The notes under the pieces are model-generated. The model had not been told where the DNA came from and did no database searches. It saw only the letters and a list, made by a program, of their open reading frames with translations. Shown in pieces: positions 1-64,000 of a DNA stretch of 64,000 bases (position 1 is its first letter; each line of letters opens with the position of its first letter). The DNA comes from Rhodanobacter humi (GTDB lineage: Bacteria; Pseudomonadota; Gammaproteobacteria; Xanthomonadales; Rhodanobacteraceae), in the NCBI RefSeq assembly GCF_041107455.1, contig NZ_JBGBPY010000001.1, positions 2,294,001 through 2,358,000 on the forward strand, in the 5' to 3' direction. Made by a program: the position numbers and the translations under genes.

Positions 1-720
1 GATCGGCTGGCTGGACGCCAGCGACAGCGGCGTCACCGCTGCCGCGGCGGCCGTCGGCGAGGACGACTGCACGTGCAGCGCGCTGTGCAGGCCGGCCAGC
101 AACAGCGCCACCAGCACCAGCACGCCGGCCAGTGCCGGCGCCTGCACGCGCGAGGGCAGGCGTTTCACCTGGTCGAGCGGCGCCGTCTCGTTCCAGTCGG
201 CGAACTTGCGCCAGCCCGGCCAGCGCGCCTCGATCAGGTAGTCGAGGCTGTAGGGGCTGGGGCCGGAGCGCTGGTTGATGACGATCAGCGCCGCGAACAC
301 CAGCACATAGCTGATCGCCGCGCCGATGTTGTTCGCGCCCACCGAATAGGGGCCGCCGAAACCTTCGGCGGTGCTCCACACCAGCAGGCTGAACAGGATG
401 CCCACGATGTAGGTGGTCTTGCGCGCGAAGCCCAGCAGCAGGGCCAGCGCCAGCGCCGTCTCGGCGATGCGCGTGGCCCACACGAAGAAGCCCGCGTGCG
501 GCGTGACCAGGGCTATCCACAGCTGGAACCACCAGGCCGACCAGGCGGGTTGCCCGGTGGCGGCGTTGTGCAGGTAGCCCACGTAGTGGTTGGCGAAATC
601 GGCGGTCCACGTCAGCGCGGCGCTCACGGCCCAGATGACGCCGAAGGCCACGCGCAGCGCGGTGCCGGCGATGGCCGGCCAGGTCGAAGTGGCGGACTTG
701 CCGCCGTCGGACACGGACAT
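1..720 (-). CDS. DoxX/DoxD-like integral membrane protein (3' end cut by window edge)
   Basis: The frame is open from an ATG at 720 down to base 1 with no stop, so the C-terminus lies outside the window; 240 residues are visible. The start is well supported by AGGAGG six bases upstream. The translation begins MSVSDGGKSATSTWPAIAGT and shows about four to five hydrophobic segments, including a first helix FGVIWAVSAALTWTADF, a pair around ALALALLLGFARKTTYIVGI, and a later segment near residue 205. The glycine-rich loop EGFGGPYSVGANNIG and overall pattern resemble the DoxX / thiosulfate:quinone oxidoreductase small-subunit (DoxD) fold. Members sit in the cytoplasmic membrane and are linked to redox functions, but the substrate cannot be read here. 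It is divergent from comF, with the promoter region in 721-872. The family call is by pattern only. Confidence 0.6.
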   Translation of the reverse strand, partial: MSVSDGGKSATSTWPAIAGTALRVAFGVIWAVSAALTWTADFANHYVGYLHNAATGQPAWSAWWFQLWIALVTPHAGFFVWATRIAETALALALLLGFARKTTYIVGILFSLLVWSTAEGFGGPYSVGANNIGAAISYVLVFAALIVINQRSGPSPYSLDYLIEARWPGWRKFADWNETAPLDQVKRLPSRVQAPALAGVLVLVALLLAGLHSALHVQSSSPTAAAAAVTPLSLASSQPI

Positions 721-872
721 GCGAAACCTCCTGGAACGGAAAGGCGCTTCGGGCGAGTGTGGCGTCGATACCCCGGTTGACGACAGCGTCCGAGTGTACG
801 GCCGCGGTGTGGGTTTGGCGTGACAGGCTGCGACGCGTTGCCGCTACCATCGACGCAGGAACGGGAGGGTGC

Positions 873-1598
873 ATGGACAAGGCAAGCCTGCGGCGACCCT
901 GGCACGTGCTTGCGCGCTGGCTGCTGCCGCTGCGCTGCCTGCTGTGCGGCGCCCCCGGCGAACACGGCGTGGATGTGTGCGCGGCCTGTGCCGCCGAGCT
1001 GCCGCGCAACCGCAGCAGCTGCGCGCGCTGCGCCCTGCCGCTGCCCGTGCCGGCCGCGCTGTGCGGCGAGTGCCAGCGCCATGCGCCGCCGTGGGACGCG
1101 GCCTGGGCGCCGTTCCGCTACGGCTGGCCGCTGGACCGGCTGGAGTCGCGCTTCAAGTTCGGCCGCGACCTCGCCGCGGGCCGCGCGCTGGCCATGCTGT
1201 GGCAACGCGAGCCGATGCCATTGCCGAAACCGGAACTGCTGCTGCCGGTGCCACTGCATCGCACGCGCCTGCGCCAGCGCGGCTACAACCAGGCGCTGGA
1301 ACTGGCGAGGCCGCTGGCACGCCAGTTCGGCGTGCCGCTGCGCCATGACCTGCTGCAGCGCAGCCGCGGCACCGCGGCGCAGACCGAGCTCGACGCCGTC
1401 GCCCGCCGCCGCAACGTGCGCGGCGCCTTCGCCGTGCGCGCGGGCATCGCGCTGCCTGCGCACGTGGCGATCCTCGACGACGTGATGACCACCGGCGCTA
1501 CCCTCGCCGAATGCGCCCGCGTGCTGAAGCGCGCGGGCGTGGCGCGGGTCGACGTGTGGGCGCTGGCGCGGGCGCCGACACCGTCGGGTCGCCCGTAG
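873..1598 (+). CDS. comF: ComF family phosphoribosyltransferase-like protein
   Basis: 241 residues from the ATG at 873, preceded by GGGAGG. An upstream in-frame start at 759 is less likely because it lacks a good ribosome site and precedes the conserved part. The N-terminus carries paired zinc-ribbon cysteines (CLLCGAP...CAAC and CARC...CGEC, about residues 23-70). The C-terminal half is a type I phosphoribosyltransferase fold with the PRPP loop VAILDDVMTTGATL near residue 200 and the ComF signature RLRQRGYNQALELARPLA. In transformable bacteria ComF helps single-stranded DNA enter the cytoplasm; in Xanthomonadales it is usually a lone gene, as here. The stop codon lies inside the first arm of an intergenic palindrome shared with convergent ubiA. 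Confidence 0.9.
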   Translation: MDKASLRRPWHVLARWLLPLRCLLCGAPGEHGVDVCAACAAELPRNRSSCARCALPLPVPAALCGECQRHAPPWDAAWAPFRYGWPLDRLESRFKFGRDLAAGRALAMLWQREPMPLPKPELLLPVPLHRTRLRQRGYNQALELARPLARQFGVPLRHDLLQRSRGTAAQTELDAVARRRNVRGAFAVRAGIALPAHVAILDDVMTTGATLAECARVLKRAGVARVDVWALARAPTPSGRP

Positions 1599-1658
1599 GA
1601 GCGGCTTCAGCCGCGATGGCTTTTTGTTCGTGGCAATCGCGGCTGAGGCCGCTCCTAC
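1595..1658. repeat. REP-type inverted repeat between comF and ubiA
   Basis: Two 22-base arms, GTAGGAGCGGCTTCAGCCGCGA (1595-1616, written here in two halves: GTAGGAGCGGC and TTCAGCCGCGA) and its near-perfect complement at 1637-1658, flank a 20-base T-rich loop. This is the repetitive extragenic palindrome type common in Xanthomonadales and Pseudomonas. The left arm includes the TAG stop of comF (1596-1598), and the right arm ends 16 bases before the ubiA stop. It may act as a bidirectional transcription terminator or mRNA-stabilising hairpin for the convergent pair. Confidence 0.85.
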
Positions 1659-1674
1659 GAAAGCCTGGGTGCGG

Positions 1675-2691
1675 TTATTTCACCGCCAGCGCCAGCACGA
1701 TGCCGATCCACATCGTGAGCCCCCACCAGTTGTTGTGGCGGAACGCGGCGAGGCAGGGGCCGCGTTCGCGCGTGCGGATCAGCCACAGCTGGTAGACAAA
1801 CAGACCGGCGGCGACCAGCAGCGCCAGCCAGTACGGCCAGCCCAGCTGCGCGCGCTGGCCCACGAAGACCATCGCCAGCAGCAGGGTGGCCATCAGCACG
1901 CCGAGGATGGGCAGGTCGGCGTCGCCGAACAGGATCGCGGTGGATTTCGCGCCGGCCTTGAGGTCGTCCTCGCGGTCCACCATCGCGTACTCGGTGTCGT
2001 ACACCACCGACCACAGGATGTTGGCGATGAACAGCAGCCAGCCCAGCGGCGGCACCGTGCCCGCCACCGCCGCGAACGCCATCGGGATCGCCCAGCCGAA
2101 CGCCGCGCCCAGCACCACCTGCGGCAGGTAGGTCCAGCGCTTGGTGAACGGGTAGATCGCCGCCAGCGCGGCGCCGGCGAAGGACAGCTTGATCGTCAGC
2201 GCGTTGGTGAACAGCACCAGCACGAAGGCGAACGCCAGCAGCGTGCCGAACACGATCAGCGCCTCGCGCGGTGTCACCCGCCCACTGGCGATCGGCCGCC
2301 CGGCGGTGCGTTCCACCTGCGGGTCCAGCTTGCGGTCGGCGTAATCGTTGATCGCGCAGCCCGCCGCGCGCATCGCGAACACGCCCAGCGTGAAGATCGC
2401 CAGCGGCTTGAACGGCGGCCAGTCGCCCGCAGCCAGCCACAACGCCCACCACGTCGGCCACAGCAGCAGCAGCGCGCCGATCGGCCGGTCCATGCGAGTA
2501 AGCACGAGGTAGTCGCGCGCCTTCTCGCGGTATCGCGGTGGCAGCCGACCCAGCAGCCAGTCCAGCACGCCGCTGGCGCGCACCGAGCTGTCCGCCGGGC
2601 GCACGGCGGTCACCGGTGGCGTCTTCGCGAGGCGCGGCGGCGTCGAGGGAGCAGGTTTGCGCCGCTGGCGCTTGCGCGGTGGGGAAGCCAT
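1675..2691 (-). CDS. ubiA: 4-hydroxybenzoate polyprenyltransferase UbiA
   Basis: 338 residues from ATG 2691. UbiA attaches the polyprenyl tail to 4-hydroxybenzoate in ubiquinone synthesis, in the inner membrane. Both Mg-diphosphate motifs are intact: NDYADRKLD (about residue 127) and YAMVDREDDLKAG (about residue 243), with the family signature MDRPIGALLLLWPTWWALWL and roughly nine membrane helices. The first 45 residues are basic and low-complexity; starting at the in-frame GTG at 2568 would give 297 residues, which is the usual family length, so the true start may be there. Neither start has a strong ribosome site. It is convergent with comF. Confidence 0.93.
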   Translation of the reverse strand: MASPPRKRQRRKPAPSTPPRLAKTPPVTAVRPADSSVRASGVLDWLLGRLPPRYREKARDYLVLTRMDRPIGALLLLWPTWWALWLAAGDWPPFKPLAIFTLGVFAMRAAGCAINDYADRKLDPQVERTAGRPIASGRVTPREALIVFGTLLAFAFVLVLFTNALTIKLSFAGAALAAIYPFTKRWTYLPQVVLGAAFGWAIPMAFAAVAGTVPPLGWLLFIANILWSVVYDTEYAMVDREDDLKAGAKSTAILFGDADLPILGVLMATLLLAMVFVGQRAQLGWPYWLALLVAAGLFVYQLWLIRTRERGPCLAAFRHNNWWGLTMWIGIVLALAVK

Positions 2692-2963
2692 CGGGGAAGT
2701 TTAGCGTGCGGGGGTGTGCGGGGCGGCGTGACGCAGTGCAGGGAATGGCGCGATCAAGTGCCGCCCGGCGCATCGCAGCGGTACGCCTGTCCGTGCATCC
2801 GGACCGCCGGATCCGGTTGCCGTCGGGTGGCGTCACTTGTTCCAGGTCCCACCCCGTGAAACGATGCCGTGAAACAGGAGGGCCGGTGGCATTTTTCCGG
2901 CAATCCGCTCGAACCGGCGCCGTCTCGTGGCGTGCTCCGATCCAGGCTGAGGCCACTGCAAAC

Positions 2964-3308
2964 ATGGCAACCGACCGCGATTTCATCGCCTACGTGACCG
3001 AACAAGTCGCGCTGGGCGACCGGCTCACCCACAAGAAAATGTTCGGCGAGTACGCGCTGTACGTCGATGGCAAGGTGGTCGCGTTCGCCTGCGACAACAG
3101 CCTGTTCATGAAGCCTTCCGCGGCGGCGGCAATGCTGGCGCCGGGGCTGCCGCAGCGCCCGCCGTATCCCGGCGCGAAGGACTACCCGGTGGCCGACGAG
3201 CTGCTGGACGATTCGGATGCGCTCCGCCGCCTGTTCGTCGAAACGGCGGCGCTCATGCCGGTGCCGAAACCCCGGAAACCTGCGGCTGCGGGCAAGCGCG
3301 CCAGGTAG
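2964..3308 (+). CDS. TfoX N-terminal domain protein
   Basis: 114 residues from ATG 2964 (MATDRDFIAYVTEQVALGDR). The whole protein is one TfoX/Sxy N-terminal-like domain: HKKMFGEYALYVDGKVVAFACDNSLFMK followed by the proline-rich PGLPQRPPYPGAKDYPV and a short basic tail PKPRKPAAAGKRAR. The C-terminal domain of full-length TfoX competence regulators is missing, as in many stand-alone family members, whose role is unknown. The frame is open further upstream, but similarity to the family begins at this methionine. The 272 bases between ubiA and this gene hold no recognisable gene. It is followed 93 bases later by the regulator gene on the same strand. Confidence 0.8.
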   Translation: MATDRDFIAYVTEQVALGDRLTHKKMFGEYALYVDGKVVAFACDNSLFMKPSAAAAMLAPGLPQRPPYPGAKDYPVADELLDDSDALRRLFVETAALMPVPKPRKPAAAGKRAR

Positions 3309-3401
3309 TCGTCGCGCCGTTGGCCACCGCCCGGACGCTTGCCGTACCATGATGCGGTTCGTCGCGGCGTCATCTGCTTCATCGTTCCGGAAGGAGCCGA
3401 C

Positions 3402-5411
3402 GTGGAGGGCGAGGGGAGACTTCGATACATCGCGTTCGACGCGGTCGAGATCGATCTCGACGGCCGACGCCTGAGCGTGGGCGGCCGCGACGTCGCGCTG
3501 GAGCCCAAGGCATTCGACGTGCTCGCGCTGCTGGTGCAGGCGCCGGGCAAGGCGTTCTCGCGCGACGATATCCTCGACGCGGTCTGGGGCCATCGCCACG
3601 TCACGCCCGGCGTGCTCAATCGCGTCGTCACCCTGGTCCGCCACGCGCTGGGCGAGAACGCAGGCAGCACGCACTACATCCACACCTTGCATGGCGTCGG
3701 TTACCGCTTCGATGGCGTCGTGCGGCGTTATGCGCAACGCGACGCGATGCCGGAAGGCCTCGCCGCGGCACCCGTCGTCGCATCGGCACCGCCGTCGGCG
3801 GCGGCATCGGAGCCGGGCGATCCGTCAGTGGTATCGCCAGCTGCAGCCGGCGCCGGGGAACGGGTGGGGGATGCACCGACCGCCGCCGCGCCTTCCGTGC
3901 CGGCGAAGCCGCGTCGCTGGTCGGCGTCGCCGGCGCTTTGGCTGCTTGCGGCAACCCTGGTGGTCGTCGCCATTGGAACCTTGCTTTGGCGGTGGACGAG
4001 CCCCGCGAAACCGGCGGTCGCGCCGCCGCCGACCCTGGTGGTGCTGCCGCTGCGGGCGATCGGCAACGACAAGAACGAGGCCATCTTCGCCGACGGCCTC
4101 AGCGAGGAGCTGACCACGGAACTCGCGCGCGTCGACGGCCTGCGCCTGATCGCCAGCGTCTCGGCCGCGCGGGCACGCGAGCTGGGTTTCGACGCGACGC
4201 AACTGGCCGAGCGCCTGCACGTCAACTACGCGATCGAGGGCAGCCTGCGCGAATCCGGCGACGCGCTGCGCATCGACCTGCGCCTGATCGATACGCCGTC
4301 GGGGCGCCTGGTGTGGGCGCAGAGCTACGATCGGCAGACGAAGGACGTCTTCGGCGTGCAGCAGGACATCGCGCAAGCCGTGGCGTCGGCCATGGCGCTG
4401 CACCTGCCGCTGGATCGCGTCGCGGTGAAGCCGCCCGACCCGGCGGTGTTCCGCGAATACCTGCGGCTGCGCCACATCTTCCTCACGCGGCCCGGCGACG
4501 CGGACTACGCCAAGGCCGAGGTTGCGCTCAATGCGCTGGCCGCGCGTGCGCCCGATTTCGCGCCGGTGCACGGGCTGCTCGCGCTCAACCTCGCCACCCA
4601 CTTCGAGCCGGGGCGCGAACAGGAGGCGCTGCCGGAAGCCACGCGCGCGCTGCGGATCGATCCCGACAACATGTACGCGCATGCCGTGCTGGGCGAACTG
4701 GCCTGCCAGCGCGACGAATGGAACGACTGCATGAAGGAGCTGCGCACGACGCTGGCGCGCAACCCGACCGATCCGGTCATGAACTCGCTGGTGGGCATGC
4801 GCCTGGCGGGGCTGGGCTATGGCGAGGAGGCACTGCGACTGGCCCAGGTCGGCTATGCGATGGATCCGCTGAGTTACTGGGCGGTCGCCAACCTCGGCGC
4901 CCAGCTCGACACCCTGGGCCGCCACGCGGAGGCGCGGCCGTATCTCGACGCCTTGCCCGGGCTGGCCGGCAAGCCCAACGCATTGACCGACGAGCTGCGC
5001 TGGCGCAACGCCGTCTGGCGCAAGGATCTGGCCGGCGCGCGCGACATCGCCGCGCACATGCCCGACGACTTTGCACAGAAGCCGTTGTATGTCGCCTTCA
5101 GTGCGGCGCTGGCCGATTCCTCGTTGTGGCCGCAGGCGCTGGCGAAATTGCACGCGGCGCAACAGACCAGCGATACGCTGCTGCTGCTGCAACTGCAGGT
5201 GCCGCAACCCGACCAGGCGATGGCGCTGCGCTTTTTCGGAAACAACTGGTTTTTCTACGGCAGGCTGCTGTGGGTGCGCGAGTACGCGGCGATCCGGCAA
5301 GGCCCGGCGTTCTCCGACTTCCTGCGCCGCACGAAGATGCTGGCCTACTGGAACGCGAACGGCTGGCCGCCGCAGTGCAAGCCCGACGGCGCCGGCGCGC
5401 GCTGCGAGTGA
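3402..5411 (+). CDS. Membrane-anchored CadC-like winged-helix regulator with TolB-like and TPR domains
   Basis: 669 residues from GTG 3402, chosen because AAGGAG sits five bases upstream and the DNA-binding domain begins directly after it. Residues about 8-100 form an OmpR/PhoB-type winged helix (LEPKAFDVLALLVQAPGKAF, DDILDAVWGHRHVTPGVLNR, THYIHTLHGVGYRF). A proline/alanine-rich linker follows, then one membrane helix near residue 180 (LWLLAATLVVVAIGTLLWRW), then a periplasmic TolB-N/adenylate-cyclase-associated type domain (VLPLRAIGNDKNEAIFADGL ... GSLRESGDALRIDLRLID) and a TPR-like helical C-terminus. The architecture resembles CadC-type one-component sensors that bind DNA while anchored in the membrane. 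It has no receiver aspartate. Neighbouring genes give no clear hint of its target. Confidence 0.85.
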   Translation: MEGEGRLRYIAFDAVEIDLDGRRLSVGGRDVALEPKAFDVLALLVQAPGKAFSRDDILDAVWGHRHVTPGVLNRVVTLVRHALGENAGSTHYIHTLHGVGYRFDGVVRRYAQRDAMPEGLAAAPVVASAPPSAAASEPGDPSVVSPAAAGAGERVGDAPTAAAPSVPAKPRRWSASPALWLLAATLVVVAIGTLLWRWTSPAKPAVAPPPTLVVLPLRAIGNDKNEAIFADGLSEELTTELARVDGLRLIASVSAARARELGFDATQLAERLHVNYAIEGSLRESGDALRIDLRLIDTPSGRLVWAQSYDRQTKDVFGVQQDIAQAVASAMALHLPLDRVAVKPPDPAVFREYLRLRHIFLTRPGDADYAKAEVALNALAARAPDFAPVHGLLALNLATHFEPGREQEALPEATRALRIDPDNMYAHAVLGELACQRDEWNDCMKELRTTLARNPTDPVMNSLVGMRLAGLGYGEEALRLAQVGYAMDPLSYWAVANLGAQLDTLGRHAEARPYLDALPGLAGKPNALTDELRWRNAVWRKDLAGARDIAAHMPDDFAQKPLYVAFSAALADSSLWPQALAKLHAAQQTSDTLLLLQLQVPQPDQAMALRFFGNNWFFYGRLLWVREYAAIRQGPAFSDFLRRTKMLAYWNANGWPPQCKPDGAGARCE

Positions 5412-5600
5412 TCGCGATGCGTTTCGTCCCGGCCTCCGCTGCAGGCAGAGAGGCCGGAACGGATGCGTTGCGCCCAGGAAGCTGCCAGAGCTTGCGGATC
5501 AGCTGTTCGGGTGACCGATTCGCGGCCGCCGTCCATGGCCGGCCATCCGTGGCCGGGTCGAGAGTCTGAAGGTCACAAACTCCCGCAGTCCGCCAGCCTC

Positions 5601-6173
5601 CTAGGACAAGGGCTGCTTCGCGCAGGTCACCTTCGTGTTCCAGTCGGCGAAGGTGCCTTTGGGGTTGTCCTGCCAGGCCCATACATGCAGGTAGTAGGCC
5701 TCCGGCAGGCCGAAGCGGTTCGGCACCTGCAGCAGGTTCATCAGGTTGCCGGCTACCTCGGGTGGCGGGCCGGCCGGGTGGCGCGCGGCCCAGTCGGCGG
5801 CGACCTCGATGAACTCCACGCCCACCAGGCGCATCGAGCCGTCCGCCATCGGTTCGTAGATCAGCGCCTCCGGCGCGCTCGGGTCGAGCACGCCGTCCGC
5901 GATGCGCGACGGGTTCACCAGATGAACGCCCATGGCACCGGTATCCGGCCCGCTCACGCACGGCGTGGCGACCACCCAGCCGGTCTCCTTGTGCAAGGCC
6001 ACGTTGATGTCCTTGTACTTCGCGGTCGCGATGCGGATTTCCTGCACCAGCGGCGAATGGCTGCTGACGCCTTGCATGTCCATGGACGACGGATTGTCTG
6101 CTGGCGCCCCCAGGGCGTATGCGGGTGCCAGCGCCAGCATGGACATGGCGATAAAGAGTGCGTGACGTGACAT
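5601..6173 (-). CDS. Secreted protein of unknown function
   Basis: 190 residues from ATG 6173, with GGAGGGG five bases upstream. A signal peptide is visible (MSRHALFIAMSMLALAPAYA, cleavage probably after ALG-A). The mature part contains ATAKYKDINVALHKETGWV, CVSGPDTGAMGVHLVNPSR, EALIYEPMADGSMRLVGVEF and YLHVWAWQDNPKGTFADWNT. This matches a group of exported bacterial proteins that are conserved but uncharacterised, so no function is proposed. The two cysteines (in TPCVSG and KVTCAKQ near the C-terminus) could form a disulfide. It is convergent with the regulator upstream (gap 5412-5600, nothing recognised). Confidence 0.7.
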   Translation of the reverse strand: MSRHALFIAMSMLALAPAYALGAPADNPSSMDMQGVSSHSPLVQEIRIATAKYKDINVALHKETGWVVATPCVSGPDTGAMGVHLVNPSRIADGVLDPSAPEALIYEPMADGSMRLVGVEFIEVAADWAARHPAGPPPEVAGNLMNLLQVPNRFGLPEAYYLHVWAWQDNPKGTFADWNTKVTCAKQPLS

Positions 6174-6396
6174 GATCCCCTCCGATCAGCTCGACGACGA
6201 TGGAATGCTTGGCGGCAGGTCTTGCCGCCCGTCCAGCCTGCCCCCGGCGCCGCCCGAAAGCTTGAGGATGGTCTTGGGAAGTCGCGAGGAAATCGTTTGG
6301 AAAGCTTGGGGAGCGGCACGGGGCCGCGGTTTCCCGGCCATCCGGGCCGGCCTCCTCCGGGGCGGTCGTCAGGCACCAGCCGACAGGAGCATGCGC

Positions 6397-6765
6397 ATGT
6401 CCGATTTCACCAAGGTGCGATTCGTGCTCGCCGTGCCGGACCTGGCCCGGTCCACGGACTACTACACGTCCGTGCTCGGGCTGGGTATCGAATTCACGGC
6501 GCCGGGCTGGACGTTCCTGGCGCGGGGCAGCTTTCGCGTGATGCTGGGCGAGTGCACGGATGCCATCCCGCCCGGCGAGCTGGGCGATCATTCATGGTAC
6601 GGCTACGTGACGGTGTCGGATGCCGCGGCGCTGTACGCCGAGTACCGGGCGGCAGGCGCGGAGTTCACCCAGCCGTTGGCGGACAAACCCTGGGGCATGC
6701 GCGAGTTCGGCGTCCGCACGATCGACGGCCACCGGATCATGTTCGGGCAGGAGCTGCAGGCTTGA
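6397..6765 (+). CDS. VOC-fold (glyoxalase/bleomycin-resistance-like) protein
   Basis: 122 residues. Two in-frame ATGs lie close together (6391 and 6397); AGGAG at 6385-6389 is correctly spaced for the second. It reads MSDFTKVRFVLAVPDLARST, YYTSVLGLGIEF, and ends RTIDGHRIMFGQELQA: one VOC module of two beta-alpha-beta-beta-beta repeats. VOC proteins bind metal or small ligands, and the substrate cannot be inferred. It is followed after 17 bases by a small membrane protein gene on the same strand. Confidence 0.8.
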   Translation: MSDFTKVRFVLAVPDLARSTDYYTSVLGLGIEFTAPGWTFLARGSFRVMLGECTDAIPPGELGDHSWYGYVTVSDAAALYAEYRAAGAEFTQPLADKPWGMREFGVRTIDGHRIMFGQELQA

Positions 6766-6782
6766 GCGGGAGATTGGCGGAC

Positions 6783-7175
6783 ATGATGAATTCATCGCGC
6801 GGCTTCGCCGCCTTGCTTGCCTTGCAGCTCTGCGTTCCGGCTGTGGTGTACCTGCTGGTCGACGCATGGAACGGGAGCATCGCGGGCATCAAATACTTTC
6901 TTCCCAACTGTCTATACATGGCGGCACCGTTGTTGCTGGTCAGCCTGCTGGCCATCTGGCCGCGAGCCCGCAGCGCGGCTTTGATCTGGGCGTTGAGCTT
7001 GCTCAACGCCGTACTCGTCGTCTTCCAGTTCTGGGTGCTGTGGTTCGTGCCCGCGCGTGAGAGCGGGTTGGCGTGGGTGCTCTATATTCCGGTATGGGGA
7101 TTGGTGCTCTTGGCGTGTGCCGTGGCATGGGTGGCTTGCTGGTATTTCGGCCCTGTGCGCAAGAGCATTCCGTGA
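6783..7175 (+). CDS. Small hydrophobic membrane protein, unknown
   Basis: 130 residues from ATG 6783 (MMNSSRGFAALLALQLCVPA). Four membrane segments can be seen: AALLALQLCVPAVVYLLV, YMAAPLLLVSLLAIW, ALIWALSLLNAVLVVFQFWV and VLYIPVWGLVLLACAVAWVA. No family is recognised. The frame is open far upstream (to 6222), but that part is the shadow of the VOC gene. Its stop shares one base with the start of the next gene (TGATG at 7173-7177), so the two are probably translationally coupled. Confidence 0.65.
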   Translation: MMNSSRGFAALLALQLCVPAVVYLLVDAWNGSIAGIKYFLPNCLYMAAPLLLVSLLAIWPRARSAALIWALSLLNAVLVVFQFWVLWFVPARESGLAWVLYIPVWGLVLLACAVAWVACWYFGPVRKSIP

Positions 7176-7546
7176 TGACGGCAGGTGCTGCCGCGATGCT
7201 GCAATACGTGTTCAAGGTGCTGCTCTCGGCCATCGTTGTGGTGGCCGTCTCCGAGCTGGGCAAGCGCAGCTCGCTGTGGGGCGCGCTGCTCGCGTCGCTG
7301 CCGTTGACGTCCCTGCTGGCGTTTATCTGGCTCTACCGCGACACCGGCAACGTGGCGGCCATCGCCGCGCTTTCGACGGGCATCTTCTGGCTGGTGCTGG
7401 CCTCGCTGCCGCTGTTCCTGATCCTGCCGGCCCTGCTCCGGCATGGAGTGGCGTTCTGGCCGGCGCTGGGCCTTGCCTGCGTCGTCACGGTTGGGGTGTA
7501 TTTCGCGCTGGTGCAGGTCCTGGAACGCCTTGACGTGCGCATCTGA
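7175..7546 (+). CDS. DUF3147 family membrane protein
   Basis: 123 residues from ATG 7175, overlapping the previous stop by one base; a methionine at 7196 is an alternative start. Features are LQYVFKVLLSAIVVVAVSEL, GKRSSLWGALLASLPLTSLL, AFIWLYRDTGN and two further hydrophobic stretches, giving four helices. This pattern is that of the DUF3147 family of small inner-membrane proteins, for which no function is known. It belongs to the small same-strand run 6397-7939. Confidence 0.75.
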   Translation: MTAGAAAMLQYVFKVLLSAIVVVAVSELGKRSSLWGALLASLPLTSLLAFIWLYRDTGNVAAIAALSTGIFWLVLASLPLFLILPALLRHGVAFWPALGLACVVTVGVYFALVQVLERLDVRI

Positions 7547-7579
7547 TGATTGCAAGCATCCTCTTCACGTGGAACCGTC

Positions 7580-7939
7580 ATGCCTCGATCCCTTGACCAC
7601 ATCGCCCTGGTGGTGCGCGATCCGGTCCGCACCGCGCAGCTGTTTTCCAAGGTGTTCGACGACGCGCGCATCGAGCATGGCGCGGACGATGGTGACGGCG
7701 ACCACGACACCCAGGTCCAGCTGGGCGGCGTCTGCCTGGTGCTGGTACGCGGCACGCCGCCGGCCACGCGCAACGGCGACCACATCGCGTTCGCGATGGG
7801 CAAGGCCGAGCAGCTCGCCTGCGCCGAACGCCTGCGCGCGGCGGGCATCGAATGCCTGATGGCGCGAGGCGACAGCGCGCTGTACTTCGAGGACTACGAC
7901 AACCACGTGTTCGAACTGGACGTGGTGGAAGGCGGCTGA
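7580..7939 (+). CDS. VOC-fold protein
   Basis: 119 residues from ATG 7580 (MPRSLDHIALVVRDPVRTAQ). An in-frame start at 7550 adds ten residues before the domain and is less likely. The core is DHIALVVRDP...VQLGGVCLVLVRG...GDHIAFAMGKAEQLACAERL...SALYFEDYDNHVFELDV, in which H (DHIAL), H (DHIAF) and E (HVFELDV) occupy the usual VOC metal-binding positions. This resembles the fosfomycin-thiol-transferase/glyoxalase branch, but the substrate is not determinable. It is convergent with ilvD, 32 bases away. Confidence 0.78.
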   Translation: MPRSLDHIALVVRDPVRTAQLFSKVFDDARIEHGADDGDGDHDTQVQLGGVCLVLVRGTPPATRNGDHIAFAMGKAEQLACAERLRAAGIECLMARGDSALYFEDYDNHVFELDVVEGG

Positions 7940-7971
7940 CACCATCGATTGCGCGTCAGCTGCGTCGGTTC

Positions 7972-9846
7972 TCAGGCCGCCGTGTCGGCGGGATGTGCGG
8001 CATGTAGCCGCCCGAGATCGCGCACCGCTCCATTCGCGGCGTTCGAGGCCAGCGCCGCATACGCCTGCAGCGCGACCGAGACCGGGCGCACGCGATTGAG
8101 CGGCTTCCACGCCTCGCGACCACGCGCCTGCATCGCGGTGCGGCGGGCGGCGAGGGTTTCCTCGGGGACATCGAGACGCATGCTGCGGTTCGGGATGTCG
8201 ATGGCGATGGGGTCGCCGTCCTCGACCAGCGCGATCAGTCCGCCTTCGGCCGCTTCGGGCGAGACGTGGCCGATGGACAGGCCCGAGGTGCCGCCGGAGA
8301 AGCGGCCGTCGGTGATCAGCGCGCAGGCCTTGCCCAGGCCTTTCGACTTCAGATAGCTGGTGGGGTAGAGCATCTCCTGCATGCCGGGGCCGCCGCGCGG
8401 ACCTTCGTAGCGGATCACCACCACGTCGCCGGCCTTCACCTTGTTGCCGAGGATGCCGCTCACCGCCGCTTCCTGGCTTTCGTAGACCTTGGCGGTGCCG
8501 TGGAAGACGAGGATGGATTCGTCCACGCCCGCGGTCTTCACGATGCAGCCTTCCGGCGCGAGGTTGCCGAACAGCACGGCAAGGCCGCCGTCCTTGCTGA
8601 AGGGTGTCTTGGCGGAGCGGATCACGCCGCGCTCGCGGTCGGTGTCCAGCGTTTCCCAGCGCGCGGATTGGCTGAAGGCGGTTTGCGTGGGCACGTTGCC
8701 GGGGGCGGCGCGGTAGAAGTGGTGCGTTGCTTCTTCGTTCGTGCGCACTATGTCCCACTGCGCCAGCGCATCGCCCAGCGTGGGCGCGTGCACGGTGGGG
8801 CGGCTGGTGTCGAGCAGGCCGGCGCGGTCCAGTTCGCCGAGTATTGCCATGATGCCGCCGGCGCGGTGCACGTCTTCCATGTGCACGTCGCTCTTCGCGG
8901 GCGCCACCTTGCACAGGCAGGGCACGCGGCGGGAGAGGCGGTCGATGTCGGCCATGGTGAAGTCCACGCCGCCTTCGCGCGCCGCGGCCAGCAGGTGCAG
9001 CACGGTGTTGGTCGAGCCGCCCATCGCGATGTCCAGGCTCATCGCGTTCTCGAACGCGGCGCGGTTGGCGATGCTGCGCGGCAGCGCGCTGGCGTCGTCG
9101 CGTTCGTACCAGCGGCGGGCGAGTTCGACGACGACGTGGCCGGCGCGGCGGAACAGCTGCTCGCGGTCGGCATGCGTGGCCAATACCGAACCGTTGCCGG
9201 GCAGGGCCAGGCCCAGCGCCTCGGTGAGGCAGTTCATCGAGTTCGCGGTGAACATGCCGGAACAGGAGCCGCAGGTGGGGCAGGCCGAGCGCTCCAGCGT
9301 CGCCACCTCGGCGTCGCTGTAGCTGTCGTCGGCGGCAGCCACCATCGCGTCGATCAGGTCCAGCGCCTTCTTCTGGCCCTTCACCAGCGCCTTGCCCGAT
9401 TCCATCGGGCCGCCGGAGACGAACACCGCGGGGATGTTCAGCCGCATCGCGGCCATGAGCATGCCGGGGGTGATCTTGTCGCAGTTGGAGATGCACACCA
9501 GCGCGTCGGCGCAGTGCGCGTTCGCCATGTATTCCACGCTGTCGGCGATCAGCTCGCGCGAGGGCAGCGAATACAGCATGCCGCCGTGGCCCATCGCGAT
9601 GCCATCGTCCACCGCGATGGTGTTGAATTCCTTGGCCACGCCGCCGGCGGCCTCGATCTCACGCGCCACCAGCTGGCCGAGATCCTTCAGGTGCACGTGG
9701 CCGGGCACGAACTGGGTGAAGCTGTTCGCCACCGCGATGATGGGCTTGCCGAAGTCGCCGTCCTTCATGCCCGTGGCGCGCCACAGGCTGCGGGCGCCGG
9801 CCATGTTGCGGCCGTGGGTGCTGGTGCGGGATCGGTAGGCAGGCAT
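7972..9846 (-). CDS. ilvD: Dihydroxy-acid dehydratase IlvD
   Basis: 624 residues from ATG 9846; the family is about 610-620. IlvD dehydrates 2,3-dihydroxy-isovalerate and -3-methylvalerate to the 2-keto acids of valine and isoleucine. Iron-sulfur cysteines are present in [12 protein letters not shown] and [16 protein letters not shown], and the N-terminal [14 protein letters not shown] and C-terminal [19 protein letters not shown] are typical. It is the last gene of the minus-strand ilv-leu block, 39 bases after ilvA, and the following gene is convergent. The long antisense open frame over it is a GC artefact. Confidence 0.97.
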
Positions 9847-9885
9847 GGACGTTCGTGCTCCGGGAATCGATATGTGATGTGTGCG

Positions 9886-11454
9886 TCAGCTGCGCAGCAG
9901 CAGGCGGTAGGCGGCGTTGTCGCTCTCGTCGCAATGCGGGTAGCCCAGCGTGGCGAGGAAGCGTTGCAGCGCGGCCTGCTCGTCGGCCGGCACCTGGATG
10001 CCGACCAGGATGCGGCCGTGGTCGGCGCCGTGGTTGCGGTAGTGGAACAGGCTGATGTTCCAGTCCGGGTGCAGGCGGGCGAGGAAGTCGGGCAGGGCGC
10101 CGGGGCGCTCGGGGAAGTCGAAGCGGTACAGCCGCTCGTCCTGCGCCAGCGGCGAACGGCCGCCCACCATGTGGCGCAGGTGCAGCTTGGCCAGCTCGTC
10201 GTCGGCGAGGTCGAGTACGGCGAAGCCCTGCGCGCGGAACGCGGCGGCCAGCGCCGCGCGCTCGTCGCGGCTGGCGGTCTGCACGCCCACGAAGATGTGC
10301 GCCTGGCGCGCGTCGCCGATGCGGTAGTTGAACTCGGTGATGCTGTGCCGGCCCAGCGCGGTGCAGAAGCGGCGGAAGCTGCCGCGTTCCTCGGGTATCG
10401 TCACCGCGAACAGCGCCTCGCGCTGCTCGCCGGCCTCGGCGCGCTCGGCCACGAAGCGCAGCCGCTCGAAGTTCATGTTCGCGCCGGAGACGATCGCGGC
10501 GAGCGTGGCGCCCTGCAACTGGTGCGCGGCGGCGTACTGCTTCAGCCCCGCCAGCGCCAGCGCGCCGGAGGGTTCGGGCACGCTGCGGGTTTCCTGGTAG
10601 ACGTCGCGGATCGCGGCGCACAGCGCGTCGCCATCCACGCGCAGCATCGCGTCGACATGACGGCGGCAGAGTTCGAAGGTGAGCGCACCCACCTGCTTTA
10701 CCGCGGTGCCGTCGGCGAACAGCCCCACCTCGGGCAGGCTCACGCGCACACCGGTTTCCAGCGAGCGCGCCATCGCGTCGGAATCGTCCGCCTGCACGCC
10801 GATCACCTTGGTCTGCGGCGACAGCGTCTTGATGCAGCTGGCCACGCCGGCGAGCAGGCCGCCGCCACCCACCGGCACGAACACCGCGTCCAGCGGCGTG
10901 GACGATTGGCGCAGCAGCTCCATGCCCACGGTGGCCTGGCCCGCGATCACGGCGAGATCGTCGAACGGGTGCACGAAGACCAGGCCGCGCTCGGCTTCGA
11001 TGCGCGCGGCCGCGGCCTGCGCGTCGCTGTAGGAATCGCCGGCCAGCACCACCTCGACGAAGTCGCCGCCGAAGCGGCGCACCGCATCCACCTTCACCTG
11101 CGGCGCGGTCACCGGCATCACGATCACCGCGCGCGCGCCCAGCTTTGCCGCGGCCAGCGCCACGCCTTGCGCGTGGTTGCCGGCGGAGGCGGCGATCACG
11201 CCGCGCGCGCGCTCGGCCGCATCGAGCGCGGCCATCTTGTTGTAGGCGCCGCGCAGCTTGAACGAGAACACCGGCTGCAGGTCCTCGCGCTTCAGCAGCA
11301 CGCGGTTGCCGAGGCGCGCGGACAACTGCTCGGCCGGCTCCAGCGGTGTCTCGCGCGCGACCTCGTAGACCCGCGCGGCCAGCGTGCGGCGCAGCAGGTC
11401 CAGGTCGGACGGCGCGGCGTCGGTCTGCGCGCGCGGGGCGAGCCGCGCGTTCAT
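9886..11454 (-). CDS. ilvA: Threonine ammonia-lyase, biosynthetic (IlvA)
   Basis: 522 residues from ATG 11454. It is a PLP enzyme making 2-oxobutyrate from threonine for isoleucine synthesis. The PLP lysine motif FSFKLRGAYNKM (about residue 66), SAGNHAQGVALAA and the phosphate loop PVGGGGLLAGVA are intact. The last ~190 residues hold two ACT-like regulatory regions (RFCTALGRHSITEFNYRIGD and RLYRFDFPERPGALPDF), which in homologues bind isoleucine and valine, so feedback control is expected. The start overlaps the ilvM stop by four bases (ATGA), showing translational coupling. Confidence 0.96.
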   Translation of the reverse strand: MNARLAPRAQTDAAPSDLDLLRRTLAARVYEVARETPLEPAEQLSARLGNRVLLKREDLQPVFSFKLRGAYNKMAALDAAERARGVIAASAGNHAQGVALAAAKLGARAVIVMPVTAPQVKVDAVRRFGGDFVEVVLAGDSYSDAQAAAARIEAERGLVFVHPFDDLAVIAGQATVGMELLRQSSTPLDAVFVPVGGGGLLAGVASCIKTLSPQTKVIGVQADDSDAMARSLETGVRVSLPEVGLFADGTAVKQVGALTFELCRRHVDAMLRVDGDALCAAIRDVYQETRSVPEPSGALALAGLKQYAAAHQLQGATLAAIVSGANMNFERLRFVAERAEAGEQREALFAVTIPEERGSFRRFCTALGRHSITEFNYRIGDARQAHIFVGVQTASRDERAALAAAFRAQGFAVLDLADDELAKLHLRHMVGGRSPLAQDERLYRFDFPERPGALPDFLARLHPDWNISLFHYRNHGADHGRILVGIQVPADEQAALQRFLATLGYPHCDESDNAAYRLLLRS

Positions 11455-11729
11455 GCCGGGGTGGCGGCCAGCCGGCTGCCGTCGCGGCTGCCCACCAGCG
11501 ACAGGCTGTTCGCGTCCAGCACATCCACCAGTTTGCGCAGCTGGCGCAGGATCTGCTGCAGCGTGCCATCGTCGCCGTGCAGCACCAGGGTGAGCTGCGA
11601 CACCGCGGGATCGTGCGTGGCCGCCACGGTGAGCGCATCGATGTTGACGTGACGCGCGGCAAACAGCCCCGCCACGCGCACCAGCGCACCGGATTCGTTC
11701 TGCAGCAGGATGGACAAGGTGTGTTTCAT
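11451..11729 (-). CDS. ilvM: Acetolactate synthase small (regulatory) subunit
   Basis: 92 residues from ATG 11729 (GGAGCACTGCC upstream). It is a single ACT domain: MKHTLSILLQNESGALVRVA, GLFAARHVNIDALTVA, VSQLTLVLHGDDGTLQQIL. This short form matches IlvM-type rather than the longer IlvN/IlvH subunits. It partners the catalytic subunit encoded just upstream and confers activity and feedback sensitivity. The upstream gap to ilvG is 142 bases and is almost filled by an inverted repeat; downstream it overlaps ilvA by four bases. Confidence 0.88.
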   Translation of the reverse strand: MKHTLSILLQNESGALVRVAGLFAARHVNIDALTVAATHDPAVSQLTLVLHGDDGTLQQILRQLRKLVDVLDANSLSLVGSRDGSRLAATPA

Positions 11730-11765
11730 GGCAGTGCTCCGCAAACCTTTCATGGGTGCAACCAA

Positions 11766-11866
11766 CCGTTCGTCCTGAGCGTAGGCCCGCAGGGCCGAAG
11801 TCGAAGGGCTGTCGCGGGGGCGCTTCGACTGCGCTTGCTGGCGCAAGCTACGCTCAGCGCGAACGG
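11766..11866. repeat. 101-bp inverted-repeat element between ilvG and ilvM
   Basis: The left arm is CCGTTCGTCCTGAGCGTAGG and onward to CGAAGTCGAAGGG. The right arm, read on the other strand, is CCGTTCGCGCTGAGCGTAGC and onward to GCAGTCGAAGCG. The arms fold into a long imperfect hairpin with small inner stems (GGCCCGCAGGGCC; GCTTGCTGGCGCAAGC). The same family occurs at 28102-28213. It ends five bases before the ilvG stop and may terminate or stabilise the message between ilvG and ilvM. Confidence 0.85.
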
Positions 11867-11871
11867 TGTTT

Positions 11872-13740
11872 TCAGAACATTGACGTGGATGGGACCTCAC
11901 TTGCCTCGGCTGGTGCCGCACTGCGCGAAGCGATGAAATCCCCCGTGATCATCTGCGCGTAGCTCGCGCCCGGCCCCACCATCGGGTACACGCCGGCGTC
12001 GGGGTCGATCACCACTTCGAGGAAGGCGGGTCCGTCGCAGGCGAGGAAGTCGGCGATGGTGGCTTCCAGTTGCGCCGGGTCGTCCAGCCGGCGCGCCCAG
12101 CCGAAGCCGTCGGCCTGCGCGGCGAGCACGAAGTCCTTCTTGTGCAGGCTCTTGTCGGAGGCGGCGAAGCGGCGGCCGAAGTACAGCTTCTGCCATTGCC
12201 GCACCATGCCATCGCCGCTGTTGTTCAGCACGACAACCTTCAACGGCAGGCCGTAGGTGGTGACGGTCTCCAGCTCGCCCACGTTCATGCGGATGCTGGC
12301 GTCGCCGTCGATGTCGAGCACCAGTGCGTCGGGCCGCGCGAACTGCGCGCCGATCGCCGCCGGCAGGCCGAAGCCCATCGTGCCCATCGAGCCGGAGGTG
12401 AGCCATTGCCGCGGCGCGCGGAAGTCGAAGTACTGCGCCGCCCACATCTGGTGCTGGCCGACGCCGGTGCTGACCACGGCGCGACCCTTGGTGTGGCGGT
12501 TGATCGCGGCGAGCACCGCCTGCGGCTGGATCAGCGGGCTGGCGCGGTCCCAGTCCATCGCGTGCGTGCGCTTCAGCGCGGCGACGTGGGCATGCCAGTC
12601 GGCCAGCGGCGGCTGCAGGCCGCGCGCGCGGCCGTAAGCCGTCAGGCGTTCCAGTGCGGCGGCGAGCGGGCCCACGTGCTGCCAGTCCACCGCCTTCACC
12701 TTGCCGATCTCCGCGGGGTCGATGTCGACCTGCGCGATGAACTTCGCCTGCGGCGCGAAGCGGTCGGGCACGCCGGCCACGCGGTCGTCGAAACGCGCGC
12801 CCAGCGCGAACACGAAGTCGCAGTCCTCCACCGCGTAGTTCGCGTAGGCGGTGCCGTGCATGCCCAGCATGTGCAGCGCCAGCGGCTCGGTGCTGTCGAA
12901 CGCGCCCAGGCCCATCAAGGTGGTGGTGACCGGCAGGCCGAACGCGTCGGCGAACACCCGCAGTGCCACCGCCGCCTCCGCCGCGACCACGCCGCCGCCG
13001 GCGTAGATCAGCGGGCGCCGCGCCTGCATCAGCGCAGCGAAGAACGCGGCGCAGGTCTCGTCGTCCAGTCGCGCGTTCTCCACCGCGCGCAGGCGCGCGC
13101 GATAGCCGGGGATGGCGAGGCGGCTGGCGCCGTCGAAACGCAGCGCGGCGTTCTGCACGTTCTTCGGCACGTCCACCACCACCGGGCCGGGGCGGCCGCT
13201 GCGCGCGATCTCGAACGCGGTGCGCACGGTGGCTTCCAGCTGCTCCGCGTCGGTGACCAGGAACACGTGCTTCGCGCAGGCGCCCATGATGTTGCTCACC
13301 GGCGCTTCCTGGAACGCGTCGCTGCCCAGCGCGGTGGTGGGCACCTGGCCGCAGATCACCACCAGCGGGATCGAATCGGCCATCGCGTCGCGCACCGGCG
13401 TGACCATGTTCGTCGCGCCGGGGCCGGAGGTGACGATGGCCACGCCCACCTTGCCGGAAGCGCGCGCGTAGCCCGCGGCCATGAAGCCCGCGCCCTGCTC
13501 GTTCGCGGGCACGATCAGCGGCATGGGTTCGCGGCCATCGGCCGTGGCGTGGTCGGCGTTATGGCGGAACACCGCGTCGTACACCGGCAGGATCGCGCCG
13601 CCGGAATAGCCGAACAGCACGCCCGTGCCCTCGTCGGCCAGTACCTGCACGATTGCCTCCGCGCCGCTCATGGCGAGGCCGGCGAGCGGGTGCGGGTCGA
13701 TGGCGGTGGCAGGCTGTGCCGTCTGCGCTGAAATCGTCAC
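11872..13740 (-). CDS. ilvG: Acetolactate synthase large (catalytic) subunit
   Basis: 622 residues from GTG 13740 (AGGAA seven bases upstream). It is a thiamine-diphosphate enzyme that condenses pyruvate with pyruvate or 2-oxobutyrate, the first common step of valine, leucine and isoleucine synthesis. The catalytic glutamate lies in NEQGAGFMAAGYARASG, and the ThDP/Mg motif is LDIDGDASIRMNVGELETV...VVLNNSGDGMV. N-terminal, central FAD-like and C-terminal domains are all present. About 40 residues longer than many homologues, owing to extra N- and C-terminal tails. The symbol ilvG follows its pairing with the short IlvM-type subunit; ilvB would be an equally valid name. Confidence 0.95.
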   Translation of the reverse strand: MTISAQTAQPATAIDPHPLAGLAMSGAEAIVQVLADEGTGVLFGYSGGAILPVYDAVFRHNADHATADGREPMPLIVPANEQGAGFMAAGYARASGKVGVAIVTSGPGATNMVTPVRDAMADSIPLVVICGQVPTTALGSDAFQEAPVSNIMGACAKHVFLVTDAEQLEATVRTAFEIARSGRPGPVVVDVPKNVQNAALRFDGASRLAIPGYRARLRAVENARLDDETCAAFFAALMQARRPLIYAGGGVVAAEAAVALRVFADAFGLPVTTTLMGLGAFDSTEPLALHMLGMHGTAYANYAVEDCDFVFALGARFDDRVAGVPDRFAPQAKFIAQVDIDPAEIGKVKAVDWQHVGPLAAALERLTAYGRARGLQPPLADWHAHVAALKRTHAMDWDRASPLIQPQAVLAAINRHTKGRAVVSTGVGQHQMWAAQYFDFRAPRQWLTSGSMGTMGFGLPAAIGAQFARPDALVLDIDGDASIRMNVGELETVTTYGLPLKVVVLNNSGDGMVRQWQKLYFGRRFAASDKSLHKKDFVLAAQADGFGWARRLDDPAQLEATIADFLACDGPAFLEVVIDPDAGVYPMVGPGASYAQMITGDFIASRSAAPAEASEVPSTSMF

Positions 13741-13792
13741 GTGGCGTTCCTGGTGGATGGGGTGTGCGATGGCATCCGGTTTTCTCTTGTCG

Positions 13793-13818
13793 TCATTCCG
13801 GCCTGCGCCGGGATGGTG
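13793..13818. repeat. Short hairpin of the TCATTCCGGC...GCCGGGATG family
   Basis: TCATTCCGGCCTGCGCCGGGATGGTG forms a stem CATTCCGGC/GCCGGGATG around a short loop, in the 90-base gap between the VOC-like gene and ilvG. The same sequence family makes the outer arms of the 29793-29936 element, so this looks like a solo or minimal copy. Confidence 0.65.
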
Positions 13819-13830
13819 GGCCGGCGCCCG

Positions 13831-14172
13831 TCAGTTGCGGATCAGGTCGCGCTCGACGGCCGGGTGCACCGGCACGCCGAAGGTGGCGATGATCTGCAAG
13901 TCCTGCTCCAGCGTGGAGAAGCGCTCCCATGCGATGCCGTTGACGTCGGTGGCGCTGGTGAAGCCTTGCGCGTCGTCGTCCTCGAAACCGAGCTGGCAGA
14001 TCCGGCCGGCCTGTTCGGGCTGCTGGCGGATCGAGAAGTTGAGGCTGTCGGTGCGCCACATCGCGTAGATGCCGTAGACCAGCGCCTGCGGCGGCTGGCC
14101 CAGGCGCTTGCTGTAGTCGGCGATGGAGGCGTCCAGGTCGGCGACGGCCAGGGCGATATGGAAGCGTTTCAT
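13831..14172 (-). CDS. VOC-like small protein inside the ilv operon
   Basis: 113 residues from ATG 14172 (ACGAGG upstream). It reads MKRFHIALAVADLDASIADY, SKRLGQPPQALVYGIYAMWR, FSIRQQPEQAGRICQLGFED, FGVPVHPAVERDLIRN: one VOC-like module with the first metal-type histidine (HIALAVADL). It lies 77 bases after ilvC and 90 before ilvG in the same direction, so it is almost certainly co-transcribed with branched-chain synthesis genes. No biochemical role is known to me. It may handle a pathway intermediate or be a passenger. Confidence 0.7.
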   Translation of the reverse strand: MKRFHIALAVADLDASIADYSKRLGQPPQALVYGIYAMWRTDSLNFSIRQQPEQAGRICQLGFEDDDAQGFTSATDVNGIAWERFSTLEQDLQIIATFGVPVHPAVERDLIRN

Positions 14173-14249
14173 GGCGAACCTCGTTCTGCTCTCGTTGCGT
14201 CAGTGGAATGGGCCGCGCGGCGCGCTGCGAGCGCGGCCCGGCGTCGGCC

Positions 14250-15284
14250 TCAGCCGACCTTCTTCAGCGGCTCGCCGGCCGCCTTCGCGGCGCCGGCCTG
14301 CAGCCACGCCATGCGTGCGCGCAGCTGCTTGCCCACCTGCTCGACCGGGTGGTCGAGGTCGGCCTGCTTGTACTTCTTGTAGTTCGGCAGGCCGGCGTTG
14401 TACTCGGCGATCCAGTTCTTCGCGAAGGTGCCGTCCTGGATGTCCGTCAACACGCCCTTCATGCGCGCCTTCACGCCGGCGTCGATCACGCGCGGGCCGC
14501 TGACGTAGTCGCCGTACTGCGCGGTCTCGGAGACGAACTCCAGCATCTTGGTGATGCCGCCCTCGTAGAACAGGTCGACGATCAGCTTCAGTTCGTGCAG
14601 CACCTCGTAGTAGGCGATCTCCGGCTGGTAGCCGGCTTCCACCAGGGTCTCGAAGCCGGCCTGCACCAGCGACGAAGCGCCGCCGCACAGCACGGCCTGT
14701 TCGCCGAACAGATCCGTCTCGGTCTCTTCCTTGAAATCGGTCTTGATGAGCATGGCGCGGGTGCCACCGATGCCGTCGGCATAGGCCTTGGCTTTCGCCT
14801 CGGCGTGGCCGCTGACGTCTTGCTGCACGGCCCAGATGCAGGGTACGCCGCGACCGCGCTCGTATTCGCTGCGCACCAGCGCGCCGGGGCCCTTCGGCGC
14901 CACCAGGATCACGTCGATGTCCTTGCGCGGATCGATCTGCTTGAAGTGCACGTTGAAGCCGTGCGCGAACAGCAGCGCGGCGCCGGGCTTGATGTTCGGC
15001 GCGATCGCCTCGGTGTACAGCTTCGGCTGCACCATGTCTGGCGTCAGCACGGCGACCAGGTCGGCGTTGATCACTGCGTGCGCCGGTTCGACCACCTTGA
15101 AGCCATCGGCTTCGGCCTTGGCCCAGGTGGGGCCGCCTGGACGCAGTCCCACGACGACGTCGAGGCCGGAGTCGCGCAGGTTGAGGGCGTGGGCGCGACC
15201 CTGGCTGCCATAGCCCAGGACGGCGATGCGGGCCTTGGCCAGCGTGTCGTTGGTGGTGTGCGTGCTGTTTGAGGTCGGGCTCAT
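14250..15284 (-). CDS. ilvC: Ketol-acid reductoisomerase IlvC (class I)
   Basis: 344 residues from ATG 15284, chosen over an upstream in-frame ATG because GAGGAA lies correctly spaced and the length then fits class I enzymes (~330-340). It isomerises and reduces acetolactate and acetohydroxybutyrate with NADPH. The nucleotide loop is [20 protein letters not shown]; the metal-binding [12 protein letters not shown] and [12 protein letters not shown] are present. The 235 bases to leuB contain an imperfect inverted repeat (TGCCTCCCCTGCGCGC at 15362 against GGCGCGCAGGGGAGGGCA at 15453-15470). No branched-chain leader peptide was found there, so transcription may continue from leuB or start in that gap. 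Confidence 0.96.
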
Positions 15285-15361
15285 GCGGTGATTCCTCGAT
15301 TGACGGTGACGCGAGTGCGTGCGGGTGGGGTGCTGCGTGGCTTGGCGGAACGGAAGTGGAT

Positions 15362-15470
15362 TGCCTCCCCTGCGCGCGCCGTGGCGTCGGGCAGGGGGCA
15401 GCGACGGAAGCACGCTGGGGAGTGAGCGTTCGTCGCCAATGGCGCCGCGGACGGCGCGCAGGGGAGGGCA
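15362..15470. repeat. Imperfect inverted repeat between leuB and ilvC
   Basis: Arms TGCCTCCCCTGCGCGC (from 15362) and GGCGCGCAGGGGAGGGCA (15453-15470) flank about 75 bases. The CCCTCCCCTGCGCGC motif recurs at 31357-31380 as a compact hairpin. Role unknown; it occupies the only sizeable gap in which an ilvC promoter could lie. Confidence 0.6.
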
Positions 15471-15519
15471 AGGGTGGCGAGGGCGTGTCCGCCTTCGCCG
15501 TAACGGTGCGGGTGCGTGC

Positions 15520-16728
15520 TCAACCGCATGAGCGTGCTCCGCTGAAGAAGGCGTGCTCGTTGCTGGCGTGCTCTTCCAGCGCCGCCAGCACGGCGTCGCG
15601 TATCTCGACCGTGCCGGCGTGGCCGCCGATGTCGCGAGTGCGTGGGCCGCGCTGCAGCACGTGGTCGACGGCGGCTTCCACCGCTTGCGCTTCGGCTTCC
15701 AGCTGCAGCGAGTGGCGCAGCAGCAGGGCGGTGGAGAGGATGGCGCCGACCGGATTGGCGATGCCCTTGCCCGCTATGTCGGGCGCCGAGCCGTGGATCG
15801 GTTCGTACAGGCCCATACAGGTAGTGGCGGCCGCAGGCCGCACCGAATTTCCTTCACCCGCTGGCGGGGGAAGAGCCTGCCCTCGAAGCGCTTCTGATCG
15901 GGGGTGACCCGAAGGGTCGGATGAGGGGCTGCCTTCGCCCAGCGAAGCCGACGGCAGCAGACCCAGCGAACCGGCGATCGCGGCGGCCTCGTCGGTGAGG
16001 ATGTCGCCGAACAGGTTCTCGGTGACCACCACGTCGTAGCTGGCCGGGCGGGTCAGCAGCAGCATCGCCATCGAATCGACCAACTGGTGCTCCAGCGTCA
16101 CGTCGGGGTAGTCGGCGGCCACGCGGTTGACGGTGCGCCGCCACAGCCGCGAGGTCTCCAGCACGTTCGCCTTGTCCACCGAGGTGACGTGGCGGCGACG
16201 GCCGCGCGCCAGCTCGAAGGCGCGGCGGGTGACGCGTTCGACCTCGGCCTCGGTGTACCTGCATTCGTCCGTGGCGTAGTCGGCGCCCCTGGTTTTCGCG
16301 CCGAAGTAGGCGCCGCCGGTCAGCTCGCGCACGAACAGTACGTCGACGCCCTGCAGCTTCTCGTTCTTCAGTGGCGACAGCGCGGCCAGCGCGGGATGCA
16401 CGGTGAGCGGACGCAGGTTCGCGTAGACGCCCAGCGCGGCGCGCAGGCCGAGCAGGCCCTGCTCGGGACGCACCTTCGCGTTCGGATCGGACCACTTCGG
16501 CCCGCCCACCGCGCCCAGCAGCACCGCATCGGCGGCCTGGCAGGCGGCCAGCGTGGCGGCGGGCAGCGGCTCGCCGGTGGCGTCGATCGCGGCGCCGCCG
16601 ATCAGCTGTTCGTCGAACGCGAACTCGTGGTCGAAGTGCGCGGCGACCGCCTGCAGCACGGCGACCGCGGCGGCGGTGACCTCGGGGCCGACGCCGTCGC
16701 CGGGCAGGGTGACGATGCGTGCCTTCAT
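15520..16728 (-). CDS. leuB: 3-isopropylmalate dehydrogenase LeuB with a 39-residue repeat-derived insertion
   Basis: 402 residues from ATG 16728, against about 355-365 for the family. It oxidatively decarboxylates 3-isopropylmalate with NAD. Conserved parts are [40 protein letters not shown], the catalytic [34 protein letters not shown] and the NAD-binding [18 protein letters not shown]. Between [11 protein letters not shown] and GLYEPIHG lies an extra stretch (bases 15814-15930, [20 protein letters not shown]... to ...TTCM), which is 117 bases of a chromosome repeat kept in frame. It overlaps leuD by four bases. Whether the enzyme tolerates the loop is not known; all catalytic residues remain. 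Confidence 0.94.
15814..15930. repeat. Repeat element inserted in frame inside leuB
   Basis: 117 bases (39 codons) between the codons for GEG and GLYEP. It contains small hairpins GCGGCCGCAGGCCGC (15828-15842 region) and GACCCGAAGGGTC, and the stretch GACCCGAAGGGTCGGATGAGGGGC. This closely matches GGCCCGAAGGGCCGGATGAGGGGC near 17418-17441 in the leuD-leuC spacer. Length divisible by three and absence of stops kept leuB open. Confidence 0.85.
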
Positions 16729-17294
16729 GCCGCTTGCTCCAGTTGTTCGTAATGGGCGATGGCTTTCTCGTTTTGCAGCAGGTAGCCCAGCTGGTCGACG
16801 CCGTTGAGCAGGCAGTGGCGCGCGAACGGCTCCAGCTGGAAGCCGATGCCGCCGCCGTCGGGCAGGGCGATGTACTGGCCTTGCACGTCGATGCTCAGCT
16901 CGATGCCCGGATGCGCCAGCAGCCACTGGTGTTCGGCGGCGGAGATCACGATCGCGAGCAGGCCGTTCTTCAGCGCGTTGTTGCGGAAGATGTCCGCGAT
17001 CTCGCTGCACAGCACCGCCTGGATGCCGTAGTCCAGCAGCGCCCACGGCGCGTGCTCGCGCGAGGAGCCGCAGCCGAAGTTGCGCCCGGCTACCACGATG
17101 CTGCAGCCCTGCGCTTCCGGCCGGTTGAGCGGGAAGGCCGGGTTGTCGCTGCCGTCGGGCAGGTAGCGCCAGTCCTGGAAGCAGTGCTTGCCCAGGCCTG
17201 CGCGCGTGGTGGTGGTGAGGAAGCGCGCCGGGATGATGCGGTCGGTATCGATGTTCTCGTCCGCCAGCACGGCAGTGCGGGAGTGGATACGCAT
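16725..17294 (-). CDS. leuD: 3-isopropylmalate dehydratase small subunit LeuD
   Basis: 189 residues from ATG 17294, with GGAGA upstream. With LeuC it isomerises 2- to 3-isopropylmalate in leucine synthesis. The aconitase swivel domain is clear: [72 protein letters not shown]. Slightly shorter than the ~200-215-residue proteobacterial form. Its stop overlaps the leuB start by four bases. Unlike most gene junctions here it is separated from leuC by 373 bases of repeats. Confidence 0.95.
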
Positions 17295-17667
17295 CAGAAA
17301 ATCTCCAAAGGACGGATTCCCTTCTCCCCGCTGGGGAGACACATCGGCAGGACTGCCGATGTGTGCGGCGCAAGCCGCCCGAAGGGTGAGTGCCAGGGAT
17401 GGCACGAATACAGGTGGCCCGAAGGGCCGGATGAGGGGCGGGTGCTCGCCATGAGCAAGCCTTTTGCGTTCGCCTCCTCTCCCCTTCGGGGAGAGGATTG
17501 AGGTGAGGGACGGGTGCTCGCGCGGGCGCTGATCGAAGCGCGCTTCGATGCGCGTCTCTTGCAAGCGTGGCCCCTCACCCCAGCCCTTTCCTCGCTCCTC
17601 AAAGCCGGCGCCATCAGTGGCGCCTCCCCGCGTGCCCCGGAGGGGAGAGGGAGAAAATCGCGGGCGT
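17295..17667. repeat. Repeat-filled 373-base spacer between leuC and leuD
   Basis: No gene is seen. Successive small palindromes are present: CTCCCCGCTGGGGAG (about 17323), CATCGGCAGGACTGCCGATG, GTGCCAGGGATGGCAC, GGCCCGAAGGGCC followed by GGATGAGGGGC, CTCTCCCCTTCGGGGAGAG with GATTGAGGTGAGGG, and a CCCCTCACCCCAGCCC / GGAGGGGAGAGGG pair near 17571-17650. These are pieces of the chromosome repeat families also found in leuB, 31357-31380 and 33184-33220. They interrupt an otherwise tightly overlapped operon and could lower expression or process the message between leuC and leuD. Confidence 0.8.
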
Positions 17668-19083
17668 TCATGCGGCCACCTCCGTCAGGTACTCGCGCGG
17701 ATCGGCGATGGCGCCCGCGACGGCGGAGGCCGCGGCGGTGGCGGGGCTGGCCAGCACGGTGCGGGCGCCCTTGCCCTGGCGGCCTTCGAAGTTGCGGTTG
17801 GAGGTGGAGACGACCAGTTGCCCCGGCTGTGCCAGGTCGCCGTTCATCGCGATGCACATCGAGCAGCCGGGCACGCGCCACTCGGCGCCGGCGGCGCGGA
17901 ACACCTCGTGCAGGCCTTCGGCCTCGGCGTCGCGGCGCACGGCTTCGGAGCCGGGTACCACCAGCATGCGCACGCCGGCGGCGATGTGACGTCCACGCAG
18001 GACGCCAGCGGCTTCGCGCAGATCGGACAGGCGCGAGTTGGTGCAGCTGCCCACGAACACCACGTCTACCCTGGAACCCTGCATCGGCTGGCCGGCACGG
18101 CTCTGCATGTAGTCCAGCGCGCGCTGTTCCATCGCGTTGCGCGCGGCGGGCACCGGTGCATCCATCGCGATGGCCATGCCGGGGTGGGTGCCGTAGGTGA
18201 CGGTGGGCCTGACCTGGCTGGCGTCGATGCGCACTTCGCGGTCGTACTGCGCACCATCGTCGGTCTTCAGCGTGCGCCAGTGCGCCACCGCGCGATCCCA
18301 TGCTTCACCCTGCGGCACGCGCGGGCGGCCCTGCAGCCATGCGAACGTGGTTTCGTCTGGTGCGATCAGGCCGGCGCGCGCACCGGCCTCGATCGACATG
18401 TTGCACACCGTCATGCGCTCTTCCATCGACAGTTTCCCGATGGCCTCGCCGCGGTACTCGATGACGTGGCCGGTGCCGCCGTCGACGCCGATCGTGCCGA
18501 TGATGTGCAGGATCAGGTCCTTCGCACCCACGCCGGGCGGCAGCTCGCCGTCGACGTGGATCGCCAGCGTCTTCGGCTTGCGTTGCAGCAGGCATTGCGT
18601 GGCCATCACGTGGCCCACCTCGGTGGTGCCGATGCCGAAAGCCAGCGCGCCGAACGCGCCATGCGTGGAGGTGTGGCTGTCGCCGCAGACGATGGTGTTG
18701 CCCGGCTGGGTGGCGCCCAGCTCGGGGCCGATCACGTGCACGATGCCGCGCTCGCGGCTGTCCCAGCCATGCAGTTCGACGCCGAACTCGCGGCAGTTGG
18801 TTTCCAGCTGTGCCACCTGTGCCTGCGCTTCGGGGTTCGCGTAGGGGCGGGTGCCGTCGGCGTTCGCCGGCAGGGTGGGCGTGGAATGGTCCAGCGTGGC
18901 CAGCGTGCGGTCCGGGCGACGCAGCTTCAGGCCGCGCGAACGCAATTCATCGAAGGCCTGCGGCGAGGTGACTTCGTGCACCAGGTGCAGGTCGACGTAC
19001 AGGATCGCCGGGGTGTCGGTGGTTTCGGGTGCGACCACATGGGCGTCCCAGATTTTCTCGAGCAGCGTGCGTGCAGCCGTCAT
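17668..19083 (-). CDS. leuC: 3-isopropylmalate dehydratase large subunit LeuC
   Basis: 471 residues from ATG 19083; the family is ~466-470. It carries the [4Fe-4S] cluster of isopropylmalate isomerase. Cluster ligands are visible in [20 protein letters not shown] and [11 protein letters not shown], and the substrate region is [20 protein letters not shown]. Its start overlaps the ilvE stop by four bases. Its partner leuD follows only after a 373-base repeat spacer. Confidence 0.97.
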
Positions 19084-20089
19084 GCGGAAGCCTCCATCAG
19101 GGCGGGCTTTTCGTGAGGAGTGCGGCCATGGATGGCCGCTTCTTGATCTTCGCGGTCAGGGACGACCGCATGGGCACCCCTTTCCACCACATCCAGCCAA
19201 CCCCACTTGTCGGCCGTGCGACCATCGAACAGCCCGAAGAAGGCCTCGCGCAGCGCGCGGGTGATCTCGCCGGGCTTGCCGTTGCCGACCGGCTTGCGAT
19301 CCACCGAGCGCACCGGGGTGATCTCGGCAGCGGTGCCGGTCATGAACACTTCGTCCGCCGTGTAGAGGGCTTCCCGCGGCAGGTCGCGCTCCTCCACCGC
19401 GATGCCCATGTCGGCGGCCAGGGCCAGCACGCTGTCGCGGGTGATGCCGGCGAGGATGCCGGCGCTGGACGGCGGGGTGAGCAGCTTGCCGCGCTTCACC
19501 AGGAACAGGTTTTCGCCCGCGCCCTCGGAGAGCATGCCGTTCACGCCCAGCGCGATGCCTTCGTCGTAGCCGCCGCGGCGCGCTTCCAGCCCGATCAGCT
19601 GGCTGCTGAGGTAATTGCCGCCGGCCTTGGCCCAGCTGGGGATGGTGTTCGGCGCGGGACGGTGCCACGAGGACACGCAGACGTCGGCGCCGCGTTCGGC
19701 GGCGTCGCCCAGGTAGGCGCCCCATTCCATCGCCATGATCGCCACGTCCACCGGTGCGCCGGGCTTCGCCAGCACGCCCAGGCCGCCGGCGCCGCGGAAC
19801 ACGATAGGCCGCACGTAGGCGGACTGCAGCCCGTTCGCGCGGATCACCTCGTGGCAGGCCGCGTCGATCTCGGCCTCGCTGTAGCCGACGTCGATTTCGT
19901 ACACCCTGGCCGACTCGAACAGCCGGCGCGTGTGGTCGGCGAGGCGGAAATAAGCCGGGCCGTTCGGTGTGGCATAGACGCGCTCGCCCTCGAACACCGA
20001 GGAGCCGTAGTGCAGGGCGTGCGTGCTGACGTGGACGTTGGCTTCGCTCCACGGCTTGATGCGGCCGTTGTGCCAGAGGAAGGGCGTGC

Positions 20090-20093
<4 letters not shown>
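19080..20093 (-). CDS. ilvE: Branched-chain amino-acid aminotransferase IlvE with repeat-derived tail
   Basis: 337 residues from ATG 20093 (class IV PLP aminotransferase, usually ~305). It catalyses the final transamination to leucine, valine and isoleucine. [35 protein letters not shown], the PLP lysine region [33 protein letters not shown] and [16 protein letters not shown] are conserved. The family usually ends near DKWGWLDVV; here about 35 more residues follow, coded by two tandem palindromes (GCGGCCATGGATGGCCGC at 19122-19139 and GCGGTCAGGGACGACCGC at 19152-19169). The extension therefore appears to be a repeat element read through in frame. It overlaps leuA and leuC by four bases each. 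Confidence 0.93.
19122..19169. repeat. Double palindrome forming the ilvE 3' end
   Basis: GCGGCCATGGATGGCCGC (19122-19139) and GCGGTCAGGGACGACCGC (19152-19169), separated by TTCTTGATCTTC. Both are near-perfect hairpins and lie inside the ilvE frame, coding the non-conserved C-terminal tail. A likely repeat insertion that displaced the original stop codon. Confidence 0.7.
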
Positions 20094-21703
<1,610 letters not shown>

Positions 21704-21735
21704 CGCTGGCTCCGTTGCGGGACGGGCTTTCGGGC

Positions 21736-21771
21736 AACAAAAAACCCCGCGCCATTTCTGGTGCGGGGTTC
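21736..21771 (-). terminator. Attenuator terminator upstream of leuA
   Basis: On the minus strand, ACCCCGCACC-AGAAAT-GGCGCGGGGT forms a GC-rich stem (CCCCGC against GCGGGG, plus CC/GG above) followed at once by TTTTTTGTT. It sits about 33 bases before the leuA start and after the leader peptide, so it can end transcription before leuA when leucine is plentiful. Its 5' arm is also the target of the antiterminator. Confidence 0.9.
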
Positions 21772-21829
21772 TTCGGGTGTTTTCAGGTTCGTTTTCTAGC
21801 TACCTGGACACATGCCCTCAGCCCGCACC
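21760..21829 (-). promoter_or_regulatory. Antiterminator pairing of the leu attenuator
   Basis: GGTGCGGG within the last codons of the leader peptide (minus 21829-21822) is perfectly complementary to CCCGCACC in the terminator 5' arm (minus 21767-21760). Ribosome stalling at the Leu codons (21871-21842) would leave this segment free to pair and prevent the terminator. This is the classic region 2:3 switch of Leu/Ilv attenuation. Confidence 0.85.
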
Positions 21830-21955
21830 TCCGTTGGTAATAAGGAGTACGAGGGAAAGGCTAAGAAGGAGCGCGCCGCGAAGCTGCAGCAGGCCGGCGA
21901 CCGTCGCGGGACGGATCGTTTCGGTGTAGCTGCGGTGGCTGTTGCGCTGCGGCAT
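21818..21955 (-). CDS. leuL: leu operon leader peptide (attenuator)
   Basis: 45 residues. It starts MPQRNSHRSYTETIRP and ends with GALLLSLSLVLLITNGGAG (residues 27-45) before TGA. The control stretch, residues 29-39, has seven leucines, one valine and one isoleucine; its Leu codons are CTC CTT CTT . CTT . CTC . CTC CTT, none of them CTG, the codon that dominates elsewhere in this GC-rich window. Stalling there would signal leucine-tRNA shortage. The ATG lies seven to eight bases from the predicted -10 element with no ribosome-binding site, suggesting a leaderless transcript. Peptide, terminator and antiterminator fit together, which makes chance unlikely. Confidence 0.9.
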   Translation of the reverse strand: MPQRNSHRSYTETIRPATVAGLLQLRGALLLSLSLVLLITNGGAG

Positions 21956-21962
21956 GTCATCG

Positions 21963-21992
21963 ACAGTACGGCAGCCTGTCGGAACGTGTCAA
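21963..21992 (-). promoter_or_regulatory. Promoter of the leu-ilv operon
   Basis: Minus strand: -35 TTGACA (21992-21987), an 18-base spacer, and -10 TACTGT (21968-21963). The -35 is a perfect consensus. The expected start of transcription, about seven bases on, coincides with the A of the leader-peptide ATG at 21955. Confidence 0.75.
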
Positions 21993-21999
21993 CAGTTTC

Positions 22000-22335
22000 T
22001 TGTGAAATCTTTTCGCAGCTTTCGGATTTGGCAATCTGGACGGCTGGACGTCTGAACGATACGCGGGCGCGCGATCACTGGCGTGGCCTTGGACACCGTG
22101 CGCGTCCGTGCCGATGACCCATCGGGGGCGGATTTGACGGCGATCGACGCCCGCGGACTTGCCGCCATGCCGTGCATCGGCACGGCGATGGCAGCGGCGT
22201 CGCGCCGGCTTTGCTGCGGTGCTGCAAATCGACCGGCCGGGCGGCGGTCGCATGTTGCCGTCATTCCGCCTGGGTGGGTCGTGGCATGGGGTCCGGCTTT
22301 GCCGCGCTGCAGTGCGGATCTGGCCGCGGTGGCAC
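22000..22335. other. Non-coding gap between divergent leu operon and lacI
   Basis: About 340 bases between the leu promoter and the lacI promoter. Frames through it lack convincing starts, ribosome sites or domain similarity, and no repeat family seen elsewhere in the window was recognised. It probably holds only upstream regulatory sequence. Confidence 0.5.
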
Positions 22336-22365
22336 TTTACAAGCCGCGATGAAAACGTTTACGTT
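22336..22365 (+). promoter_or_regulatory. lacI promoter with overlapping LacI-type operator
   Basis: -35 TTTACA (22336-22341), 18-base spacer, -10 TACGTT (22360-22365). Between them, TGAAAACGTTTACG (22350-22363) is an imperfect palindrome centred on CG (GAAAAC/GTTTAC, 10 of 12 positions symmetric), the form of operator bound by LacI/GalR regulators. Its place inside the promoter implies autorepression and, because the receptor gene follows lacI by 19 bases, control of the receptor too. Confidence 0.65.
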
Positions 22366-22405
22366 GCGCTCGCCCGCCATCGGGCCAACTCCGTGGGGGA
22401 GCGCA

Positions 22406-23467
22406 GTGACGATAACGATCAAGGACGTGGCGCGCGAAGCGAAGGTCTCCGTGGCCTCGGTGTCGCGCGCGCTCAACGGCAACGGCGGCGTGACCGCGGC
22501 GACCGAGCAGCGCATCCGCGAGGTCGCCGCCCGCCTGCGCTACGTGCCGCACGGCGCGGCGCGCAGCCTGATCACCCGGCGCACCCACACCATCGGAGCG
22601 CTGCTGCCGGATCTGCACGGCGAATTCTTCTCCGAACTGATCCGCGGCATCGACCTGGAGGCACGCTCGCATGGCCTGCACCTGCTGGTTTCCAGCTCGC
22701 ACGACGGCGCGGACGATGCGGCCGCGGCGCTGCGCGCGATGCAGGGGCGCGTGGACGGCATCGTGATCCTGTCCTCGCCGGGCGTGGATGCGGAGTTCCT
22801 CGAGGCGAACCTGCCAGAAGGCCTGCCCAGCGTGCTGCTCAACAGCGACGTGAAGAGCGGTACTGCCGCGGTGCTGAACATCGACAACTTCGCCGGCACC
22901 TACGCCATGGTGCGCCACCTGGTCGCACTCGGGCATGCGCGCATCGCCTTCGTCTGCGGACCGAAGGACAACTACGACGCCCGCCAGCGCGAGGCGGGCT
23001 TCCGCGCGGCGATGGCCAAGCTGGCCCCGGGCGAGCCGCTGCGGATCGTCTCGGGCAACTTCAGCGAGTCGTCCGGCTACCTGGCCGCACGCGAACTGCT
23101 GGCGGGCAAGACGCGCCCGCAGGCCGTGTTCGCCGCCAACGACATGATGGCCGTGGGCTGCCTGCAAGCCTTCAAGGAGGCCGGCCTAGCCGTGCCGGGC
23201 GACATCGCCCTGGCCGGCTTCGACGACATCCCGATTGCGCGTTACGTCACGCCGCCGCTCAGCACGGTGCGCGTGCGCATCGCGGAACTGGGCAAGAACG
23301 CCATGGATCTGCTGGCCGACCTGATGGATCGCCCCGGGTCGTCCGCGGCATCGGTGCACACGCTCGGCTGCGACATCGTCGTGCGCGACTCCTGCGGGGC
23401 ACATCGGGGCGGGGCCGCAACCACCACAACCACAACCAAGAAGCCACGCCGTTCGTCGAGTCGATGA
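22406..23467 (+). CDS. LacI family transcriptional regulator
   Basis: 353 residues from GTG 22406, chosen over the ATG at 22349 because GGGGGAG precedes it and the ATG lies within the predicted promoter/operator. The N-terminal helix-turn-helix is VTITIKDVAREAKVSVASVS with the hinge YVPHGAARSL. A periplasmic-binding-protein-like ligand domain follows (TIGALLPDLHGEFFSELIRG, AVFAANDMMAVGCLQAFKEA, ALAGFDDIPIARYVTPPLST). The C-terminus has a threonine run and basic tail. It heads the receptor/halogenase/glycosidase locus, so it probably senses a sugar produced from the polymer the locus degrades. Confidence 0.93.
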   Translation: MTITIKDVAREAKVSVASVSRALNGNGGVTAATEQRIREVAARLRYVPHGAARSLITRRTHTIGALLPDLHGEFFSELIRGIDLEARSHGLHLLVSSSHDGADDAAAALRAMQGRVDGIVILSSPGVDAEFLEANLPEGLPSVLLNSDVKSGTAAVLNIDNFAGTYAMVRHLVALGHARIAFVCGPKDNYDARQREAGFRAAMAKLAPGEPLRIVSGNFSESSGYLAARELLAGKTRPQAVFAANDMMAVGCLQAFKEAGLAVPGDIALAGFDDIPIARYVTPPLSTVRVRIAELGKNAMDLLADLMDRPGSSAASVHTLGCDIVVRDSCGAHRGGAATTTTTTKKPRRSSSR

Positions 23468-23486
23468 CGGCATTGGAGGGGAGACC

Positions 23487-26400
23487 ATGAGCAGTCAGAA
23501 GCCTTTCATGAAGCGTTTGCTGCCGGCCGCCGTCGCCATGGCGATGGTGGCCGCGGCGCCGGGCATCGTCCTGGCCCAGTCGGCGGATTCCACCTTGCGC
23601 GGGCATGCGCCACCCGAAGCCACGATCACCGCCCGGAACGTGGACACCGGCGCGGTGCGCGTCACCCGTTCGAGCAAGGACGGCAGCTTCGCGCTGGTCG
23701 GTCTGCGGCCGGGCACCTACCAGGTGGATGCGGGCGCGGGCACCCAGAAGACCGTCACGCTGTCGGTGGCCTCGACTGGCACGATCGACCTGGCACCCGC
23801 CGCCGCGCCGGCGACCGCGGCGCCGGCCGGCACCAAGACGCTGGGCGGCGTGACGGTATCGGCATCGACCCTGCCGGACGTCACCACCTCCGAGGTCGGC
23901 AACATCGTCTCGCTGCGCGACATCCAGGCGTTGCCGGCAGCCTCGCGCAACTTCCTGGAATTCGCGGATATCGTGCCGGGCATGGTGTTCACCCGCAATG
24001 CGGACGGCACCACCAGCCTGCGCTCCGGCGCCCAGGCCAGCAGCAATATCAATGTCTACATCGATGGCGTCGGTCAGAAGAACTACGTGCTGTCGGGCGG
24101 CGTCACCGGCCAGAACGCCAGCCAGGGCAATCCGTTCCCGCAGCTGGCGGTCGGCGAGTACAAGGTCATCACCTCCAACTACAAGGCGGAGTACGACCAG
24201 ATCTCCAGCGCCGCGGTGACCGCGGAAACCAAGTCCGGCACCAACGAATTCCACGGCGACGTGTTCGGCAGCTTCACCAACACCCGCCTGCGCGCGATGA
24301 CGCCTTCGGAGCAGGCTGCCCACAACAAGACGCAGTCGCACGAGAAGGACTACGGCTTCGATCTGGGCGGCCCGATCGTGAAGGACATGGCGCACTTCTT
24401 CATCGCCTACGAGGGCAAGGAATTCGACAGCCCCACCACCGTGGTGCCCGGCGTCACCGGCGTCACCGCCTTCCTGCCGGCCGACGTGCAGTCGCAGATC
24501 GGACCGGCGAGCCTGCCGTTCAAGGAAAACGACTGGTTCGGCAAGATCGATTTCGAGCCCACCGAACACGACCGCTTCGAGCTGAGTGGCAAGTATCGCC
24601 ACGAGACCTCCATCAGCGGCCTTGGCGGCGTGACTACCGCAACGGCGGGGCTCAACACCATCAACACCGACAAGCGCTTCGACCTCCGCTGGGATCACAG
24701 CGCCTACAGCTGGTTCAACCGACTGCAGGTGACCTACGAGGATGCGTTCTACACGCCCACGCCGATCGTCCGCGGCGCGGGCAGCAGCTACACCCTCACC
24801 GGCGCGCAGTTGAACACCACCATCCTGCAGACCGGCAACTCGCCGCTGGCCCAGCAGAACAAGGGCCAGAAAGGCCCGGCGATCCAGGACGACCTAACCT
24901 TCAACGACTTGCAGTGGAACGGCGACCACGTCATCAAGATGGGCTTCAAGTACAAGGCCGTGAAGCTCACCGCGCAGGATGCGGGCGATTCCAACGCGCT
25001 GTTCAACTACGCGGTGACACCCGCCGGCACGGAGGCGATCCCGTACCAGGTGCAGTTCGGCGCGCCCACGCCCGGCATCAGCCCGGTGGCCAACAGCTCG
25101 GACAAGCAGCTCGGCCTCTACATCCAGGACGACTGGGCGGTGGACGACCACCTGACCTTGAACCTCGGTGTGCGCTGGGACTACGAGAAGACGCCGTCCT
25201 ACCTCGACTACGTGACCCCAGCGAACGTGGTGGCGGCCTTCGGCATGCAGGATCCGAATGCACCGGCGGGTCAGACCTACGCGCAGACGTTGGCGCTGGG
25301 CGGGGTGAACATCAACGACTACATCAGCACCGGCCACAACCGCCACGCGAAGACGGGCGAGTGGCAGCCGCGCTTCGGCTTCTCCTACGACATCAACGGC
25401 GACCAGCGGCACGTGGTTTTCGGCGGCGTCGGCCGCTCCTTCGACCGCGACCTGTACGAGTCGCTGCAGGTGGAGCAGACCAAGCAGTCGCTGTCGCAAC
25501 CCACGATCATGTTCAACACGCCCGACGTGCCGTGCACGGTCGGCGTGAACAGCTGCTACGCGTGGAACCCGGCCTACCTCAGCATCCCGACCCTGCAAGG
25601 CCTGGTGGCCGGCAGCAACACTGGCAAGGAAGTCGACCTGGTTACCAACAACCTCAAGGCGCCGTATTCCGACCAGTTCAGCATCGGCATGCGCAACCAG
25701 ATAGGCGACTGGAACACCAGCGCGACGCTGGCCTACATCGCCAGCCACAACGGCCTGGTGTACACGCTGGGCAACCGCTATCCGAACGGCAGCTTCTGGC
25801 AGAACGGCAGCCAGCCCTGGGGCAACGGCATTCCCGGCTTCGGCAGCCTGATCATCGGCAACAACGGGCTGGAGACGCGCACCAAGCAGCTGTTGCTGTC
25901 GGCCGAGAAGCCGTACACGAAGGAATCGCACTGGGGCGCGACGATCGCCTACACCTATTCGGACACGGAGCAGAACAACGACAACGCCGATCCCACCGAC
26001 CAGTACGCGTTCGACTACGAATGGATCGGCAACTATCCGTTCACCTCGTCCGGCGTGGCCAAGCACCGCCTGGTGATGACCGGCACGATGGATGGCCCGT
26101 GGGGCTTCACGCTGGGCGCCAAGCTGACCCTGGCCACGCCGATCCCCGACCTCAACCTCGCCTGCTTCGGGGCGCCGGCCTCCAACGTGGACAGCGGCGG
26201 CGTGGCCGGCAGCGGCTGCCGTTCGGCGGCGGTCGCACCGCCGGGCAACGGGCGCTTCCTGATCGGCGGCAAGATCTTCGGCTACCGCGACCTGGACTTC
26301 CAGGCCACGAAGAACTTCAAGATCTACGGCAACCTCAACGCCTACGTGCGCTTCGACCTGATCAACGCGTTCAATTGGAACAACTACGTCGGCTACCTGG

Positions 26401-26510
26401 AAAACTGGGGATCGAACGGCAGCTACAACCCTGTCGTGACCTACAACCCCACCGGCGACATCACGGGGTATCCACGCACGGTCAAGCTCTCGATGGGCAT
26501 AAGCTTCTGA
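23487..26510 (+). CDS. TonB-dependent outer-membrane receptor (carbohydrate type)
   Basis: 1007 residues from ATG 23487 with GGAGGGGAG upstream. It has a signal peptide (KRLLPAAVAMAMVAAAPGIV, ending LAQ), then an incomplete carboxypeptidase-regulatory-like beta domain (residues ~40-95, DGSFALVGLRPGTYQVDAGA), a candidate TonB box (GGVTVSAS), a plug (PAASRNFLEFADIVPGMVFT ... VYIDGVGQKNY) and a long beta-barrel ending in phenylalanine (LSMGISF). This Oar-like type usually imports oligosaccharides in Xanthomonadales sugar loci. It follows lacI by 19 bases and is followed by a strong hairpin. Confidence 0.93.
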   Translation: MSSQKPFMKRLLPAAVAMAMVAAAPGIVLAQSADSTLRGHAPPEATITARNVDTGAVRVTRSSKDGSFALVGLRPGTYQVDAGAGTQKTVTLSVASTGTIDLAPAAAPATAAPAGTKTLGGVTVSASTLPDVTTSEVGNIVSLRDIQALPAASRNFLEFADIVPGMVFTRNADGTTSLRSGAQASSNINVYIDGVGQKNYVLSGGVTGQNASQGNPFPQLAVGEYKVITSNYKAEYDQISSAAVTAETKSGTNEFHGDVFGSFTNTRLRAMTPSEQAAHNKTQSHEKDYGFDLGGPIVKDMAHFFIAYEGKEFDSPTTVVPGVTGVTAFLPADVQSQIGPASLPFKENDWFGKIDFEPTEHDRFELSGKYRHETSISGLGGVTTATAGLNTINTDKRFDLRWDHSAYSWFNRLQVTYEDAFYTPTPIVRGAGSSYTLTGAQLNTTILQTGNSPLAQQNKGQKGPAIQDDLTFNDLQWNGDHVIKMGFKYKAVKLTAQDAGDSNALFNYAVTPAGTEAIPYQVQFGAPTPGISPVANSSDKQLGLYIQDDWAVDDHLTLNLGVRWDYEKTPSYLDYVTPANVVAAFGMQDPNAPAGQTYAQTLALGGVNINDYISTGHNRHAKTGEWQPRFGFSYDINGDQRHVVFGGVGRSFDRDLYESLQVEQTKQSLSQPTIMFNTPDVPCTVGVNSCYAWNPAYLSIPTLQGLVAGSNTGKEVDLVTNNLKAPYSDQFSIGMRNQIGDWNTSATLAYIASHNGLVYTLGNRYPNGSFWQNGSQPWGNGIPGFGSLIIGNNGLETRTKQLLLSAEKPYTKESHWGATIAYTYSDTEQNNDNADPTDQYAFDYEWIGNYPFTSSGVAKHRLVMTGTMDGPWGFTLGAKLTLATPIPDLNLACFGAPASNVDSGGVAGSGCRSAAVAPPGNGRFLIGGKIFGYRDLDFQATKNFKIYGNLNAYVRFDLINAFNWNNYVGYLENWGSNGSYNPVVTYNPTGDITGYPRTVKLSMGISF

Positions 26511-26516
26511 CGGCCG

Positions 26517-26541
26517 GCCGGGGCGCCTCGCGCGCCCCGGC
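26517..26541 (+). terminator. Strong GC hairpin after the TonB receptor gene
   Basis: GCCGGGGCGC-CTCGC-GCGCCCCGGC is a perfect ten-base-pair stem with a five-base loop, just after the receptor stop. There is no U-run, so it is more likely a 3'-end stabiliser or partial terminator that lets the receptor be expressed above the downstream genes. Confidence 0.6.
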
Positions 26542-26577
26542 TGCCCCGTTCGATCATTCCCTGTCGTCGAGACGTCC

Positions 26578-28095
26578 ATGACCGACCTGCGCATCAAGCA
26601 CATCGTCATCGCCGGCGGCGGCACCGCCGGCTGGATGGCCGCCGCGGCATTCGCCAAGGTGCTGGGCGGCGATTGCACGATCCGGCTGGTGGAGTCGGAG
26701 GAGATCGGCACGGTGCGCGTGGGCGAAGGCACCGTGCCGCACCTCAAGCTGTTCAACGACCTGCTCGGCATCGACGACGTCGAGTTCATCCGCAACACCA
26801 GCGGCACGTTCAAGCTCGGCGTGCAGTTCAACGACTGGGCGCGGCTGGGCGACAGCTACATCCACGGTTTCGGCAGCATCGGCCACGACATCAGCCTGCT
26901 GCCGTTCCACCAGTTCTGGATCAAGGCCCGGCAGCGCGGCGTGGCCGAGGACATCGGCGCCTATTCGATCAATACCGTGGCGGCGCCGCGCGGCAAGTTC
27001 ATGCCTTCCGCCACCGACGTGCCGAAGGACTCGCCGCTGGCGAACATCGCCTACGCCTACCACTTCGACGCGGGACTGTATGCGCGATTCCTGCGTCGTT
27101 ATGCCGAACAGCGCGGCGTGCGGCGCAGCGAGGGAAAGATCGCCCGCGTCGAACTGCGGCCCGACGACGGTTTCGTGGCGGCGCTGCATCTCGAGAGCGG
27201 CGAGCGCATCGCGGGCGACCTGTTCATCGACTGCTCCGGCTTTCGCGGGCTGCTGATCGAACAGGCGCTGCACACCGGCTTCGACGATTGCTCGCACTGG
27301 CTGCCCTGCGACCGTGCGATTGCGGTGGGCTGCGAGCGGACAGGGCCGCCCACGCCGTACACCCGCGCCACCGCGCGGCCGGCCGGCTGGCAATGGCGCA
27401 TCCCGTTGCAGCATCGCACCGGCAACGGGCACGTGTACTGCAGCGCGCACATGAGCGACGACGAGGCCACCGCCGTGCTGCTGGCGAACCTGGACGGCGC
27501 CCCGCTGGGCGAGCCGCACCGGCTGCGCTTCACCACCGGCATGCGCAAGCAGGCATGGAATCGCAACGTGGTCGCGCTGGGGCTGGCCGCTGGCTTCCTG
27601 GAGCCGCTGGAGTCCACCAGCATCTACATGATCCAGTCCGGCATCGCGCGCCTGCTGGAGATGTTCCCGCAGCGCGATTTCAGCCCGGTGCTGGTCGACC
27701 GCTACAACGCGCGTTCGCGCTTCGAATACGAGCGCATCCGCGATTTCCTGATCCTGCACTACCACGCCACCGAGCGCGACGACACGCCGTTCTGGAACAC
27801 CTGTCGCACCATGTCGATTCCGGCGCAGCTCGACGAGTACATCCGCCTGTTCCGCGACAGCGGGCGCTTCTACCGCGACGGCGAGGAAATGTTCTCGACG
27901 CCGAGCTGGGTGCAGGTGATGCTGGGCCAGCGCATCATGCCGCGCGGCTACCACCCGCTGGTGGACCAGATGCCGGAGCACGACCTCGCCGGCTTCATGG
28001 CCAGCGTGGGCCAGGTGGTGAACACCTGCGTCGAGGCGATGCCCATGCACCAGGCCTTCATCGACCGGGTCTGTCCGGCGATGGAAACCGCCTGA
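26578..28095 (+). CDS. Tryptophan-halogenase family flavoprotein
   Basis: 505 residues from ATG 26578. FAD-binding motif VIAGGGTAGWMAAAAF at the N-terminus; the halogenase signature WQWRIPL (WxWxIP) is present near residue 264; a lysine in the position of the catalytic Lys appears in GTFKLGVQFNDW, and a glutamate in GFLEPLESTSIYMIQSGI. These are the residues linked to HOCl-type chemistry in PrnA/RebH, so the active site appears intact. In Xanthomonadales and Caulobacter such genes very often follow TonB receptors in sugar loci, where no halogenated product is known and the real substrate is open. Confidence 0.88.
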   Translation: MTDLRIKHIVIAGGGTAGWMAAAAFAKVLGGDCTIRLVESEEIGTVRVGEGTVPHLKLFNDLLGIDDVEFIRNTSGTFKLGVQFNDWARLGDSYIHGFGSIGHDISLLPFHQFWIKARQRGVAEDIGAYSINTVAAPRGKFMPSATDVPKDSPLANIAYAYHFDAGLYARFLRRYAEQRGVRRSEGKIARVELRPDDGFVAALHLESGERIAGDLFIDCSGFRGLLIEQALHTGFDDCSHWLPCDRAIAVGCERTGPPTPYTRATARPAGWQWRIPLQHRTGNGHVYCSAHMSDDEATAVLLANLDGAPLGEPHRLRFTTGMRKQAWNRNVVALGLAAGFLEPLESTSIYMIQSGIARLLEMFPQRDFSPVLVDRYNARSRFEYERIRDFLILHYHATERDDTPFWNTCRTMSIPAQLDEYIRLFRDSGRFYRDGEEMFSTPSWVQVMLGQRIMPRGYHPLVDQMPEHDLAGFMASVGQVVNTCVEAMPMHQAFIDRVCPAMETA

Positions 28096-28101
28096 CCGAA
28101 A

Positions 28102-28213
28102 CCGTTCATGTTGAGCGTAGCGGAACGAAGCTCCGCGAAGTCGAAACACTCGTTCTTCCCAGGCACCTGACCCTTCGACTTCGCGCCTTCGGCGCTACGC
28201 TCAGGGCGAACGG
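28102..28213. repeat. 112-bp inverted-repeat element
   Basis: Left arm CCGTTCATGTTGAGCGTAGC... to ...CGAAGTCGAAA; right arm on the opposite strand CCGTTCGCCCTGAGCGTAGC... to ...CGAAGTCGAAGGG. Same family as 11766-11866. It fills most of the 164-base gap between the halogenase gene and the glycosidase gene. Confidence 0.85.
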
Positions 28214-28259
28214 ATTTCGGAAAGGTCCTGCTGATCCCGTTCATCGACACGAGGTTCGA

Positions 28260-29723
28260 ATGTCTTCATTCCGATGGCGCCGCCTGCACGTCCTTGCCGC
28301 CGTCGCCCTGATGGTGCTGGTCGCCGGCACGCCGGTGCGCGCCGAGCAGGCCATTGCGCCACCGCAACCCGACACCCTGACTTACCAGAAACTGGCGCCC
28401 GACCAGCAGGCCTTCGTCGACGATCTCGAACGCCGCACCTTCGACTGGTTCTGGCAAAGTGCGGACCCGTACACCGGCCTGGTGCCGGATTCGTGGCCGA
28501 ACCACACCTTCTCCTCGATCGCCGCGATCGGCTTCGGCCTGACCGCCTACGGTGTCGGCGTGGAGCGCGGCTACATCAGCCGCGCGCAGGCGGTGCAGCG
28601 CACGCTGACCACGCTGCGCTACCTCGCTGCCGCGCCGCAGAACGGCGGCGAGGACGATGCCGCCGGCTACCACGGCTTCTTCTACCACTTCCTCGACATG
28701 CGCACCGGGCTGCGTCACGCGCGGTCGGTGGAACTGTCCAGCGTGGACACCACCTTGCTGATGGGCGGCGTGCTGTTCGCGCAGAGCTATTACGACCGCG
28801 ACACGCCGCCGGAGAAGGAGATCCGCCGGCTCGCCGATCAGCTCTACCGCGCCGTCGACTGGCCGTGGATGCAGGTGCGCAAGCCGCTGATCAGCATGGG
28901 CTGGACGCCGGGCGGCCAGTTCATCGACGCCGACTGGCAGGGTTACGACGAAGGCAAGCTGGTCTACCTGCTCGCGCTGGGTTCGCCCACGCATCCGGTG
29001 GGCGCGGACGCCTGGGCGGCCTGGTGTGCGACGTATCCGCGCGACTGGGGCCAGTTCCAGGGCTACAGCTTCCTCAATTTCGCGCCGCTGTTCGGCCACC
29101 AGTACACCGAGACCTGGGTGGATTTCCGCGGCATCCGCGACGCCTGGGGCCGCGCACACGACCTGGATTACGCGCAGAACGGCCGGCTGGCGACCCTGGC
29201 GCAGCGCGCCTATGCCATCGCCAATCCCGGCCACTGGACGGGTTACGGCGCCGAGGTGTGGGGGCTCACCGCCAGCGACGGTCCGGGCGACGTGACCGTG
29301 AGTTCGCCGCAGGGCGTGCGCCGCTTCAGCGCCTACATGGCGCGCGGCGCCGGGCTGGACGAGATCAACGACGACGGCACCATCGCGCCCACCGCAGCCG
29401 GTGGCTCCATCGCGTTCGCGCCATCCATCGTGCTGCCCGCGCTGATGACAATGAAGCAGCGCTACGGCAAGTACATCTACGACCGCTACGGTTTCGTCGA
29501 TGCCTTCAACCTCAGCTTCCACGGCACGCCGACGGCCGGCAATACCTATCCCGGTTTCGGCTGGGCCGACAACCAGCAGTTGGGCATCGACCAGGGACCG
29601 ATCCTGCTGATGATCGAGAACTGGCGCAGCGGACTGGTGTGGAAGGTGATGAAGAAGAACCCGTACATCCGCCGCGGGCTGGAGCGCGCCGGCTTCACCG
29701 GCGGCTGGCTGGAGCGGCACTGA
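28260..29723 (+). CDS. Secreted glucoamylase-like glycosidase (COG5368/PF10091, GH144-like)
   Basis: 487 residues from ATG 28260. The same frame is open far upstream, but that part is shadow of the halogenase gene. Signal peptide MSSFRWRRLHVLAAVALMVL...VRA, then the family core: RRTFDWFWQSADPYTGLVPD, FSSIAAIGFGLTAYGVGVER, VELSSVDTTLLMGGVLFAQS, GYDEGKLVYLLALGSP, YGFVDAFNLSFHGTPTAGNT, WADNQQLGIDQGPILLMIEN. From family knowledge, a member of this 'glucoamylase-like' group defined GH144, an endo-beta-1,2-glucanase, so beta-1,2-glucan is a plausible substrate. It probably acts in the periplasm or outside. Confidence 0.85.
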   Translation: MSSFRWRRLHVLAAVALMVLVAGTPVRAEQAIAPPQPDTLTYQKLAPDQQAFVDDLERRTFDWFWQSADPYTGLVPDSWPNHTFSSIAAIGFGLTAYGVGVERGYISRAQAVQRTLTTLRYLAAAPQNGGEDDAAGYHGFFYHFLDMRTGLRHARSVELSSVDTTLLMGGVLFAQSYYDRDTPPEKEIRRLADQLYRAVDWPWMQVRKPLISMGWTPGGQFIDADWQGYDEGKLVYLLALGSPTHPVGADAWAAWCATYPRDWGQFQGYSFLNFAPLFGHQYTETWVDFRGIRDAWGRAHDLDYAQNGRLATLAQRAYAIANPGHWTGYGAEVWGLTASDGPGDVTVSSPQGVRRFSAYMARGAGLDEINDDGTIAPTAAGGSIAFAPSIVLPALMTMKQRYGKYIYDRYGFVDAFNLSFHGTPTAGNTYPGFGWADNQQLGIDQGPILLMIENWRSGLVWKVMKKNPYIRRGLERAGFTGGWLERH

Positions 29724-29792
29724 GGCGGTTTCTCCTTTCCTGCGAGCTGAGGAGGCCAATCGCAAAGGGTTCCAAAGGCCCGCATGGGTTTT

Positions 29793-29936
29793 GCTCGTCA
29801 TTCCGGCGAAGGCCGGGTTTCTAACAGACGAATGTCTGGTCATCCAGCGACGATATGGCCCGGATGAGCGTTGCAGCCACTGGATGACCAGCTTCGCTGT
29901 TGTGAAGCGCCTCCGGCCTTCGCCGGGATGACGAGC
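29793..29936. repeat. 144-bp nested palindromic element
   Basis: Outer arms GCTCGTCATTCCGGCGAAGG-CCGG (29793-29816) and its complement at 29913-29936, with one mismatch in 24; inner arms CTGGTCATCCAG (29836-29847) and CTGGATGACCAG (29880-29891). The whole folds into a two-tier cruciform or hairpin. It occupies the middle of the 314-base gap 29724-30037, where no gene is seen. The outer-arm motif also occurs alone at 13793-13818, so this is a mobile repeat family. Confidence 0.85.
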
Positions 29937-30037
29937 CAAGCGCTCGTTGTTCGAGCAGGCCATATGCGACTGCCTTGGCGCCTGTAGGGGGGGCTGCGGC
30001 TTGACGCTGAAATGGGTGTAACGAGAGGGTGGTCGGC

Positions 30038-31324
30038 ATGAGTGCATGGCGTGACGGATTCCGGCAAAAAGCATGCGTGGCGATGATCTTCGTCACGCTA
30101 TGCCTCGCCGGCTGCACCGCCCGGCACGCCGACGCCCTGGTGTTCTGGACCTTCGGGCCGGAGGGGGAGGCCGTCGCCCAGTTGCTGCCGGACTTCGAGC
30201 GCACGCATCCGGACATCCATGTCGAGGTGCAGCAGCTGCCGCTGAGTGCGGCGCACCAGAAGCTGCTCACCGCGATCGCCGGCAACACCACGCCGGACAT
30301 GGCGCAACTCGGCAACACCTGGTTGCCGGAACTGGTGGCGCTGCATGCGCTGGCGCCGCTGCAGCAGCGCGTCGCCGCCTCGACGGCGGTGGCGCCGCCG
30401 GACTACTTCGCCAGCATCTGGGCCACCAATGTCAGCGACGGCCAGCTGTATGGCATCCCGTGGTACGTGGACACGCGCCTGCTGTTCTACCGCAGCGACC
30501 TGCTGAAGCAGGCCGGCTTCGACGCGCCGCCGCGCGACTGGGTGCAGTGGCGGCGCATGCTGGCCGCGCTCAGTCATCCCGGACGAAAGGTGTACGGCAT
30601 CCTGCTGCCGACCAACGAGTACGAGCAGCTGCTGTCGCTGGCACTGCAGCAGCCCGATCCGCTGCTGCGCGACGGCGACCGCTACGGCAACTTCGAAAGC
30701 GCCGGTTTCAAGCGTGCCCTGACGTTCTACGTGGATACGTTCCGCCTGCGGCAGGCGCCGGTGGTCACCAACGTGGAGGTCAGCAATCCGTGGGAGGAAT
30801 TCGGCCGCGGGACCTACGCGTTCTACCTGTCGGGGCCGTGGAACATCGGCGAGTTCCGCAAGCGCCTGCCGGCAGCCGAGCAGGCCGACTGGTCCACCGC
30901 GCCGCTGCCGGGGCCCGATGGTCCCGGCGCCGGGCTCGCGGGCGGGGCCAGCCTGGTGGTGTTCCGCGCATCGAAGCGGCAGCGCGCGGCGTGGGCGCTG
31001 ATCGAATACCTGTCGCAGCCCGAGGTGCAGCAGCGCTTCTACCGGCTCACCGGCGACATGCCGCCACGGCGCAGCAGTTGGAACAGCCCGCTGCTGCGCG
31101 ACGATGCGCAGGCGCGAGCCTTCCGTGACCAGCTCGAACGCGTGAAGCCCACGCCGGCCGTGCCCGAATGGGAACGCATCGCGGTGATGATGCAGCAGGT
31201 CGCCGCACGCGCCGTGGCCGGCGAGCTGACGGTGGATCAGGCCGCGGCCGAGATGGACCGCCAGGCCGACCGCATCCTGGCCAAGCGGCGCTGGCTGCTC
31301 GACCGCGCCGAGACGAAGCGATGA
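30038..31324 (+). CDS. ABC transporter sugar-binding lipoprotein
   Basis: 428 residues from ATG 30038 (an in-frame GTG at 30029 is possible). Lipobox LCLAGC gives a mature N-terminal lipidated cysteine near residue 24. It is a family 1 extracellular solute-binding fold: ALVFWTFGPEGEAVAQLLPD, AIAGNTTPDMAQLGNTWLPE, WYVDTRLLFYRSDLLKQAGF, FYLSGPWNIGEFRKRLPA, GGASLVVFRASKRQRAAWAL. It delivers oligosaccharides to the two permeases encoded downstream. Together with the ATPase at 33940-35034 it makes a complete CUT1-type importer. Confidence 0.92.
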   Translation: MSAWRDGFRQKACVAMIFVTLCLAGCTARHADALVFWTFGPEGEAVAQLLPDFERTHPDIHVEVQQLPLSAAHQKLLTAIAGNTTPDMAQLGNTWLPELVALHALAPLQQRVAASTAVAPPDYFASIWATNVSDGQLYGIPWYVDTRLLFYRSDLLKQAGFDAPPRDWVQWRRMLAALSHPGRKVYGILLPTNEYEQLLSLALQQPDPLLRDGDRYGNFESAGFKRALTFYVDTFRLRQAPVVTNVEVSNPWEEFGRGTYAFYLSGPWNIGEFRKRLPAAEQADWSTAPLPGPDGPGAGLAGGASLVVFRASKRQRAAWALIEYLSQPEVQQRFYRLTGDMPPRRSSWNSPLLRDDAQARAFRDQLERVKPTPAVPEWERIAVMMQQVAARAVAGELTVDQAAAEMDRQADRILAKRRWLLDRAETKR

Positions 31325-31356
31325 ACTTGCCGATGAAGCCCGTGCCCGCTCTTTCT

Positions 31357-31380
31357 CCCTTCCCTGCGCGCAGGGGAGGG
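31357..31380. repeat. Hairpin repeat between binding-protein and permease genes
   Basis: CCCTTCCCTGCGCGCAGGGGAGGG, followed by CTGGGGTGGGG. It is the compact form of a motif also seen near 15362-15470 and in the leuC-leuD spacer. It lies in the 91-base gap ahead of the first permease gene. Confidence 0.65.
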
Positions 31381-31415
31381 CTGGGGTGGGGTTGCTCCCG
31401 CGCGGAGCGATGTGC

Positions 31416-32303
31416 ATGAGCGCGCGCCGCGCCGCCTGGCTGTTCCTCACCCCGGCGTTGCTGGTGCTGGGTGTGTTCTTCCTGATCCCGGTGCTCGGTG
31501 CACTCGTGCTGAGCTTCACCGACTACGACCTCTACGCGCTGGCCGACCTGCACAACCTGCGCTTCGTGGCGCTGGGCAACTATTGGGCGCTGCTGCATCG
31601 GCCGGCGTTCTGGGCGGCGCTGGGGCACACGTTCTACTTCGTGGCGGTGGGCGTGCCGCTGTCGCTGGCGGCCTCGCTGGGCGCGGCGTTGCTGCTGCAT
31701 TCGCGGCTGGCGCGCTGCAAGGCGTTCTTCCGCACCGCGCTGTTCGCGCCCGTGGTCACCACCGCGGTGGCGATGGCGGTGGTGTGGCGCTACCTGTTCA
31801 ACACCAAGTACGGCTGGGCCAACCATCTGCTCGGCGTGCTCGGCATCCATCCGGTCGACTGGCTGGGCGATCCGCACTGGGCGATGCCCACGATCATCCT
31901 GTTCGCGGTGTGGAAGAACTTCGGCTACAACATGATCATCCTGCTCGCCGGGCTGCAGGCGATCCCCGTCGAGCTGTACGAGGCAGCGCGCATCGACGGC
32001 GCCTCGGCCTGGCGGCAGTTCCGCCACGTCAGCCTGCCGCTGCTGGGGCCGACCCTGCTGATGGTGGCCATCCTCACCGTGTCGGGCTATTTCCAGCTGT
32101 TCGCCGAGCCCTACGTGATGACCGAGGGCGGCCCGCTGCAAAGCACCACCAGCGTGCTGTACCTGATGTACGAGGACGGTTTCCAGTGGTGGAACCTCGG
32201 CATCGCCTCGGCGGAGGCCGTCGTGCTGTTCCTGGTGATGTTCGCGGTGACCGCGGCGATGCTGCGGTTGTCGTCCAGGGAGCCGGCAGGAGGGGCGGCG
32301 TGA
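31416..32303 (+). CDS. ABC sugar permease, MalF/UgpA type
   Basis: 295 residues from ATG 31416, with GGAG eight bases upstream; an ATG at 31410 is too close to it. Six membrane helices, beginning AAWLFLTPALLVLGVFFLIP. The inner-membrane permease signature is ELYEAARIDGASAWRQFRHV (EAA loop contacting the ATPase). It forms the channel with the next gene product. The stop overlaps the next GTG start (GTGA), so they are coupled. Confidence 0.93.
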   Translation: MSARRAAWLFLTPALLVLGVFFLIPVLGALVLSFTDYDLYALADLHNLRFVALGNYWALLHRPAFWAALGHTFYFVAVGVPLSLAASLGAALLLHSRLARCKAFFRTALFAPVVTTAVAMAVVWRYLFNTKYGWANHLLGVLGIHPVDWLGDPHWAMPTIILFAVWKNFGYNMIILLAGLQAIPVELYEAARIDGASAWRQFRHVSLPLLGPTLLMVAILTVSGYFQLFAEPYVMTEGGPLQSTTSVLYLMYEDGFQWWNLGIASAEAVVLFLVMFAVTAAMLRLSSREPAGGAA

Positions 32304-33121
32304 ACCCGCGGCTGACGAAGGCGCTCGTCAACGGCCTGCTGCTGGGCGGCGCGCTGGTGGCGCTGTTTCCGCTGGCGTGGATGCTCGCCGTATCGTTCAT
32401 GCCACCCGGCACGTCCAATGCGCTGCCGCCACCGCTGTGGCCGGCGAACCCTACGCTGGACAACTACCGGCAGCTGTTCGGGCATGCCGGCATGTGGCGC
32501 TACCTGCTCAACAGCTTGCTCATTTCCGGTGCGATCACGCTGCTGTCGCTGGCCTGCAACCTGCTGGCGGGTTATGCCTTCGCCAAGCTGCGTTTCGCGG
32601 GCCGCGAGCGGCTGTTCCGAATGCTGCTCGGCCTGCTGGTGATACCGGCGCAGGTGGCGATGCTGCCGCTGTTCCTGATGTTCAAGTACACGGGCCTGGT
32701 GGACAGCTACGCCGGCGTGGTGCTGCCCGGCATGGCGACGGTGCTCGGCATCTTCCTGGTGCGCCAGTACGCACGCGGCTTGCCCGACGAACTGCTGGAG
32801 GCGGCGCGCATCGACGGCGCGAGCGAGCTGCGCATCTTCGTCTGCGTCGTGCTGCCGCTGCTGCGGCCGGTGGTGGCGACGCTGGCGATCCTCACCTTCC
32901 TCACGGCATGGAACGACTTCATGTGGCCGCTGATCGAGCTGACCGGGCAGGGCCACTACACGTTGCCGCTGGGTCTGGCTTCGCTGGCGCGCGAGCACAC
33001 GGAAGGCACCGAGCAGATGATGGCCGGCTCGGTGCTCACCGTGCTGCCGGTGCTGGTGTTGTTCCTGGCCATGCAGCGGCATTACCTCGATGGGTTGCTG
33101 CTGGGGAGCGTGAAGGGATGA
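32300..33121 (+). CDS. ABC sugar permease, MalG/UgpE type
   Basis: 273 residues from GTG 32300, within the stop of the previous gene, with AGGAGGGG upstream. Six membrane helices, the MalG-like FMPPGTSNALPPPLWPANPT loop after the first, and the EAA loop ELLEAARIDGASELRIFVCV. It pairs with the upstream permease. The ATPase gene is not next to it but 818 bases away on the other strand, beyond a large repeat. Confidence 0.93.
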   Translation: MNPRLTKALVNGLLLGGALVALFPLAWMLAVSFMPPGTSNALPPPLWPANPTLDNYRQLFGHAGMWRYLLNSLLISGAITLLSLACNLLAGYAFAKLRFAGRERLFRMLLGLLVIPAQVAMLPLFLMFKYTGLVDSYAGVVLPGMATVLGIFLVRQYARGLPDELLEAARIDGASELRIFVCVVLPLLRPVVATLAILTFLTAWNDFMWPLIELTGQGHYTLPLGLASLAREHTEGTEQMMAGSVLTVLPVLVLFLAMQRHYLDGLLLGSVKG

Positions 33122-33183
33122 GTTTCGGCATGCGGCGCGGGTTGCAAATCCTCTCTCGCCCGCTGGCGGGAATCTACGGCTTT

Positions 33184-33220
33184 CCCTCTCCCCCAACAGC
33201 TTCATCGTTGGGGGAGAGGG
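33184..33220. terminator. Strong hairpin downstream of the permease genes
   Basis: CCCTCTCCCCCAAC (33184-33197) and GTTGGGGGAGAGGG (33207-33220) form a perfect 14-base-pair stem with a nine-base loop, followed by TTGGGGTGAGGGGG. No U-run, but its place after the importer operon suggests a transcript end or stabiliser; it belongs to the CCCTCTCCC repeat family. Confidence 0.6.
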
Positions 33221-33265
33221 TTGGGGTGAGGGGGGCTTTTGCTTCTGCGTGTACGCAAGCATCAG

Positions 33266-33872
33266 AGCGGTTTCGTCCGCCTGTCGGCGGCCGAGCTACT
33301 TCTCTTTTGCTTGTCCAAAAGAGAAGTAGCCAAGAGAAAACGACACCCCGCGGCGACGCGTTCCGTCCATCCATGGACGGAAAGTCCGTGAGCCGTGGCC
33401 GGGCTTTTCGAGCGGGCTCCTGCCCGCGCGAAAAGGCGAGCCCATCCGTGGGCTCGCCCGCTGCGCGGCCTGATCGTCCACGTCTCACCGTCGCCGAGGG
33501 GGCCCCGGAAAAGCAGGCGCGCATCGTGCGCGCCAGAAGCAAGAGCACCGCGAGTTCGCGGCGCTTTGGCTTTTCTGAAAGTGCGCGCTGGGAGCGCGCT
33601 GCTTTGCCCGGAGCCCCTATGGCGTGGCGGGTGGGTGAAGGAAAGTCCGCAGGATGGCTCGCAGGATGCGAGCCAGTTTTTCGCCGGTACATGGACGTGC
33701 CGTCGAAAAACCCCGTAACCCACCCGCGCACCCGCAGGGCAGAGCCTGTCCCGGACTCGATCCGGGAATGCCCGGAGGGCGCGCCATCGGGGTGCCGTTT
33801 CTCTTTGGCTACTTCTCTTTTGGGCAAGCAAAGAGAAAGTAGCTCGGGCCGCGGCAGCGGCACGAAACCGCT
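33266..33872. mobile_element. 607-bp inverted-repeat element, MITE-like
   Basis: The two ends are inverted copies: AGCGGTTTCGTCCGCC...CGAGCTACTTCTCTTTTGCT...AGAAGTAGCCAAGAGAAA on the left, and on the opposite strand at the right AGCGGTTTCGTGCCGC...CGAGCTACTTTCTCTTTGCT...AGAAGTAGCCAAAGAGAAA. The arms are about 80 bases. The interior has further hairpins (GGACGGAAAGTCC, GGCGAGCCCATCCGTGGGCTCGCC, GTGCGCGCTGGGAGCGCGC) and arginine-rich open frames on both strands that look like GC artefacts. No transposase is present, so it is either a non-autonomous element or a composite repeat. It fills most of the 818-base gap 33122-33939. Confidence 0.75.
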
Positions 33873-33939
33873 TTGTCGCTTGCGCAATCGCCAGGCAAAA
33901 GCCATCTCCGGCCAGCGCGCACGAGCAGACATGCGCGCT

Positions 33940-35034
33940 TCAACCGATACGCGTGCCGTCGTTCGGATCGAAGAAATGCAGCCGTTGCGTGGCGACGCCC
34001 AGTCGAACAATTTCGCCCGGCACGCAGCCGATGCCCGGCGGCGTGCGCGCGACCAGCGCGAGATCCCCGTGCCGCAGGTTGAGGATGACCTCATTGCCCA
34101 CCGGCTCCAGCACTTCCAGCCGCGCCTCCAGCGCGATCGCAGGATCGCCGGCCGCGAGCAGATGCAGGTCTTCCGGGCGCAGCCCGAGCACCACCTCGCG
34201 ATCGCGCCAGTCGGCGAGTGCGTCCATCTGTGGTGGCGTGCCGAGCCGTATCGTGCCGGCCGCGGTGGCCAGCGCGAGGCCATCGTCCATGTGCAGCGTG
34301 CCGCGCAGCAGGTTCATCGCGGGGCTACCGAGGAAGCCGGCCACGAACAGGTTGGCCGGCCGTTCGTAGAGGTTCATCGGCGTGTCGATTTGCTGGATCG
34401 CGCCGCGGTCGAACACCACGATGCGCTGGCCCAGCGTCATCGTCTCGACCTGGTCGTGGGTGACGTAGATCGTGGTGGTGCCGAAGCGGCGGTGCAGTCG
34501 GGCGATCTCCACCCGCATCGCCAGGCGCAGGCGCGCGTCGAGGTTGGACAGCGGCTCGTCGAGCAGGAACACCGCGGGCTGGCGCACCATCGCGCGACCC
34601 AGCGCCACGCGCTGGCGCTGGCCGCCGGACAGCGCGGCGGGGCGGGCATCCAGCCGCGGTTCCAGTTCCAGCAGGCGCGCCACCTCGTCCACGCGTTGCG
34701 CGATCTCCGCGCGCGGCATGCCGCGCAGGCGCAGGCCGAAACCGAGGTTCTCGGCCACCGTCATGTGCGGGTAGAGCGCGTAGTTCTGGAACACCATCGC
34801 GATGTTGCGATCCTTCGGCGCCACCTCGTTCACCACGCGCCCGGCTATGCGCAGCGTGCCGGCGTCGATGCTTTCCAGCCCCGCGATCATGCGCAGCAAC
34901 GTGGTCTTGCCGCAGCCGGAAGGGCCGACCAGCACCAGCAGCTCGCCGTCGCCGACATCGAAGCTGGCGCCGGCGACGGCGACATGCCCGTTGGGATAGA
35001 TCTTGCGCACGTGGTCGAGACTGACGGTGGTCAT
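33940..35034 (-). CDS. ABC sugar importer ATPase (MalK/UgpC/MsmK type)
   Basis: 364 residues from ATG 35034; the frame is open to 35100, but conserved sequence starts at MTTVSLDHVRKIYPNGHVAV. Walker A VGPSGCGKTTLLRM, Q-loop FQNYALYPHM, signature LSGGQRQRVALGRAMV, Walker B FLLDEPLSNLD, H-loop VTHDQ. A C-terminal regulatory TOBE domain follows (LGLRPEDLHLL, VGNEVILNLRHGDLALV). It energises the permease pair encoded on the opposite strand. It is divergent from the GH1 gene and shares the intergenic palindrome at 35129-35144. Confidence 0.94.
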   Translation of the reverse strand: MTTVSLDHVRKIYPNGHVAVAGASFDVGDGELLVLVGPSGCGKTTLLRMIAGLESIDAGTLRIAGRVVNEVAPKDRNIAMVFQNYALYPHMTVAENLGFGLRLRGMPRAEIAQRVDEVARLLELEPRLDARPAALSGGQRQRVALGRAMVRQPAVFLLDEPLSNLDARLRLAMRVEIARLHRRFGTTTIYVTHDQVETMTLGQRIVVFDRGAIQQIDTPMNLYERPANLFVAGFLGSPAMNLLRGTLHMDDGLALATAAGTIRLGTPPQMDALADWRDREVVLGLRPEDLHLLAAGDPAIALEARLEVLEPVGNEVILNLRHGDLALVARTPPGIGCVPGEIVRLGVATQRLHFFDPNDGTRIG

Positions 35035-35118
35035 CGGCGTTGCGTGCTCTCTGGTGATGGTCGCGGCACGGTGATCGCTGTCGCGGAAAAGGGCGTGCAT
35101 CCCGCGACGGCGTTCGGC

Positions 35119-35144
35119 TATTCTCGGAATGTAATCGATTACAT
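35119..35144 (+). promoter_or_regulatory. Perfect 16-bp operator palindrome at the GH1 promoter
   Basis: ATGTAATCGATTACAT (35129-35144) is a perfect palindrome centred on CG, typical of LacI-family operators, just downstream of a possible -10 TATTCT (35119-35124). It differs from the operator-like site at 22350-22363, so a different regulator, probably outside the window, may control GH1/GH39 and perhaps the divergent ATPase gene. Confidence 0.7.
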
Positions 35145-35180
35145 CAAGCCGCGGTGCGGCATTCGAGAGTTTCGCAGGTC

Positions 35181-36536
35181 ATGACCCGACGCTACCGCTT
35201 TCCGGACGGCTTCCTCTGGGGCGCGGCCACCTCCGCCTACCAGATCGAGGGTTCGCCGCTGGCGGACGGCGCCGGCCCCAGCATCTGGCAGCGCTTCGCG
35301 CACACGCCGGGGATGATGGCGAACGGCGACCACGGCGACGTGGCCTGCGACCACTATCGCCGCTACAAGGACGACGTGCGGCTGATGCACGCGCTGGGCC
35401 TCCAGAGCTACCGCTTCAGCGTGAACTGGGCGCGCGTGCTGCCCGAGGGCACCGGGCGGGTCAACGTGCAGGGTCTGGACTTCTACTCGCGGCTGGTCGA
35501 CGAGCTGCTGGAACATGGCATCGCGCCGAACGTCACGCTGTTCCACTGGGACCTGCCGGCCGCGCTGGACGATCGCGGCGGCTGGCTCAACCGCGACAGC
35601 GCGCACTGGTTCGCCGAGTACGCCCAGACGCTGTTCAAGGCACTGGACGACCGCGTGCCGCAGTGGACCACGCTCAACGAGCCGTGGGTGGTGGTGGATG
35701 GCGGTTACTTGCGCGGCGCGCTGGCACCAGGCCACCGCAACCTGTACGAGGCGCCGATCGCGGCGCACAACCTGATGCGCGCCAGCGGCGCCGGCATCCA
35801 GGCCTACCGCGCACACGGCCGGCACGCGATCGGCGTGGTGTTCAACATCGAGCCCAAGTACCCGGCTTCCGACAGCGCGGACGATCTCGCCGCCACGCGT
35901 CGCGCGCACGCCTACATGAACCTGCAGTTCGCCGATCCCGCGCTGCTCGGCAGCTATCCGCCCGAACTGCGCGAGGTGTACGGCGCGGCCTGGCCGGACT
36001 TCCCCGCGGACGATTTCCGGCTCACGCGGCAGCCGGTCGACTTCGTCGGGCTCAACTACTACACGCGCGCAGTGGTGCGGCACGACGCGGATGCGCTGCC
36101 GCTGCGCGCCGCGCCGGTGTACCAGCCCCATCGCACCCATACCGAGACCGGCTGGGAAGTGTACGAACAGGGCCTCGTGGACATGCTGACCGGTTTCCGC
36201 CAGCGCTACGGCGAGATCCCGCTCTACATCACCGAGAACGGCGCCGCGTTCTACGACCCGCCGGTGGTGGAGGGCGAGGTGCTGGACGACCCGCTGCGCA
36301 CGGACTACCTGCGTCGGCACCTTCGGGCCGCGCATCGCGCGATCGAGGCCGGCGTGAACCTCAAGGGCTATTACGCGTGGTCGCTGCTGGACAACCTGGA
36401 ATGGTCGCTGGGCTACGCCAAGCGCTTCGGGCTGTACCACGTCGACTTCGCCACGCAGCGGCGCACGCCCAAGGCCAGTGCGAAGCTCTACGCGCGGGTG
36501 ATCGCGAGCCACGGCGAGGCGCTGGGCGAGGCATGA
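35181..36536 (+). CDS. GH1 family beta-glucosidase
   Basis: 451 residues from ATG 35181 (a GTG at 35154 is an unlikely alternative). Hallmarks are the N-terminal RFPDGFLWGAATSAYQIEGS, acid/base glutamate in WTTLNEPWVV, nucleophile glutamate in LYITENGAAF, and substrate tryptophans in LLDNLEWSLGYAKRFGLYHV. No signal peptide, so it is cytoplasmic and would hydrolyse imported beta-linked disaccharides from the non-reducing end. It is followed 34 bases later by a GH39 gene on the same strand. Confidence 0.96.
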   Translation: MTRRYRFPDGFLWGAATSAYQIEGSPLADGAGPSIWQRFAHTPGMMANGDHGDVACDHYRRYKDDVRLMHALGLQSYRFSVNWARVLPEGTGRVNVQGLDFYSRLVDELLEHGIAPNVTLFHWDLPAALDDRGGWLNRDSAHWFAEYAQTLFKALDDRVPQWTTLNEPWVVVDGGYLRGALAPGHRNLYEAPIAAHNLMRASGAGIQAYRAHGRHAIGVVFNIEPKYPASDSADDLAATRRAHAYMNLQFADPALLGSYPPELREVYGAAWPDFPADDFRLTRQPVDFVGLNYYTRAVVRHDADALPLRAAPVYQPHRTHTETGWEVYEQGLVDMLTGFRQRYGEIPLYITENGAAFYDPPVVEGEVLDDPLRTDYLRRHLRAAHRAIEAGVNLKGYYAWSLLDNLEWSLGYAKRFGLYHVDFATQRRTPKASAKLYARVIASHGEALGEA

Positions 36537-36570
36537 ATCGTCGAACGACATGCACGAAGGAGACGAGTCG

Positions 36571-38169
36571 ATGAAGACGAAACCGATGCCGTGGCGGGTC
36601 GTGCTGGGCCTGCTGGCCGCGTGCCTGTTCGCGCTGGGTGCGGCGCAGGCGGCACCCGCCGCGGGCGACAGCGTGCGGGTCCATGTCGACGCGAAGGCGC
36701 CGGGCACGCCGTTTCCGCACTTCTGGGAGCAGATGTTCGGTTCCGGCCGCGCATCGCTGGCGCTGCGCGACGACTACCGCAAGGATCTCGTGGAGGTGAA
36801 GCAGGCGACCGGCTTCGGCTACGTGCGCTTCCACGGCATCCTCGACGACGACGTGGGTCTGTTCCAGCTGGGCAAGGCCGACAAGGTGTTCTACAACGCC
36901 GCCGACAAGTCCGCGGCGAGCGACCAGCCGGTCTACAACTTCTCCTATGTGGACCAGATCTACGATGGCCTGCTTGAGCGCGGCGTGCGTCCGTTCGTGG
37001 AGCTGGGCTTCATGCCGAAGGATCTGAGCTCCGATCCCAAGGCGCTGCAGGATTTCTGGTACCACCCCAACGTCGCGCCGCCGAAGGATTACGCGCTGTG
37101 GGACGGCATGATCCGCGCCTTCGCGCAGCACCTGATCGCGCGCTACGGGATAGCCGAGGTGTCGAAGTGGTACTTCGAGGTGTGGAACGAGCCGAACATC
37201 GGCTTCTGGGCCGGCAACCCCAAGATGCCGACTTACTACACGCTGTACGACCACACCGCGCGTGCGCTGAAGTCGGTCAGCCCGCGCCTGCGCGTGGGCG
37301 GCCCGGCCACGGCGCAGGCGGCGGAGGTCGCCGATTTCCTCAAGCACGTGCACGAGGCGAACGTGCCGGTGGACTTCGTCAGCACCCACGTCTATGGCGA
37401 CGACACCGCGGACAACGTGTTCCACACCGATGAAAAGATTCCGCGCAGGGACATGGTCTGCCGCGCGGTGGACAAGGTGCACAAGGAGGTGCTGGCCTCA
37501 CCGTACCCGAAGCTGCCCTTCATCATGAGCGAGTACAACGCCTCCTACGCCAACCTGCCGAACGTCACCGACACGGTGTACATGGGCCCGTGGCTCGCGA
37601 ATACCATCCGCGCCTGCGCGGGCAAGGTGGATGCGATGAGCTACTGGACGTTCTCGGACGTGTTCGAGGAGCAGGGCGTGGTGCGCACGCCGTTCTACGG
37701 CGGCTTCGGCCTGATCGCCGAGGACAACATCCCCAAGCCGTCCTTCAACGCCTTCGCGATGCTGCACAAGCTGGGCGACGTGCGGCTGCCGGTGTCTTCC
37801 GACTCCGCGCTGGTCACTCGCCGCGCCGACGGCACGCTGGTGCTGGCGCTGTGGAACTACGCGCCGCCGGTGGGCGACACCGCGAGCTACACCGTGGGCC
37901 GGCCGAAGGGCGAGGTGAAGCATTTCGAGCTCGACCTGTCGTCGCTGCCGGCGAACGCCAAGGCGCAGGTGTGGCGCCTGGACGAGGCGCACGGCAACGT
38001 GATCGCCGCGTTCGACAAGATGGGGCGCCCGGCCTTTCCCTCGCGCGAGCAGATCCGGCAGTTGCGCGCGGCCGGCCGGATGGTGGCGCCGGAACGGCTC
38101 GCGCTGCACGACGGCAAACTCGGTCTCGACATCCCGCCGCAGGGGCTGGTGGTGATCGAGGTGCATTGA
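36571..38169 (+). CDS. GH39 family glycosidase, beta-xylosidase-like, exported
   Basis: 532 residues from ATG 36571 (AAGGAG upstream). Signal peptide with core VVLGLLAACLFALGAAQAA. TIM-barrel catalytic motifs are EVWNEPNIGFWAG (acid/base) and FIMSEYNASYANLP (nucleophile), with FGYVRFHGILDDD near the start, followed by a beta-sandwich C-terminus. GH39 enzymes cleave beta-xylosides and some other beta-glycosides, so the local substrate is uncertain. Its export contrasts with cytoplasmic GH1, implying that it trims oligomers in the periplasm or outside the cell. Confidence 0.92.
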   Translation: MKTKPMPWRVVLGLLAACLFALGAAQAAPAAGDSVRVHVDAKAPGTPFPHFWEQMFGSGRASLALRDDYRKDLVEVKQATGFGYVRFHGILDDDVGLFQLGKADKVFYNAADKSAASDQPVYNFSYVDQIYDGLLERGVRPFVELGFMPKDLSSDPKALQDFWYHPNVAPPKDYALWDGMIRAFAQHLIARYGIAEVSKWYFEVWNEPNIGFWAGNPKMPTYYTLYDHTARALKSVSPRLRVGGPATAQAAEVADFLKHVHEANVPVDFVSTHVYGDDTADNVFHTDEKIPRRDMVCRAVDKVHKEVLASPYPKLPFIMSEYNASYANLPNVTDTVYMGPWLANTIRACAGKVDAMSYWTFSDVFEEQGVVRTPFYGGFGLIAEDNIPKPSFNAFAMLHKLGDVRLPVSSDSALVTRRADGTLVLALWNYAPPVGDTASYTVGRPKGEVKHFELDLSSLPANAKAQVWRLDEAHGNVIAAFDKMGRPAFPSREQIRQLRAAGRMVAPERLALHDGKLGLDIPPQGLVVIEVH

Positions 38170-38220
38170 GTGTTCGCGCCTTGCTCTCCCGTTTGCCGGA
38201 GAGGGACGTGAGGAGGTCAC

Positions 38221-38904
38221 GTGGAACCGCTTGATCGCCCCGTCTGGTCCAGCCTGACCGGCCTGCATGCCGGGTTGGCGCTGGGCGATGCGCTGGCCAA
38301 GCGCTACCGGCCGGAGATCAACCGCTTCGCCTCCGCGCGCGACGACGGCGCCGTCGCGCTCGCGGCGCTGGCCCGGCTGGTGCTGCCCGCGCAGCCGGTG
38401 TTCGTGCTGCAGGTGCCGGAGATTCGCATCCCGTCCGGACTGGTGGCGAGCAAGCTCGCCAAGGGCGTGCAGATGGTCGCCACCGGGCGCATCACGCCGG
38501 AAGCCGGCCCGGACGAACTGATTCCGCTGGGCGACGCGGACGCGGAGGAGATGCTGGCGTTGGCCACGCTTACCGAGCCGGGACCGTTCCTGCGCGAGAC
38601 CCATCGCATGGGCCGCTTCGTCGGCATCCGCATCGACGGGCGACTCGCCGCGATGGCCGGCGAGCGCTTCCGTTTCCCGGGCAGCACCGAGGTCAGCGGC
38701 GTATGCACGCATCCGGACTTCCGCGGGCGCGGGCTGGCCCGGCGCCTGTCCCGGCACGTCGCTGCCGGCATCGCCGCACGCGGCGACACGGCCTTCCTGC
38801 ATGCGTGGAAAACCAACGCGGCGGCGATCCGTCTGTACGAATCGTTGGGCTTCCGGCTGCGCTGCGAGGTGAACGTGGCCGTGCTGGATGCGATACCCGG
38901 CTGA
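38221..38904 (+). CDS. GNAT family N-acetyltransferase (FR47-like)
   Basis: 227 residues from GTG 38221 with GAGGAGG nearby; a CTCTCCCGTTTGCCGGAGAG hairpin precedes it. The acetyl-CoA motif is VCTHPDFRGRGLARRLSRHV, and the end is AFLHAWKTNAAAIRLYESLG, typical FR47-like GNAT. The N-terminal half (LVLPAQPVFVLQVPEIRIP) is the accessory part of the same family. Substrate unknown. It separates the sugar locus from the exopolysaccharide locus and need not belong to either. Confidence 0.88.
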   Translation: MEPLDRPVWSSLTGLHAGLALGDALAKRYRPEINRFASARDDGAVALAALARLVLPAQPVFVLQVPEIRIPSGLVASKLAKGVQMVATGRITPEAGPDELIPLGDADAEEMLALATLTEPGPFLRETHRMGRFVGIRIDGRLAAMAGERFRFPGSTEVSGVCTHPDFRGRGLARRLSRHVAAGIAARGDTAFLHAWKTNAAAIRLYESLGFRLRCEVNVAVLDAIPG

Positions 38905-39068
38905 CTGAGTCCGGGCCCGGCGGACGCAGTGCCTGTCGGGCCGGATCCTGTCGTTCGGCCGCTGTCGTCCTTGCACCCGGTCTTTCCGGCCGCGCCAGCC
39001 GTCCTGGCCGCAGCGGGCTGTCGGCCTGCGCCGACTAAAGTTGTCGGCGTCAGGCGGCTTCACGCCGC

Positions 39069-39096
39069 TTTACGTCTTGCCGGTTCACAATATGCT
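39069..39096 (+). promoter_or_regulatory. Candidate promoter of the exopolysaccharide export operon
   Basis: -35 TTTACG (39069-39074), 16-base spacer, -10 TATGCT (39091-39096), in the 224-base gap before the export lipoprotein gene. Consensus match is moderate. An imperfect hairpin (GTCGGCCTGCGCCGAC) lies just upstream near 39022-39037. Confidence 0.45.
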
Positions 39097-39128
39097 AACG
39101 TCAAGGTCACAGATTCAGGGGGATGACC

Positions 39129-39752
39129 ATGAAGCACCTTACCGTGCTCGTTGTGTTGCTGCTCGCTCTTGTAGTAAGTGGCTGCGCGGCGGTGACACCG
39201 TCGACCCAGCCACCGAAAGCCAATGCCGACGCCATGGCGGTCAGCAACTACCGCATCGGCGTGGACGACCAGCTGCAGGTGTCCGTATGGCACAACCCCG
39301 ACCTCAGCGTGTCGGTGCCGGTGCGTCCGGACGGCAAGATCACCGTGCCGCTGATCGGCGACGTGCAGGCCGGCGGGCAGACGCCGGAGGAAGTGGCCGT
39401 GGTCATCCGCGACAAGCTCAAGGCCTACGTGCGCGACCCGCAGGTCGCGGTGATCCTGACGCAGCTGCGCAGCCATGAATACCTGGCCCGCGTGCGCGTC
39501 ACCGGCGCCGTGCGCACGCCCGTCTCGCTGCCTTACCGCCCGGGCATGACCGTGCTCGACGTGGTGCTTGCCGCCGGCGGGGTCACCGAGTTCGCCTCGC
39601 CGGACCGCACCGAGCTCTATCGCCACGCCGGGCAGGGGGACAACCAGGCCTATGCCGTGCGCCTGGGCAAGATCCTCAACGACGGCGACCTGGCCACCAA
39701 CTACCCGCTGCAGCCCGGCGACGTGATCACGGTGCCGCAGCGCAGCTTCTGA
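39129..39752 (+). CDS. Polysaccharide export outer-membrane lipoprotein (Wza/GumB-like)
   Basis: 207 residues from ATG 39129, preferred over the ATG at 39123 because AGGGGG is then seven bases away. Lipobox LVVSGCAAV. The Poly_export domain reads YRIGVDDQLQVSVWHNPDLS, VPVRPDGKITVPLIGDVQAG, and SLBB-like VRVTGAVRTPVSLPYRPGMT; it ends PGDVITVPQRSF. Such proteins form the outer-membrane/periplasmic channel for polymer exit. The short form resembles the exporters of exosortase-A-type exopolysaccharide loci. First gene of the plus-strand operon 39129-45068. Confidence 0.92.
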   Translation: MKHLTVLVVLLLALVVSGCAAVTPSTQPPKANADAMAVSNYRIGVDDQLQVSVWHNPDLSVSVPVRPDGKITVPLIGDVQAGGQTPEEVAVVIRDKLKAYVRDPQVAVILTQLRSHEYLARVRVTGAVRTPVSLPYRPGMTVLDVVLAAGGVTEFASPDRTELYRHAGQGDNQAYAVRLGKILNDGDLATNYPLQPGDVITVPQRSF

Positions 39753-39793
39753 AGCAGATGTCCGAGGGGGCTCAGGGAGGAGAGTCGAACGCC

Positions 39794-41338
39794 ATGAACG
39801 AACAATCGATTTCACTGCAGACCCTGCTGCCCGTGTTGCTGGAGGAAGGCCGCCGCCGGCGCGTCGCGCTGGGGCTGGTCTTCGCCGCGGTCATGCTGGC
39901 GGCACTGGCCATCGGCATGCTGTGGCCGAAGAAGTACGAGGCCTCCACCACCATCCTCGTGCAGGAAAGCAACATCATCGCGCCGTTGATGAAGGGCGCC
40001 GCCACGCCCACCGGCACCGCCAACCGCGCCGACATCGCGCGCGCGGTGATACTCAGCCACAGGGTGCTGGACCAGGTGCTCGCCCAAGGCGGCTGGCTGG
40101 CCGACCATCCCAGCCCGGTCGAGCTGGACCGCATCACCAACGGCATCAAGTCGCGCACCACGGTGAAGTTCTCGCGCGACAACCTGCTGACCATCAGCTA
40201 CTTCGATTCCGATCCCGCCCGCACCTACAAGGTCACGCGCCTGTTCGGTCAGCTGTTCATCAGCGAGAGCCTGGCCTCCAAGCAGCGCGAGAGCCGCGAC
40301 GCGTTCGACTTCATCAATGGCCAGGTCGAGGCCTACAAGCGCAAGCTCACCGGCGCCGAGGACAAGCTCAAGGCCTATCGCGAGAGCAATGTCGATGCGC
40401 GCACGGGCAGCGAGGCCGCCACCGCCGCGCGCATCAACGACCTGCGCGCCCAGGTGGAAAACGCGCGCATGGACCTGATGGAGAAGCGCTCGCAGGAAGC
40501 CTCGCTGGCGGCGCAGCTGTCCGGCGAGTCGGAAGTCTCCGCGGTGCAGACCACGGCAGGCCTGTACCAGGCCCAGCTGGCCGACCTGCAGGCGCAGCTG
40601 GACAAGCTGCTGCTCACCTACACCGACGACTATCCCGACGTGGTGCGCGTGCGCCACCAGATGCAGGATCTGCAGCAGCAGCTGGCGCAGGCCGAGCAGC
40701 GGCGGCAGAACCCGAGCGGCAGGCCGGCGTCGCTGGGCGGCAATGCGCAGTTCAATCCGCTGTACCAGCAGATCAGGAGCCAGCTGACCGATCTGCGCGG
40801 CCAGATCGCCGCGACCACCGCGCGGATGAACGCCAGCCAGGCGATGCTGCAGTCCGAGCTCGAACGCAGCAAGCGCATCGCCGGCTCGGAGAACGCCACC
40901 GCCGAGCTGACCCGCGACTACGACGTCAACCGCGACGTCTACCAGGACCTGCTGAAGCGCCGCGAGAACGCACGCGTGTCGATGGACCTGGACGCCACCC
41001 AGCAGGGCCTGACCTTCGCCGTGCAGAACCCGGCGATGATGCCGCTGATCCCCACCGGCCTGCGCTTCATGCACTTCGCCGTGGCCGGTTTCGCGCTGAG
41101 CCTGGCGCTGCCGTTCGGCCTGCTGTTCGGCATCGCTCGCTTCGATCCGCGCGTGCGCTCGGCCGAGCAGCTGGAACGGCTCACCGGCCTGCCCGTGCTG
41201 GTCAGCGTGCCTTACTACGCCACGCCACAGGACCGGCGGCGCGCGCGGCTGCGCAACCTGGCGCTGGCGCTGATCCTGGCGGCGGTGGCGCTGTCCTACC
41301 TCGCGATGTTGGTGTTCAAGCTCAAGGGGGCGGCATGA
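39794..41338 (+). CDS. Polysaccharide chain-length determinant (Wzz/GumC-like)
   Basis: 514 residues from ATG 39794 with GGGAGGAGAG about eight bases upstream; an ATG at 39758 is a weaker option. N-terminal membrane helix (ALGLVFAAVMLAALAIGMLW), a long periplasmic coiled-coil region (about residues 175-345), the GNVR-type motif (NRDVYQDLLKRRENARVSMD) and a C-terminal membrane helix pair. No cytoplasmic kinase domain is fused; the ATPase is the next gene, which overlaps by four bases. It controls chain length and links the inner-membrane machinery to the exporter. Confidence 0.92.
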   Translation: MNEQSISLQTLLPVLLEEGRRRRVALGLVFAAVMLAALAIGMLWPKKYEASTTILVQESNIIAPLMKGAATPTGTANRADIARAVILSHRVLDQVLAQGGWLADHPSPVELDRITNGIKSRTTVKFSRDNLLTISYFDSDPARTYKVTRLFGQLFISESLASKQRESRDAFDFINGQVEAYKRKLTGAEDKLKAYRESNVDARTGSEAATAARINDLRAQVENARMDLMEKRSQEASLAAQLSGESEVSAVQTTAGLYQAQLADLQAQLDKLLLTYTDDYPDVVRVRHQMQDLQQQLAQAEQRRQNPSGRPASLGGNAQFNPLYQQIRSQLTDLRGQIAATTARMNASQAMLQSELERSKRIAGSENATAELTRDYDVNRDVYQDLLKRRENARVSMDLDATQQGLTFAVQNPAMMPLIPTGLRFMHFAVAGFALSLALPFGLLFGIARFDPRVRSAEQLERLTGLPVLVSVPYYATPQDRRRARLRNLALALILAAVALSYLAMLVFKLKGAA

Positions 41339-42102
41339 AGCCCGACGAATCGACTTCCGGCACCGTGCTGCGGGCCGAGGCGGGGGATGTCGACCGCTTG
41401 CCGCAAGCAGCGTCCGCGCATGCCATCGCGCTGATGGCCGAGCCGCGCGCGCTGGCCCCGCGGCAGCTGGAGGAGCGCCGGCTGATCCACCGCGAGGCCT
41501 CCTCGCGGGAGCAGTCGGATACCTTCCGCGAACTGCGCACGCGCCTGCTCGGCATGGGCGGCACCGGCAACTTCATCACCCTGGTGGTGGCGGTCAGTCC
41601 GCGGTCGGGGGCCAGTTTCGTGGCGCGCAACCTGGCCGCCGCATTCGCCTTCGACGAGGCGCGGACCAGCCTGCTGATCGATTGCAACTTGCGCTACCCG
41701 GAGCAGCATCACGCGCTCGGCGTCGATCCGACCAACGGCGGCCTGATCGACTTCCTCGAGCACCCTGCGCAGGGCATCGCGTCGAAGATCTACGCCACCG
41801 GCATGCCGCGCCTGCGGCTGATCCCGGTGGGCGACGCGCGCGAAGCCAGCGGCGAGTACTTCTCCTCGTTCCGCATGCACGCGCTGCTCGACTCGATGCG
41901 CCATCGCTACCCGGATCGCTACCTGTTCCTGGACGGCCCCACCATCAAGGGCTCGCCCGACGCGCGCATCCTTTCCGATCTCGCCGACTTCGTGGTGGTG
42001 GTGGCCGGCTACGGCCGCGACACCCCCGCCGCGATCAGCCAGGCGATCGCCCATTTCGAGCCGGAGAAGCTGGCCGGCGTGGTGTTCAACCAGGCGCCTT
42101 GA
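41335..42102 (+). CDS. CpsD-like exopolysaccharide ATPase lacking a canonical P-loop
   Basis: 255 residues from ATG 41335 (overlaps the previous stop). The fold follows the CpsD/CapB tyrosine-autokinase family: QSDTFRELRTRLLG, LVVAVSPRSGASFVARNLAA, LLIDCNLRYPEQHHALGV, GLIDFLEHPAQGI, FLDGPTIKGSPDARILSDLA. However, the Walker A, normally ...SGEGKT/S..., reads SPRSGASF with no lysine or Thr/Ser in the usual place, and there is no tyrosine-rich tail. It is therefore probably a scaffold or weak nucleotide binder rather than an active kinase. Confidence 0.8.
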   Translation: MKPDESTSGTVLRAEAGDVDRLPQAASAHAIALMAEPRALAPRQLEERRLIHREASSREQSDTFRELRTRLLGMGGTGNFITLVVAVSPRSGASFVARNLAAAFAFDEARTSLLIDCNLRYPEQHHALGVDPTNGGLIDFLEHPAQGIASKIYATGMPRLRLIPVGDAREASGEYFSSFRMHALLDSMRHRYPDRYLFLDGPTIKGSPDARILSDLADFVVVVAGYGRDTPAAISQAIAHFEPEKLAGVVFNQAP

Positions 42103-42178
42103 GGCCGGCGGTGGGCCGCCGCCCCGGCAAGGCCGCAGGCGGAAGTCGTCACCGCGTCACCCATCGCAGGAGGCATCC

Positions 42179-43489
42179 ATGTCCTCATCCACCCGGCTTG
42201 CCCGCGCCATCTCGCTGGCGCTGGCGATCGTCGCCACTCCGGCGCTCGCCGGCCAGTTCAACTACTCGTTCTACGGCGGCGTCGAACACAGCGACAACAT
42301 CAACCTCAGCGCCACGGCGCCGGTGAGCCAGTGGGTGCTGATCCCCGGCTTCGGCTTCGACTACGCGCAACAGGGCGCCACGCTGCAGGCCCACGTGACC
42401 GGCGCAGCGGAATACCGCGACTACATGGGCGGCCCCTACGCGAACCAGAAGCTCGGCGAACTCGCCGGCCTGGCGAACTGGACCGTGCTGCCGGAACGGC
42501 TGGATTTCACGGCGCAGGACTACGCCAGCGTGCAGCCGGTTTCCACGCTGTCCAGCGACGCGCCGGGCAACCAGCAGCAGACCAACGTGCTCACGGTGGG
42601 CCCGACCCTGCATTTCGACCTGGGCAGCGCGCTGCGCGGCCAGGCGGAGCTGCGCTACATCAACAGCCGCGCCTCGCGCACCACCGAGTTCAATTCCTCG
42701 CGTGGCGAGGCGGCGCTGCGGCTGATGCGCGACATCTCGCCGACCAGCCAGCTCTCGCTCAACCTGGAGTCGCAGAAAGTCAATTTCGACGACAGCGGCG
42801 AGGTCAACTACCGCCGTGACGAGGCGTTCGTACGCTACGTGCGCAAGCTCGCACACCTGGACCTCGACGTGGCCGCGGGCTGGTCGCGGATCCGCCTGAA
42901 CGGCGGCCTGGGTTCGGCCTCCGATCCGCTGGCGCGCGCCGGCCTCCGCTGGCATGCGAGCGCCCGCAACACGTTCGGGGTTTCCTTCACGCGCAGCTAT
43001 TCGGATGCCGCGCAGGACCTGATCAATCTGGTCGAGCCGGCGGAGACCGGCACGCGGGTCTCCGCGCCGCTGAGCATCCAGACCGGTGGTGCGGTGATCG
43101 GCAGCGGGATCTACCTCGAACGGCGCCTGGACGCCCACTACGACTACAGCGGCGAGCGCTTCACCTTCAGCGTGTCGCCGTGGTACCGCAAGCTGCATTA
43201 CGTGGAAGGCGTCCAACCGGACCAGACCGGCCGCGGCGGCGATGTCGGCGTGGACTACCGCCTCAGCGCGCGGCTGACGCTCTCGGGCTACGCGAACTAC
43301 GAGCGGGAGAACTACACCGCGCTGGCGCGCCGCGACACCACGACCAACATCGGCGTCGCGCTGCGTCAGCTTGTCAACCGCCACTGGAGCTGGCGCGTGT
43401 CGTTGCTCGATCGCCACCGCACCAGCACCGCGCCGAACAGCGGCTACCGTGCGAAGGAAGTCTATTTGGGAGTCGTCTACCAGCGATGA
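42179..43489 (+). CDS. Outer-membrane beta-barrel protein of the exopolysaccharide locus
   Basis: 436 residues from ATG 42179 (GCAGGAGG upstream). Signal peptide ending ATPALAG. The rest is alternating beta-strands: FNYSFYGGVEHSDNINLSAT, TLQAHVTGAAEYRDYMGG, RLTLSGYANYERENYTAL, ending EVYLGVVYQR. The start with a 'D-N-I-N-L' element and overall size resemble the outer-membrane proteins found in exosortase-A-type exopolysaccharide loci (TIGR03016-like). Probably an outer-membrane component of export. It overlaps the following hydrolase gene by four bases. Confidence 0.78.
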   Translation: MSSSTRLARAISLALAIVATPALAGQFNYSFYGGVEHSDNINLSATAPVSQWVLIPGFGFDYAQQGATLQAHVTGAAEYRDYMGGPYANQKLGELAGLANWTVLPERLDFTAQDYASVQPVSTLSSDAPGNQQQTNVLTVGPTLHFDLGSALRGQAELRYINSRASRTTEFNSSRGEAALRLMRDISPTSQLSLNLESQKVNFDDSGEVNYRRDEAFVRYVRKLAHLDLDVAAGWSRIRLNGGLGSASDPLARAGLRWHASARNTFGVSFTRSYSDAAQDLINLVEPAETGTRVSAPLSIQTGGAVIGSGIYLERRLDAHYDYSGERFTFSVSPWYRKLHYVEGVQPDQTGRGGDVGVDYRLSARLTLSGYANYERENYTALARRDTTTNIGVALRQLVNRHWSWRVSLLDRHRTSTAPNSGYRAKEVYLGVVYQR

Positions 43490-44259
43490 CGCCGGCATCG
43501 GAACCCTGCCAGTTCGGACGCGATGGAGCGCTGATCGGGATGTACCACGGCGTGGCCGGCCATGCGCCGGTGGGCATGCTGCTGTGCCCGCCGCTGGGCC
43601 AGATGCTGCTGCGCACCCATCGCGTCTATCGCCAGCTGGCCAGCGGGCTGGCCGCGCGCGGCATCGGCGTGCTGCGTTTCGACTACCACGGCACCGGCGA
43701 CTCGGCCGGCGACAGCCTCGCACTGGACTGGCAGCACTGCCTGGCCGACATCCGCAGCGCGGCGGCCGAACTGCGCGTGCGCAGCGGTTGCGCCACGATG
43801 GTCGGCTTCGGCGCGCAGCTGGGCGGCAGCCTCGCATTGGCGGCAGCGGCGACGGCGGGCTTCGCGCGGCTGATCCTGTGGGACCCGGTGCTGGACGGTG
43901 CCCGTCACGTGGCCGAGCTCGACGCCGGGCAGGAAGCGCTGCGCAACGATCCGCAGCACTACGTCCGGCCACGCGGCGTGGAGGAGGCGGCCGGACAATG
44001 GCTGGGCTTCCCGGTCAGCGCGCAGTGGCGCGCGCAGCTGGCCGACTGGCGTGCCGAGCCCGCGCGGGTGCCCACCCTGATCCTCGATTCGCGTCCCGAA
44101 CCGGTGGCCGGGGGCTGGTCGCCGCTGGCCGAGGCCGGCGCGCGCGTGCTCGCCATGCCGGCGAGCACGGACTGGAGCGACCTGCACCGGCTGGAGCACG
44201 CGATCCTCGCCCCCGACCTGCTGCGCATGGTGGGCGCGGCGCTGGAGCCGGCCGCATGA
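43486..44259 (+). CDS. Alpha/beta-hydrolase-fold protein 1 of exopolysaccharide locus
   Basis: 257 residues from ATG 43486, coupled to the previous gene. Typical features are ILLCPPLGQ-like MLLCPPLGQMLLRTHRVYRQ, VLRFDYHGTGDSAGD and ILWDPVLDGA. The nucleophile elbow, normally GxSxG, reads VGFGAQLGGSLAL with no serine in the expected place. It resembles 'hydrolase 1, exosortase A system-associated' proteins, whose function is unknown. Possible roles include release or editing of acyl or peptidyl intermediates. The second hydrolase gene follows with a four-base overlap. Confidence 0.75.
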   Translation: MTPASEPCQFGRDGALIGMYHGVAGHAPVGMLLCPPLGQMLLRTHRVYRQLASGLAARGIGVLRFDYHGTGDSAGDSLALDWQHCLADIRSAAAELRVRSGCATMVGFGAQLGGSLALAAAATAGFARLILWDPVLDGARHVAELDAGQEALRNDPQHYVRPRGVEEAAGQWLGFPVSAQWRAQLADWRAEPARVPTLILDSRPEPVAGGWSPLAEAGARVLAMPASTDWSDLHRLEHAILAPDLLRMVGAALEPAA

Positions 44260-45068
44260 TGGCGGAGCGTGCCTTCCGCTTCGGCCGCGCCCGGCACCTG
44301 GTCGGCATCGCCGGCCTGCCGCCCATCGCGCGCGGTACGGTCGGCGTGATCGTGCTCAATACCGGCCTGATGCATCGCGTCGGCCCGTTCCGCCTGCACG
44401 TGGACCTGACCCGCCGGCTCAATGCGCTCGGCTATCCCACCCTGCGCTTCGACTTGTCCACCATGGGCGACAGCGGCGCCAGCGCGGAAGCGGGCTCGCG
44501 CGAGGAACAGGTTCGCGCCGACGTGCGCGATGCCGCCGCGCTGCTCACGGGCCACGCCGGCTGCACGCGTTTCGTGCTGGTCGGCCTGTGCCGCGGCGCG
44601 CAGAGCGCGCACATCGCCTGCAGCGAGGCCGGCGTGGCGGGCGCGGTCTTCCTGGACGGCTACATCTACCGCACCTTCGGCTTCAAGCTGCGTCACTACC
44701 TGCCGCGGCTGCTCAGCCCCGCGCGCTGGCGCGGTTTCCTCGCGCGCAAGCTGCGCCAGGTGGTGGAGCCTGAAGAAGTCACCTTCGGCAGCGTCTATCC
44801 ACCCCGGGCGCAGGTGCGCGGCGAACTCGCCGACATGCTGGCGCGCGGGCTGCGGTTCTGCTTCGTCTACAGCGGCGGCATCGGCGAGCAGCTCAACCAT
44901 CCGCGCCAGTTCCGCGAATGCTACGGGCGCCGCGTGGCCGACCATCCGGCGCTGCGCATGGATCTGCTCGACGGCACCGACCACACCTACACCCTGCTCT
45001 GCGACCGCGAGCGTCTGTTCGGCCACGTCGAAGGCTGGCTGCTGGAGCAGTTCCCGCCGACAGGCTGA
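44256..45068 (+). CDS. Alpha/beta-hydrolase-fold protein 2 of exopolysaccharide locus
   Basis: 270 residues from ATG 44256 (two consecutive ATGs). VIVLNTGLMHRVGPFRLHVD, TLRFDLSTMGDSG and the elbow VLVGLCRGAQSAH place a cysteine where the catalytic serine would be. The C-terminal region has DLLDGTDHTYTLLCDRERLF, with Asp and His suitable for a triad. Resembles the second exosortase-A-associated hydrolase. Last gene of the plus operon; its TGA ends one base before the stop of the convergent gene. Confidence 0.75.
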   Translation: MMAERAFRFGRARHLVGIAGLPPIARGTVGVIVLNTGLMHRVGPFRLHVDLTRRLNALGYPTLRFDLSTMGDSGASAEAGSREEQVRADVRDAAALLTGHAGCTRFVLVGLCRGAQSAHIACSEAGVAGAVFLDGYIYRTFGFKLRHYLPRLLSPARWRGFLARKLRQVVEPEEVTFGSVYPPRAQVRGELADMLARGLRFCFVYSGGIGEQLNHPRQFRECYGRRVADHPALRMDLLDGTDHTYTLLCDRERLFGHVEGWLLEQFPPTG

Positions 45069-45069
45069 A

Positions 45070-46272
45070 CTATTCCGCCACCTCGCGGGCGGCGGATGCC
45101 GTCCCGGCACGCGTGCGATGCGGCGGTGGCGGCAGCTCGTAGTCGCGCCAGTCGCCCGGATTGCCGGTCTTGCCGGCCTCGGCGGCCTTGATGATGTTGT
45201 ACATCTCGCGCGCGGTGACGTAATGCAGCACGTGGTTGGTGCCGTCGTTGTACGCGCGCTCCAGGTGCGCGTGCATGCGCTCGGCCGCCTCGCCCAGCAA
45301 GGTGTCCATGTCGCGCTCCTGGGTGCCGTGGGTATGCACCTTGACGAAGATCCACTCGGGCCGGCCTTCGACGTGGATGCCGGTACGCACCCAGTGGTCC
45401 ACGCGCGCCGGGGTGGGTGGGCAGCCGCGGCGCACGTCGGCGTTCTCGATGCGCGGCACCAGGCCCAGCCGGCGTTCGCGCCAGTTCAGGCCCAGCGGGC
45501 CCTGCACGATCATCAGGTCGCCCGAAGGCGCGCCGCCCACGCGCACCGGCACGCCGGTGTCGTGCGACTTCGGGCGTGCGGGATCGTCGGTGGCGTAGTA
45601 GATGCTGTTGACCGTACTCGTCTGCGTCTCGCTGGGTGCGGAGGGCAGGGTGAAGTCGGCGTAGCAGCCCAGCTCGCGCAGCAGGATCAGCTCGTTGTTG
45701 ATCCCGCACCAACGGCCGTCCGCGCGCGAGTTGTCCAGGCACCAGTTGCCGTGGATGAAACCGAAGCGCAGCTGGCCGGTGGCCGGGTCGCGCGGCAGCG
45801 CGCCGTGGCGTTCGTGCAGCAGCTTGTTGAAACGATTGATGGTGGCGGTGAAGTTTTCCGGAGTGTCGTTGTCGTGGTGCAGGTGGATCTCGATCTCGCC
45901 GTAGCCGTCGGCGCAGAGCGCGGCGAGCTTGTCCAGGTGCTCCTCGACGTATTCCTCCTCCGGGTAGAAGAAGCTGTGCTGCGGCGGTCGACCGTCGGCA
46001 TCGCGGTGGCGATCGGCCAGCGCGCGGTAGTCGCGGCACCAGCGGTCGACGCGGGCGCGCTGGGTGGCGAGGTCGACGCGGCCCCAGTTCGGCTCGAAGT
46101 GGTCGACGAACGCGAACATCACGTGCACCGGCCCGCTGGCCGGGCGCGGCGGCAGGCGCCGGCGCAGGTAGCTGCCCAGCCAGATCTGCATGTGGCGCGC
46201 GCGGATCGCCAGCACCACGACCGCAGCGGCCAGCAGCACCAGCACGGCAAGAACGACGAGTGCGACGGTCAT
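45070..46272 (-). CDS. Membrane-anchored deacetylase-fold protein of exopolysaccharide locus
   Basis: 400 residues from ATG 46272. N-terminal membrane anchor MTVALVVLAVLVLLAAAVVV, then HVMFAFVDHFEPNWGRVD, HSFFYPEEEYVEEHLDKLAA, GEIEIHLHHDNDT, RFGFIHGNWCLDNSRADGRW and WIFVKVHTHGTQERDMDTLL. The histidine-rich motifs (HLHHD, HGNW) and barrel-like order resemble distant NodB-type deacetylases or WalW-like proteins of polysaccharide loci, but the classical FDDG motif is not evident. Treat the fold as inferred. It is last in the minus-strand operon and overlaps the preceding glycosyltransferase gene by four bases. Confidence 0.6.
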   Translation of the reverse strand: MTVALVVLAVLVLLAAAVVVLAIRARHMQIWLGSYLRRRLPPRPASGPVHVMFAFVDHFEPNWGRVDLATQRARVDRWCRDYRALADRHRDADGRPPQHSFFYPEEEYVEEHLDKLAALCADGYGEIEIHLHHDNDTPENFTATINRFNKLLHERHGALPRDPATGQLRFGFIHGNWCLDNSRADGRWCGINNELILLRELGCYADFTLPSAPSETQTSTVNSIYYATDDPARPKSHDTGVPVRVGGAPSGDLMIVQGPLGLNWRERRLGLVPRIENADVRRGCPPTPARVDHWVRTGIHVEGRPEWIFVKVHTHGTQERDMDTLLGEAAERMHAHLERAYNDGTNHVLHYVTAREMYNIIKAAEAGKTGNPGDWRDYELPPPPHRTRAGTASAAREVAE

Positions 46273-47438
46273 GGCTGCACCTCCGGCAGCAGGCCGAGCA
46301 ACTGCTCGGCGTTGTTGCGCCACTGGCGCTCGCGCACGATGTACTCGCGCGCGGCCGCGCCGACGCGGCGGCGCTCCTCGGGCTGCATGGCCAGTTCCAG
46401 CACGCGCTGCACGCAGGCCTGCAACTGACGTTGCGGAAACAACCAGCCGGTGCGGCCGTCGCCGACCACCTCGGCCACCGGCGCGTAGTCGGGCGCGACC
46501 ATCGCCACGCCCATCGCCATGAACTCGAACAGCTTTACCGGCGAGCCGTAATGGTTGGAGTCGGGCAGCACCGCGTAGTCCATGCAGGCGATCCAGGAGG
46601 GTATCTCGGCGTGCGGCACGCGACCGGGCAGCAGGATGCGGTCGGCCAGGCCGCGCGCCTGCACCAGCGCGCGCACCTCGGGCAGGCTGCGGCCGTCGCC
46701 GACCAGCAGCAGCACCAGCTCCGGCGCCTCGGCCAGCCGTGCGGCGACCGCCTCGACGAAGCCGTTGACGCCGTGCCAGTGCACGAACGCGCCGACGTAG
46801 CCGCACACCACGCGTCCCGCCACGCCGCGCTCGGCGCGCAGGCGTTCGCGGTCGTGGCGCCCGGGATCGAAGCGGGCGAGGTCAGCCGCGTTCGGCGAGA
46901 CCACCGAGGGCGCGATGTCGCCGTAGGCGGCCACGGCCTGCTGCTGGAACCAGCTGGAGATGAACACCAGTCCGGTCGCCTCGCGCAGGCACCAGCGCTC
47001 GATGCGCCGCGCCAGCGATTTCAGCCACAGCGGGCGTACCCGCTCGACCAGTGCCGAGTCGTTGATCTCCAGGATCACGGGCATGCCGCGCCGCCGTGCC
47101 AGCCACACCGTGGCGAACAGGAACAGCGAATAGCGCTCGTAGACGAGCTGCGGCCGGAGCCGCGCGAATGCGCTTCGCATGCGCACGAGGGTGACCAGGT
47201 TGTAGCCCAGCTCCAGCGCCTCGAACAGCACGCCCGGCATGCGCGAAACGATGGTGCCGAGTCCGCCGCGCTGCTTCGTCCGCGCGGCGCCGGCAGCCGG
47301 CTCCTGCTCCGGGTCCGCGCCGGGGAAGGACAGCACGCTGACTTCGTGACCGAGTGCACGCAGCGCGCCGACCACGCCGCGGATGTGCACGCCCTCGACG
47401 TCGCGCCCGCGGGTGCGGTGGTGGTAGAGGATCCTCAT
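46269..47438 (-). CDS. Glycosyltransferase family 4
   Basis: 389 residues from ATG 47438. GT-B fold: N-terminal MRILYHHRTRGRDVEGVHIR, then VPVILEIND-like MPVILEINDSALVERV, and a C-terminal donor-binding region GYVGAFVHWHGVNGFVEAVA, LVGDGRSLPEVRALV and SPVKLFEFMAMGVAMVAPD with the EX7E-type glutamates (E of LFEFMAMG). It adds a sugar to the growing lipid-linked repeat unit on the cytoplasmic side. It overlaps its neighbours by four bases on both sides. Confidence 0.9.
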   Translation of the reverse strand: MRILYHHRTRGRDVEGVHIRGVVGALRALGHEVSVLSFPGADPEQEPAAGAARTKQRGGLGTIVSRMPGVLFEALELGYNLVTLVRMRSAFARLRPQLVYERYSLFLFATVWLARRRGMPVILEINDSALVERVRPLWLKSLARRIERWCLREATGLVFISSWFQQQAVAAYGDIAPSVVSPNAADLARFDPGRHDRERLRAERGVAGRVVCGYVGAFVHWHGVNGFVEAVAARLAEAPELVLLLVGDGRSLPEVRALVQARGLADRILLPGRVPHAEIPSWIACMDYAVLPDSNHYGSPVKLFEFMAMGVAMVAPDYAPVAEVVGDGRTGWLFPQRQLQACVQRVLELAMQPEERRRVGAAAREYIVRERQWRNNAEQLLGLLPEVQP

Positions 47439-48076
47439 GCGGCCACCGCCGGCAGCGCGCGCAGGCTGCGGCCGGCGGTGTGCCAGGCTGGCAGCAGGTG
47501 CGCGAGGATCTGCGCCGCGCAGTCGCTGTCGTCGTGCATCAGCAGCACGTCGCCGTCGGCCGGCGGTCGCTGCAGCAGCCGTGCGGCCAACTCATCGGGC
47601 GGTTGCGGCTGGTAATCCAGGCTGTCGTAGGACCAGTAGGCCAGATTGCGTCCGCGCCGCGCGAAGGCCAGCAGCAGCCGCAGCGACACCACGCCGCGCG
47701 GTGGCCGGAAGCGGTGCGGGCCGGAACGGTCGAAGTCCGCCAGCAGGCGGTCGGTGCGCTCCACCTCGTCCAGCTGCTCGCGCAGGCTGAGTCGGTGGAA
47801 CAGCGGATGGCTGTACGAGTGATTGCCCAGGGTGTGACCCTCCGCCACGATGCGTTCGACCAGCGCGGGGTGCTGCTCGATGCGCCGGCCGACCAGGAAG
47901 AAGCTCGCCCGCGCGCCGTGCCGGGCCAGCAGGTCCAGCAGGCGGGGCGTGTGCTCCGGATGCGGGCCGTCGTCGAAGCTGAGGTAGAGCGCGCCCGGCT
48001 CGCGCGGGCCGCGCACCAGCACCAGGCGTTCGGGCAGCAGGCCAAGCACTTGCTGTCGCGTGGGCCGGATCCTCAC
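47435..48076 (-). CDS. Polysaccharide deacetylase (NodB/CE4 family)
   Basis: 213 residues from GTG 48076, which overlaps the preceding gene's stop (GTGA); no better start is seen. CE4 motifs are complete: LYLSFDDGPHPEHTPRLLDL (motif 1), GHTLGNHSYSHPLFH (motif 2, metal histidines), RPPRGVVSLRLL (motif 3) and DVLLMHDDS. No signal peptide, so it may act in the cytoplasm on lipid-linked sugars or be anchored through partners. Substrate probably an N-acetylated sugar of the exopolysaccharide. Confidence 0.9.
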   Translation of the reverse strand: MRIRPTRQQVLGLLPERLVLVRGPREPGALYLSFDDGPHPEHTPRLLDLLARHGARASFFLVGRRIEQHPALVERIVAEGHTLGNHSYSHPLFHRLSLREQLDEVERTDRLLADFDRSGPHRFRPPRGVVSLRLLLAFARRGRNLAYWSYDSLDYQPQPPDELAARLLQRPPADGDVLLMHDDSDCAAQILAHLLPAWHTAGRSLRALPAVAA

Positions 48077-49245
48077 CGCAGCACCTCCGCCACGGCCTCG
48101 TTGCGCGCCGCCTGCCGCATGATCGCATCCAGCTGGTCGATGTTGCTGTCCCAGCTGAAGCCGCGCGCGTGCTCCGCGATGGCGGCGTGGTCCCAGGCCT
48201 GCGCCGCCGCTTGCGCCAGCGCATCGGCGAGCGCGGCGCGGTCGCCCAGCTCCACGAGCCGGCCGGCGTGTGCAGGCACCACCTCGGGAATGCCGCCCAC
48301 CCGCGTGGCCACCACCGGCGTGCCGCAGGCCATCGCCTCCAGCACCACGTTGGGCACGCCTTCGTTGTGACTGGGCAGGCACAGCAGGTCGGCGGCGCGG
48401 AACCAGTCGGGCAGCGCCGCGTGGGGCATCGCGCCGGCCAGGTGCACGCGTGCAGCCAGGCCAAGTGTTTGCGCACGCGCGGCCAGCGCGGCGCGGCAGG
48501 TGCCCTCGCCTACGTACACCAACTGCGCCTGCGGACACGAGGCCGCCATCGTCGCGAAGGCTTCCAGCAGATCGAGGCAGCCCTTGCTCTCCTTCAGGTT
48601 GCCGACGTAGAGCAGCAATGGGTCGGCCGCGATGTCCAGGCCGAGCCGCTTGCGTGCATCCGCCTTGTCTCCGGGGGCGAAGCGCGCAGCGTCGACGCCG
48701 TTGTAGATCGCGTGCACGCGCGCGGGGTCCGCGCCCAGCGCCACCGCCTTGCCGGCCAGCGCGCGGCTCACCGCCACCACCGCGGCGGCGCCACGCAGGC
48801 TCGCGGCGATCTGCGGCCGGCGCAGCGCGTGCGTGGCCTGTACGTTGAGGTCGCTGCCGTGCACCTTCACCACGTATGGAATGCCGAGCAGGCGCGCCAG
48901 CCAGCCGGCGGCCACCGCATCGGGATAGGCCCAGCTTGCGAGGATGCCGTCGTAACCGGCCGTGCGCAGCCGCCAGCCGCGCTGCAGCAGCAGCGACAGC
49001 AGCCAGCAGGCCGCGTGCAGCGCGCGGCCGAAGCGCGGCGGGTAGACGAACACGAAATGATCGGTGCGCAGGCCAGGCACCTCGACGCTGCCGCGCCGCT
49101 TGCGCAGGCGATCGCGGAAATCCACCGCGGTGAGCACGTGCAACTCGTGGCGCCGGCCCAGGCGTTCGAACTGCTGGCGGTTGAACATGCCGCGCAGCGG
49201 ATCCCAGGGCGTCGGGAACAGGTTGGTCAGCACCAGCAGCTTCAT
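48073..49245 (-). CDS. Glycosyltransferase family 4
   Basis: 390 residues from ATG 49245; the frame is open upstream, but only as shadow of the next gene. MKLLVLTNLFPTPWDPLRGM, VPYVVKVHGSDLN-like IPYVVKVHGSDLNVQATHAL, VHAIYNGVDAARFAPG, LYVGNLKESKGCLDLLEAFA and HNEGVPNVVLEAMACGTPVV (EX7E) define a GT4 retaining transferase. Donor and acceptor unknown. Four-base overlaps on both sides place it firmly in the operon. Confidence 0.92.
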   Translation of the reverse strand: MKLLVLTNLFPTPWDPLRGMFNRQQFERLGRRHELHVLTAVDFRDRLRKRRGSVEVPGLRTDHFVFVYPPRFGRALHAACWLLSLLLQRGWRLRTAGYDGILASWAYPDAVAAGWLARLLGIPYVVKVHGSDLNVQATHALRRPQIAASLRGAAAVVAVSRALAGKAVALGADPARVHAIYNGVDAARFAPGDKADARKRLGLDIAADPLLLYVGNLKESKGCLDLLEAFATMAASCPQAQLVYVGEGTCRAALAARAQTLGLAARVHLAGAMPHAALPDWFRAADLLCLPSHNEGVPNVVLEAMACGTPVVATRVGGIPEVVPAHAGRLVELGDRAALADALAQAAAQAWDHAAIAEHARGFSWDSNIDQLDAIMRQAARNEAVAEVLR

Positions 49246-50357
49246 GCGGCCGGCTCCCGCGACTCGTACAGCGCGGCGTAGCGCGCCGCCATCGCCTCGA
49301 GCGAGCCGCGCGTCTCCATCATCGCGCGGGCGGCTGCGCCGCAACTCGCGGCGCGCTGCGGATCGCGCAGCAGGTCGAGGATCGCCTGCGCCAGCGCATC
49401 GGCGTCGCGCGCCGGCACGATGCGGCCGGTGACGCCGTGTTGCACGATCTCGCGGTTGCCGCCGACGTCGGTGGCCACGATCGGCAGCGCGGTGGCGGAG
49501 GCTTCCAGCAGCGCCATCGAGTAGCCCTCGCTCACCGAGGAGAGCACGAACACGTCCAGCCCCTGCAGCAGCTCGCGCACGTCGCTGCGGTCGCCGAGGA
49601 AATGCACCGCGTCGGCGAGGCCCTCGTCGCGCGCGCAGGCTTCCAGCTCGGGCCGCAGCAGGCCGTCGCCGACCAGCAGCAGCGCGCTGTCCGCCTGCTG
49701 GTCGTGCACGCGGCGAAACGCGCGGATCAGGTTGGCTTGGTCCTTCGCCCAGTTGAGCCGCCCCACCGTGCCGACCAGGCGCGTCTGCGGCGACAGCGCT
49801 AGCGCCTGGCGCAAGCGCTCGCGCGCGGCCGGCGAGGCAATGGCGAACTCCTGCACGCGCAGACCGTTCGGCACCACGCGCAACTTGCGGCGCGGCACCA
49901 GGCCGTGCTCGATCGCGCCGTTGCACGCCGCCTCGCAGACCATCGCCACCGCGTCGGTGCGCGCCAGGCTGGCGCGATAGAGCATTTCCGCGCGGTTCCA
50001 GCGCTGCATGCCGCCCATGCCGTGGCGGGTGTTGATGAGCTTGGCCACACCCAGGCCGAGACTGGCCAGCACCGCCAGGTAATGCGCCACCGCGTTGTGG
50101 CTGTGCAACACGTCGGTGTGGTGGGCGCGGATCAGCCGGCGCACGCGCGACAGCGCCTTGAGGTCGAAGCCCCTGCGCTTGCCGCAGGCATGCACCGGGA
50201 TGCCCGCGACATCCAGCTCGTGCGCCAGCGTGCCGCGTTCGAACAGGCATATCACCTGGCAGTGGTGGCCTTGCTGCTGCTGCAGCTTGACCAGGTCGAG
50301 CACGACGCGTTCCAGTCCTCCGCGGTTCAGATTTTCCACGACGTGGGTGATGTTCAT
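49242..50357 (-). CDS. Glycosyltransferase family 4
   Basis: 371 residues from ATG 50357. MNITHVVENLNRGGLERVVL, VLHSHNAVAHYLAVLASLG, KLRVVPNGLRVQEF, VGTVGRLNWAKDQANLIRAF and SSVSEGYSMALLEASATALP are typical GT4 elements. The N-terminus closely follows the sugar transferases found in exosortase-A-type exopolysaccharide loci (TIGR03088-like). It lies eight bases after the PaaK-like gene. Confidence 0.92.
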   Translation of the reverse strand: MNITHVVENLNRGGLERVVLDLVKLQQQQGHHCQVICLFERGTLAHELDVAGIPVHACGKRRGFDLKALSRVRRLIRAHHTDVLHSHNAVAHYLAVLASLGLGVAKLINTRHGMGGMQRWNRAEMLYRASLARTDAVAMVCEAACNGAIEHGLVPRRKLRVVPNGLRVQEFAIASPAARERLRQALALSPQTRLVGTVGRLNWAKDQANLIRAFRRVHDQQADSALLLVGDGLLRPELEACARDEGLADAVHFLGDRSDVRELLQGLDVFVLSSVSEGYSMALLEASATALPIVATDVGGNREIVQHGVTGRIVPARDADALAQAILDLLRDPQRAASCGAAARAMMETRGSLEAMAARYAALYESREPAA

Positions 50358-50365
50358 TGGCGCAT

Positions 50366-51724
50366 TCAGGAGGAGGAAGGTGGAAGGGCGGAGACGGTGA
50401 CGCGCAGCTTGCCGCTGGGCGTCAGGGGAAGTTCGTCGACGATCCGGCACTCGAGCGCGACGCTGTCGCCGACCACCTTCGCCAGCTCGCGGCGGATGTA
50501 CGCCATCGAGGCGTCGTCGAAGCGGTTGTCGCAGACCAGCGCCAGCTCGAGGCGGTCGAGCCGGCGCTGCACCAGCTGGAAGCGACGCAGGCCCGGCACG
50601 TCCTTGAGCATGTGCGGGAAGAACTCGCCGGGCAGCAGGTGGCCGTCGGGCGTGCGGATCGCATCCAGCTTGCGGCCGTCCACGTGCGCCAGCAGCGGCA
50701 GGCCGCGTCCGCACGGGCAGGTTTCCGTGCCGGCCGTGGCCAGGTCGCCGTTGGCATAGCGCAGCAGCGGCATGCCGTAGTTGGAGAGGTCGGTGAGCAG
50801 CACCTCGCCACTGGCGCCGCTCGTTGCCGCGCCGTGCAGTTCCACCACCAGGTGGTCGGCGTTGACGTGCAGGCCGTGCCGCTGTTCGCACTCGGACGCG
50901 ATCAGCATCACCTCGCGGCAGCCGTAGGTGTTGTAGGCCGGGCAACCGAACGCCCGCTCGATCAGCTCGCGCTGGAAATCGTGCAGCGCCTCGGCCGCGC
51001 CGAGCACCGCGGCCGGCGGCCGCGCCAGCGTGCGGCGGTTGTCCAGCAGCCACTGGGCCAGCCGTACCAGTGGGCCCACGTAGCCCACGATCACCTCGGG
51101 CCGATAGGCGTCGATGGCGTCGGCGTATTCGCCGAGGTTGGCGTCGGTCATGTGGAAGCTGTTGAGCATGCGTCGCGCGAACGCCGCGTGGTACAGCCGA
51201 TCCTTGAACTGGTGCAGGCGCCGCGGCTCGCCCACCGCACCGCCCCACACGTACAGCGTGCGCCGGCCCATGCGCGCGCCGGCCCAACCGTAGCCACGCC
51301 ACATCACCGCGGTGCGCCGCTCGTTGCTCTCGCGGGTATAGCCGAAGCGCATCGGCTGGCCGGTGGAGCCGCCGGTGGCCTTGTACAGCAGGCGCTCATG
51401 CCAGCCGTCGGCCTTGAACTCGTCGAAGTGCGCGCGGATCTCGTCCTTGTCCAGCACCGGCAGGCGCGCGTAGTCGTCCAGGCTGCGGATGTCCGCCGCC
51501 GCGATGCCGAGCTCGCGCCAGCGCCGGCGATACCAGGGCACGTGCTGCTCGCAGTGCCGCAGCAGGCGCAGCAGGCGTTCCAGCTGCAGGGCGCGGAGCT
51601 GTTCGGGCGCCAGCCACTGGTCGCGCTCGTAGCCGGCGAGCCAATCCAGCGTGCGGCGCCGGCGCAGGCCCGATTCGTAGGCCGGGTAGAGCACCCGGCG
51701 AAACAGGTGTTCGTAGACGCTCAT
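50366..51724 (-). CDS. PaaK/CapK-like adenylate-forming enzyme
   Basis: 452 residues from ATG 51724. Phenylacetate-CoA-ligase-like: ATP loop LYKATGGSTGQPMRF, YGCREVMLIASECEQ, NYGMPLLRYANGDLA, and the C-terminal PLTPSGKLRVTV with the mobile-domain lysine. A cysteine pair CPCGRG follows GDLATAGTET. Relatives (CapK, and others in polysaccharide loci) are thought to activate an acid as adenylate or thioester for polymer modification. Its place in one operon with two peptide synthetases suggests supply or transfer of an acyl group. It overlaps the flippase gene by four bases. Confidence 0.85.
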   Translation of the reverse strand: MSVYEHLFRRVLYPAYESGLRRRRTLDWLAGYERDQWLAPEQLRALQLERLLRLLRHCEQHVPWYRRRWRELGIAAADIRSLDDYARLPVLDKDEIRAHFDEFKADGWHERLLYKATGGSTGQPMRFGYTRESNERRTAVMWRGYGWAGARMGRRTLYVWGGAVGEPRRLHQFKDRLYHAAFARRMLNSFHMTDANLGEYADAIDAYRPEVIVGYVGPLVRLAQWLLDNRRTLARPPAAVLGAAEALHDFQRELIERAFGCPAYNTYGCREVMLIASECEQRHGLHVNADHLVVELHGAATSGASGEVLLTDLSNYGMPLLRYANGDLATAGTETCPCGRGLPLLAHVDGRKLDAIRTPDGHLLPGEFFPHMLKDVPGLRRFQLVQRRLDRLELALVCDNRFDDASMAYIRRELAKVVGDSVALECRIVDELPLTPSGKLRVTVSALPPSSS

Positions 51725-53271
51725 GGGTGCTGCCCCGCGCGCACGCCGGACCACGCCAGCAGGCGCCCCAGCAGCAGCGGCCGGCCCGCCGCGAAGCGCT
51801 GGTGCAGGCTTTTCAGCTGCTCGATGTCCGCGCCCGTCCAGCAGCGCAGCCACAGCGTGAGCGGCAGGTACGCCGCGACCAGCACCGGGCCGCCCAGCAG
51901 CAGCGTGAACAGCGGCGGCAGGCGCAGCGGCAGCACCAGCGAGGCGACGGCGCCGGCCAGCGCGGCGGCCAGCAGGATGCGTCCGAGCCGGCGCCATTCC
52001 AGCGGCAGGCCGCCGACGCGCATGCCCAGCAGCACGTAGGCCGAGGAGCTGACCACCGCGGCGATCACGATCGCCGCCATCGCGCCGTGCAGCCCGAAAT
52101 GCCGGACCAGGGTCACATCCACGCCGATCTTGAACACGCCGAACAGCAGGGTGAGCGTGAGGATCACGTGCTGGCGGTCGGCGCTCACCAGCAGGCTGGT
52201 CGCACCCTGCGCCGAGGTGTTCAGCGCGCTGGCCAGCATGCACAGCGCGAACACCGGCGCGGCGGCGGCGTAGGCGGCGCCGTACAGCAGCCCGATCACC
52301 GCGCCGGCGAAGCAGGCGCCGAACGCCACCATCGGCGCGCCGAGCATGGCCAGGTACGAGGTCGCCGTCACGAAGCGTTGGCCGCCCACGGTGCGGCCCT
52401 CGCTCAGCGCCTTCGCCATCATCGGCAGCAGCACCGCGCTGAACACGCCCGGCACCAGCAACATGATGCCGCTGGCCAGCTGGAAGGCCACCTTGAAGTA
52501 GCCCGCCGCGGTGGCGCTGGCGAACAGGTTGAGGAACAGGATCTCCACGTCGCTGGCGATCAGGAAGCTCACGATGATGGTCAGCGAGACGATGCGCAGG
52601 TGCCGGCGGATGCGCCGCAGCAGTTCGCCCGGCAGATCGCCGAGGCGCGGCAGCGGCGCCAGCAGGCGACGCACCTGGTACTGCGAGGCGAACAGGAACA
52701 TCGCGCTGGAGATCGCATACATCACCACGAACCACAGGATGTCGCCGTGCAGCAGCATCGCGGTGACCACCAGCGCCAGGTTGGTCGGCGCCGCCACCAG
52801 GGTGATCCGGGCGGTGGCGTCGAAGGCCTCGAAGCCCTTCGCGATCGCCACGTTGAACATGTACGGCGCGCGCATGCCCACCGCGGCCGCAAGCAGCACG
52901 AATTCCAGCAGGTCCAGCTCGGCGGCGTAGCGCCGTCCGAGCAGCAGGTACAGGCCCAGGCCCAGGCCGAGCACCACCAGCAGGTGCCAGCGCTGCACCT
53001 TGCGCATGTAGGCGAGCATCGGCCGGATCAACTCGGGTTGCCGGCTGCCGCGCAGCTCCGCCACGAACTTGATCACGCCGGTGGTGATGCCTGAATTGGT
53101 CACCACGATGCCGATCGCCGCGAACCAGATGAACAGGCCGTAGATGCCGTAGTGGCGTGGCCCCAGATGGCGCGCGATCAGCACCGCGCAGACCATGCCG
53201 AGGAAATACTCGACGTAGATCCCCAGCGAGGAGAACAGCGTGTTGCGCAGGGTGAGCGAGCGTGGGGTCAT
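51721..53271 (-). CDS. Polysaccharide flippase (Wzx/MATE-like)
   Basis: 516 residues from ATG 53271 (MTPRSLTLRNTLFSSLGIYV). Twelve or more membrane helices; MVCAVLIARHLGPRHYGIYG and VILTLTLLFGVFKIGVDVTL match the oligosaccharide flippase family. It would move lipid-linked repeat units across the inner membrane for polymerisation. Ten bases downstream of the polymerase-like gene. Confidence 0.92.
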   Translation of the reverse strand: MTPRSLTLRNTLFSSLGIYVEYFLGMVCAVLIARHLGPRHYGIYGLFIWFAAIGIVVTNSGITTGVIKFVAELRGSRQPELIRPMLAYMRKVQRWHLLVVLGLGLGLYLLLGRRYAAELDLLEFVLLAAAVGMRAPYMFNVAIAKGFEAFDATARITLVAAPTNLALVVTAMLLHGDILWFVVMYAISSAMFLFASQYQVRRLLAPLPRLGDLPGELLRRIRRHLRIVSLTIIVSFLIASDVEILFLNLFASATAAGYFKVAFQLASGIMLLVPGVFSAVLLPMMAKALSEGRTVGGQRFVTATSYLAMLGAPMVAFGACFAGAVIGLLYGAAYAAAAPVFALCMLASALNTSAQGATSLLVSADRQHVILTLTLLFGVFKIGVDVTLVRHFGLHGAMAAIVIAAVVSSSAYVLLGMRVGGLPLEWRRLGRILLAAALAGAVASLVLPLRLPPLFTLLLGGPVLVAAYLPLTLWLRCWTGADIEQLKSLHQRFAAGRPLLLGRLLAWSGVRAGQHP

Positions 53272-53281
53272 GAGTGTGGGG

Positions 53282-54706
53282 TCATGGCATGCGCAGCAGC
53301 ACGGCCACCAGCACGTAGAGCGCCGCGATGACCATCAGCGAGATCGGCAGCCAGCGCCAGCCGCTGGCCGAGAGGGTGAAACGCGGCAGCGTGTCGTGGC
53401 GCTTGCGCAGAGTGGCGTAGTGGCCCACCACGATCGCGGCCAGCGTGTAGAGCATGATGTTGTAGCTGCGGCTGAGGAAGAACGCGGCCGTGAAGAAGCC
53501 GCACAGCGCGCAGAACAGGGTCAGCGACAGCGCCTGTTCGGCACGGTCCTGGCGCTCTTCCGCCGTCGTGCCCGCGGTGGTCCCCGCACCAGTTGCCGCG
53601 ACGGCCGGCCCGCGCGCGACGGCGACCCGGCGCTGCTCCACGCCGGCGCCGGCGGGCAGCGCCCGCACCAGCGCCAGGCGTGTCTGCGGGCGTGCCGCCA
53701 CCACGTGCGCGGCGGCGACCTGCGCCGCTTGCGCCAGCCCCGCCTGCAGGCGCAGCAGGCGCCACATCATCCAGAAGCCGTAGCCGACGAAGGCCAGCCA
53801 GGTCACGAAGCCCAGGAAGCCGGTCTCGGCCAGCACCAGCACGAAGGAGTTGTGTGCGGTCAGCGTGTTGTAGTCGGTGAAGTTGCCGAAGCCCACGCCG
53901 AACAGCGGGTGCGTCTTGAACATGTCGAAGCCTTCGTACCACGCGTCCACGCGGCCGAAGGCGGACTCTTCGTCCGGGTCGAGGTCGTTCATGCGCGTGG
54001 ACGGCAGCAGCATCAGCCCGACCAGGCCGGCGAAGCTCAGCGAGCCGGCGGTGAGCGGCCCGCGCTTCTGCCACAGCCAGATCGCGCCCATCATCAGCAC
54101 CGCCAGCTGGGTGCCGCGCGACTTGGTCAGGTAGATGCCGGCCAGCAGCAGCACGATGCCGGCGCGCCAGAACCAGCGGCCGAGGAAGCCGGCGCGCGCG
54201 GCCACGCAGAACAGCATCGGCAGCGCCATCACGAACAGCAGGCCGAGGTCGTTGGGATCGTTGAAGATGCCCACGTAGCGGATGCGCCCGTCCTCGCCCA
54301 GGGTCATGCCGGTCCAGCCTACGCCCTGGCTGGCCTGCTCCACGCTGTGCAGGGCCAGCACCATCGCGCACAGCCCGATCACCGCGAAGGTGGTGGCGGT
54401 GCGGCGCGGATCGTCGATGGCGCTCGCCAGCACGAAGAACACGATCAGCGACGGCCCCATCTGTTCGAGCACGTATTCCATGCCGCCGGACCAGCCATTG
54501 ACCACCATCGAGGCCATCGCGATCAGCACGAACAGCGGCAGCAGCAGGAACTGTGGTGCGCCGGGCGTGCGCGCGCCGCGCAGCAGCCAGCCGACGAAAG
54601 CCAGCAGCAGGGTCAGCGACATCACCGGCAGGCCCGCCATGCCGGGCAGGAAGTCCTGCGGGCGGACGATCGCGAAAGCGAGGTAGACGAGGATCAGCAG
54701 GAACAT
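53282..54706 (-). CDS. O-antigen polymerase/ligase-like membrane protein
   Basis: 474 residues from ATG 54706, with GGGGAG eight bases upstream; an ATG at 54778 would add 24 residues without membrane character. About eleven membrane helices, beginning MFLLILVYLAFAIVRPQDFL. Wzy-C motifs are GIFNDPNDLGLLFVMALPML, TKSRGTQLAVLMM, and the periplasmic loop GFGNFTDYNTLTAHNSFVLV followed by LAETGFLGFVTW. It probably polymerises the repeat unit. An extra Ala/Arg-rich stretch of about 80 residues interrupts the last third (QAAQVAAAHVVAARPQTRLA onward). Confidence 0.88.
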   Translation of the reverse strand: MFLLILVYLAFAIVRPQDFLPGMAGLPVMSLTLLLAFVGWLLRGARTPGAPQFLLLPLFVLIAMASMVVNGWSGGMEYVLEQMGPSLIVFFVLASAIDDPRRTATTFAVIGLCAMVLALHSVEQASQGVGWTGMTLGEDGRIRYVGIFNDPNDLGLLFVMALPMLFCVAARAGFLGRWFWRAGIVLLLAGIYLTKSRGTQLAVLMMGAIWLWQKRGPLTAGSLSFAGLVGLMLLPSTRMNDLDPDEESAFGRVDAWYEGFDMFKTHPLFGVGFGNFTDYNTLTAHNSFVLVLAETGFLGFVTWLAFVGYGFWMMWRLLRLQAGLAQAAQVAAAHVVAARPQTRLALVRALPAGAGVEQRRVAVARGPAVAATGAGTTAGTTAEERQDRAEQALSLTLFCALCGFFTAAFFLSRSYNIMLYTLAAIVVGHYATLRKRHDTLPRFTLSASGWRWLPISLMVIAALYVLVAVLLRMP

Positions 54707-54782
54707 GCGCACCACTCCCCGCAGGCGCCCGCAGGCGCACCGTTGCATGCCGCCGAAGGGGTGCATCGAACGGGCCACCGGA

Positions 54783-55919
54783 TCACCACAGGTGCAGCCT
54801 CCGGTTGCGCGCGAACGCCAGCAGCGCCTGCGCGGCGAACAGATTGAGATAGCAGAACGCGGTCAGCAGCCGCACGGGCTGGCGCCCGCCCAGCGTCGGC
54901 AGCAGGCGTCCGGCCACCACCGCGGCGAGTGCGGCGAGCAGCCCCAGCGCGGTCGCCGCGAACAGCGCATGCCGCGTCGCCAGCAGCGTCGCCGAGAGCG
55001 CCAGCGCCAGCAGCAGCCACGGCGCCAGCAGGCGCAGCAGCTTGTGGCTGACGAAGCGGAACCACAGCGGGTTGCGCCACGGCAGCAGCAGCCATGGCGC
55101 CAGCTGCACCAGCTGGTAGTTGCCGGCCAGCGTGCGGATCTTGCGGCGCTGCTCCTCGCGCGGCTGCTGCGAGCTGCCGTCCCAGGCCACCGCAGCCGGC
55201 TCGTACACCACGCGCAGCCCGGCCGCGGCCACCTGCATCGGCACCAGCACGTCGTCCAGCACGGTGCCCGCCGGCAGCGGCCGGAACAGCGCGCGGCGCA
55301 TCGCGTACAGCGCGCCGCTGACGCCGATCACCGAACCGGAGCGGCTTTCGCCGGCGCGGATCAGCGTCTCGTAGCGCCAGTACGCATCGATGCCGCGGGC
55401 GAAACCGGTGTGCGCGTCGAACAGGCGCAGCTGCCCGCCGACCGCGCCCACCTGCGCATCGCCCAGGTTCGCGACCAGCTGGCGCAGCGCGTCCGGCTCC
55501 AGCCGCTGGCGCACGTCGGTCATCAGCAGCACCTCGCCGCGCGCCTCGGCCACCGCGTCGTTGAGGCAGGCGGCCTTGCCGCGCCGCTCGGCAAACTCCA
55601 GCACGCGGATGCGCGCATCGCCGAGCGCGCGGGCGCACGCCGCGGTGTCGTCGCGGCAGCCATCGCAGGCCACCACGATGTCGAGCCGTTCCGCCGGATA
55701 GTCCAGGGCGAGCAGGCCTTCGAGCTTGGCGCGCACGTGCGCGGCGCCGTCGTGCACGGCGAGTACCGCGGTGACGCGCGGCGTCCACGCGCGCCGTTGC
55801 ACCGGGCGCGGCCGCCAGCGCGCCAGCGCGGCGACCCACAGCGGATAGCCGGCGAAGACGTGCACGAGGGCAAGCGCCGATATCGCAAAGACTTCACTGG
55901 CAAAGCCAATCAAGGCCAT
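54783..55919 (-). CDS. Glycosyltransferase family 2, membrane-associated
   Basis: 378 residues from ATG 55919. An N-terminal membrane helix, a GT-A domain ([93 protein letters not shown], then [20 protein letters not shown] resembling QXXRW-type processive enzymes) and three or four C-terminal helices. It overlaps the upstream peptide-synthetase gene by 26 bases, an unusually long overlap, so translation is probably coupled. It may start or extend the polymer. Confidence 0.9.
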
Positions 55920-58900
55920 CCCCCCACCATGTTTTGTCCATGACGAACCACAGGCCCATCCCGAACCAGCGATGCAAACGCAGCAGCAGCGGCAATCGCG
56001 GCGCGTCTTTCGCCCTCTCGGGCAGTTCGCGGGCCAGCATCGCCAGCGTGCCGGAGGCCACGTCGAGCAGCTGCAGCCGCACCGCGGTCTCCCGCTGCAC
56101 GCGCGCCACGAATTCCACCGCCAGCAGCGAGTGGCCGCCCAGGTCGAAGAAGCTGTCGTTGGCGCCCACCTGTTCCACGCCGATCAGTTCGCGCCAGATC
56201 GTGGCGAGGTAGGCCTGGCGCGGATCGGCCAGTCCACCTGCCTGCGTTCGCACGCCGCGCCGCGCGGCCGCGGACGGTGGCGGCAGGGCCTTGCGGTCGA
56301 TCTTGCCGTTCGGTGTCTTCGGCAGCGCGTCCAGCCGCTCGATGTGCTGCGGCTGCATGTAGGCGGGCAGTTGCCGGTGCAGGCGGGCGCGCAGGCGCTC
56401 GGCCAGTTCGTCGTCTGCCGCCGCAGCCACGTGCAGCACGAGGCGCAGGTCGTTGTCGCCGAAGCTGCGCGCCACCGCCACGCACTCGCGCACGCCCGGC
56501 TCGGCCGCGGCCGCCGCCTCGATGTCGCCCGGCTCGATGCGGTAGCCGCGGATCTTGATCTGGTCGTCCGCGCGGCCATTGAAGTAAAGCTGGCCGTCGC
56601 GCCAGCCGCCGCGGTCGCCGGTGCGGTACATGCGGCCGCCGGCGAAGGGGTCGTCCACGAAACGCTCGGCGGTGAGGTCGGGGCGGTTGAGGTAGCCGTC
56701 GGCCACGCCATCGCCGGCGATCCAGATCTCGCCGACGACGCCCGGCGGCTGCGGCTGGCCGCGCTCGTCCAGCACGTAGATGCGGGTGTTGGCGATCGGC
56801 TGGCCGAGCGGGATCGGTTCCATGCCTGGCCAGATGCGCACCAGCGAGGACCAGATCGTGGTCTCGGTGGGGCCGTACAGGTTCCACAGTTCGCGGCAGC
56901 GCCCGGCCAGCGAGCGCGCCAGCGCCAGCGGCATCGCCTCGCCGCCCACGAACAGGCGCAGTCCGCGCACCACGTCCTCGCGGCCGATGCCTTGCAGCAG
57001 GCGCAGCAGCGAGGGCGTGGTCTGCAGCACCGTGCAGCCGCTGTTCGCCATCAGCTCGCACAGCGCCGGCGGATCGCGGTGCTCGGCCTCGGTGGCGATC
57101 ACCATGCGGCCGCCGACGATCAGCGGCAGGTACAGCTCCAGCCCGGCGATGTCGAACGACAGCGTGGTGACGGCGCACAGCGTGTCGCCGGCGCCGTAGC
57201 CCGGCTGCTCGCGCATGGCCAGCAGGAAGTTGACCAGGTTGCGGTGCAGGATGCGCACGCCCTTGGGCTGGCCGGTGGAGCCGGAGGTGAACAGCACGTA
57301 GGCCAGGTCGTCGCCGTGCACGGGCGGCAGCGGTTGTCCGTCCGCCGGCTCGGCCGCCAGTTCGTCGACCACCAGGCAGCTGCGCCCCTCCGTCAATTCG
57401 GGAGGAGGATGCAGGACGGGCGTGACCAGCAGGTAACGCAGGTCGGCATGCCCGGCCATGTAGCCGAGCCGCTCCTGCGGAAATTCCGGGTCCAGCGGCA
57501 CATAGGCGGCGCCGCTCTTCAGGGTGCCCAGCACGGCGACCAGCATGTCCAGGCTGCGCGGCACATACACGCCGACCAGGTCGCCGCGGCCGATGCCACG
57601 ACGCGCCAGCGCCAATGCAAGGGCGCTGGTGCGCCGTTCGAGCGTGGCGTAATCCAGCGCTTCGCCGGCGCATTCGGCGGCGATGTTTTCCGGCGTGCGC
57701 CGCGCCTGCGCCGCGATCAGCGCCGGCAGCCCCGTGCCGAGGTCGTAGTCGCGCGCGGTGTCGTTCCACGCCTGCAGCACCTGGAAGCGTCCGGCGGCAT
57801 CGAGCATGGGCAACTCGGCGATCGTCGACGCAGCGGGCGCGGTCGTGCCGGCGAGCGTTTCCAGCAAGGTGGCGTAGTGGCCCAGCCAGCGCTGCAGCGT
57901 GGCCACGTCGTAGCGCGCGGCCGCGCCGTGCAGGTCGATGCCGAGCGCATCGCCTTCCAGTGCCGTGCGTGCGTGCAGCTCGCCCAGCAGTGCCGCGCGG
58001 CCGCCGTCGATCACGCGGTGGTGCAGGCCGGCAAAGGCAAACCCGGGCATGCCCGGATCGAACTCGAACGAGACTGTGCCGAGGGCCGCTTCCGCACCGC
58101 CGCGGTGCAGGCCGAGTGCGCGCAGCAGGCCCATCAGGGTGACCTGGCCGTGCGCATGGACCTCATGCAGCGCGGCGGCAGTACGCGCGAGCAGGTCCGC
58201 GACGCTTTGCCCGGGTTCCACGCGCAGGCGCAGCGGCAGGAAGTGCAGCGGCTCACCGTGCATGCCGACCGGCACGCCGAGGGCGAAGTCGTGCTGCCCG
58301 CTCATGCGCATCAGGAAGGCCGCATAGCCGCCGAGCAGCACGTCGCGCAGCGACAGGCCGCAGTCCTGCGCCAACCGTCGCAGGCCGGCGACCGTCGCCG
58401 CCGGCAGCACGTGGCGGGCGCCGACGGCGTCGAATCGCGGCCGCACCGGCGCCGAGCGGTCGGTGGGCAGGTTCAGCGGATCGGGCAGGTGGCCCAGGCG
58501 TGCGCGCCACCAGGCGAGCGCTTCGGCGGGCACCGCGTCGTCGAACGGCGGCAGGGGCACCGGCGCGGATGCCGGTTCCTGTCCCGCGAGCAGCTCGCCA
58601 TAGGTTTGCGCCAGCTCCGCCAGCAGGCGGCCGGTGGCGCGGCGGTCGAGCACCAGTTCGTGGGCGTGCAGCAGCAGGGCATGCCGATCCTCGCCCAGAC
58701 GCAGCAGTTCCAGGCGCAGCAGCGGCGGCACGCACGGGTCGAACGGCGCGCGCAGACGCGCCTGGACGTGCGCGGCCAGGCGCGCTTCCGCGGCGTCGCC
58801 AGCGGACGAGAAATCGTGCCGCGCCCATGGCAGCGGCAGGTCGTCATGCACGTGCAGCGTATGGCCGTCGGCGGACGGCTGGATGCGCAGGCCAGCGTGC

Positions 58901-59103
58901 CGCCGCCACAGCCGGGCGGCGGCCTGTTCCAGCACGGCGGCCTGCAACGGGCCATCCAGCCGCAGCACGGTGAGGTGGGCGAGCGCCAGCGCGGCACCGT
59001 CGCCGTACTGGCCGGCCAGCCATTTCTCCGTGCGGATTTCACCCAGCGGAAAGGCGGAGCCGGTCATCGGTTCCGCGTATCGGCCATCAAGACGGTCATT
59101 CAT
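55894..59103 (-). CDS. Nonribosomal peptide synthetase, single module C-A-PCP, glycine-like code
   Basis: 1069 residues from ATG 59103 (GGGGAC upstream). Residues ~20-430 are a condensation domain whose core motif, normally HHxxxDG, reads HAHELVLDR (146-154), so the second histidine is replaced and the domain may be inactive. Residues ~450-960 are an adenylation domain ([45 protein letters not shown]-like core, [12 protein letters not shown]). Reading the ten specificity positions by hand gives D-I-L-Q-F-G-L-I-W-K, close to glycine codes. A carrier domain ([14 protein letters not shown]) and a hydrophobic tail end the protein. No thioesterase is present. Confidence 0.92.
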
Positions 59104-59226
59104 GCTGTCCCCTGTTTCGAACAATCCCCTGTCCAACATGCATCGGTCGAAACGGTGTCGTCATTATGGCCATGGCACTTCGGTATGGCGATGGGTGGAT
59201 CGATGTTGCCGCACGCGCGTTCCGCA

Positions 59227-62200
59227 TCAGCGCAGGCCCAGCAGTCGCCGCAGGCGATGGCCGAACGGAACGTGCGGCCCGGCCGCGGCGGGTTCGGGCA
59301 ACTGCCCGGCCAGCGCGGCGAGGGTGCTGCTGGCGATATCCAGCAGGTTCAACCGCACGCCGGTCTCGCGCTGCACGCGCGTGGCCAGCTCCACCGCCAG
59401 CAGCGAGTGCCCGCCCACGTCGAAGAAGTTGTCCTGCGACGCCACCTCGCCCACGCCGATCAGCTCGCACCACACCGCGCCCAGGTAGCGGCGGCGCGGA
59501 TCGTCGTCCGCACTGCGCGGTGCGGGCTCGTCCCCGCTCGTCGTCGCGGGCAGCGGCAGTGCCTTGCGGTCGAGCTTGCCGTTCGGCGTCTGCGGGAACG
59601 CTTCCAGTCGCACGATGTGCTGCGGCCGCATGTAGCCGGGCAGCTGTGATTCCAGCATGCCGCGCAGGCGCGGCAGCAGCGTGGCCTCCGCCTCGGTGGC
59701 GGCAACGTAGAGCACCAGGCGCTGGTCGCTGGCGGACAATTCGCACACCACGGCCGCGGCGTCGTTCACCGCGGCGTCCTCGCGGGCGATCGTCTCGATC
59801 TCGCCGGGTTCGATGCGGAAGCCGCGAAGCTTGATCTGGAAGTCGGCGCGGCCAAGGTGTTCGAGGGTGCCGTCGGCGCGCCAGCGGCCGCGGTCGCCGG
59901 TGCGGTAGAGCCGTGCACCGGGTTCGGCGGAGAACGGATCGGCGACGAAGCGCTCGGCGGTGAGCTCCGGCCGGTGCAGGTAGCCGAGCGCCACGCCCGC
60001 GCCGCCGATCCACAGCTCGCCCGGCACGCCCAGCGGACAGGGCTGGCGCCGTTCGTCCAGCACCCACACCGTGGTGTTCGCGATCGGCGTGCCGATGGTG
60101 ATCGGCTGATCCGGCGCCACCTGGGCACAGGTCGACCACACCGTGGTCTCGGTGGGGCCGTACATGTTCCACAGCGCGCCGCAGCGTGCCCGCAGCGCGG
60201 TGGCCAGATCCGGCGCCAGCGCCTCGCCGCCGCACAGCGCGCGGAAGTCCGGGCCGCCTTGCCAGCCGGCCTGCAGCAGCATGCGCCAGCTGGCCGGCGT
60301 GGCCTGCATCAGCGTGATGCGGTGGCCGGCCAGCAGCGTCTTCAGTGCGTCGCCGTCCATCGCCTGCTCGCGCGTGGCCAGCACCACGCAGCCGCCCACG
60401 CCCAGCGGCCCGAGCAGTTCCAGCACCGCGATGTCGAAGGACAGCGTGGTGACGGCGAGCAGGCGGTCGTCGGCGCGTAGGCCGGGACGCTCGGCCATGC
60501 TGGCGAGGAAGTTCGCCACGGCGCGATGCGGGATCGCCACGCCCTTGGGCCGACCGGTGGAGCCGGAGGTATAGATCACGTAGGCGGTAGCCGCGGGATC
60601 GACGGACAGCGCGGGCGGCGTGACGGGCAGCGCGTCCCAGCCGGCGGGCGGTGCATCCAGCGCGATCGGCGGGCGGTCCGGCCGATCGAAGCGTGCGGCC
60701 AGCGACGCCTGGGTGAGCAGCACCGCCAGCTTGGCGTCGGCGACCATGTAGGCCAGCCGCTCGGCGGGGAAGGCGGGATCGAGCGGGACGTAGCCGGCGC
60801 CGGCCTTGAGCGTGCCGAGCAGAGCGGCGAGCATGGCGGGGCCGCGTTCGAGCGCGATGCCGACGAGGTCGCCGGGGTGGACGCCGTGCGCGATCAGGCC
60901 ATGGGCGATGCGGTTGGCCTGCTCGTCCAGCGCGCGGTAGCTCAGTGTCTCGTCGCCGCAGCGCAGTGCGGGGCGCTCCGGTGAAGCAGACGCCTGGCGT
61001 TCGAACGCGCCGTGCATGGTCGGCACGGGAATCGCCGCGTTGGTGGCGTTCCAGGCGTGCAGCCGCGCCAGCTCGTCGGCCGGCAGCAGCGGAAGTTGCG
61101 CGATCGATTGACGCGGATCGGCCAGCGCGCCTTCCAGCAGGGTCTCGTAGCTGCGGCGGAAACGTGCGGCGGTGGACGGGTCGAAGATGTCGGCATTGAA
61201 GCCCATGCCGCCGAGCAGGCGCTGCTCCTGCTCGATGAACCACAGGCCCAGATCCTCGGTGCTGCCGCGCTGGAACACCGGCAGGTGTTCGTGCTGCAGG
61301 CCGCCCCAGGTGGTGGCGCGGCCGCGCACGTCCTGGAAAGAGAACATCGCCTGCGCCAGCGGCGGCCGGCTCTCGTCGCGCGGCAGGCGCAGCGCCTTGA
61401 CCAGGTGCTCGAACGGCACGTCCGGGCACGCGAAGGCGTCGAGCACCATCGTGCGCACCGCACGCAAAGTGTCGAGGAAACTGGCCTGTGGATCGATCGC
61501 CAGGCGCAGCGGCAGCGCGTTGACGAAGAAGCCCATCATCGGTTCCAGCTCAACCGCGTCGCGGCCGCGCACCGGCGTGCTCACCACCAGGTCGCGCTGG
61601 CCGCCGAGCCGGTGCAGCAGTGCGAAGTAGGCCGCGAGCAGCACGATGAACGGCGTGGTGCCGGCCTGCTGCGCCAGCGCGTGCACGGCGATCAGCCGTT
61701 CGGATGGCAGCACGATCCACTCGGTGGCGCCGGCCCCGGACATGCGTGTCGGTCGCACGCGGTCGGCGGGCAGCTCCAGCGGTTCGATGCGGCCCTTGAG
61801 GCGGGACAGCCAGTGGTCGAGCTGGCGCTGCAGTTCCTCGCCCTGCATCCACTGCCGCTGCCACGCGGCGAAGTCGCCGTACTCGACCGCCAGCGGCGGC
61901 AGCGGATCGGGCTGGCCGGTGCGGAAGGCCTCGTAGAGTGCGCTCAGCTCCCGGTACAGCAGGTCGAACGACCAGCCGTCCCAGACGATGTGGTGGGTCA
62001 TGAAGAAGAACACGTGTTCCTGCTCGCCCAGCCGGAACAGCCGGGCGCGGAACAGCGGCGGCGTGGCCAGGTCGAACGGTTCGGCGATCAACGCGTCCAG
62101 CCGGCGCCGCAGCCAGGCATCGCGTTCGTCTGCCGGCATGCCGGAGAGATCCTCGAGCGGCAGCTCCACCTCCAGTTCGGCGTGGATGCGCTGCATCGCG

Positions 62201-64000
62201 CCCGTCGCGTCCGGCTCGATCGAGGTGCGCAGCACCGGCTGGCGGCGGACCATGGTGCGCAGCGCCTGCTCGAAGGCGGCGAGATCCAGCGATCCGCTCA
62301 GGCGATGCGCCGACGGCGTGTGAAACGCCACGCCGCCGGGCCTGAGCTGTTCGAGGTACCACACGCGTTGCTGCATCAGCGACAGCGGCGCGCGTTCGCG
62401 GTCAGCCAGGCGCGCGATCTGGCGCGGCTCCTGTTTGCCGGCTGCACCTGCCGCGCGTATCGCTGCCGCCAGCCGCGCCACGGTTGGCGCTTCGAACAGG
62501 GTACGCAGCGACAGCGCCAGACCCAGCTCGCGATTGAGGCGCGCGGTGAGTTGCGCGGCGAGCAGAGAGTGCCCGCCGTGCTCGAAGAAGTCGTCGTCCA
62601 GGCCCGGCTCCAGTCCACCCAGCACGGCCGCCATCGCCTGCGCGATCTGGCGCTCCAGTTCGTCGCGCGGCGCAGCGCGCGCGACGGCCGGCGCGGCGGC
62701 GAGCGGCGCCGGCAGCCGGGCGCGGTCGATCTTGCCATTGGGTAGCAGTGGCAGCGCAGCCAGCACCACGAAGTGCTGCGGCAGCATGTATTCGGGCAGG
62801 CGTTCGCGCAGGCGGCTGCGCAAGGCGGCCTCGTCCACCGGCGCTTCGCTCGCCAGATAGGCAACCAGGCGTGCGTCGCCCGGACGATCCTCGCGCACCA
62901 TCACCAGGGCTTGCGTCACCGGCGGATGGCCGGCCAGCTGCGTCTCGATCTCGCCGGGTTCGATGCGGAAGCCGCGAAGCTTGATCTGGAAGTCGGCGCG
63001 GCCAAGGTGTTCGAGGGTGCCGTCGGCGCGCCAGCGGCCGCGGTCGCCGGTGCGGTAGAGCCGTGCACCGGGTTCGGCGGAGAACGGATCGGCGACGAAG
63101 CGCTCGGCGGTGAGCTCCGGCCGGTGCAGGTAGCCGAGCGCCACGCCCGCGCCGCCGATCCACAGCTCGCCCGGCACGCCCAGCGGACAGGGCTGGCGCC
63201 GTTCGTCCAGCACCCACACCGTGGTGTTCGCGATCGGCGTGCCGATGGTGATCGGCTGATCCGGCGCCACCTGGGCACAGGTCGACCACACCGTGGTCTC
63301 GGTGGGGCCGTACATGTTCCACAGCGCGCCGCAGCGTGCCCGCAGCGCGGTGGCCAGATCCGGCGCCAGCGCCTCGCCGCCGCACAGCGCGCGGAAGTCC
63401 GGGCCGCCTTGCCAGCCGGCCTGCAGCAGCATGCGCCAGCTGGCCGGCGTGGCCTGCATCAGCGTGATGCGGTGGCCGGCCAGCAGCGTCTTCAGTGCGT
63501 CGCCGTCCATCGCCTGCTCGCGCGTGGCCAGCACCACGCAGCCGCCCACGCCCAGCGGCCCGAGCAGTTCCAGCACCGCGATGTCGAAGGACAGCGTGGT
63601 GACGGCGAGCAGGCGGTCGTCGGCGCGTAGGCCGGGACGCTCGGCCATGCTGGCGAGGAAGTTCGCCACGGCGCGATGCGGGATCGCCACGCCCTTGGGC
63701 CGACCGGTGGAGCCGGAGGTATAGATCACGTAGGCGGTAGCCGCGGGATCGACGGACAGCGCGGGCGGCGTGACGGGCAGCGCGTCCCAGCCGGCGGGCG
63801 GTGCATCCAGCGCGATCGGCGGGCGGTCCGGCCGATCGAAGCGTGCGGCCAGCGACGCCTGGGTGAGCAGCACCGCCAGCTTGGCGTCGGCGACCATGTA
63901 GGCCAGCCGCTCGGCGGGGAAGGCGGGATCGAGCGGGACGTAGCCGGCGCCGGCCTTGAGCGTGCCGAGCAGAGCGGCGAGCATGGCGGGGCCGCGTTCG
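59227..64000 (-). CDS. Nonribosomal peptide synthetase, A-PCP-C-A-PCP visible (5' end outside window)
   Basis: About 1590 residues visible; the frame continues past base 64000. In order: adenylation domain 1 (to ~62700), carrier FFEHGGHSLLAAQL (~62560), condensation domain (LSLMQQRVWYLEQL; active motif MTHHIVWDGWSF near 61975-62000), adenylation domain 2 (~61010-59570) and carrier [14 protein letters not shown] (~59410), ending LRRLLGLR. Both adenylation domains have the same code, hand-read as D-I-L-Q-L-G-M-V-W-K, close to published glycine codes. No epimerase or thioesterase is visible. It precedes the second synthetase gene by 123 bases, so chain transfer to that protein or to a polysaccharide acceptor is possible. 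Confidence 0.93.
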   Translation of the reverse strand, partial: ERGPAMLAALLGTLKAGAGYVPLDPAFPAERLAYMVADAKLAVLLTQASLAARFDRPDRPPIALDAPPAGWDALPVTPPALSVDPAATAYVIYTSGSTGRPKGVAIPHRAVANFLASMAERPGLRADDRLLAVTTLSFDIAVLELLGPLGVGGCVVLATREQAMDGDALKTLLAGHRITLMQATPASWRMLLQAGWQGGPDFRALCGGEALAPDLATALRARCGALWNMYGPTETTVWSTCAQVAPDQPITIGTPIANTTVWVLDERRQPCPLGVPGELWIGGAGVALGYLHRPELTAERFVADPFSAEPGARLYRTGDRGRWRADGTLEHLGRADFQIKLRGFRIEPGEIETQLAGHPPVTQALVMVREDRPGDARLVAYLASEAPVDEAALRSRLRERLPEYMLPQHFVVLAALPLLPNGKIDRARLPAPLAAAPAVARAAPRDELERQIAQAMAAVLGGLEPGLDDDFFEHGGHSLLAAQLTARLNRELGLALSLRTLFEAPTVARLAAAIRAAGAAGKQEPRQIARLADRERAPLSLMQQRVWYLEQLRPGGVAFHTPSAHRLSGSLDLAAFEQALRTMVRRQPVLRTSIEPDATGAMQRIHAELEVELPLEDLSGMPADERDAWLRRRLDALIAEPFDLATPPLFRARLFRLGEQEHVFFFMTHHIVWDGWSFDLLYRELSALYEAFRTGQPDPLPPLAVEYGDFAAWQRQWMQGEELQRQLDHWLSRLKGRIEPLELPADRVRPTRMSGAGATEWIVLPSERLIAVHALAQQAGTTPFIVLLAAYFALLHRLGGQRDLVVSTPVRGRDAVELEPMMGFFVNALPLRLAIDPQASFLDTLRAVRTMVLDAFACPDVPFEHLVKALRLPRDESRPPLAQAMFSFQDVRGRATTWGGLQHEHLPVFQRGSTEDLGLWFIEQEQRLLGGMGFNADIFDPSTAARFRRSYETLLEGALADPRQSIAQLPLLPADELARLHAWNATNAAIPVPTMHGAFERQASASPERPALRCGDETLSYRALDEQANRIAHGLIAHGVHPGDLVGIALERGPAMLAALLGTLKAGAGYVPLDPAFPAERLAYMVADAKLAVLLTQASLAARFDRPDRPPIALDAPPAGWDALPVTPPALSVDPAATAYVIYTSGSTGRPKGVAIPHRAVANFLASMAERPGLRADDRLLAVTTLSFDIAVLELLGPLGVGGCVVLATREQAMDGDALKTLLAGHRITLMQATPASWRMLLQAGWQGGPDFRALCGGEALAPDLATALRARCGALWNMYGPTETTVWSTCAQVAPDQPITIGTPIANTTVWVLDERRQPCPLGVPGELWIGGAGVALGYLHRPELTAERFVADPFSAEPGARLYRTGDRGRWRADGTLEHLGRADFQIKLRGFRIEPGEIETIAREDAAVNDAAAVVCELSASDQRLVLYVAATEAEATLLPRLRGMLESQLPGYMRPQHIVRLEAFPQTPNGKLDRKALPLPATTSGDEPAPRSADDDPRRRYLGAVWCELIGVGEVASQDNFFDVGGHSLLAVELATRVQRETGVRLNLLDIASSTLAALAGQLPEPAAAGPHVPFGHRLRRLLGLR
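59791..60850. repeat. Direct repeat copy 1 (adenylation domain 2 coding region)
   Basis: By eye identical to 62941-64000, offset 3150 bases (1050 codons, one synthetase module). The copy starts at CGTCTCGATCTCGCCGGG and remains identical as far as the window edge allows, so the repeat may run beyond 60850. Confidence 0.92.
62941..64000. repeat. Direct repeat copy 2 (adenylation domain 1 coding region)
   Basis: Partner of 59791-60850, cut by the end of the window. The flanks differ immediately outside the left boundary (GATCGTCTC against CTGCGTCTC), marking a sharp edge just after the GEIET-coding region of the adenylation domain. Confidence 0.92.

Follow-up and report, generated by a model that had tools for sequence, protein, structure and literature searches.

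Why does a nonribosomal peptide assembly line stand at the head of an exopolysaccharide (EPS) operon? The question is raised by a 64,000-nt stretch of Rhodanobacter humi DNA (NZ_JBGBPY010000001.1, positions 2,294,001 to 2,358,000; the window), which we extended past base 64000. We propose, with a probability of roughly 0.6, that the locus makes an exopolysaccharide of XrtA type, with an N-acetylhexosaminuronic acid among its sugars, and decorates it with a short nonribosomal peptide. Features of the locus are listed in Table 1.

Table 1. Genes of the locus, in window coordinates; domain orders, motifs and family matches are given where available.
Feature	Position	Strand	Basis
XrtA/PEP-CTERM exopolysaccharide export protein	39123..39752	+	TIGR03027, 208.7 vs 180 bits (cut-off)
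XrtA system polysaccharide chain length determinant	39758..41338	+	TIGR03007, 372.3 vs 278.85 bits (cut-off)
XrtA-type tyrosine autokinase	41335..42102	+	TIGR03018-like, below cut-off
Outer membrane protein	42179..43489	+	TIGR03016-like, below cut-off
Hyd2, alpha/beta-hydrolase fold	43486..44259	+	GFGAQ at the GxSxG position, neither Ser nor Cys
Hyd1, alpha/beta-hydrolase fold	44256..45068	+	GxCxG, Cys112 at the nucleophile position
PDA2, conserved protein	45070..46272	-	No Pfam or NCBIfam model matched
GT4 glycosyltransferase	46269..47438	-	Nearest TIGR04063 (XrtA-associated), below cut-off
NodB-type polysaccharide deacetylase	47435..48073	-	Eight deacetylase models matched, each below its cut-off (E 2e-13 to 3e-29)
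GT4 glycosyltransferase	48073..49245	-	
GT4 glycosyltransferase	49242..50357	-	Nearest TIGR03088 (XrtA-associated), below cut-off
PaaK-like AMP-dependent ligase	50366..51724	-	NCBIfam matches under cut-off; none in Pfam at E 0.001
Wzx-type flippase	51721..53271	-	PF01943 over cut-off
Wzy_C / O-antigen ligase-polymerase family	53282..54706	-	PF04932 over cut-off
GT2-type glycosyltransferase	54783..55919	-	Best NCBIfam PgaC, below cut-off
NRPS_B	55894..59103	-	C*-A-T
NRPS_A	59227..64000 in window; whole gene to 65622 in extended window coordinates	-	C-A-T-C-A-T

We found that the operon is headed by three synthetase genes. An earlier note on this DNA had described two, NRPS_A and NRPS_B. Both are real and in frame, and a third, encoding a 2401-aa PKS/NRPS, lies beyond base 64000, directly upstream of NRPS_A and overlapping it by 4 bases. 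Behind the synthetases, on the same strand and with gaps of -26 to +76 bases, are the genes for the GT2, the Wzy-like protein, Wzx, the PaaK-like enzyme, the three GT4s and the NodB-type deacetylase; the synthetases are within an exopolysaccharide operon, as that note had stated. One of the two deacetylases that it had counted was confirmed as NodB-type, and the other, PDA2, was not recognised as one (Table 1). PDA2 is 74-80% identical in four Rhodanobacter/Frateuria/Dyella clusters and 46% identical in one Rhodocyclaceae cluster. The polysaccharide genes also include one for a TviB hexosaminuronate enzyme; of four clusters scanned for TviB, three scored over its curated cut-off.

The domain order of the PKS/NRPS is A-T-KS-AT-T-aminotransferase (AMT). 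Its KS, AT and PLP-lysine motifs were all found, and we assume their usual meanings; the AT carries HAFH, which we take to be a malonyl-type motif. The PLP aminotransferase domain that follows KS-AT-T is of the type in mycosubtilin synthase A (MycA), which is its best PDB match (6kfm, E 8e-127). The loading domain is an amino-acid A domain (TIGR01733, 433.5 bits vs a cut-off of 317.4) and not a fatty acyl ligase. Both C domains of NRPS_A have HHxxxDG. NRPS_B has HELVLDR where this motif is expected, and orthologs from two other loci (L002 and L027) show the same loss. These three are all the condensation domains (PF00668) in the genome.

Profile alignment gave the same three codes that had been read by hand (DILQ[L/F]G[M/L][V/I]WK): DILQLGMVWK for both A domains of NRPS_A and DILQFGLIWK for NRPS_B, all Gly-type. 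Ser-type and Thr-like codes also occur in the lines of relatives, as do codes that are presumably Ala-type and Pro-type. In an excerpt of PMC12283262, the code for Gly is DILQLGMIWK and that for Val is DALWIGGTFK. Two of the window codes are one position in ten off this Gly code, consistent with the glycine-like reading made earlier. The loading code, DALFFGPTFK, is off the Val code at three of ten positions, so the first residue of the peptide is uncertain. The form DA[LF]WxGG[TV]FK, zero to two residues off the Val code, was present in 35 of the 62 loading domains tabulated from relatives. The Gly and Val codes of linear gramicidin synthetase (from the PDB) are different by eye and speak neither for nor against these assignments. 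A Val-like amino acid, extended with malonate and transaminated, is the probable start of the product, and this is followed by two Gly-type modules and NRPS_B.

The earlier note had suggested a short oligoglycine, or a similar amide, put onto the polysaccharide or its lipid carrier, with the PaaK-like enzyme as part of the system. The three Gly-type codes and the presence of a PaaK-like gene in the operon would fit this. However, plain oligoglycine is unlikely because the PKS/NRPS, with its Val-like loading code, malonyl-type AT motif and beta-transaminase, precedes the Gly modules, and the loss of the condensation motif in NRPS_B also argues against it. In addition, when flanks of up to 10 kb were examined, a relative of the PaaK-like enzyme was found in only 12/79 loci, from Rhodanobacter, Dyella and a single Lysobacteraceae MAG, and there was none in the stretches read from Thiomonas, Lysobacter, Frateuria and Aquabacterium. 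That is, the PaaK-like enzyme is outside the conserved core. We consider an oligoglycine decoration very improbable.

How might the peptide leave the assembly line? The absence of a thioesterase (TE), claimed earlier for the window, held when the locus was extended: PF00975 has no match in the locus, and what lay beyond base 64000 was the further PKS/NRPS. Elsewhere in the genome there is one PF00975 match over the cut-off, ~190 kb away, and a second below it. The line has no terminal TE domain, and NRPS_A ends in a T domain and a basic tail (...GHRLRRLLGLR). There is also no peptide exporter among the annotated operon genes (transporters were looked for at the locus only), in agreement with the earlier note.

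Relatives have a similar basic tail behind the last carrier domain (e.g. RLRRLLG). A rule for such tails fits 45/52 tails and 6/60 PKS C-termini; it was drawn up after the tails had been seen, so we treat the tail as a lead (docking or membrane binding) and not as evidence.

Two genes next to the operon encode proteins that could act on a carrier-bound peptide. Hyd1, which is grouped with the export genes in the window, has Cys at the nucleophile position in all 26 aligned sequences, and Cys112, D134, D242 and H243 are invariant. In this family, Cys in place of the usual nucleophile would favour transfer over hydrolysis. We propose that Hyd1 is a carrier-to-polysaccharide acyltransferase and that Hyd2 is its apparently inactive partner. 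Two loci with fused Hyd2-Hyd1 were extended, and both have a phosphopantetheinyl transferase gene within ~2.5 kb; one also has a carrier protein. It is possible instead that Hyd1 and Hyd2 are trans-acting thioesterases, that the product is a free secreted small peptide (an antibiotic, protease inhibitor or metallophore), and that the EPS genes are mere neighbours. Free products are the output of most NRPS/PKS lines, and the nearest PDB matches of Hyd1 are hydrolases. Furthermore, a TE-like GGSMGG region near the C-terminus of five Lysobacter lines (L024, L026, L049, L072 and L073) fits release in those lines. The Cys of Hyd1, its position with the export genes and the lack of a recognisable exporter in the operon point the other way, as do the comparisons across genomes.

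We compared the occurrence of the PKS, Hyd1 and export genes in other genomes. In 26/33 genomes, and in 23/24 of those where AMT identity was 68% or more, a wza-type gene (PF02563) shared a contig with the PKS and was no more than 40 kb from it; 7/33 had none at this distance. Among 197 genomes of the window's family, 80 had both the PKS and Hyd1, 5 only the PKS, 2 only Hyd1 and 110 neither, in a first look that scored few candidates per genome and with a co-occurrence statistic inflated by shared ancestry. Within Rhodanobacter, both were present in five genomes and neither in ten. When the two were on one contig (n=66), they were within 40 kb of each other in 61 cases; in the other 5 the distance was 44 to 465 kb, and both had nevertheless been retained. 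Six genomes of this family with a weak Hyd1 match had no PKS. When 299 genomes of another family were searched with Hyd1 as the bait, an assembly line was found just upstream (no more than ~1.4 kb away) in 15 of the best 19 genomes; 4 of the 19 were without an adjacent line, and there was no A or C domain in the 3.4-3.9 kb stretches of 11 weaker Hyd1 loci in that family.

Based on wza proximity, the co-occurrence of the PKS and Hyd1, and the Hyd1-bait search, the assembly line is tied to the polysaccharide, and the data support its being a conserved unit of the polysaccharide locus. The earlier note had singled out the hydrolase-fold proteins, and these counts bear this out. None of the window's EPS-type genes was present in 12/55 loci of at least 20 kb, indicating that this type of PKS also occurs elsewhere; the remaining 43 were scored on a lax rule, by which one similar gene of any kind was enough. 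Those 12 loci are in keeping with a free secreted peptide. The retention of the PKS together with Hyd1 even when unlinked, and the frequent wza-type neighbour, speak against it, and we regard that explanation as unlikely.

Co-occurrence fits covalent attachment and a matrix-associated free peptide alike. An exported peptide might be held in the matrix non-covalently, for example by cross-linking the acidic polysaccharide as a cation, and the predicted diamino starter, which is cationic, would pair with the predicted hexosaminuronate (TviB), which is acidic. However, this would leave the TE-less terminal carrier and the Hyd1/Hyd2 pair without explanation, and the annotated operon genes include none for exporting a free peptide. 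We find it less likely still than a secreted product.

Taken together, the comparisons across genomes suggest that the peptide is made for attachment, presumably covalent, to the polysaccharide. In the mechanism that we favour, the PKS/NRPS would load a Val-like amino acid and add one malonyl unit, and transamination of the beta-keto group would give a beta,gamma-diamino acyl starter. NRPS_A would then join two glycines, if its codes are a guide, and NRPS_B, with its condensation motif lost, would supply or hold a further glycine. With no thioesterase to release it, the peptide would stay on the last carrier domain, from which Hyd1 and the apparently inactive Hyd2 could take it over. Hyd1 would pass it to an amine of the lipid-linked repeat, which Wzx would flip afterwards. 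The acceptor amine would most likely be that of an amino sugar freed by the deacetylase of the locus; alternatively, the recipient could be the polysaccharide itself.

Such loci may form a widespread, unrecognised class of proteobacterial EPS systems, in which a TE-less NRPS/PKS line makes a defined but lineage-variable peptide with a beta,gamma-diamino starter and a dedicated Cys/dead hydrolase-fold pair transfers it from the last carrier domain to the lipid-linked repeat, the simpler carrier-protein/Hyd systems found in other betaproteobacteria being ancestral. We offer this generalisation tentatively. If true, nonribosomal synthesis would build structural polymers and not only free metabolites, and biofilm polysaccharide could bear a programmable, species-variable peptide code, a new way of decorating bacterial polysaccharide. 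It would also suggest a function for exosortase-associated hydrolases 1 and 2, account for TE-free NRPS/PKS clusters, which genome mining would class among the orphan natural products, and provide a Cys acyltransferase with which peptides could be coupled to glycans.

How does this locus compare with known systems? The thiopeptidoglycan sheath of Sphaerotilus and Leptothrix has a peptide part of Cys and Gly. There was no Cys-type code (DLYNLSLIWK-like) among the A-domain codes read, and we rejected the locus as a source of such sheaths. Excerpts of the sheath literature describe a glycoconjugate bearing thiol, carboxyl and amino groups (PMC8264430), amino sugars (PMC5529543), a GalN-GlcA linkage in S. 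montanus (PMC11976392) and genes that are "not well understood" (PMC13386937). Because no Cys code was found among those read, the sheath serves as an analogy only. In the titles and opening lines of abstracts of open-licence PMC literature, we found no description of nonribosomal peptide-to-polysaccharide coupling.

The locus resembles XrtA/PEP-CTERM EPS systems in its export protein, chain length determinant and sugar transferase (TIGR03013, 548 bits vs a cut-off of 393.35), all over curated cut-offs. Hyd1 and Hyd2 match both exosortase-associated hydrolases of those systems, below the equivalog cut-offs (TIGR03100, 75.6 vs 168.45 bits; TIGR03101, 73.8 vs 202.75 bits). Among the proteins scanned, the XrtA AMP ligase model TIGR03098 was matched, below cut-off, only by the synthetases themselves. 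Unlike those systems, the Rhodanobacter locus has an NRPS/PKS line, and its genome has no match to exosortase (PF09721); on that ground we rejected exosortase-linked protein sorting.

The PKS shares its AMT domain and KS-AT-T-AMT logic with the mycosubtilin/iturin type, and MycA, which has this architecture, reportedly has beta-transaminating activity. In contrast to MycA, loading here is by an amino-acid A domain and not a fatty acyl ligase, Gly modules follow, there is no TE, and the setting is an EPS locus. In the D-alanylation of teichoic acids by DltA, DltC and DltB, a carrier-bound amino acid is transferred to a cell-surface polymer. The A domains of the window match DltA models, below cut-off. 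The product here would be a multi-module peptide, and the transferase that we propose has a hydrolase fold and a Cys, whereas Dlt uses an MBOAT protein.

The operon begins outside the window, past its end. The window spans positions 2294001-2358000 on the main contig, in a genome of 4.15 Mb, and extension past base 64000, proposed in an earlier note, brought in a 2401-aa PKS/NRPS (PKS) and a cupin_8 protein upstream of the synthetases NRPS_A and NRPS_B. That note was right that the synthetases lie in an exopolysaccharide (EPS) operon. From the PKS onward, adjacent genes overlap or have at most 123 bases between them (gene starts were picked by eye). The best PKS segment was 95% identical to Rhodanobacter sp. 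C06, the closest named relative among the best 80 of 111 confirmed matches. PDA2, a conserved protein (45070-46272), had no match in any Pfam or NCBIfam family; it was found at 74-80% in four Rhodanobacter/Frateuria/Dyella clusters and at 46% in one Rhodocyclaceae cluster. By eye, the 958-aa protein farther upstream looks polysaccharide lyase-like. Translations viewed by eye also placed sugar ABC transporter genes and two glycosidase-like genes (30029-38169) next to the EPS export genes.

Features of the operon and its surroundings (positions past 64000 are extended window coordinates)
Feature	Position	Strand	Remark
TviB	farther upstream of operon	-	over cut-off
TviC-like epimerase	farther upstream of operon	-	below cut-off
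TIGR03013 sugar transferase	farther upstream of operon	-	
958-aa protein	2575-5451 of L081 (extension locus)	-	between cupin gene and sugar transferase; no Pfam match
cupin_8 protein	72889-73803	-	extended window coordinates
PKS/NRPS, 2401 aa	65619-72824	-	extended window coordinates
NRPS_A	59227-65622	-	extended window coordinates
NRPS_B	55894-59103	-	extended window coordinates
GT2, Wzy-like, Wzx, PaaK-like, GT4, GT4, deacetylase, GT4, PDA2	after NRPS_B, down to 45070	-	
Wza, chain length determinant, tyrosine kinase, outer membrane protein, Hyd2, Hyd1		+	convergent to operon

The PKS contains the domains A, T, KS, AT, T and AMT (aminotransferase). Its AT domain has the HAFH motif, commonly taken to mean malonyl. 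Among solved structures, the AMT comes nearest the aminotransferase of mycosubtilin synthase A (E 8e-127), an enzyme that forms beta-amines on carrier-bound beta-ketoacyl chains. Profile alignment gave the A-domain codes DALFFGPTFK (PKS loading domain), DILQLGMVWK (both NRPS_A domains) and DILQFGLIWK (NRPS_B). In the excerpt used here of a code survey, PMC12283262, DILQLGMIWK is a Gly code, DALWIGGTFK is among the commonest Leu/Ile/Val-type codes and also occurs in Val domains, DVWHLSLVDK and DVWHMSLVDK are Ser codes, and DFWNIGMVHK is a Thr code. Based on the domains and codes of the PKS and NRPS_A, the expected product would be a Val-like beta,gamma-diamino acid joined to two Gly; with the PKS upstream, this replaces the oligoglycine of the earlier note. 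A third Gly from NRPS_B seems doubtful because its condensation motif position reads HELVLDR, as it does in the orthologs from loci L002 and L027; an HHRVIDG string is present in that domain, but away from the motif position. The NRPS_A A domains are identical over an exact 1232-base direct repeat (extended coordinates 59791-61022 and 62941-64172), which points to recent duplication or conversion and is likely to cause trouble in short-read assemblies.

We compared the assembly lines of 79 fetched PKS loci, the window left out. Loading codes were readable in 62 (in the other 17 the PKS start was cut off or absent): 35 had a Val form, 9 a Pro-like form, 2 the window's form and 16 others. Later modules in relatives were mainly Gly-type or Ser-type, with other codes in single cases. 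Architecture varied with lineage: the Rhodanobacter and Dyella lines read C-A-T-C-A-T, those of Thiomonas and others C-A-T-C-T, and those of Lysobacter C-A-T-C-T-TE-T (T and TE assigned by eye in L024). The NRPSs of L015, L022 and L013 end in a C-T module that has no A domain; therefore, the last carrier has to be loaded in trans or stays without an amino acid. The five Lysobacter lines with this type of code (L024, L026, L049, L072, L073) all have a thioesterase-like GGSMGG string after the last C domain, and in L024 (NRPS at 11362-17679) a thioesterase-like region lies, by eye, between two carrier domains. This speaks for a release or alternative transfer step in Lysobacter.

The PKS and Hyd1 occur together. 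A survey of 197 genomes from the window's family found the AMT fragment (E up to 1e-130) in 85 and Hyd1 (E up to 1e-60) in 82: both in 80, PKS only in 5, Hyd1 only in 2 and neither in 110 (Fisher p 3e-46, taking genomes as unrelated). Six genomes with weaker Hyd1 matches (E 2e-31 to 6e-23), none with the PKS, were left out; including them raises Hyd1 only to 8. The two shared a contig in 66 genomes, 61 times within 40 kb and 5 times at 44 to 465 kb, and were on separate contigs in 14. The pair is patchy in the window's own genus (both in 5 of 15 sampled genomes, neither in 10).

The PKS also accompanies polysaccharide genes. In Rhodanobacter and Dyella a gene order recurs: cupin, PKS, NRPS, Wzy, (Wzx,) PaaK, GT4, GT4. 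This is a tighter link than the following count: one or more genes resembling the EPS-type genes of the window occurred in 48 of the 79 PKS loci, and in 43 of the 55 of at least 20 kb, by a lax test in which a single glycosyltransferase was enough. The 12 without were mostly distant (Rhodobacterales, Verrucomicrobia, Saprospiraceae, others), with L014, L016 and L075 closer. The nearest PF02563 (wza-type export) gene was within 40 kb of the PKS on the same contig in 26 of 33 genomes (exceptions G018, G019, G024, G026, G027, G029, G032), each of the 33 having one to six such genes. In the window's family, 150 of the 197 genomes had PF02563 genes, at least 65 of them without the PKS. Thus, Hyd1 tracks the PKS and not general EPS export. 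We consider the case strong that the assembly line, Hyd1/Hyd2 and the EPS locus are functionally tied.

How Hyd1 might act is suggested by its conserved residues. We aligned the window's protein with 25 others chosen from 52 profile matches, leaving out Hyd2 cross-hits, fragments, overlapping copies and a second L044 copy. The nucleophile position is occupied by Cys in all 26, and D134, D242 and H243 do not vary. Hyd2 has GFGAQ in the window, without Ser or Cys at that position, and GMG in the only five relatives with a usable motif (L038, L039, L042, L044, L057). Because Hyd1 combines the hydrolase fold with a Cys and accompanies carrier-protein systems, it is best read as a candidate acyltransferase that would pass an acyl group from carrier to acceptor. 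The acceptor, we guess from the deacetylase at the locus, may be an amino sugar on the lipid-linked repeat.

Hyd1 used as bait in 299 genomes of a second family (that of G024) matched in 110. Among the top 19 (E up to 4e-58), 15 had an NRPS or NRPS/PKS directly upstream of Hyd2 and Hyd1; the PKS search had already picked up G024 and G011 as PKS carriers. Four (G319, G471, G277, G008) had no adjoining assembly line, the PKS of G008 being on a different contig. Eleven of the other 91 matches were viewed: these weaker loci, of 3.4-3.9 kb, contained no A or C domain, and Hyd2 and Hyd1 were mostly fused. When two were extended, L157 (1-4202) and L158 (12775-17811), a phosphopantetheinyl transferase gene lay ~2.5 kb or less from the fused gene, in L158 along with a small carrier protein. 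Such loci may represent the same kind of transfer in simpler form.

The best-supported reading is that the peptide is made for the polysaccharide (probability about 0.6). To this extent the earlier idea of a peptide meant for the polysaccharide stands, without its oligoglycine detail; the peptide may be attached covalently. No description of an assembly line coupled to a polysaccharide was found in the titles or abstract openings of the open-licence PMC papers listed. The export side of the locus is of the XrtA/PEP-CTERM polysaccharide type, but the window's genome has no exosortase match. Hyd1 and Hyd2 are relatives, not members, of the hydrolases TIGR03100 and TIGR03101, since they score below cut-off. 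None of the codes read was a Cys code that would support identity with the thiopeptidoglycan sheath of Sphaerotilus and Leptothrix, the genes for which are described as 'not well understood' in the excerpt of PMC13386937 used here. As far as the paper titles and excerpts used here go, this sheath is the closest chemical precedent known to us.
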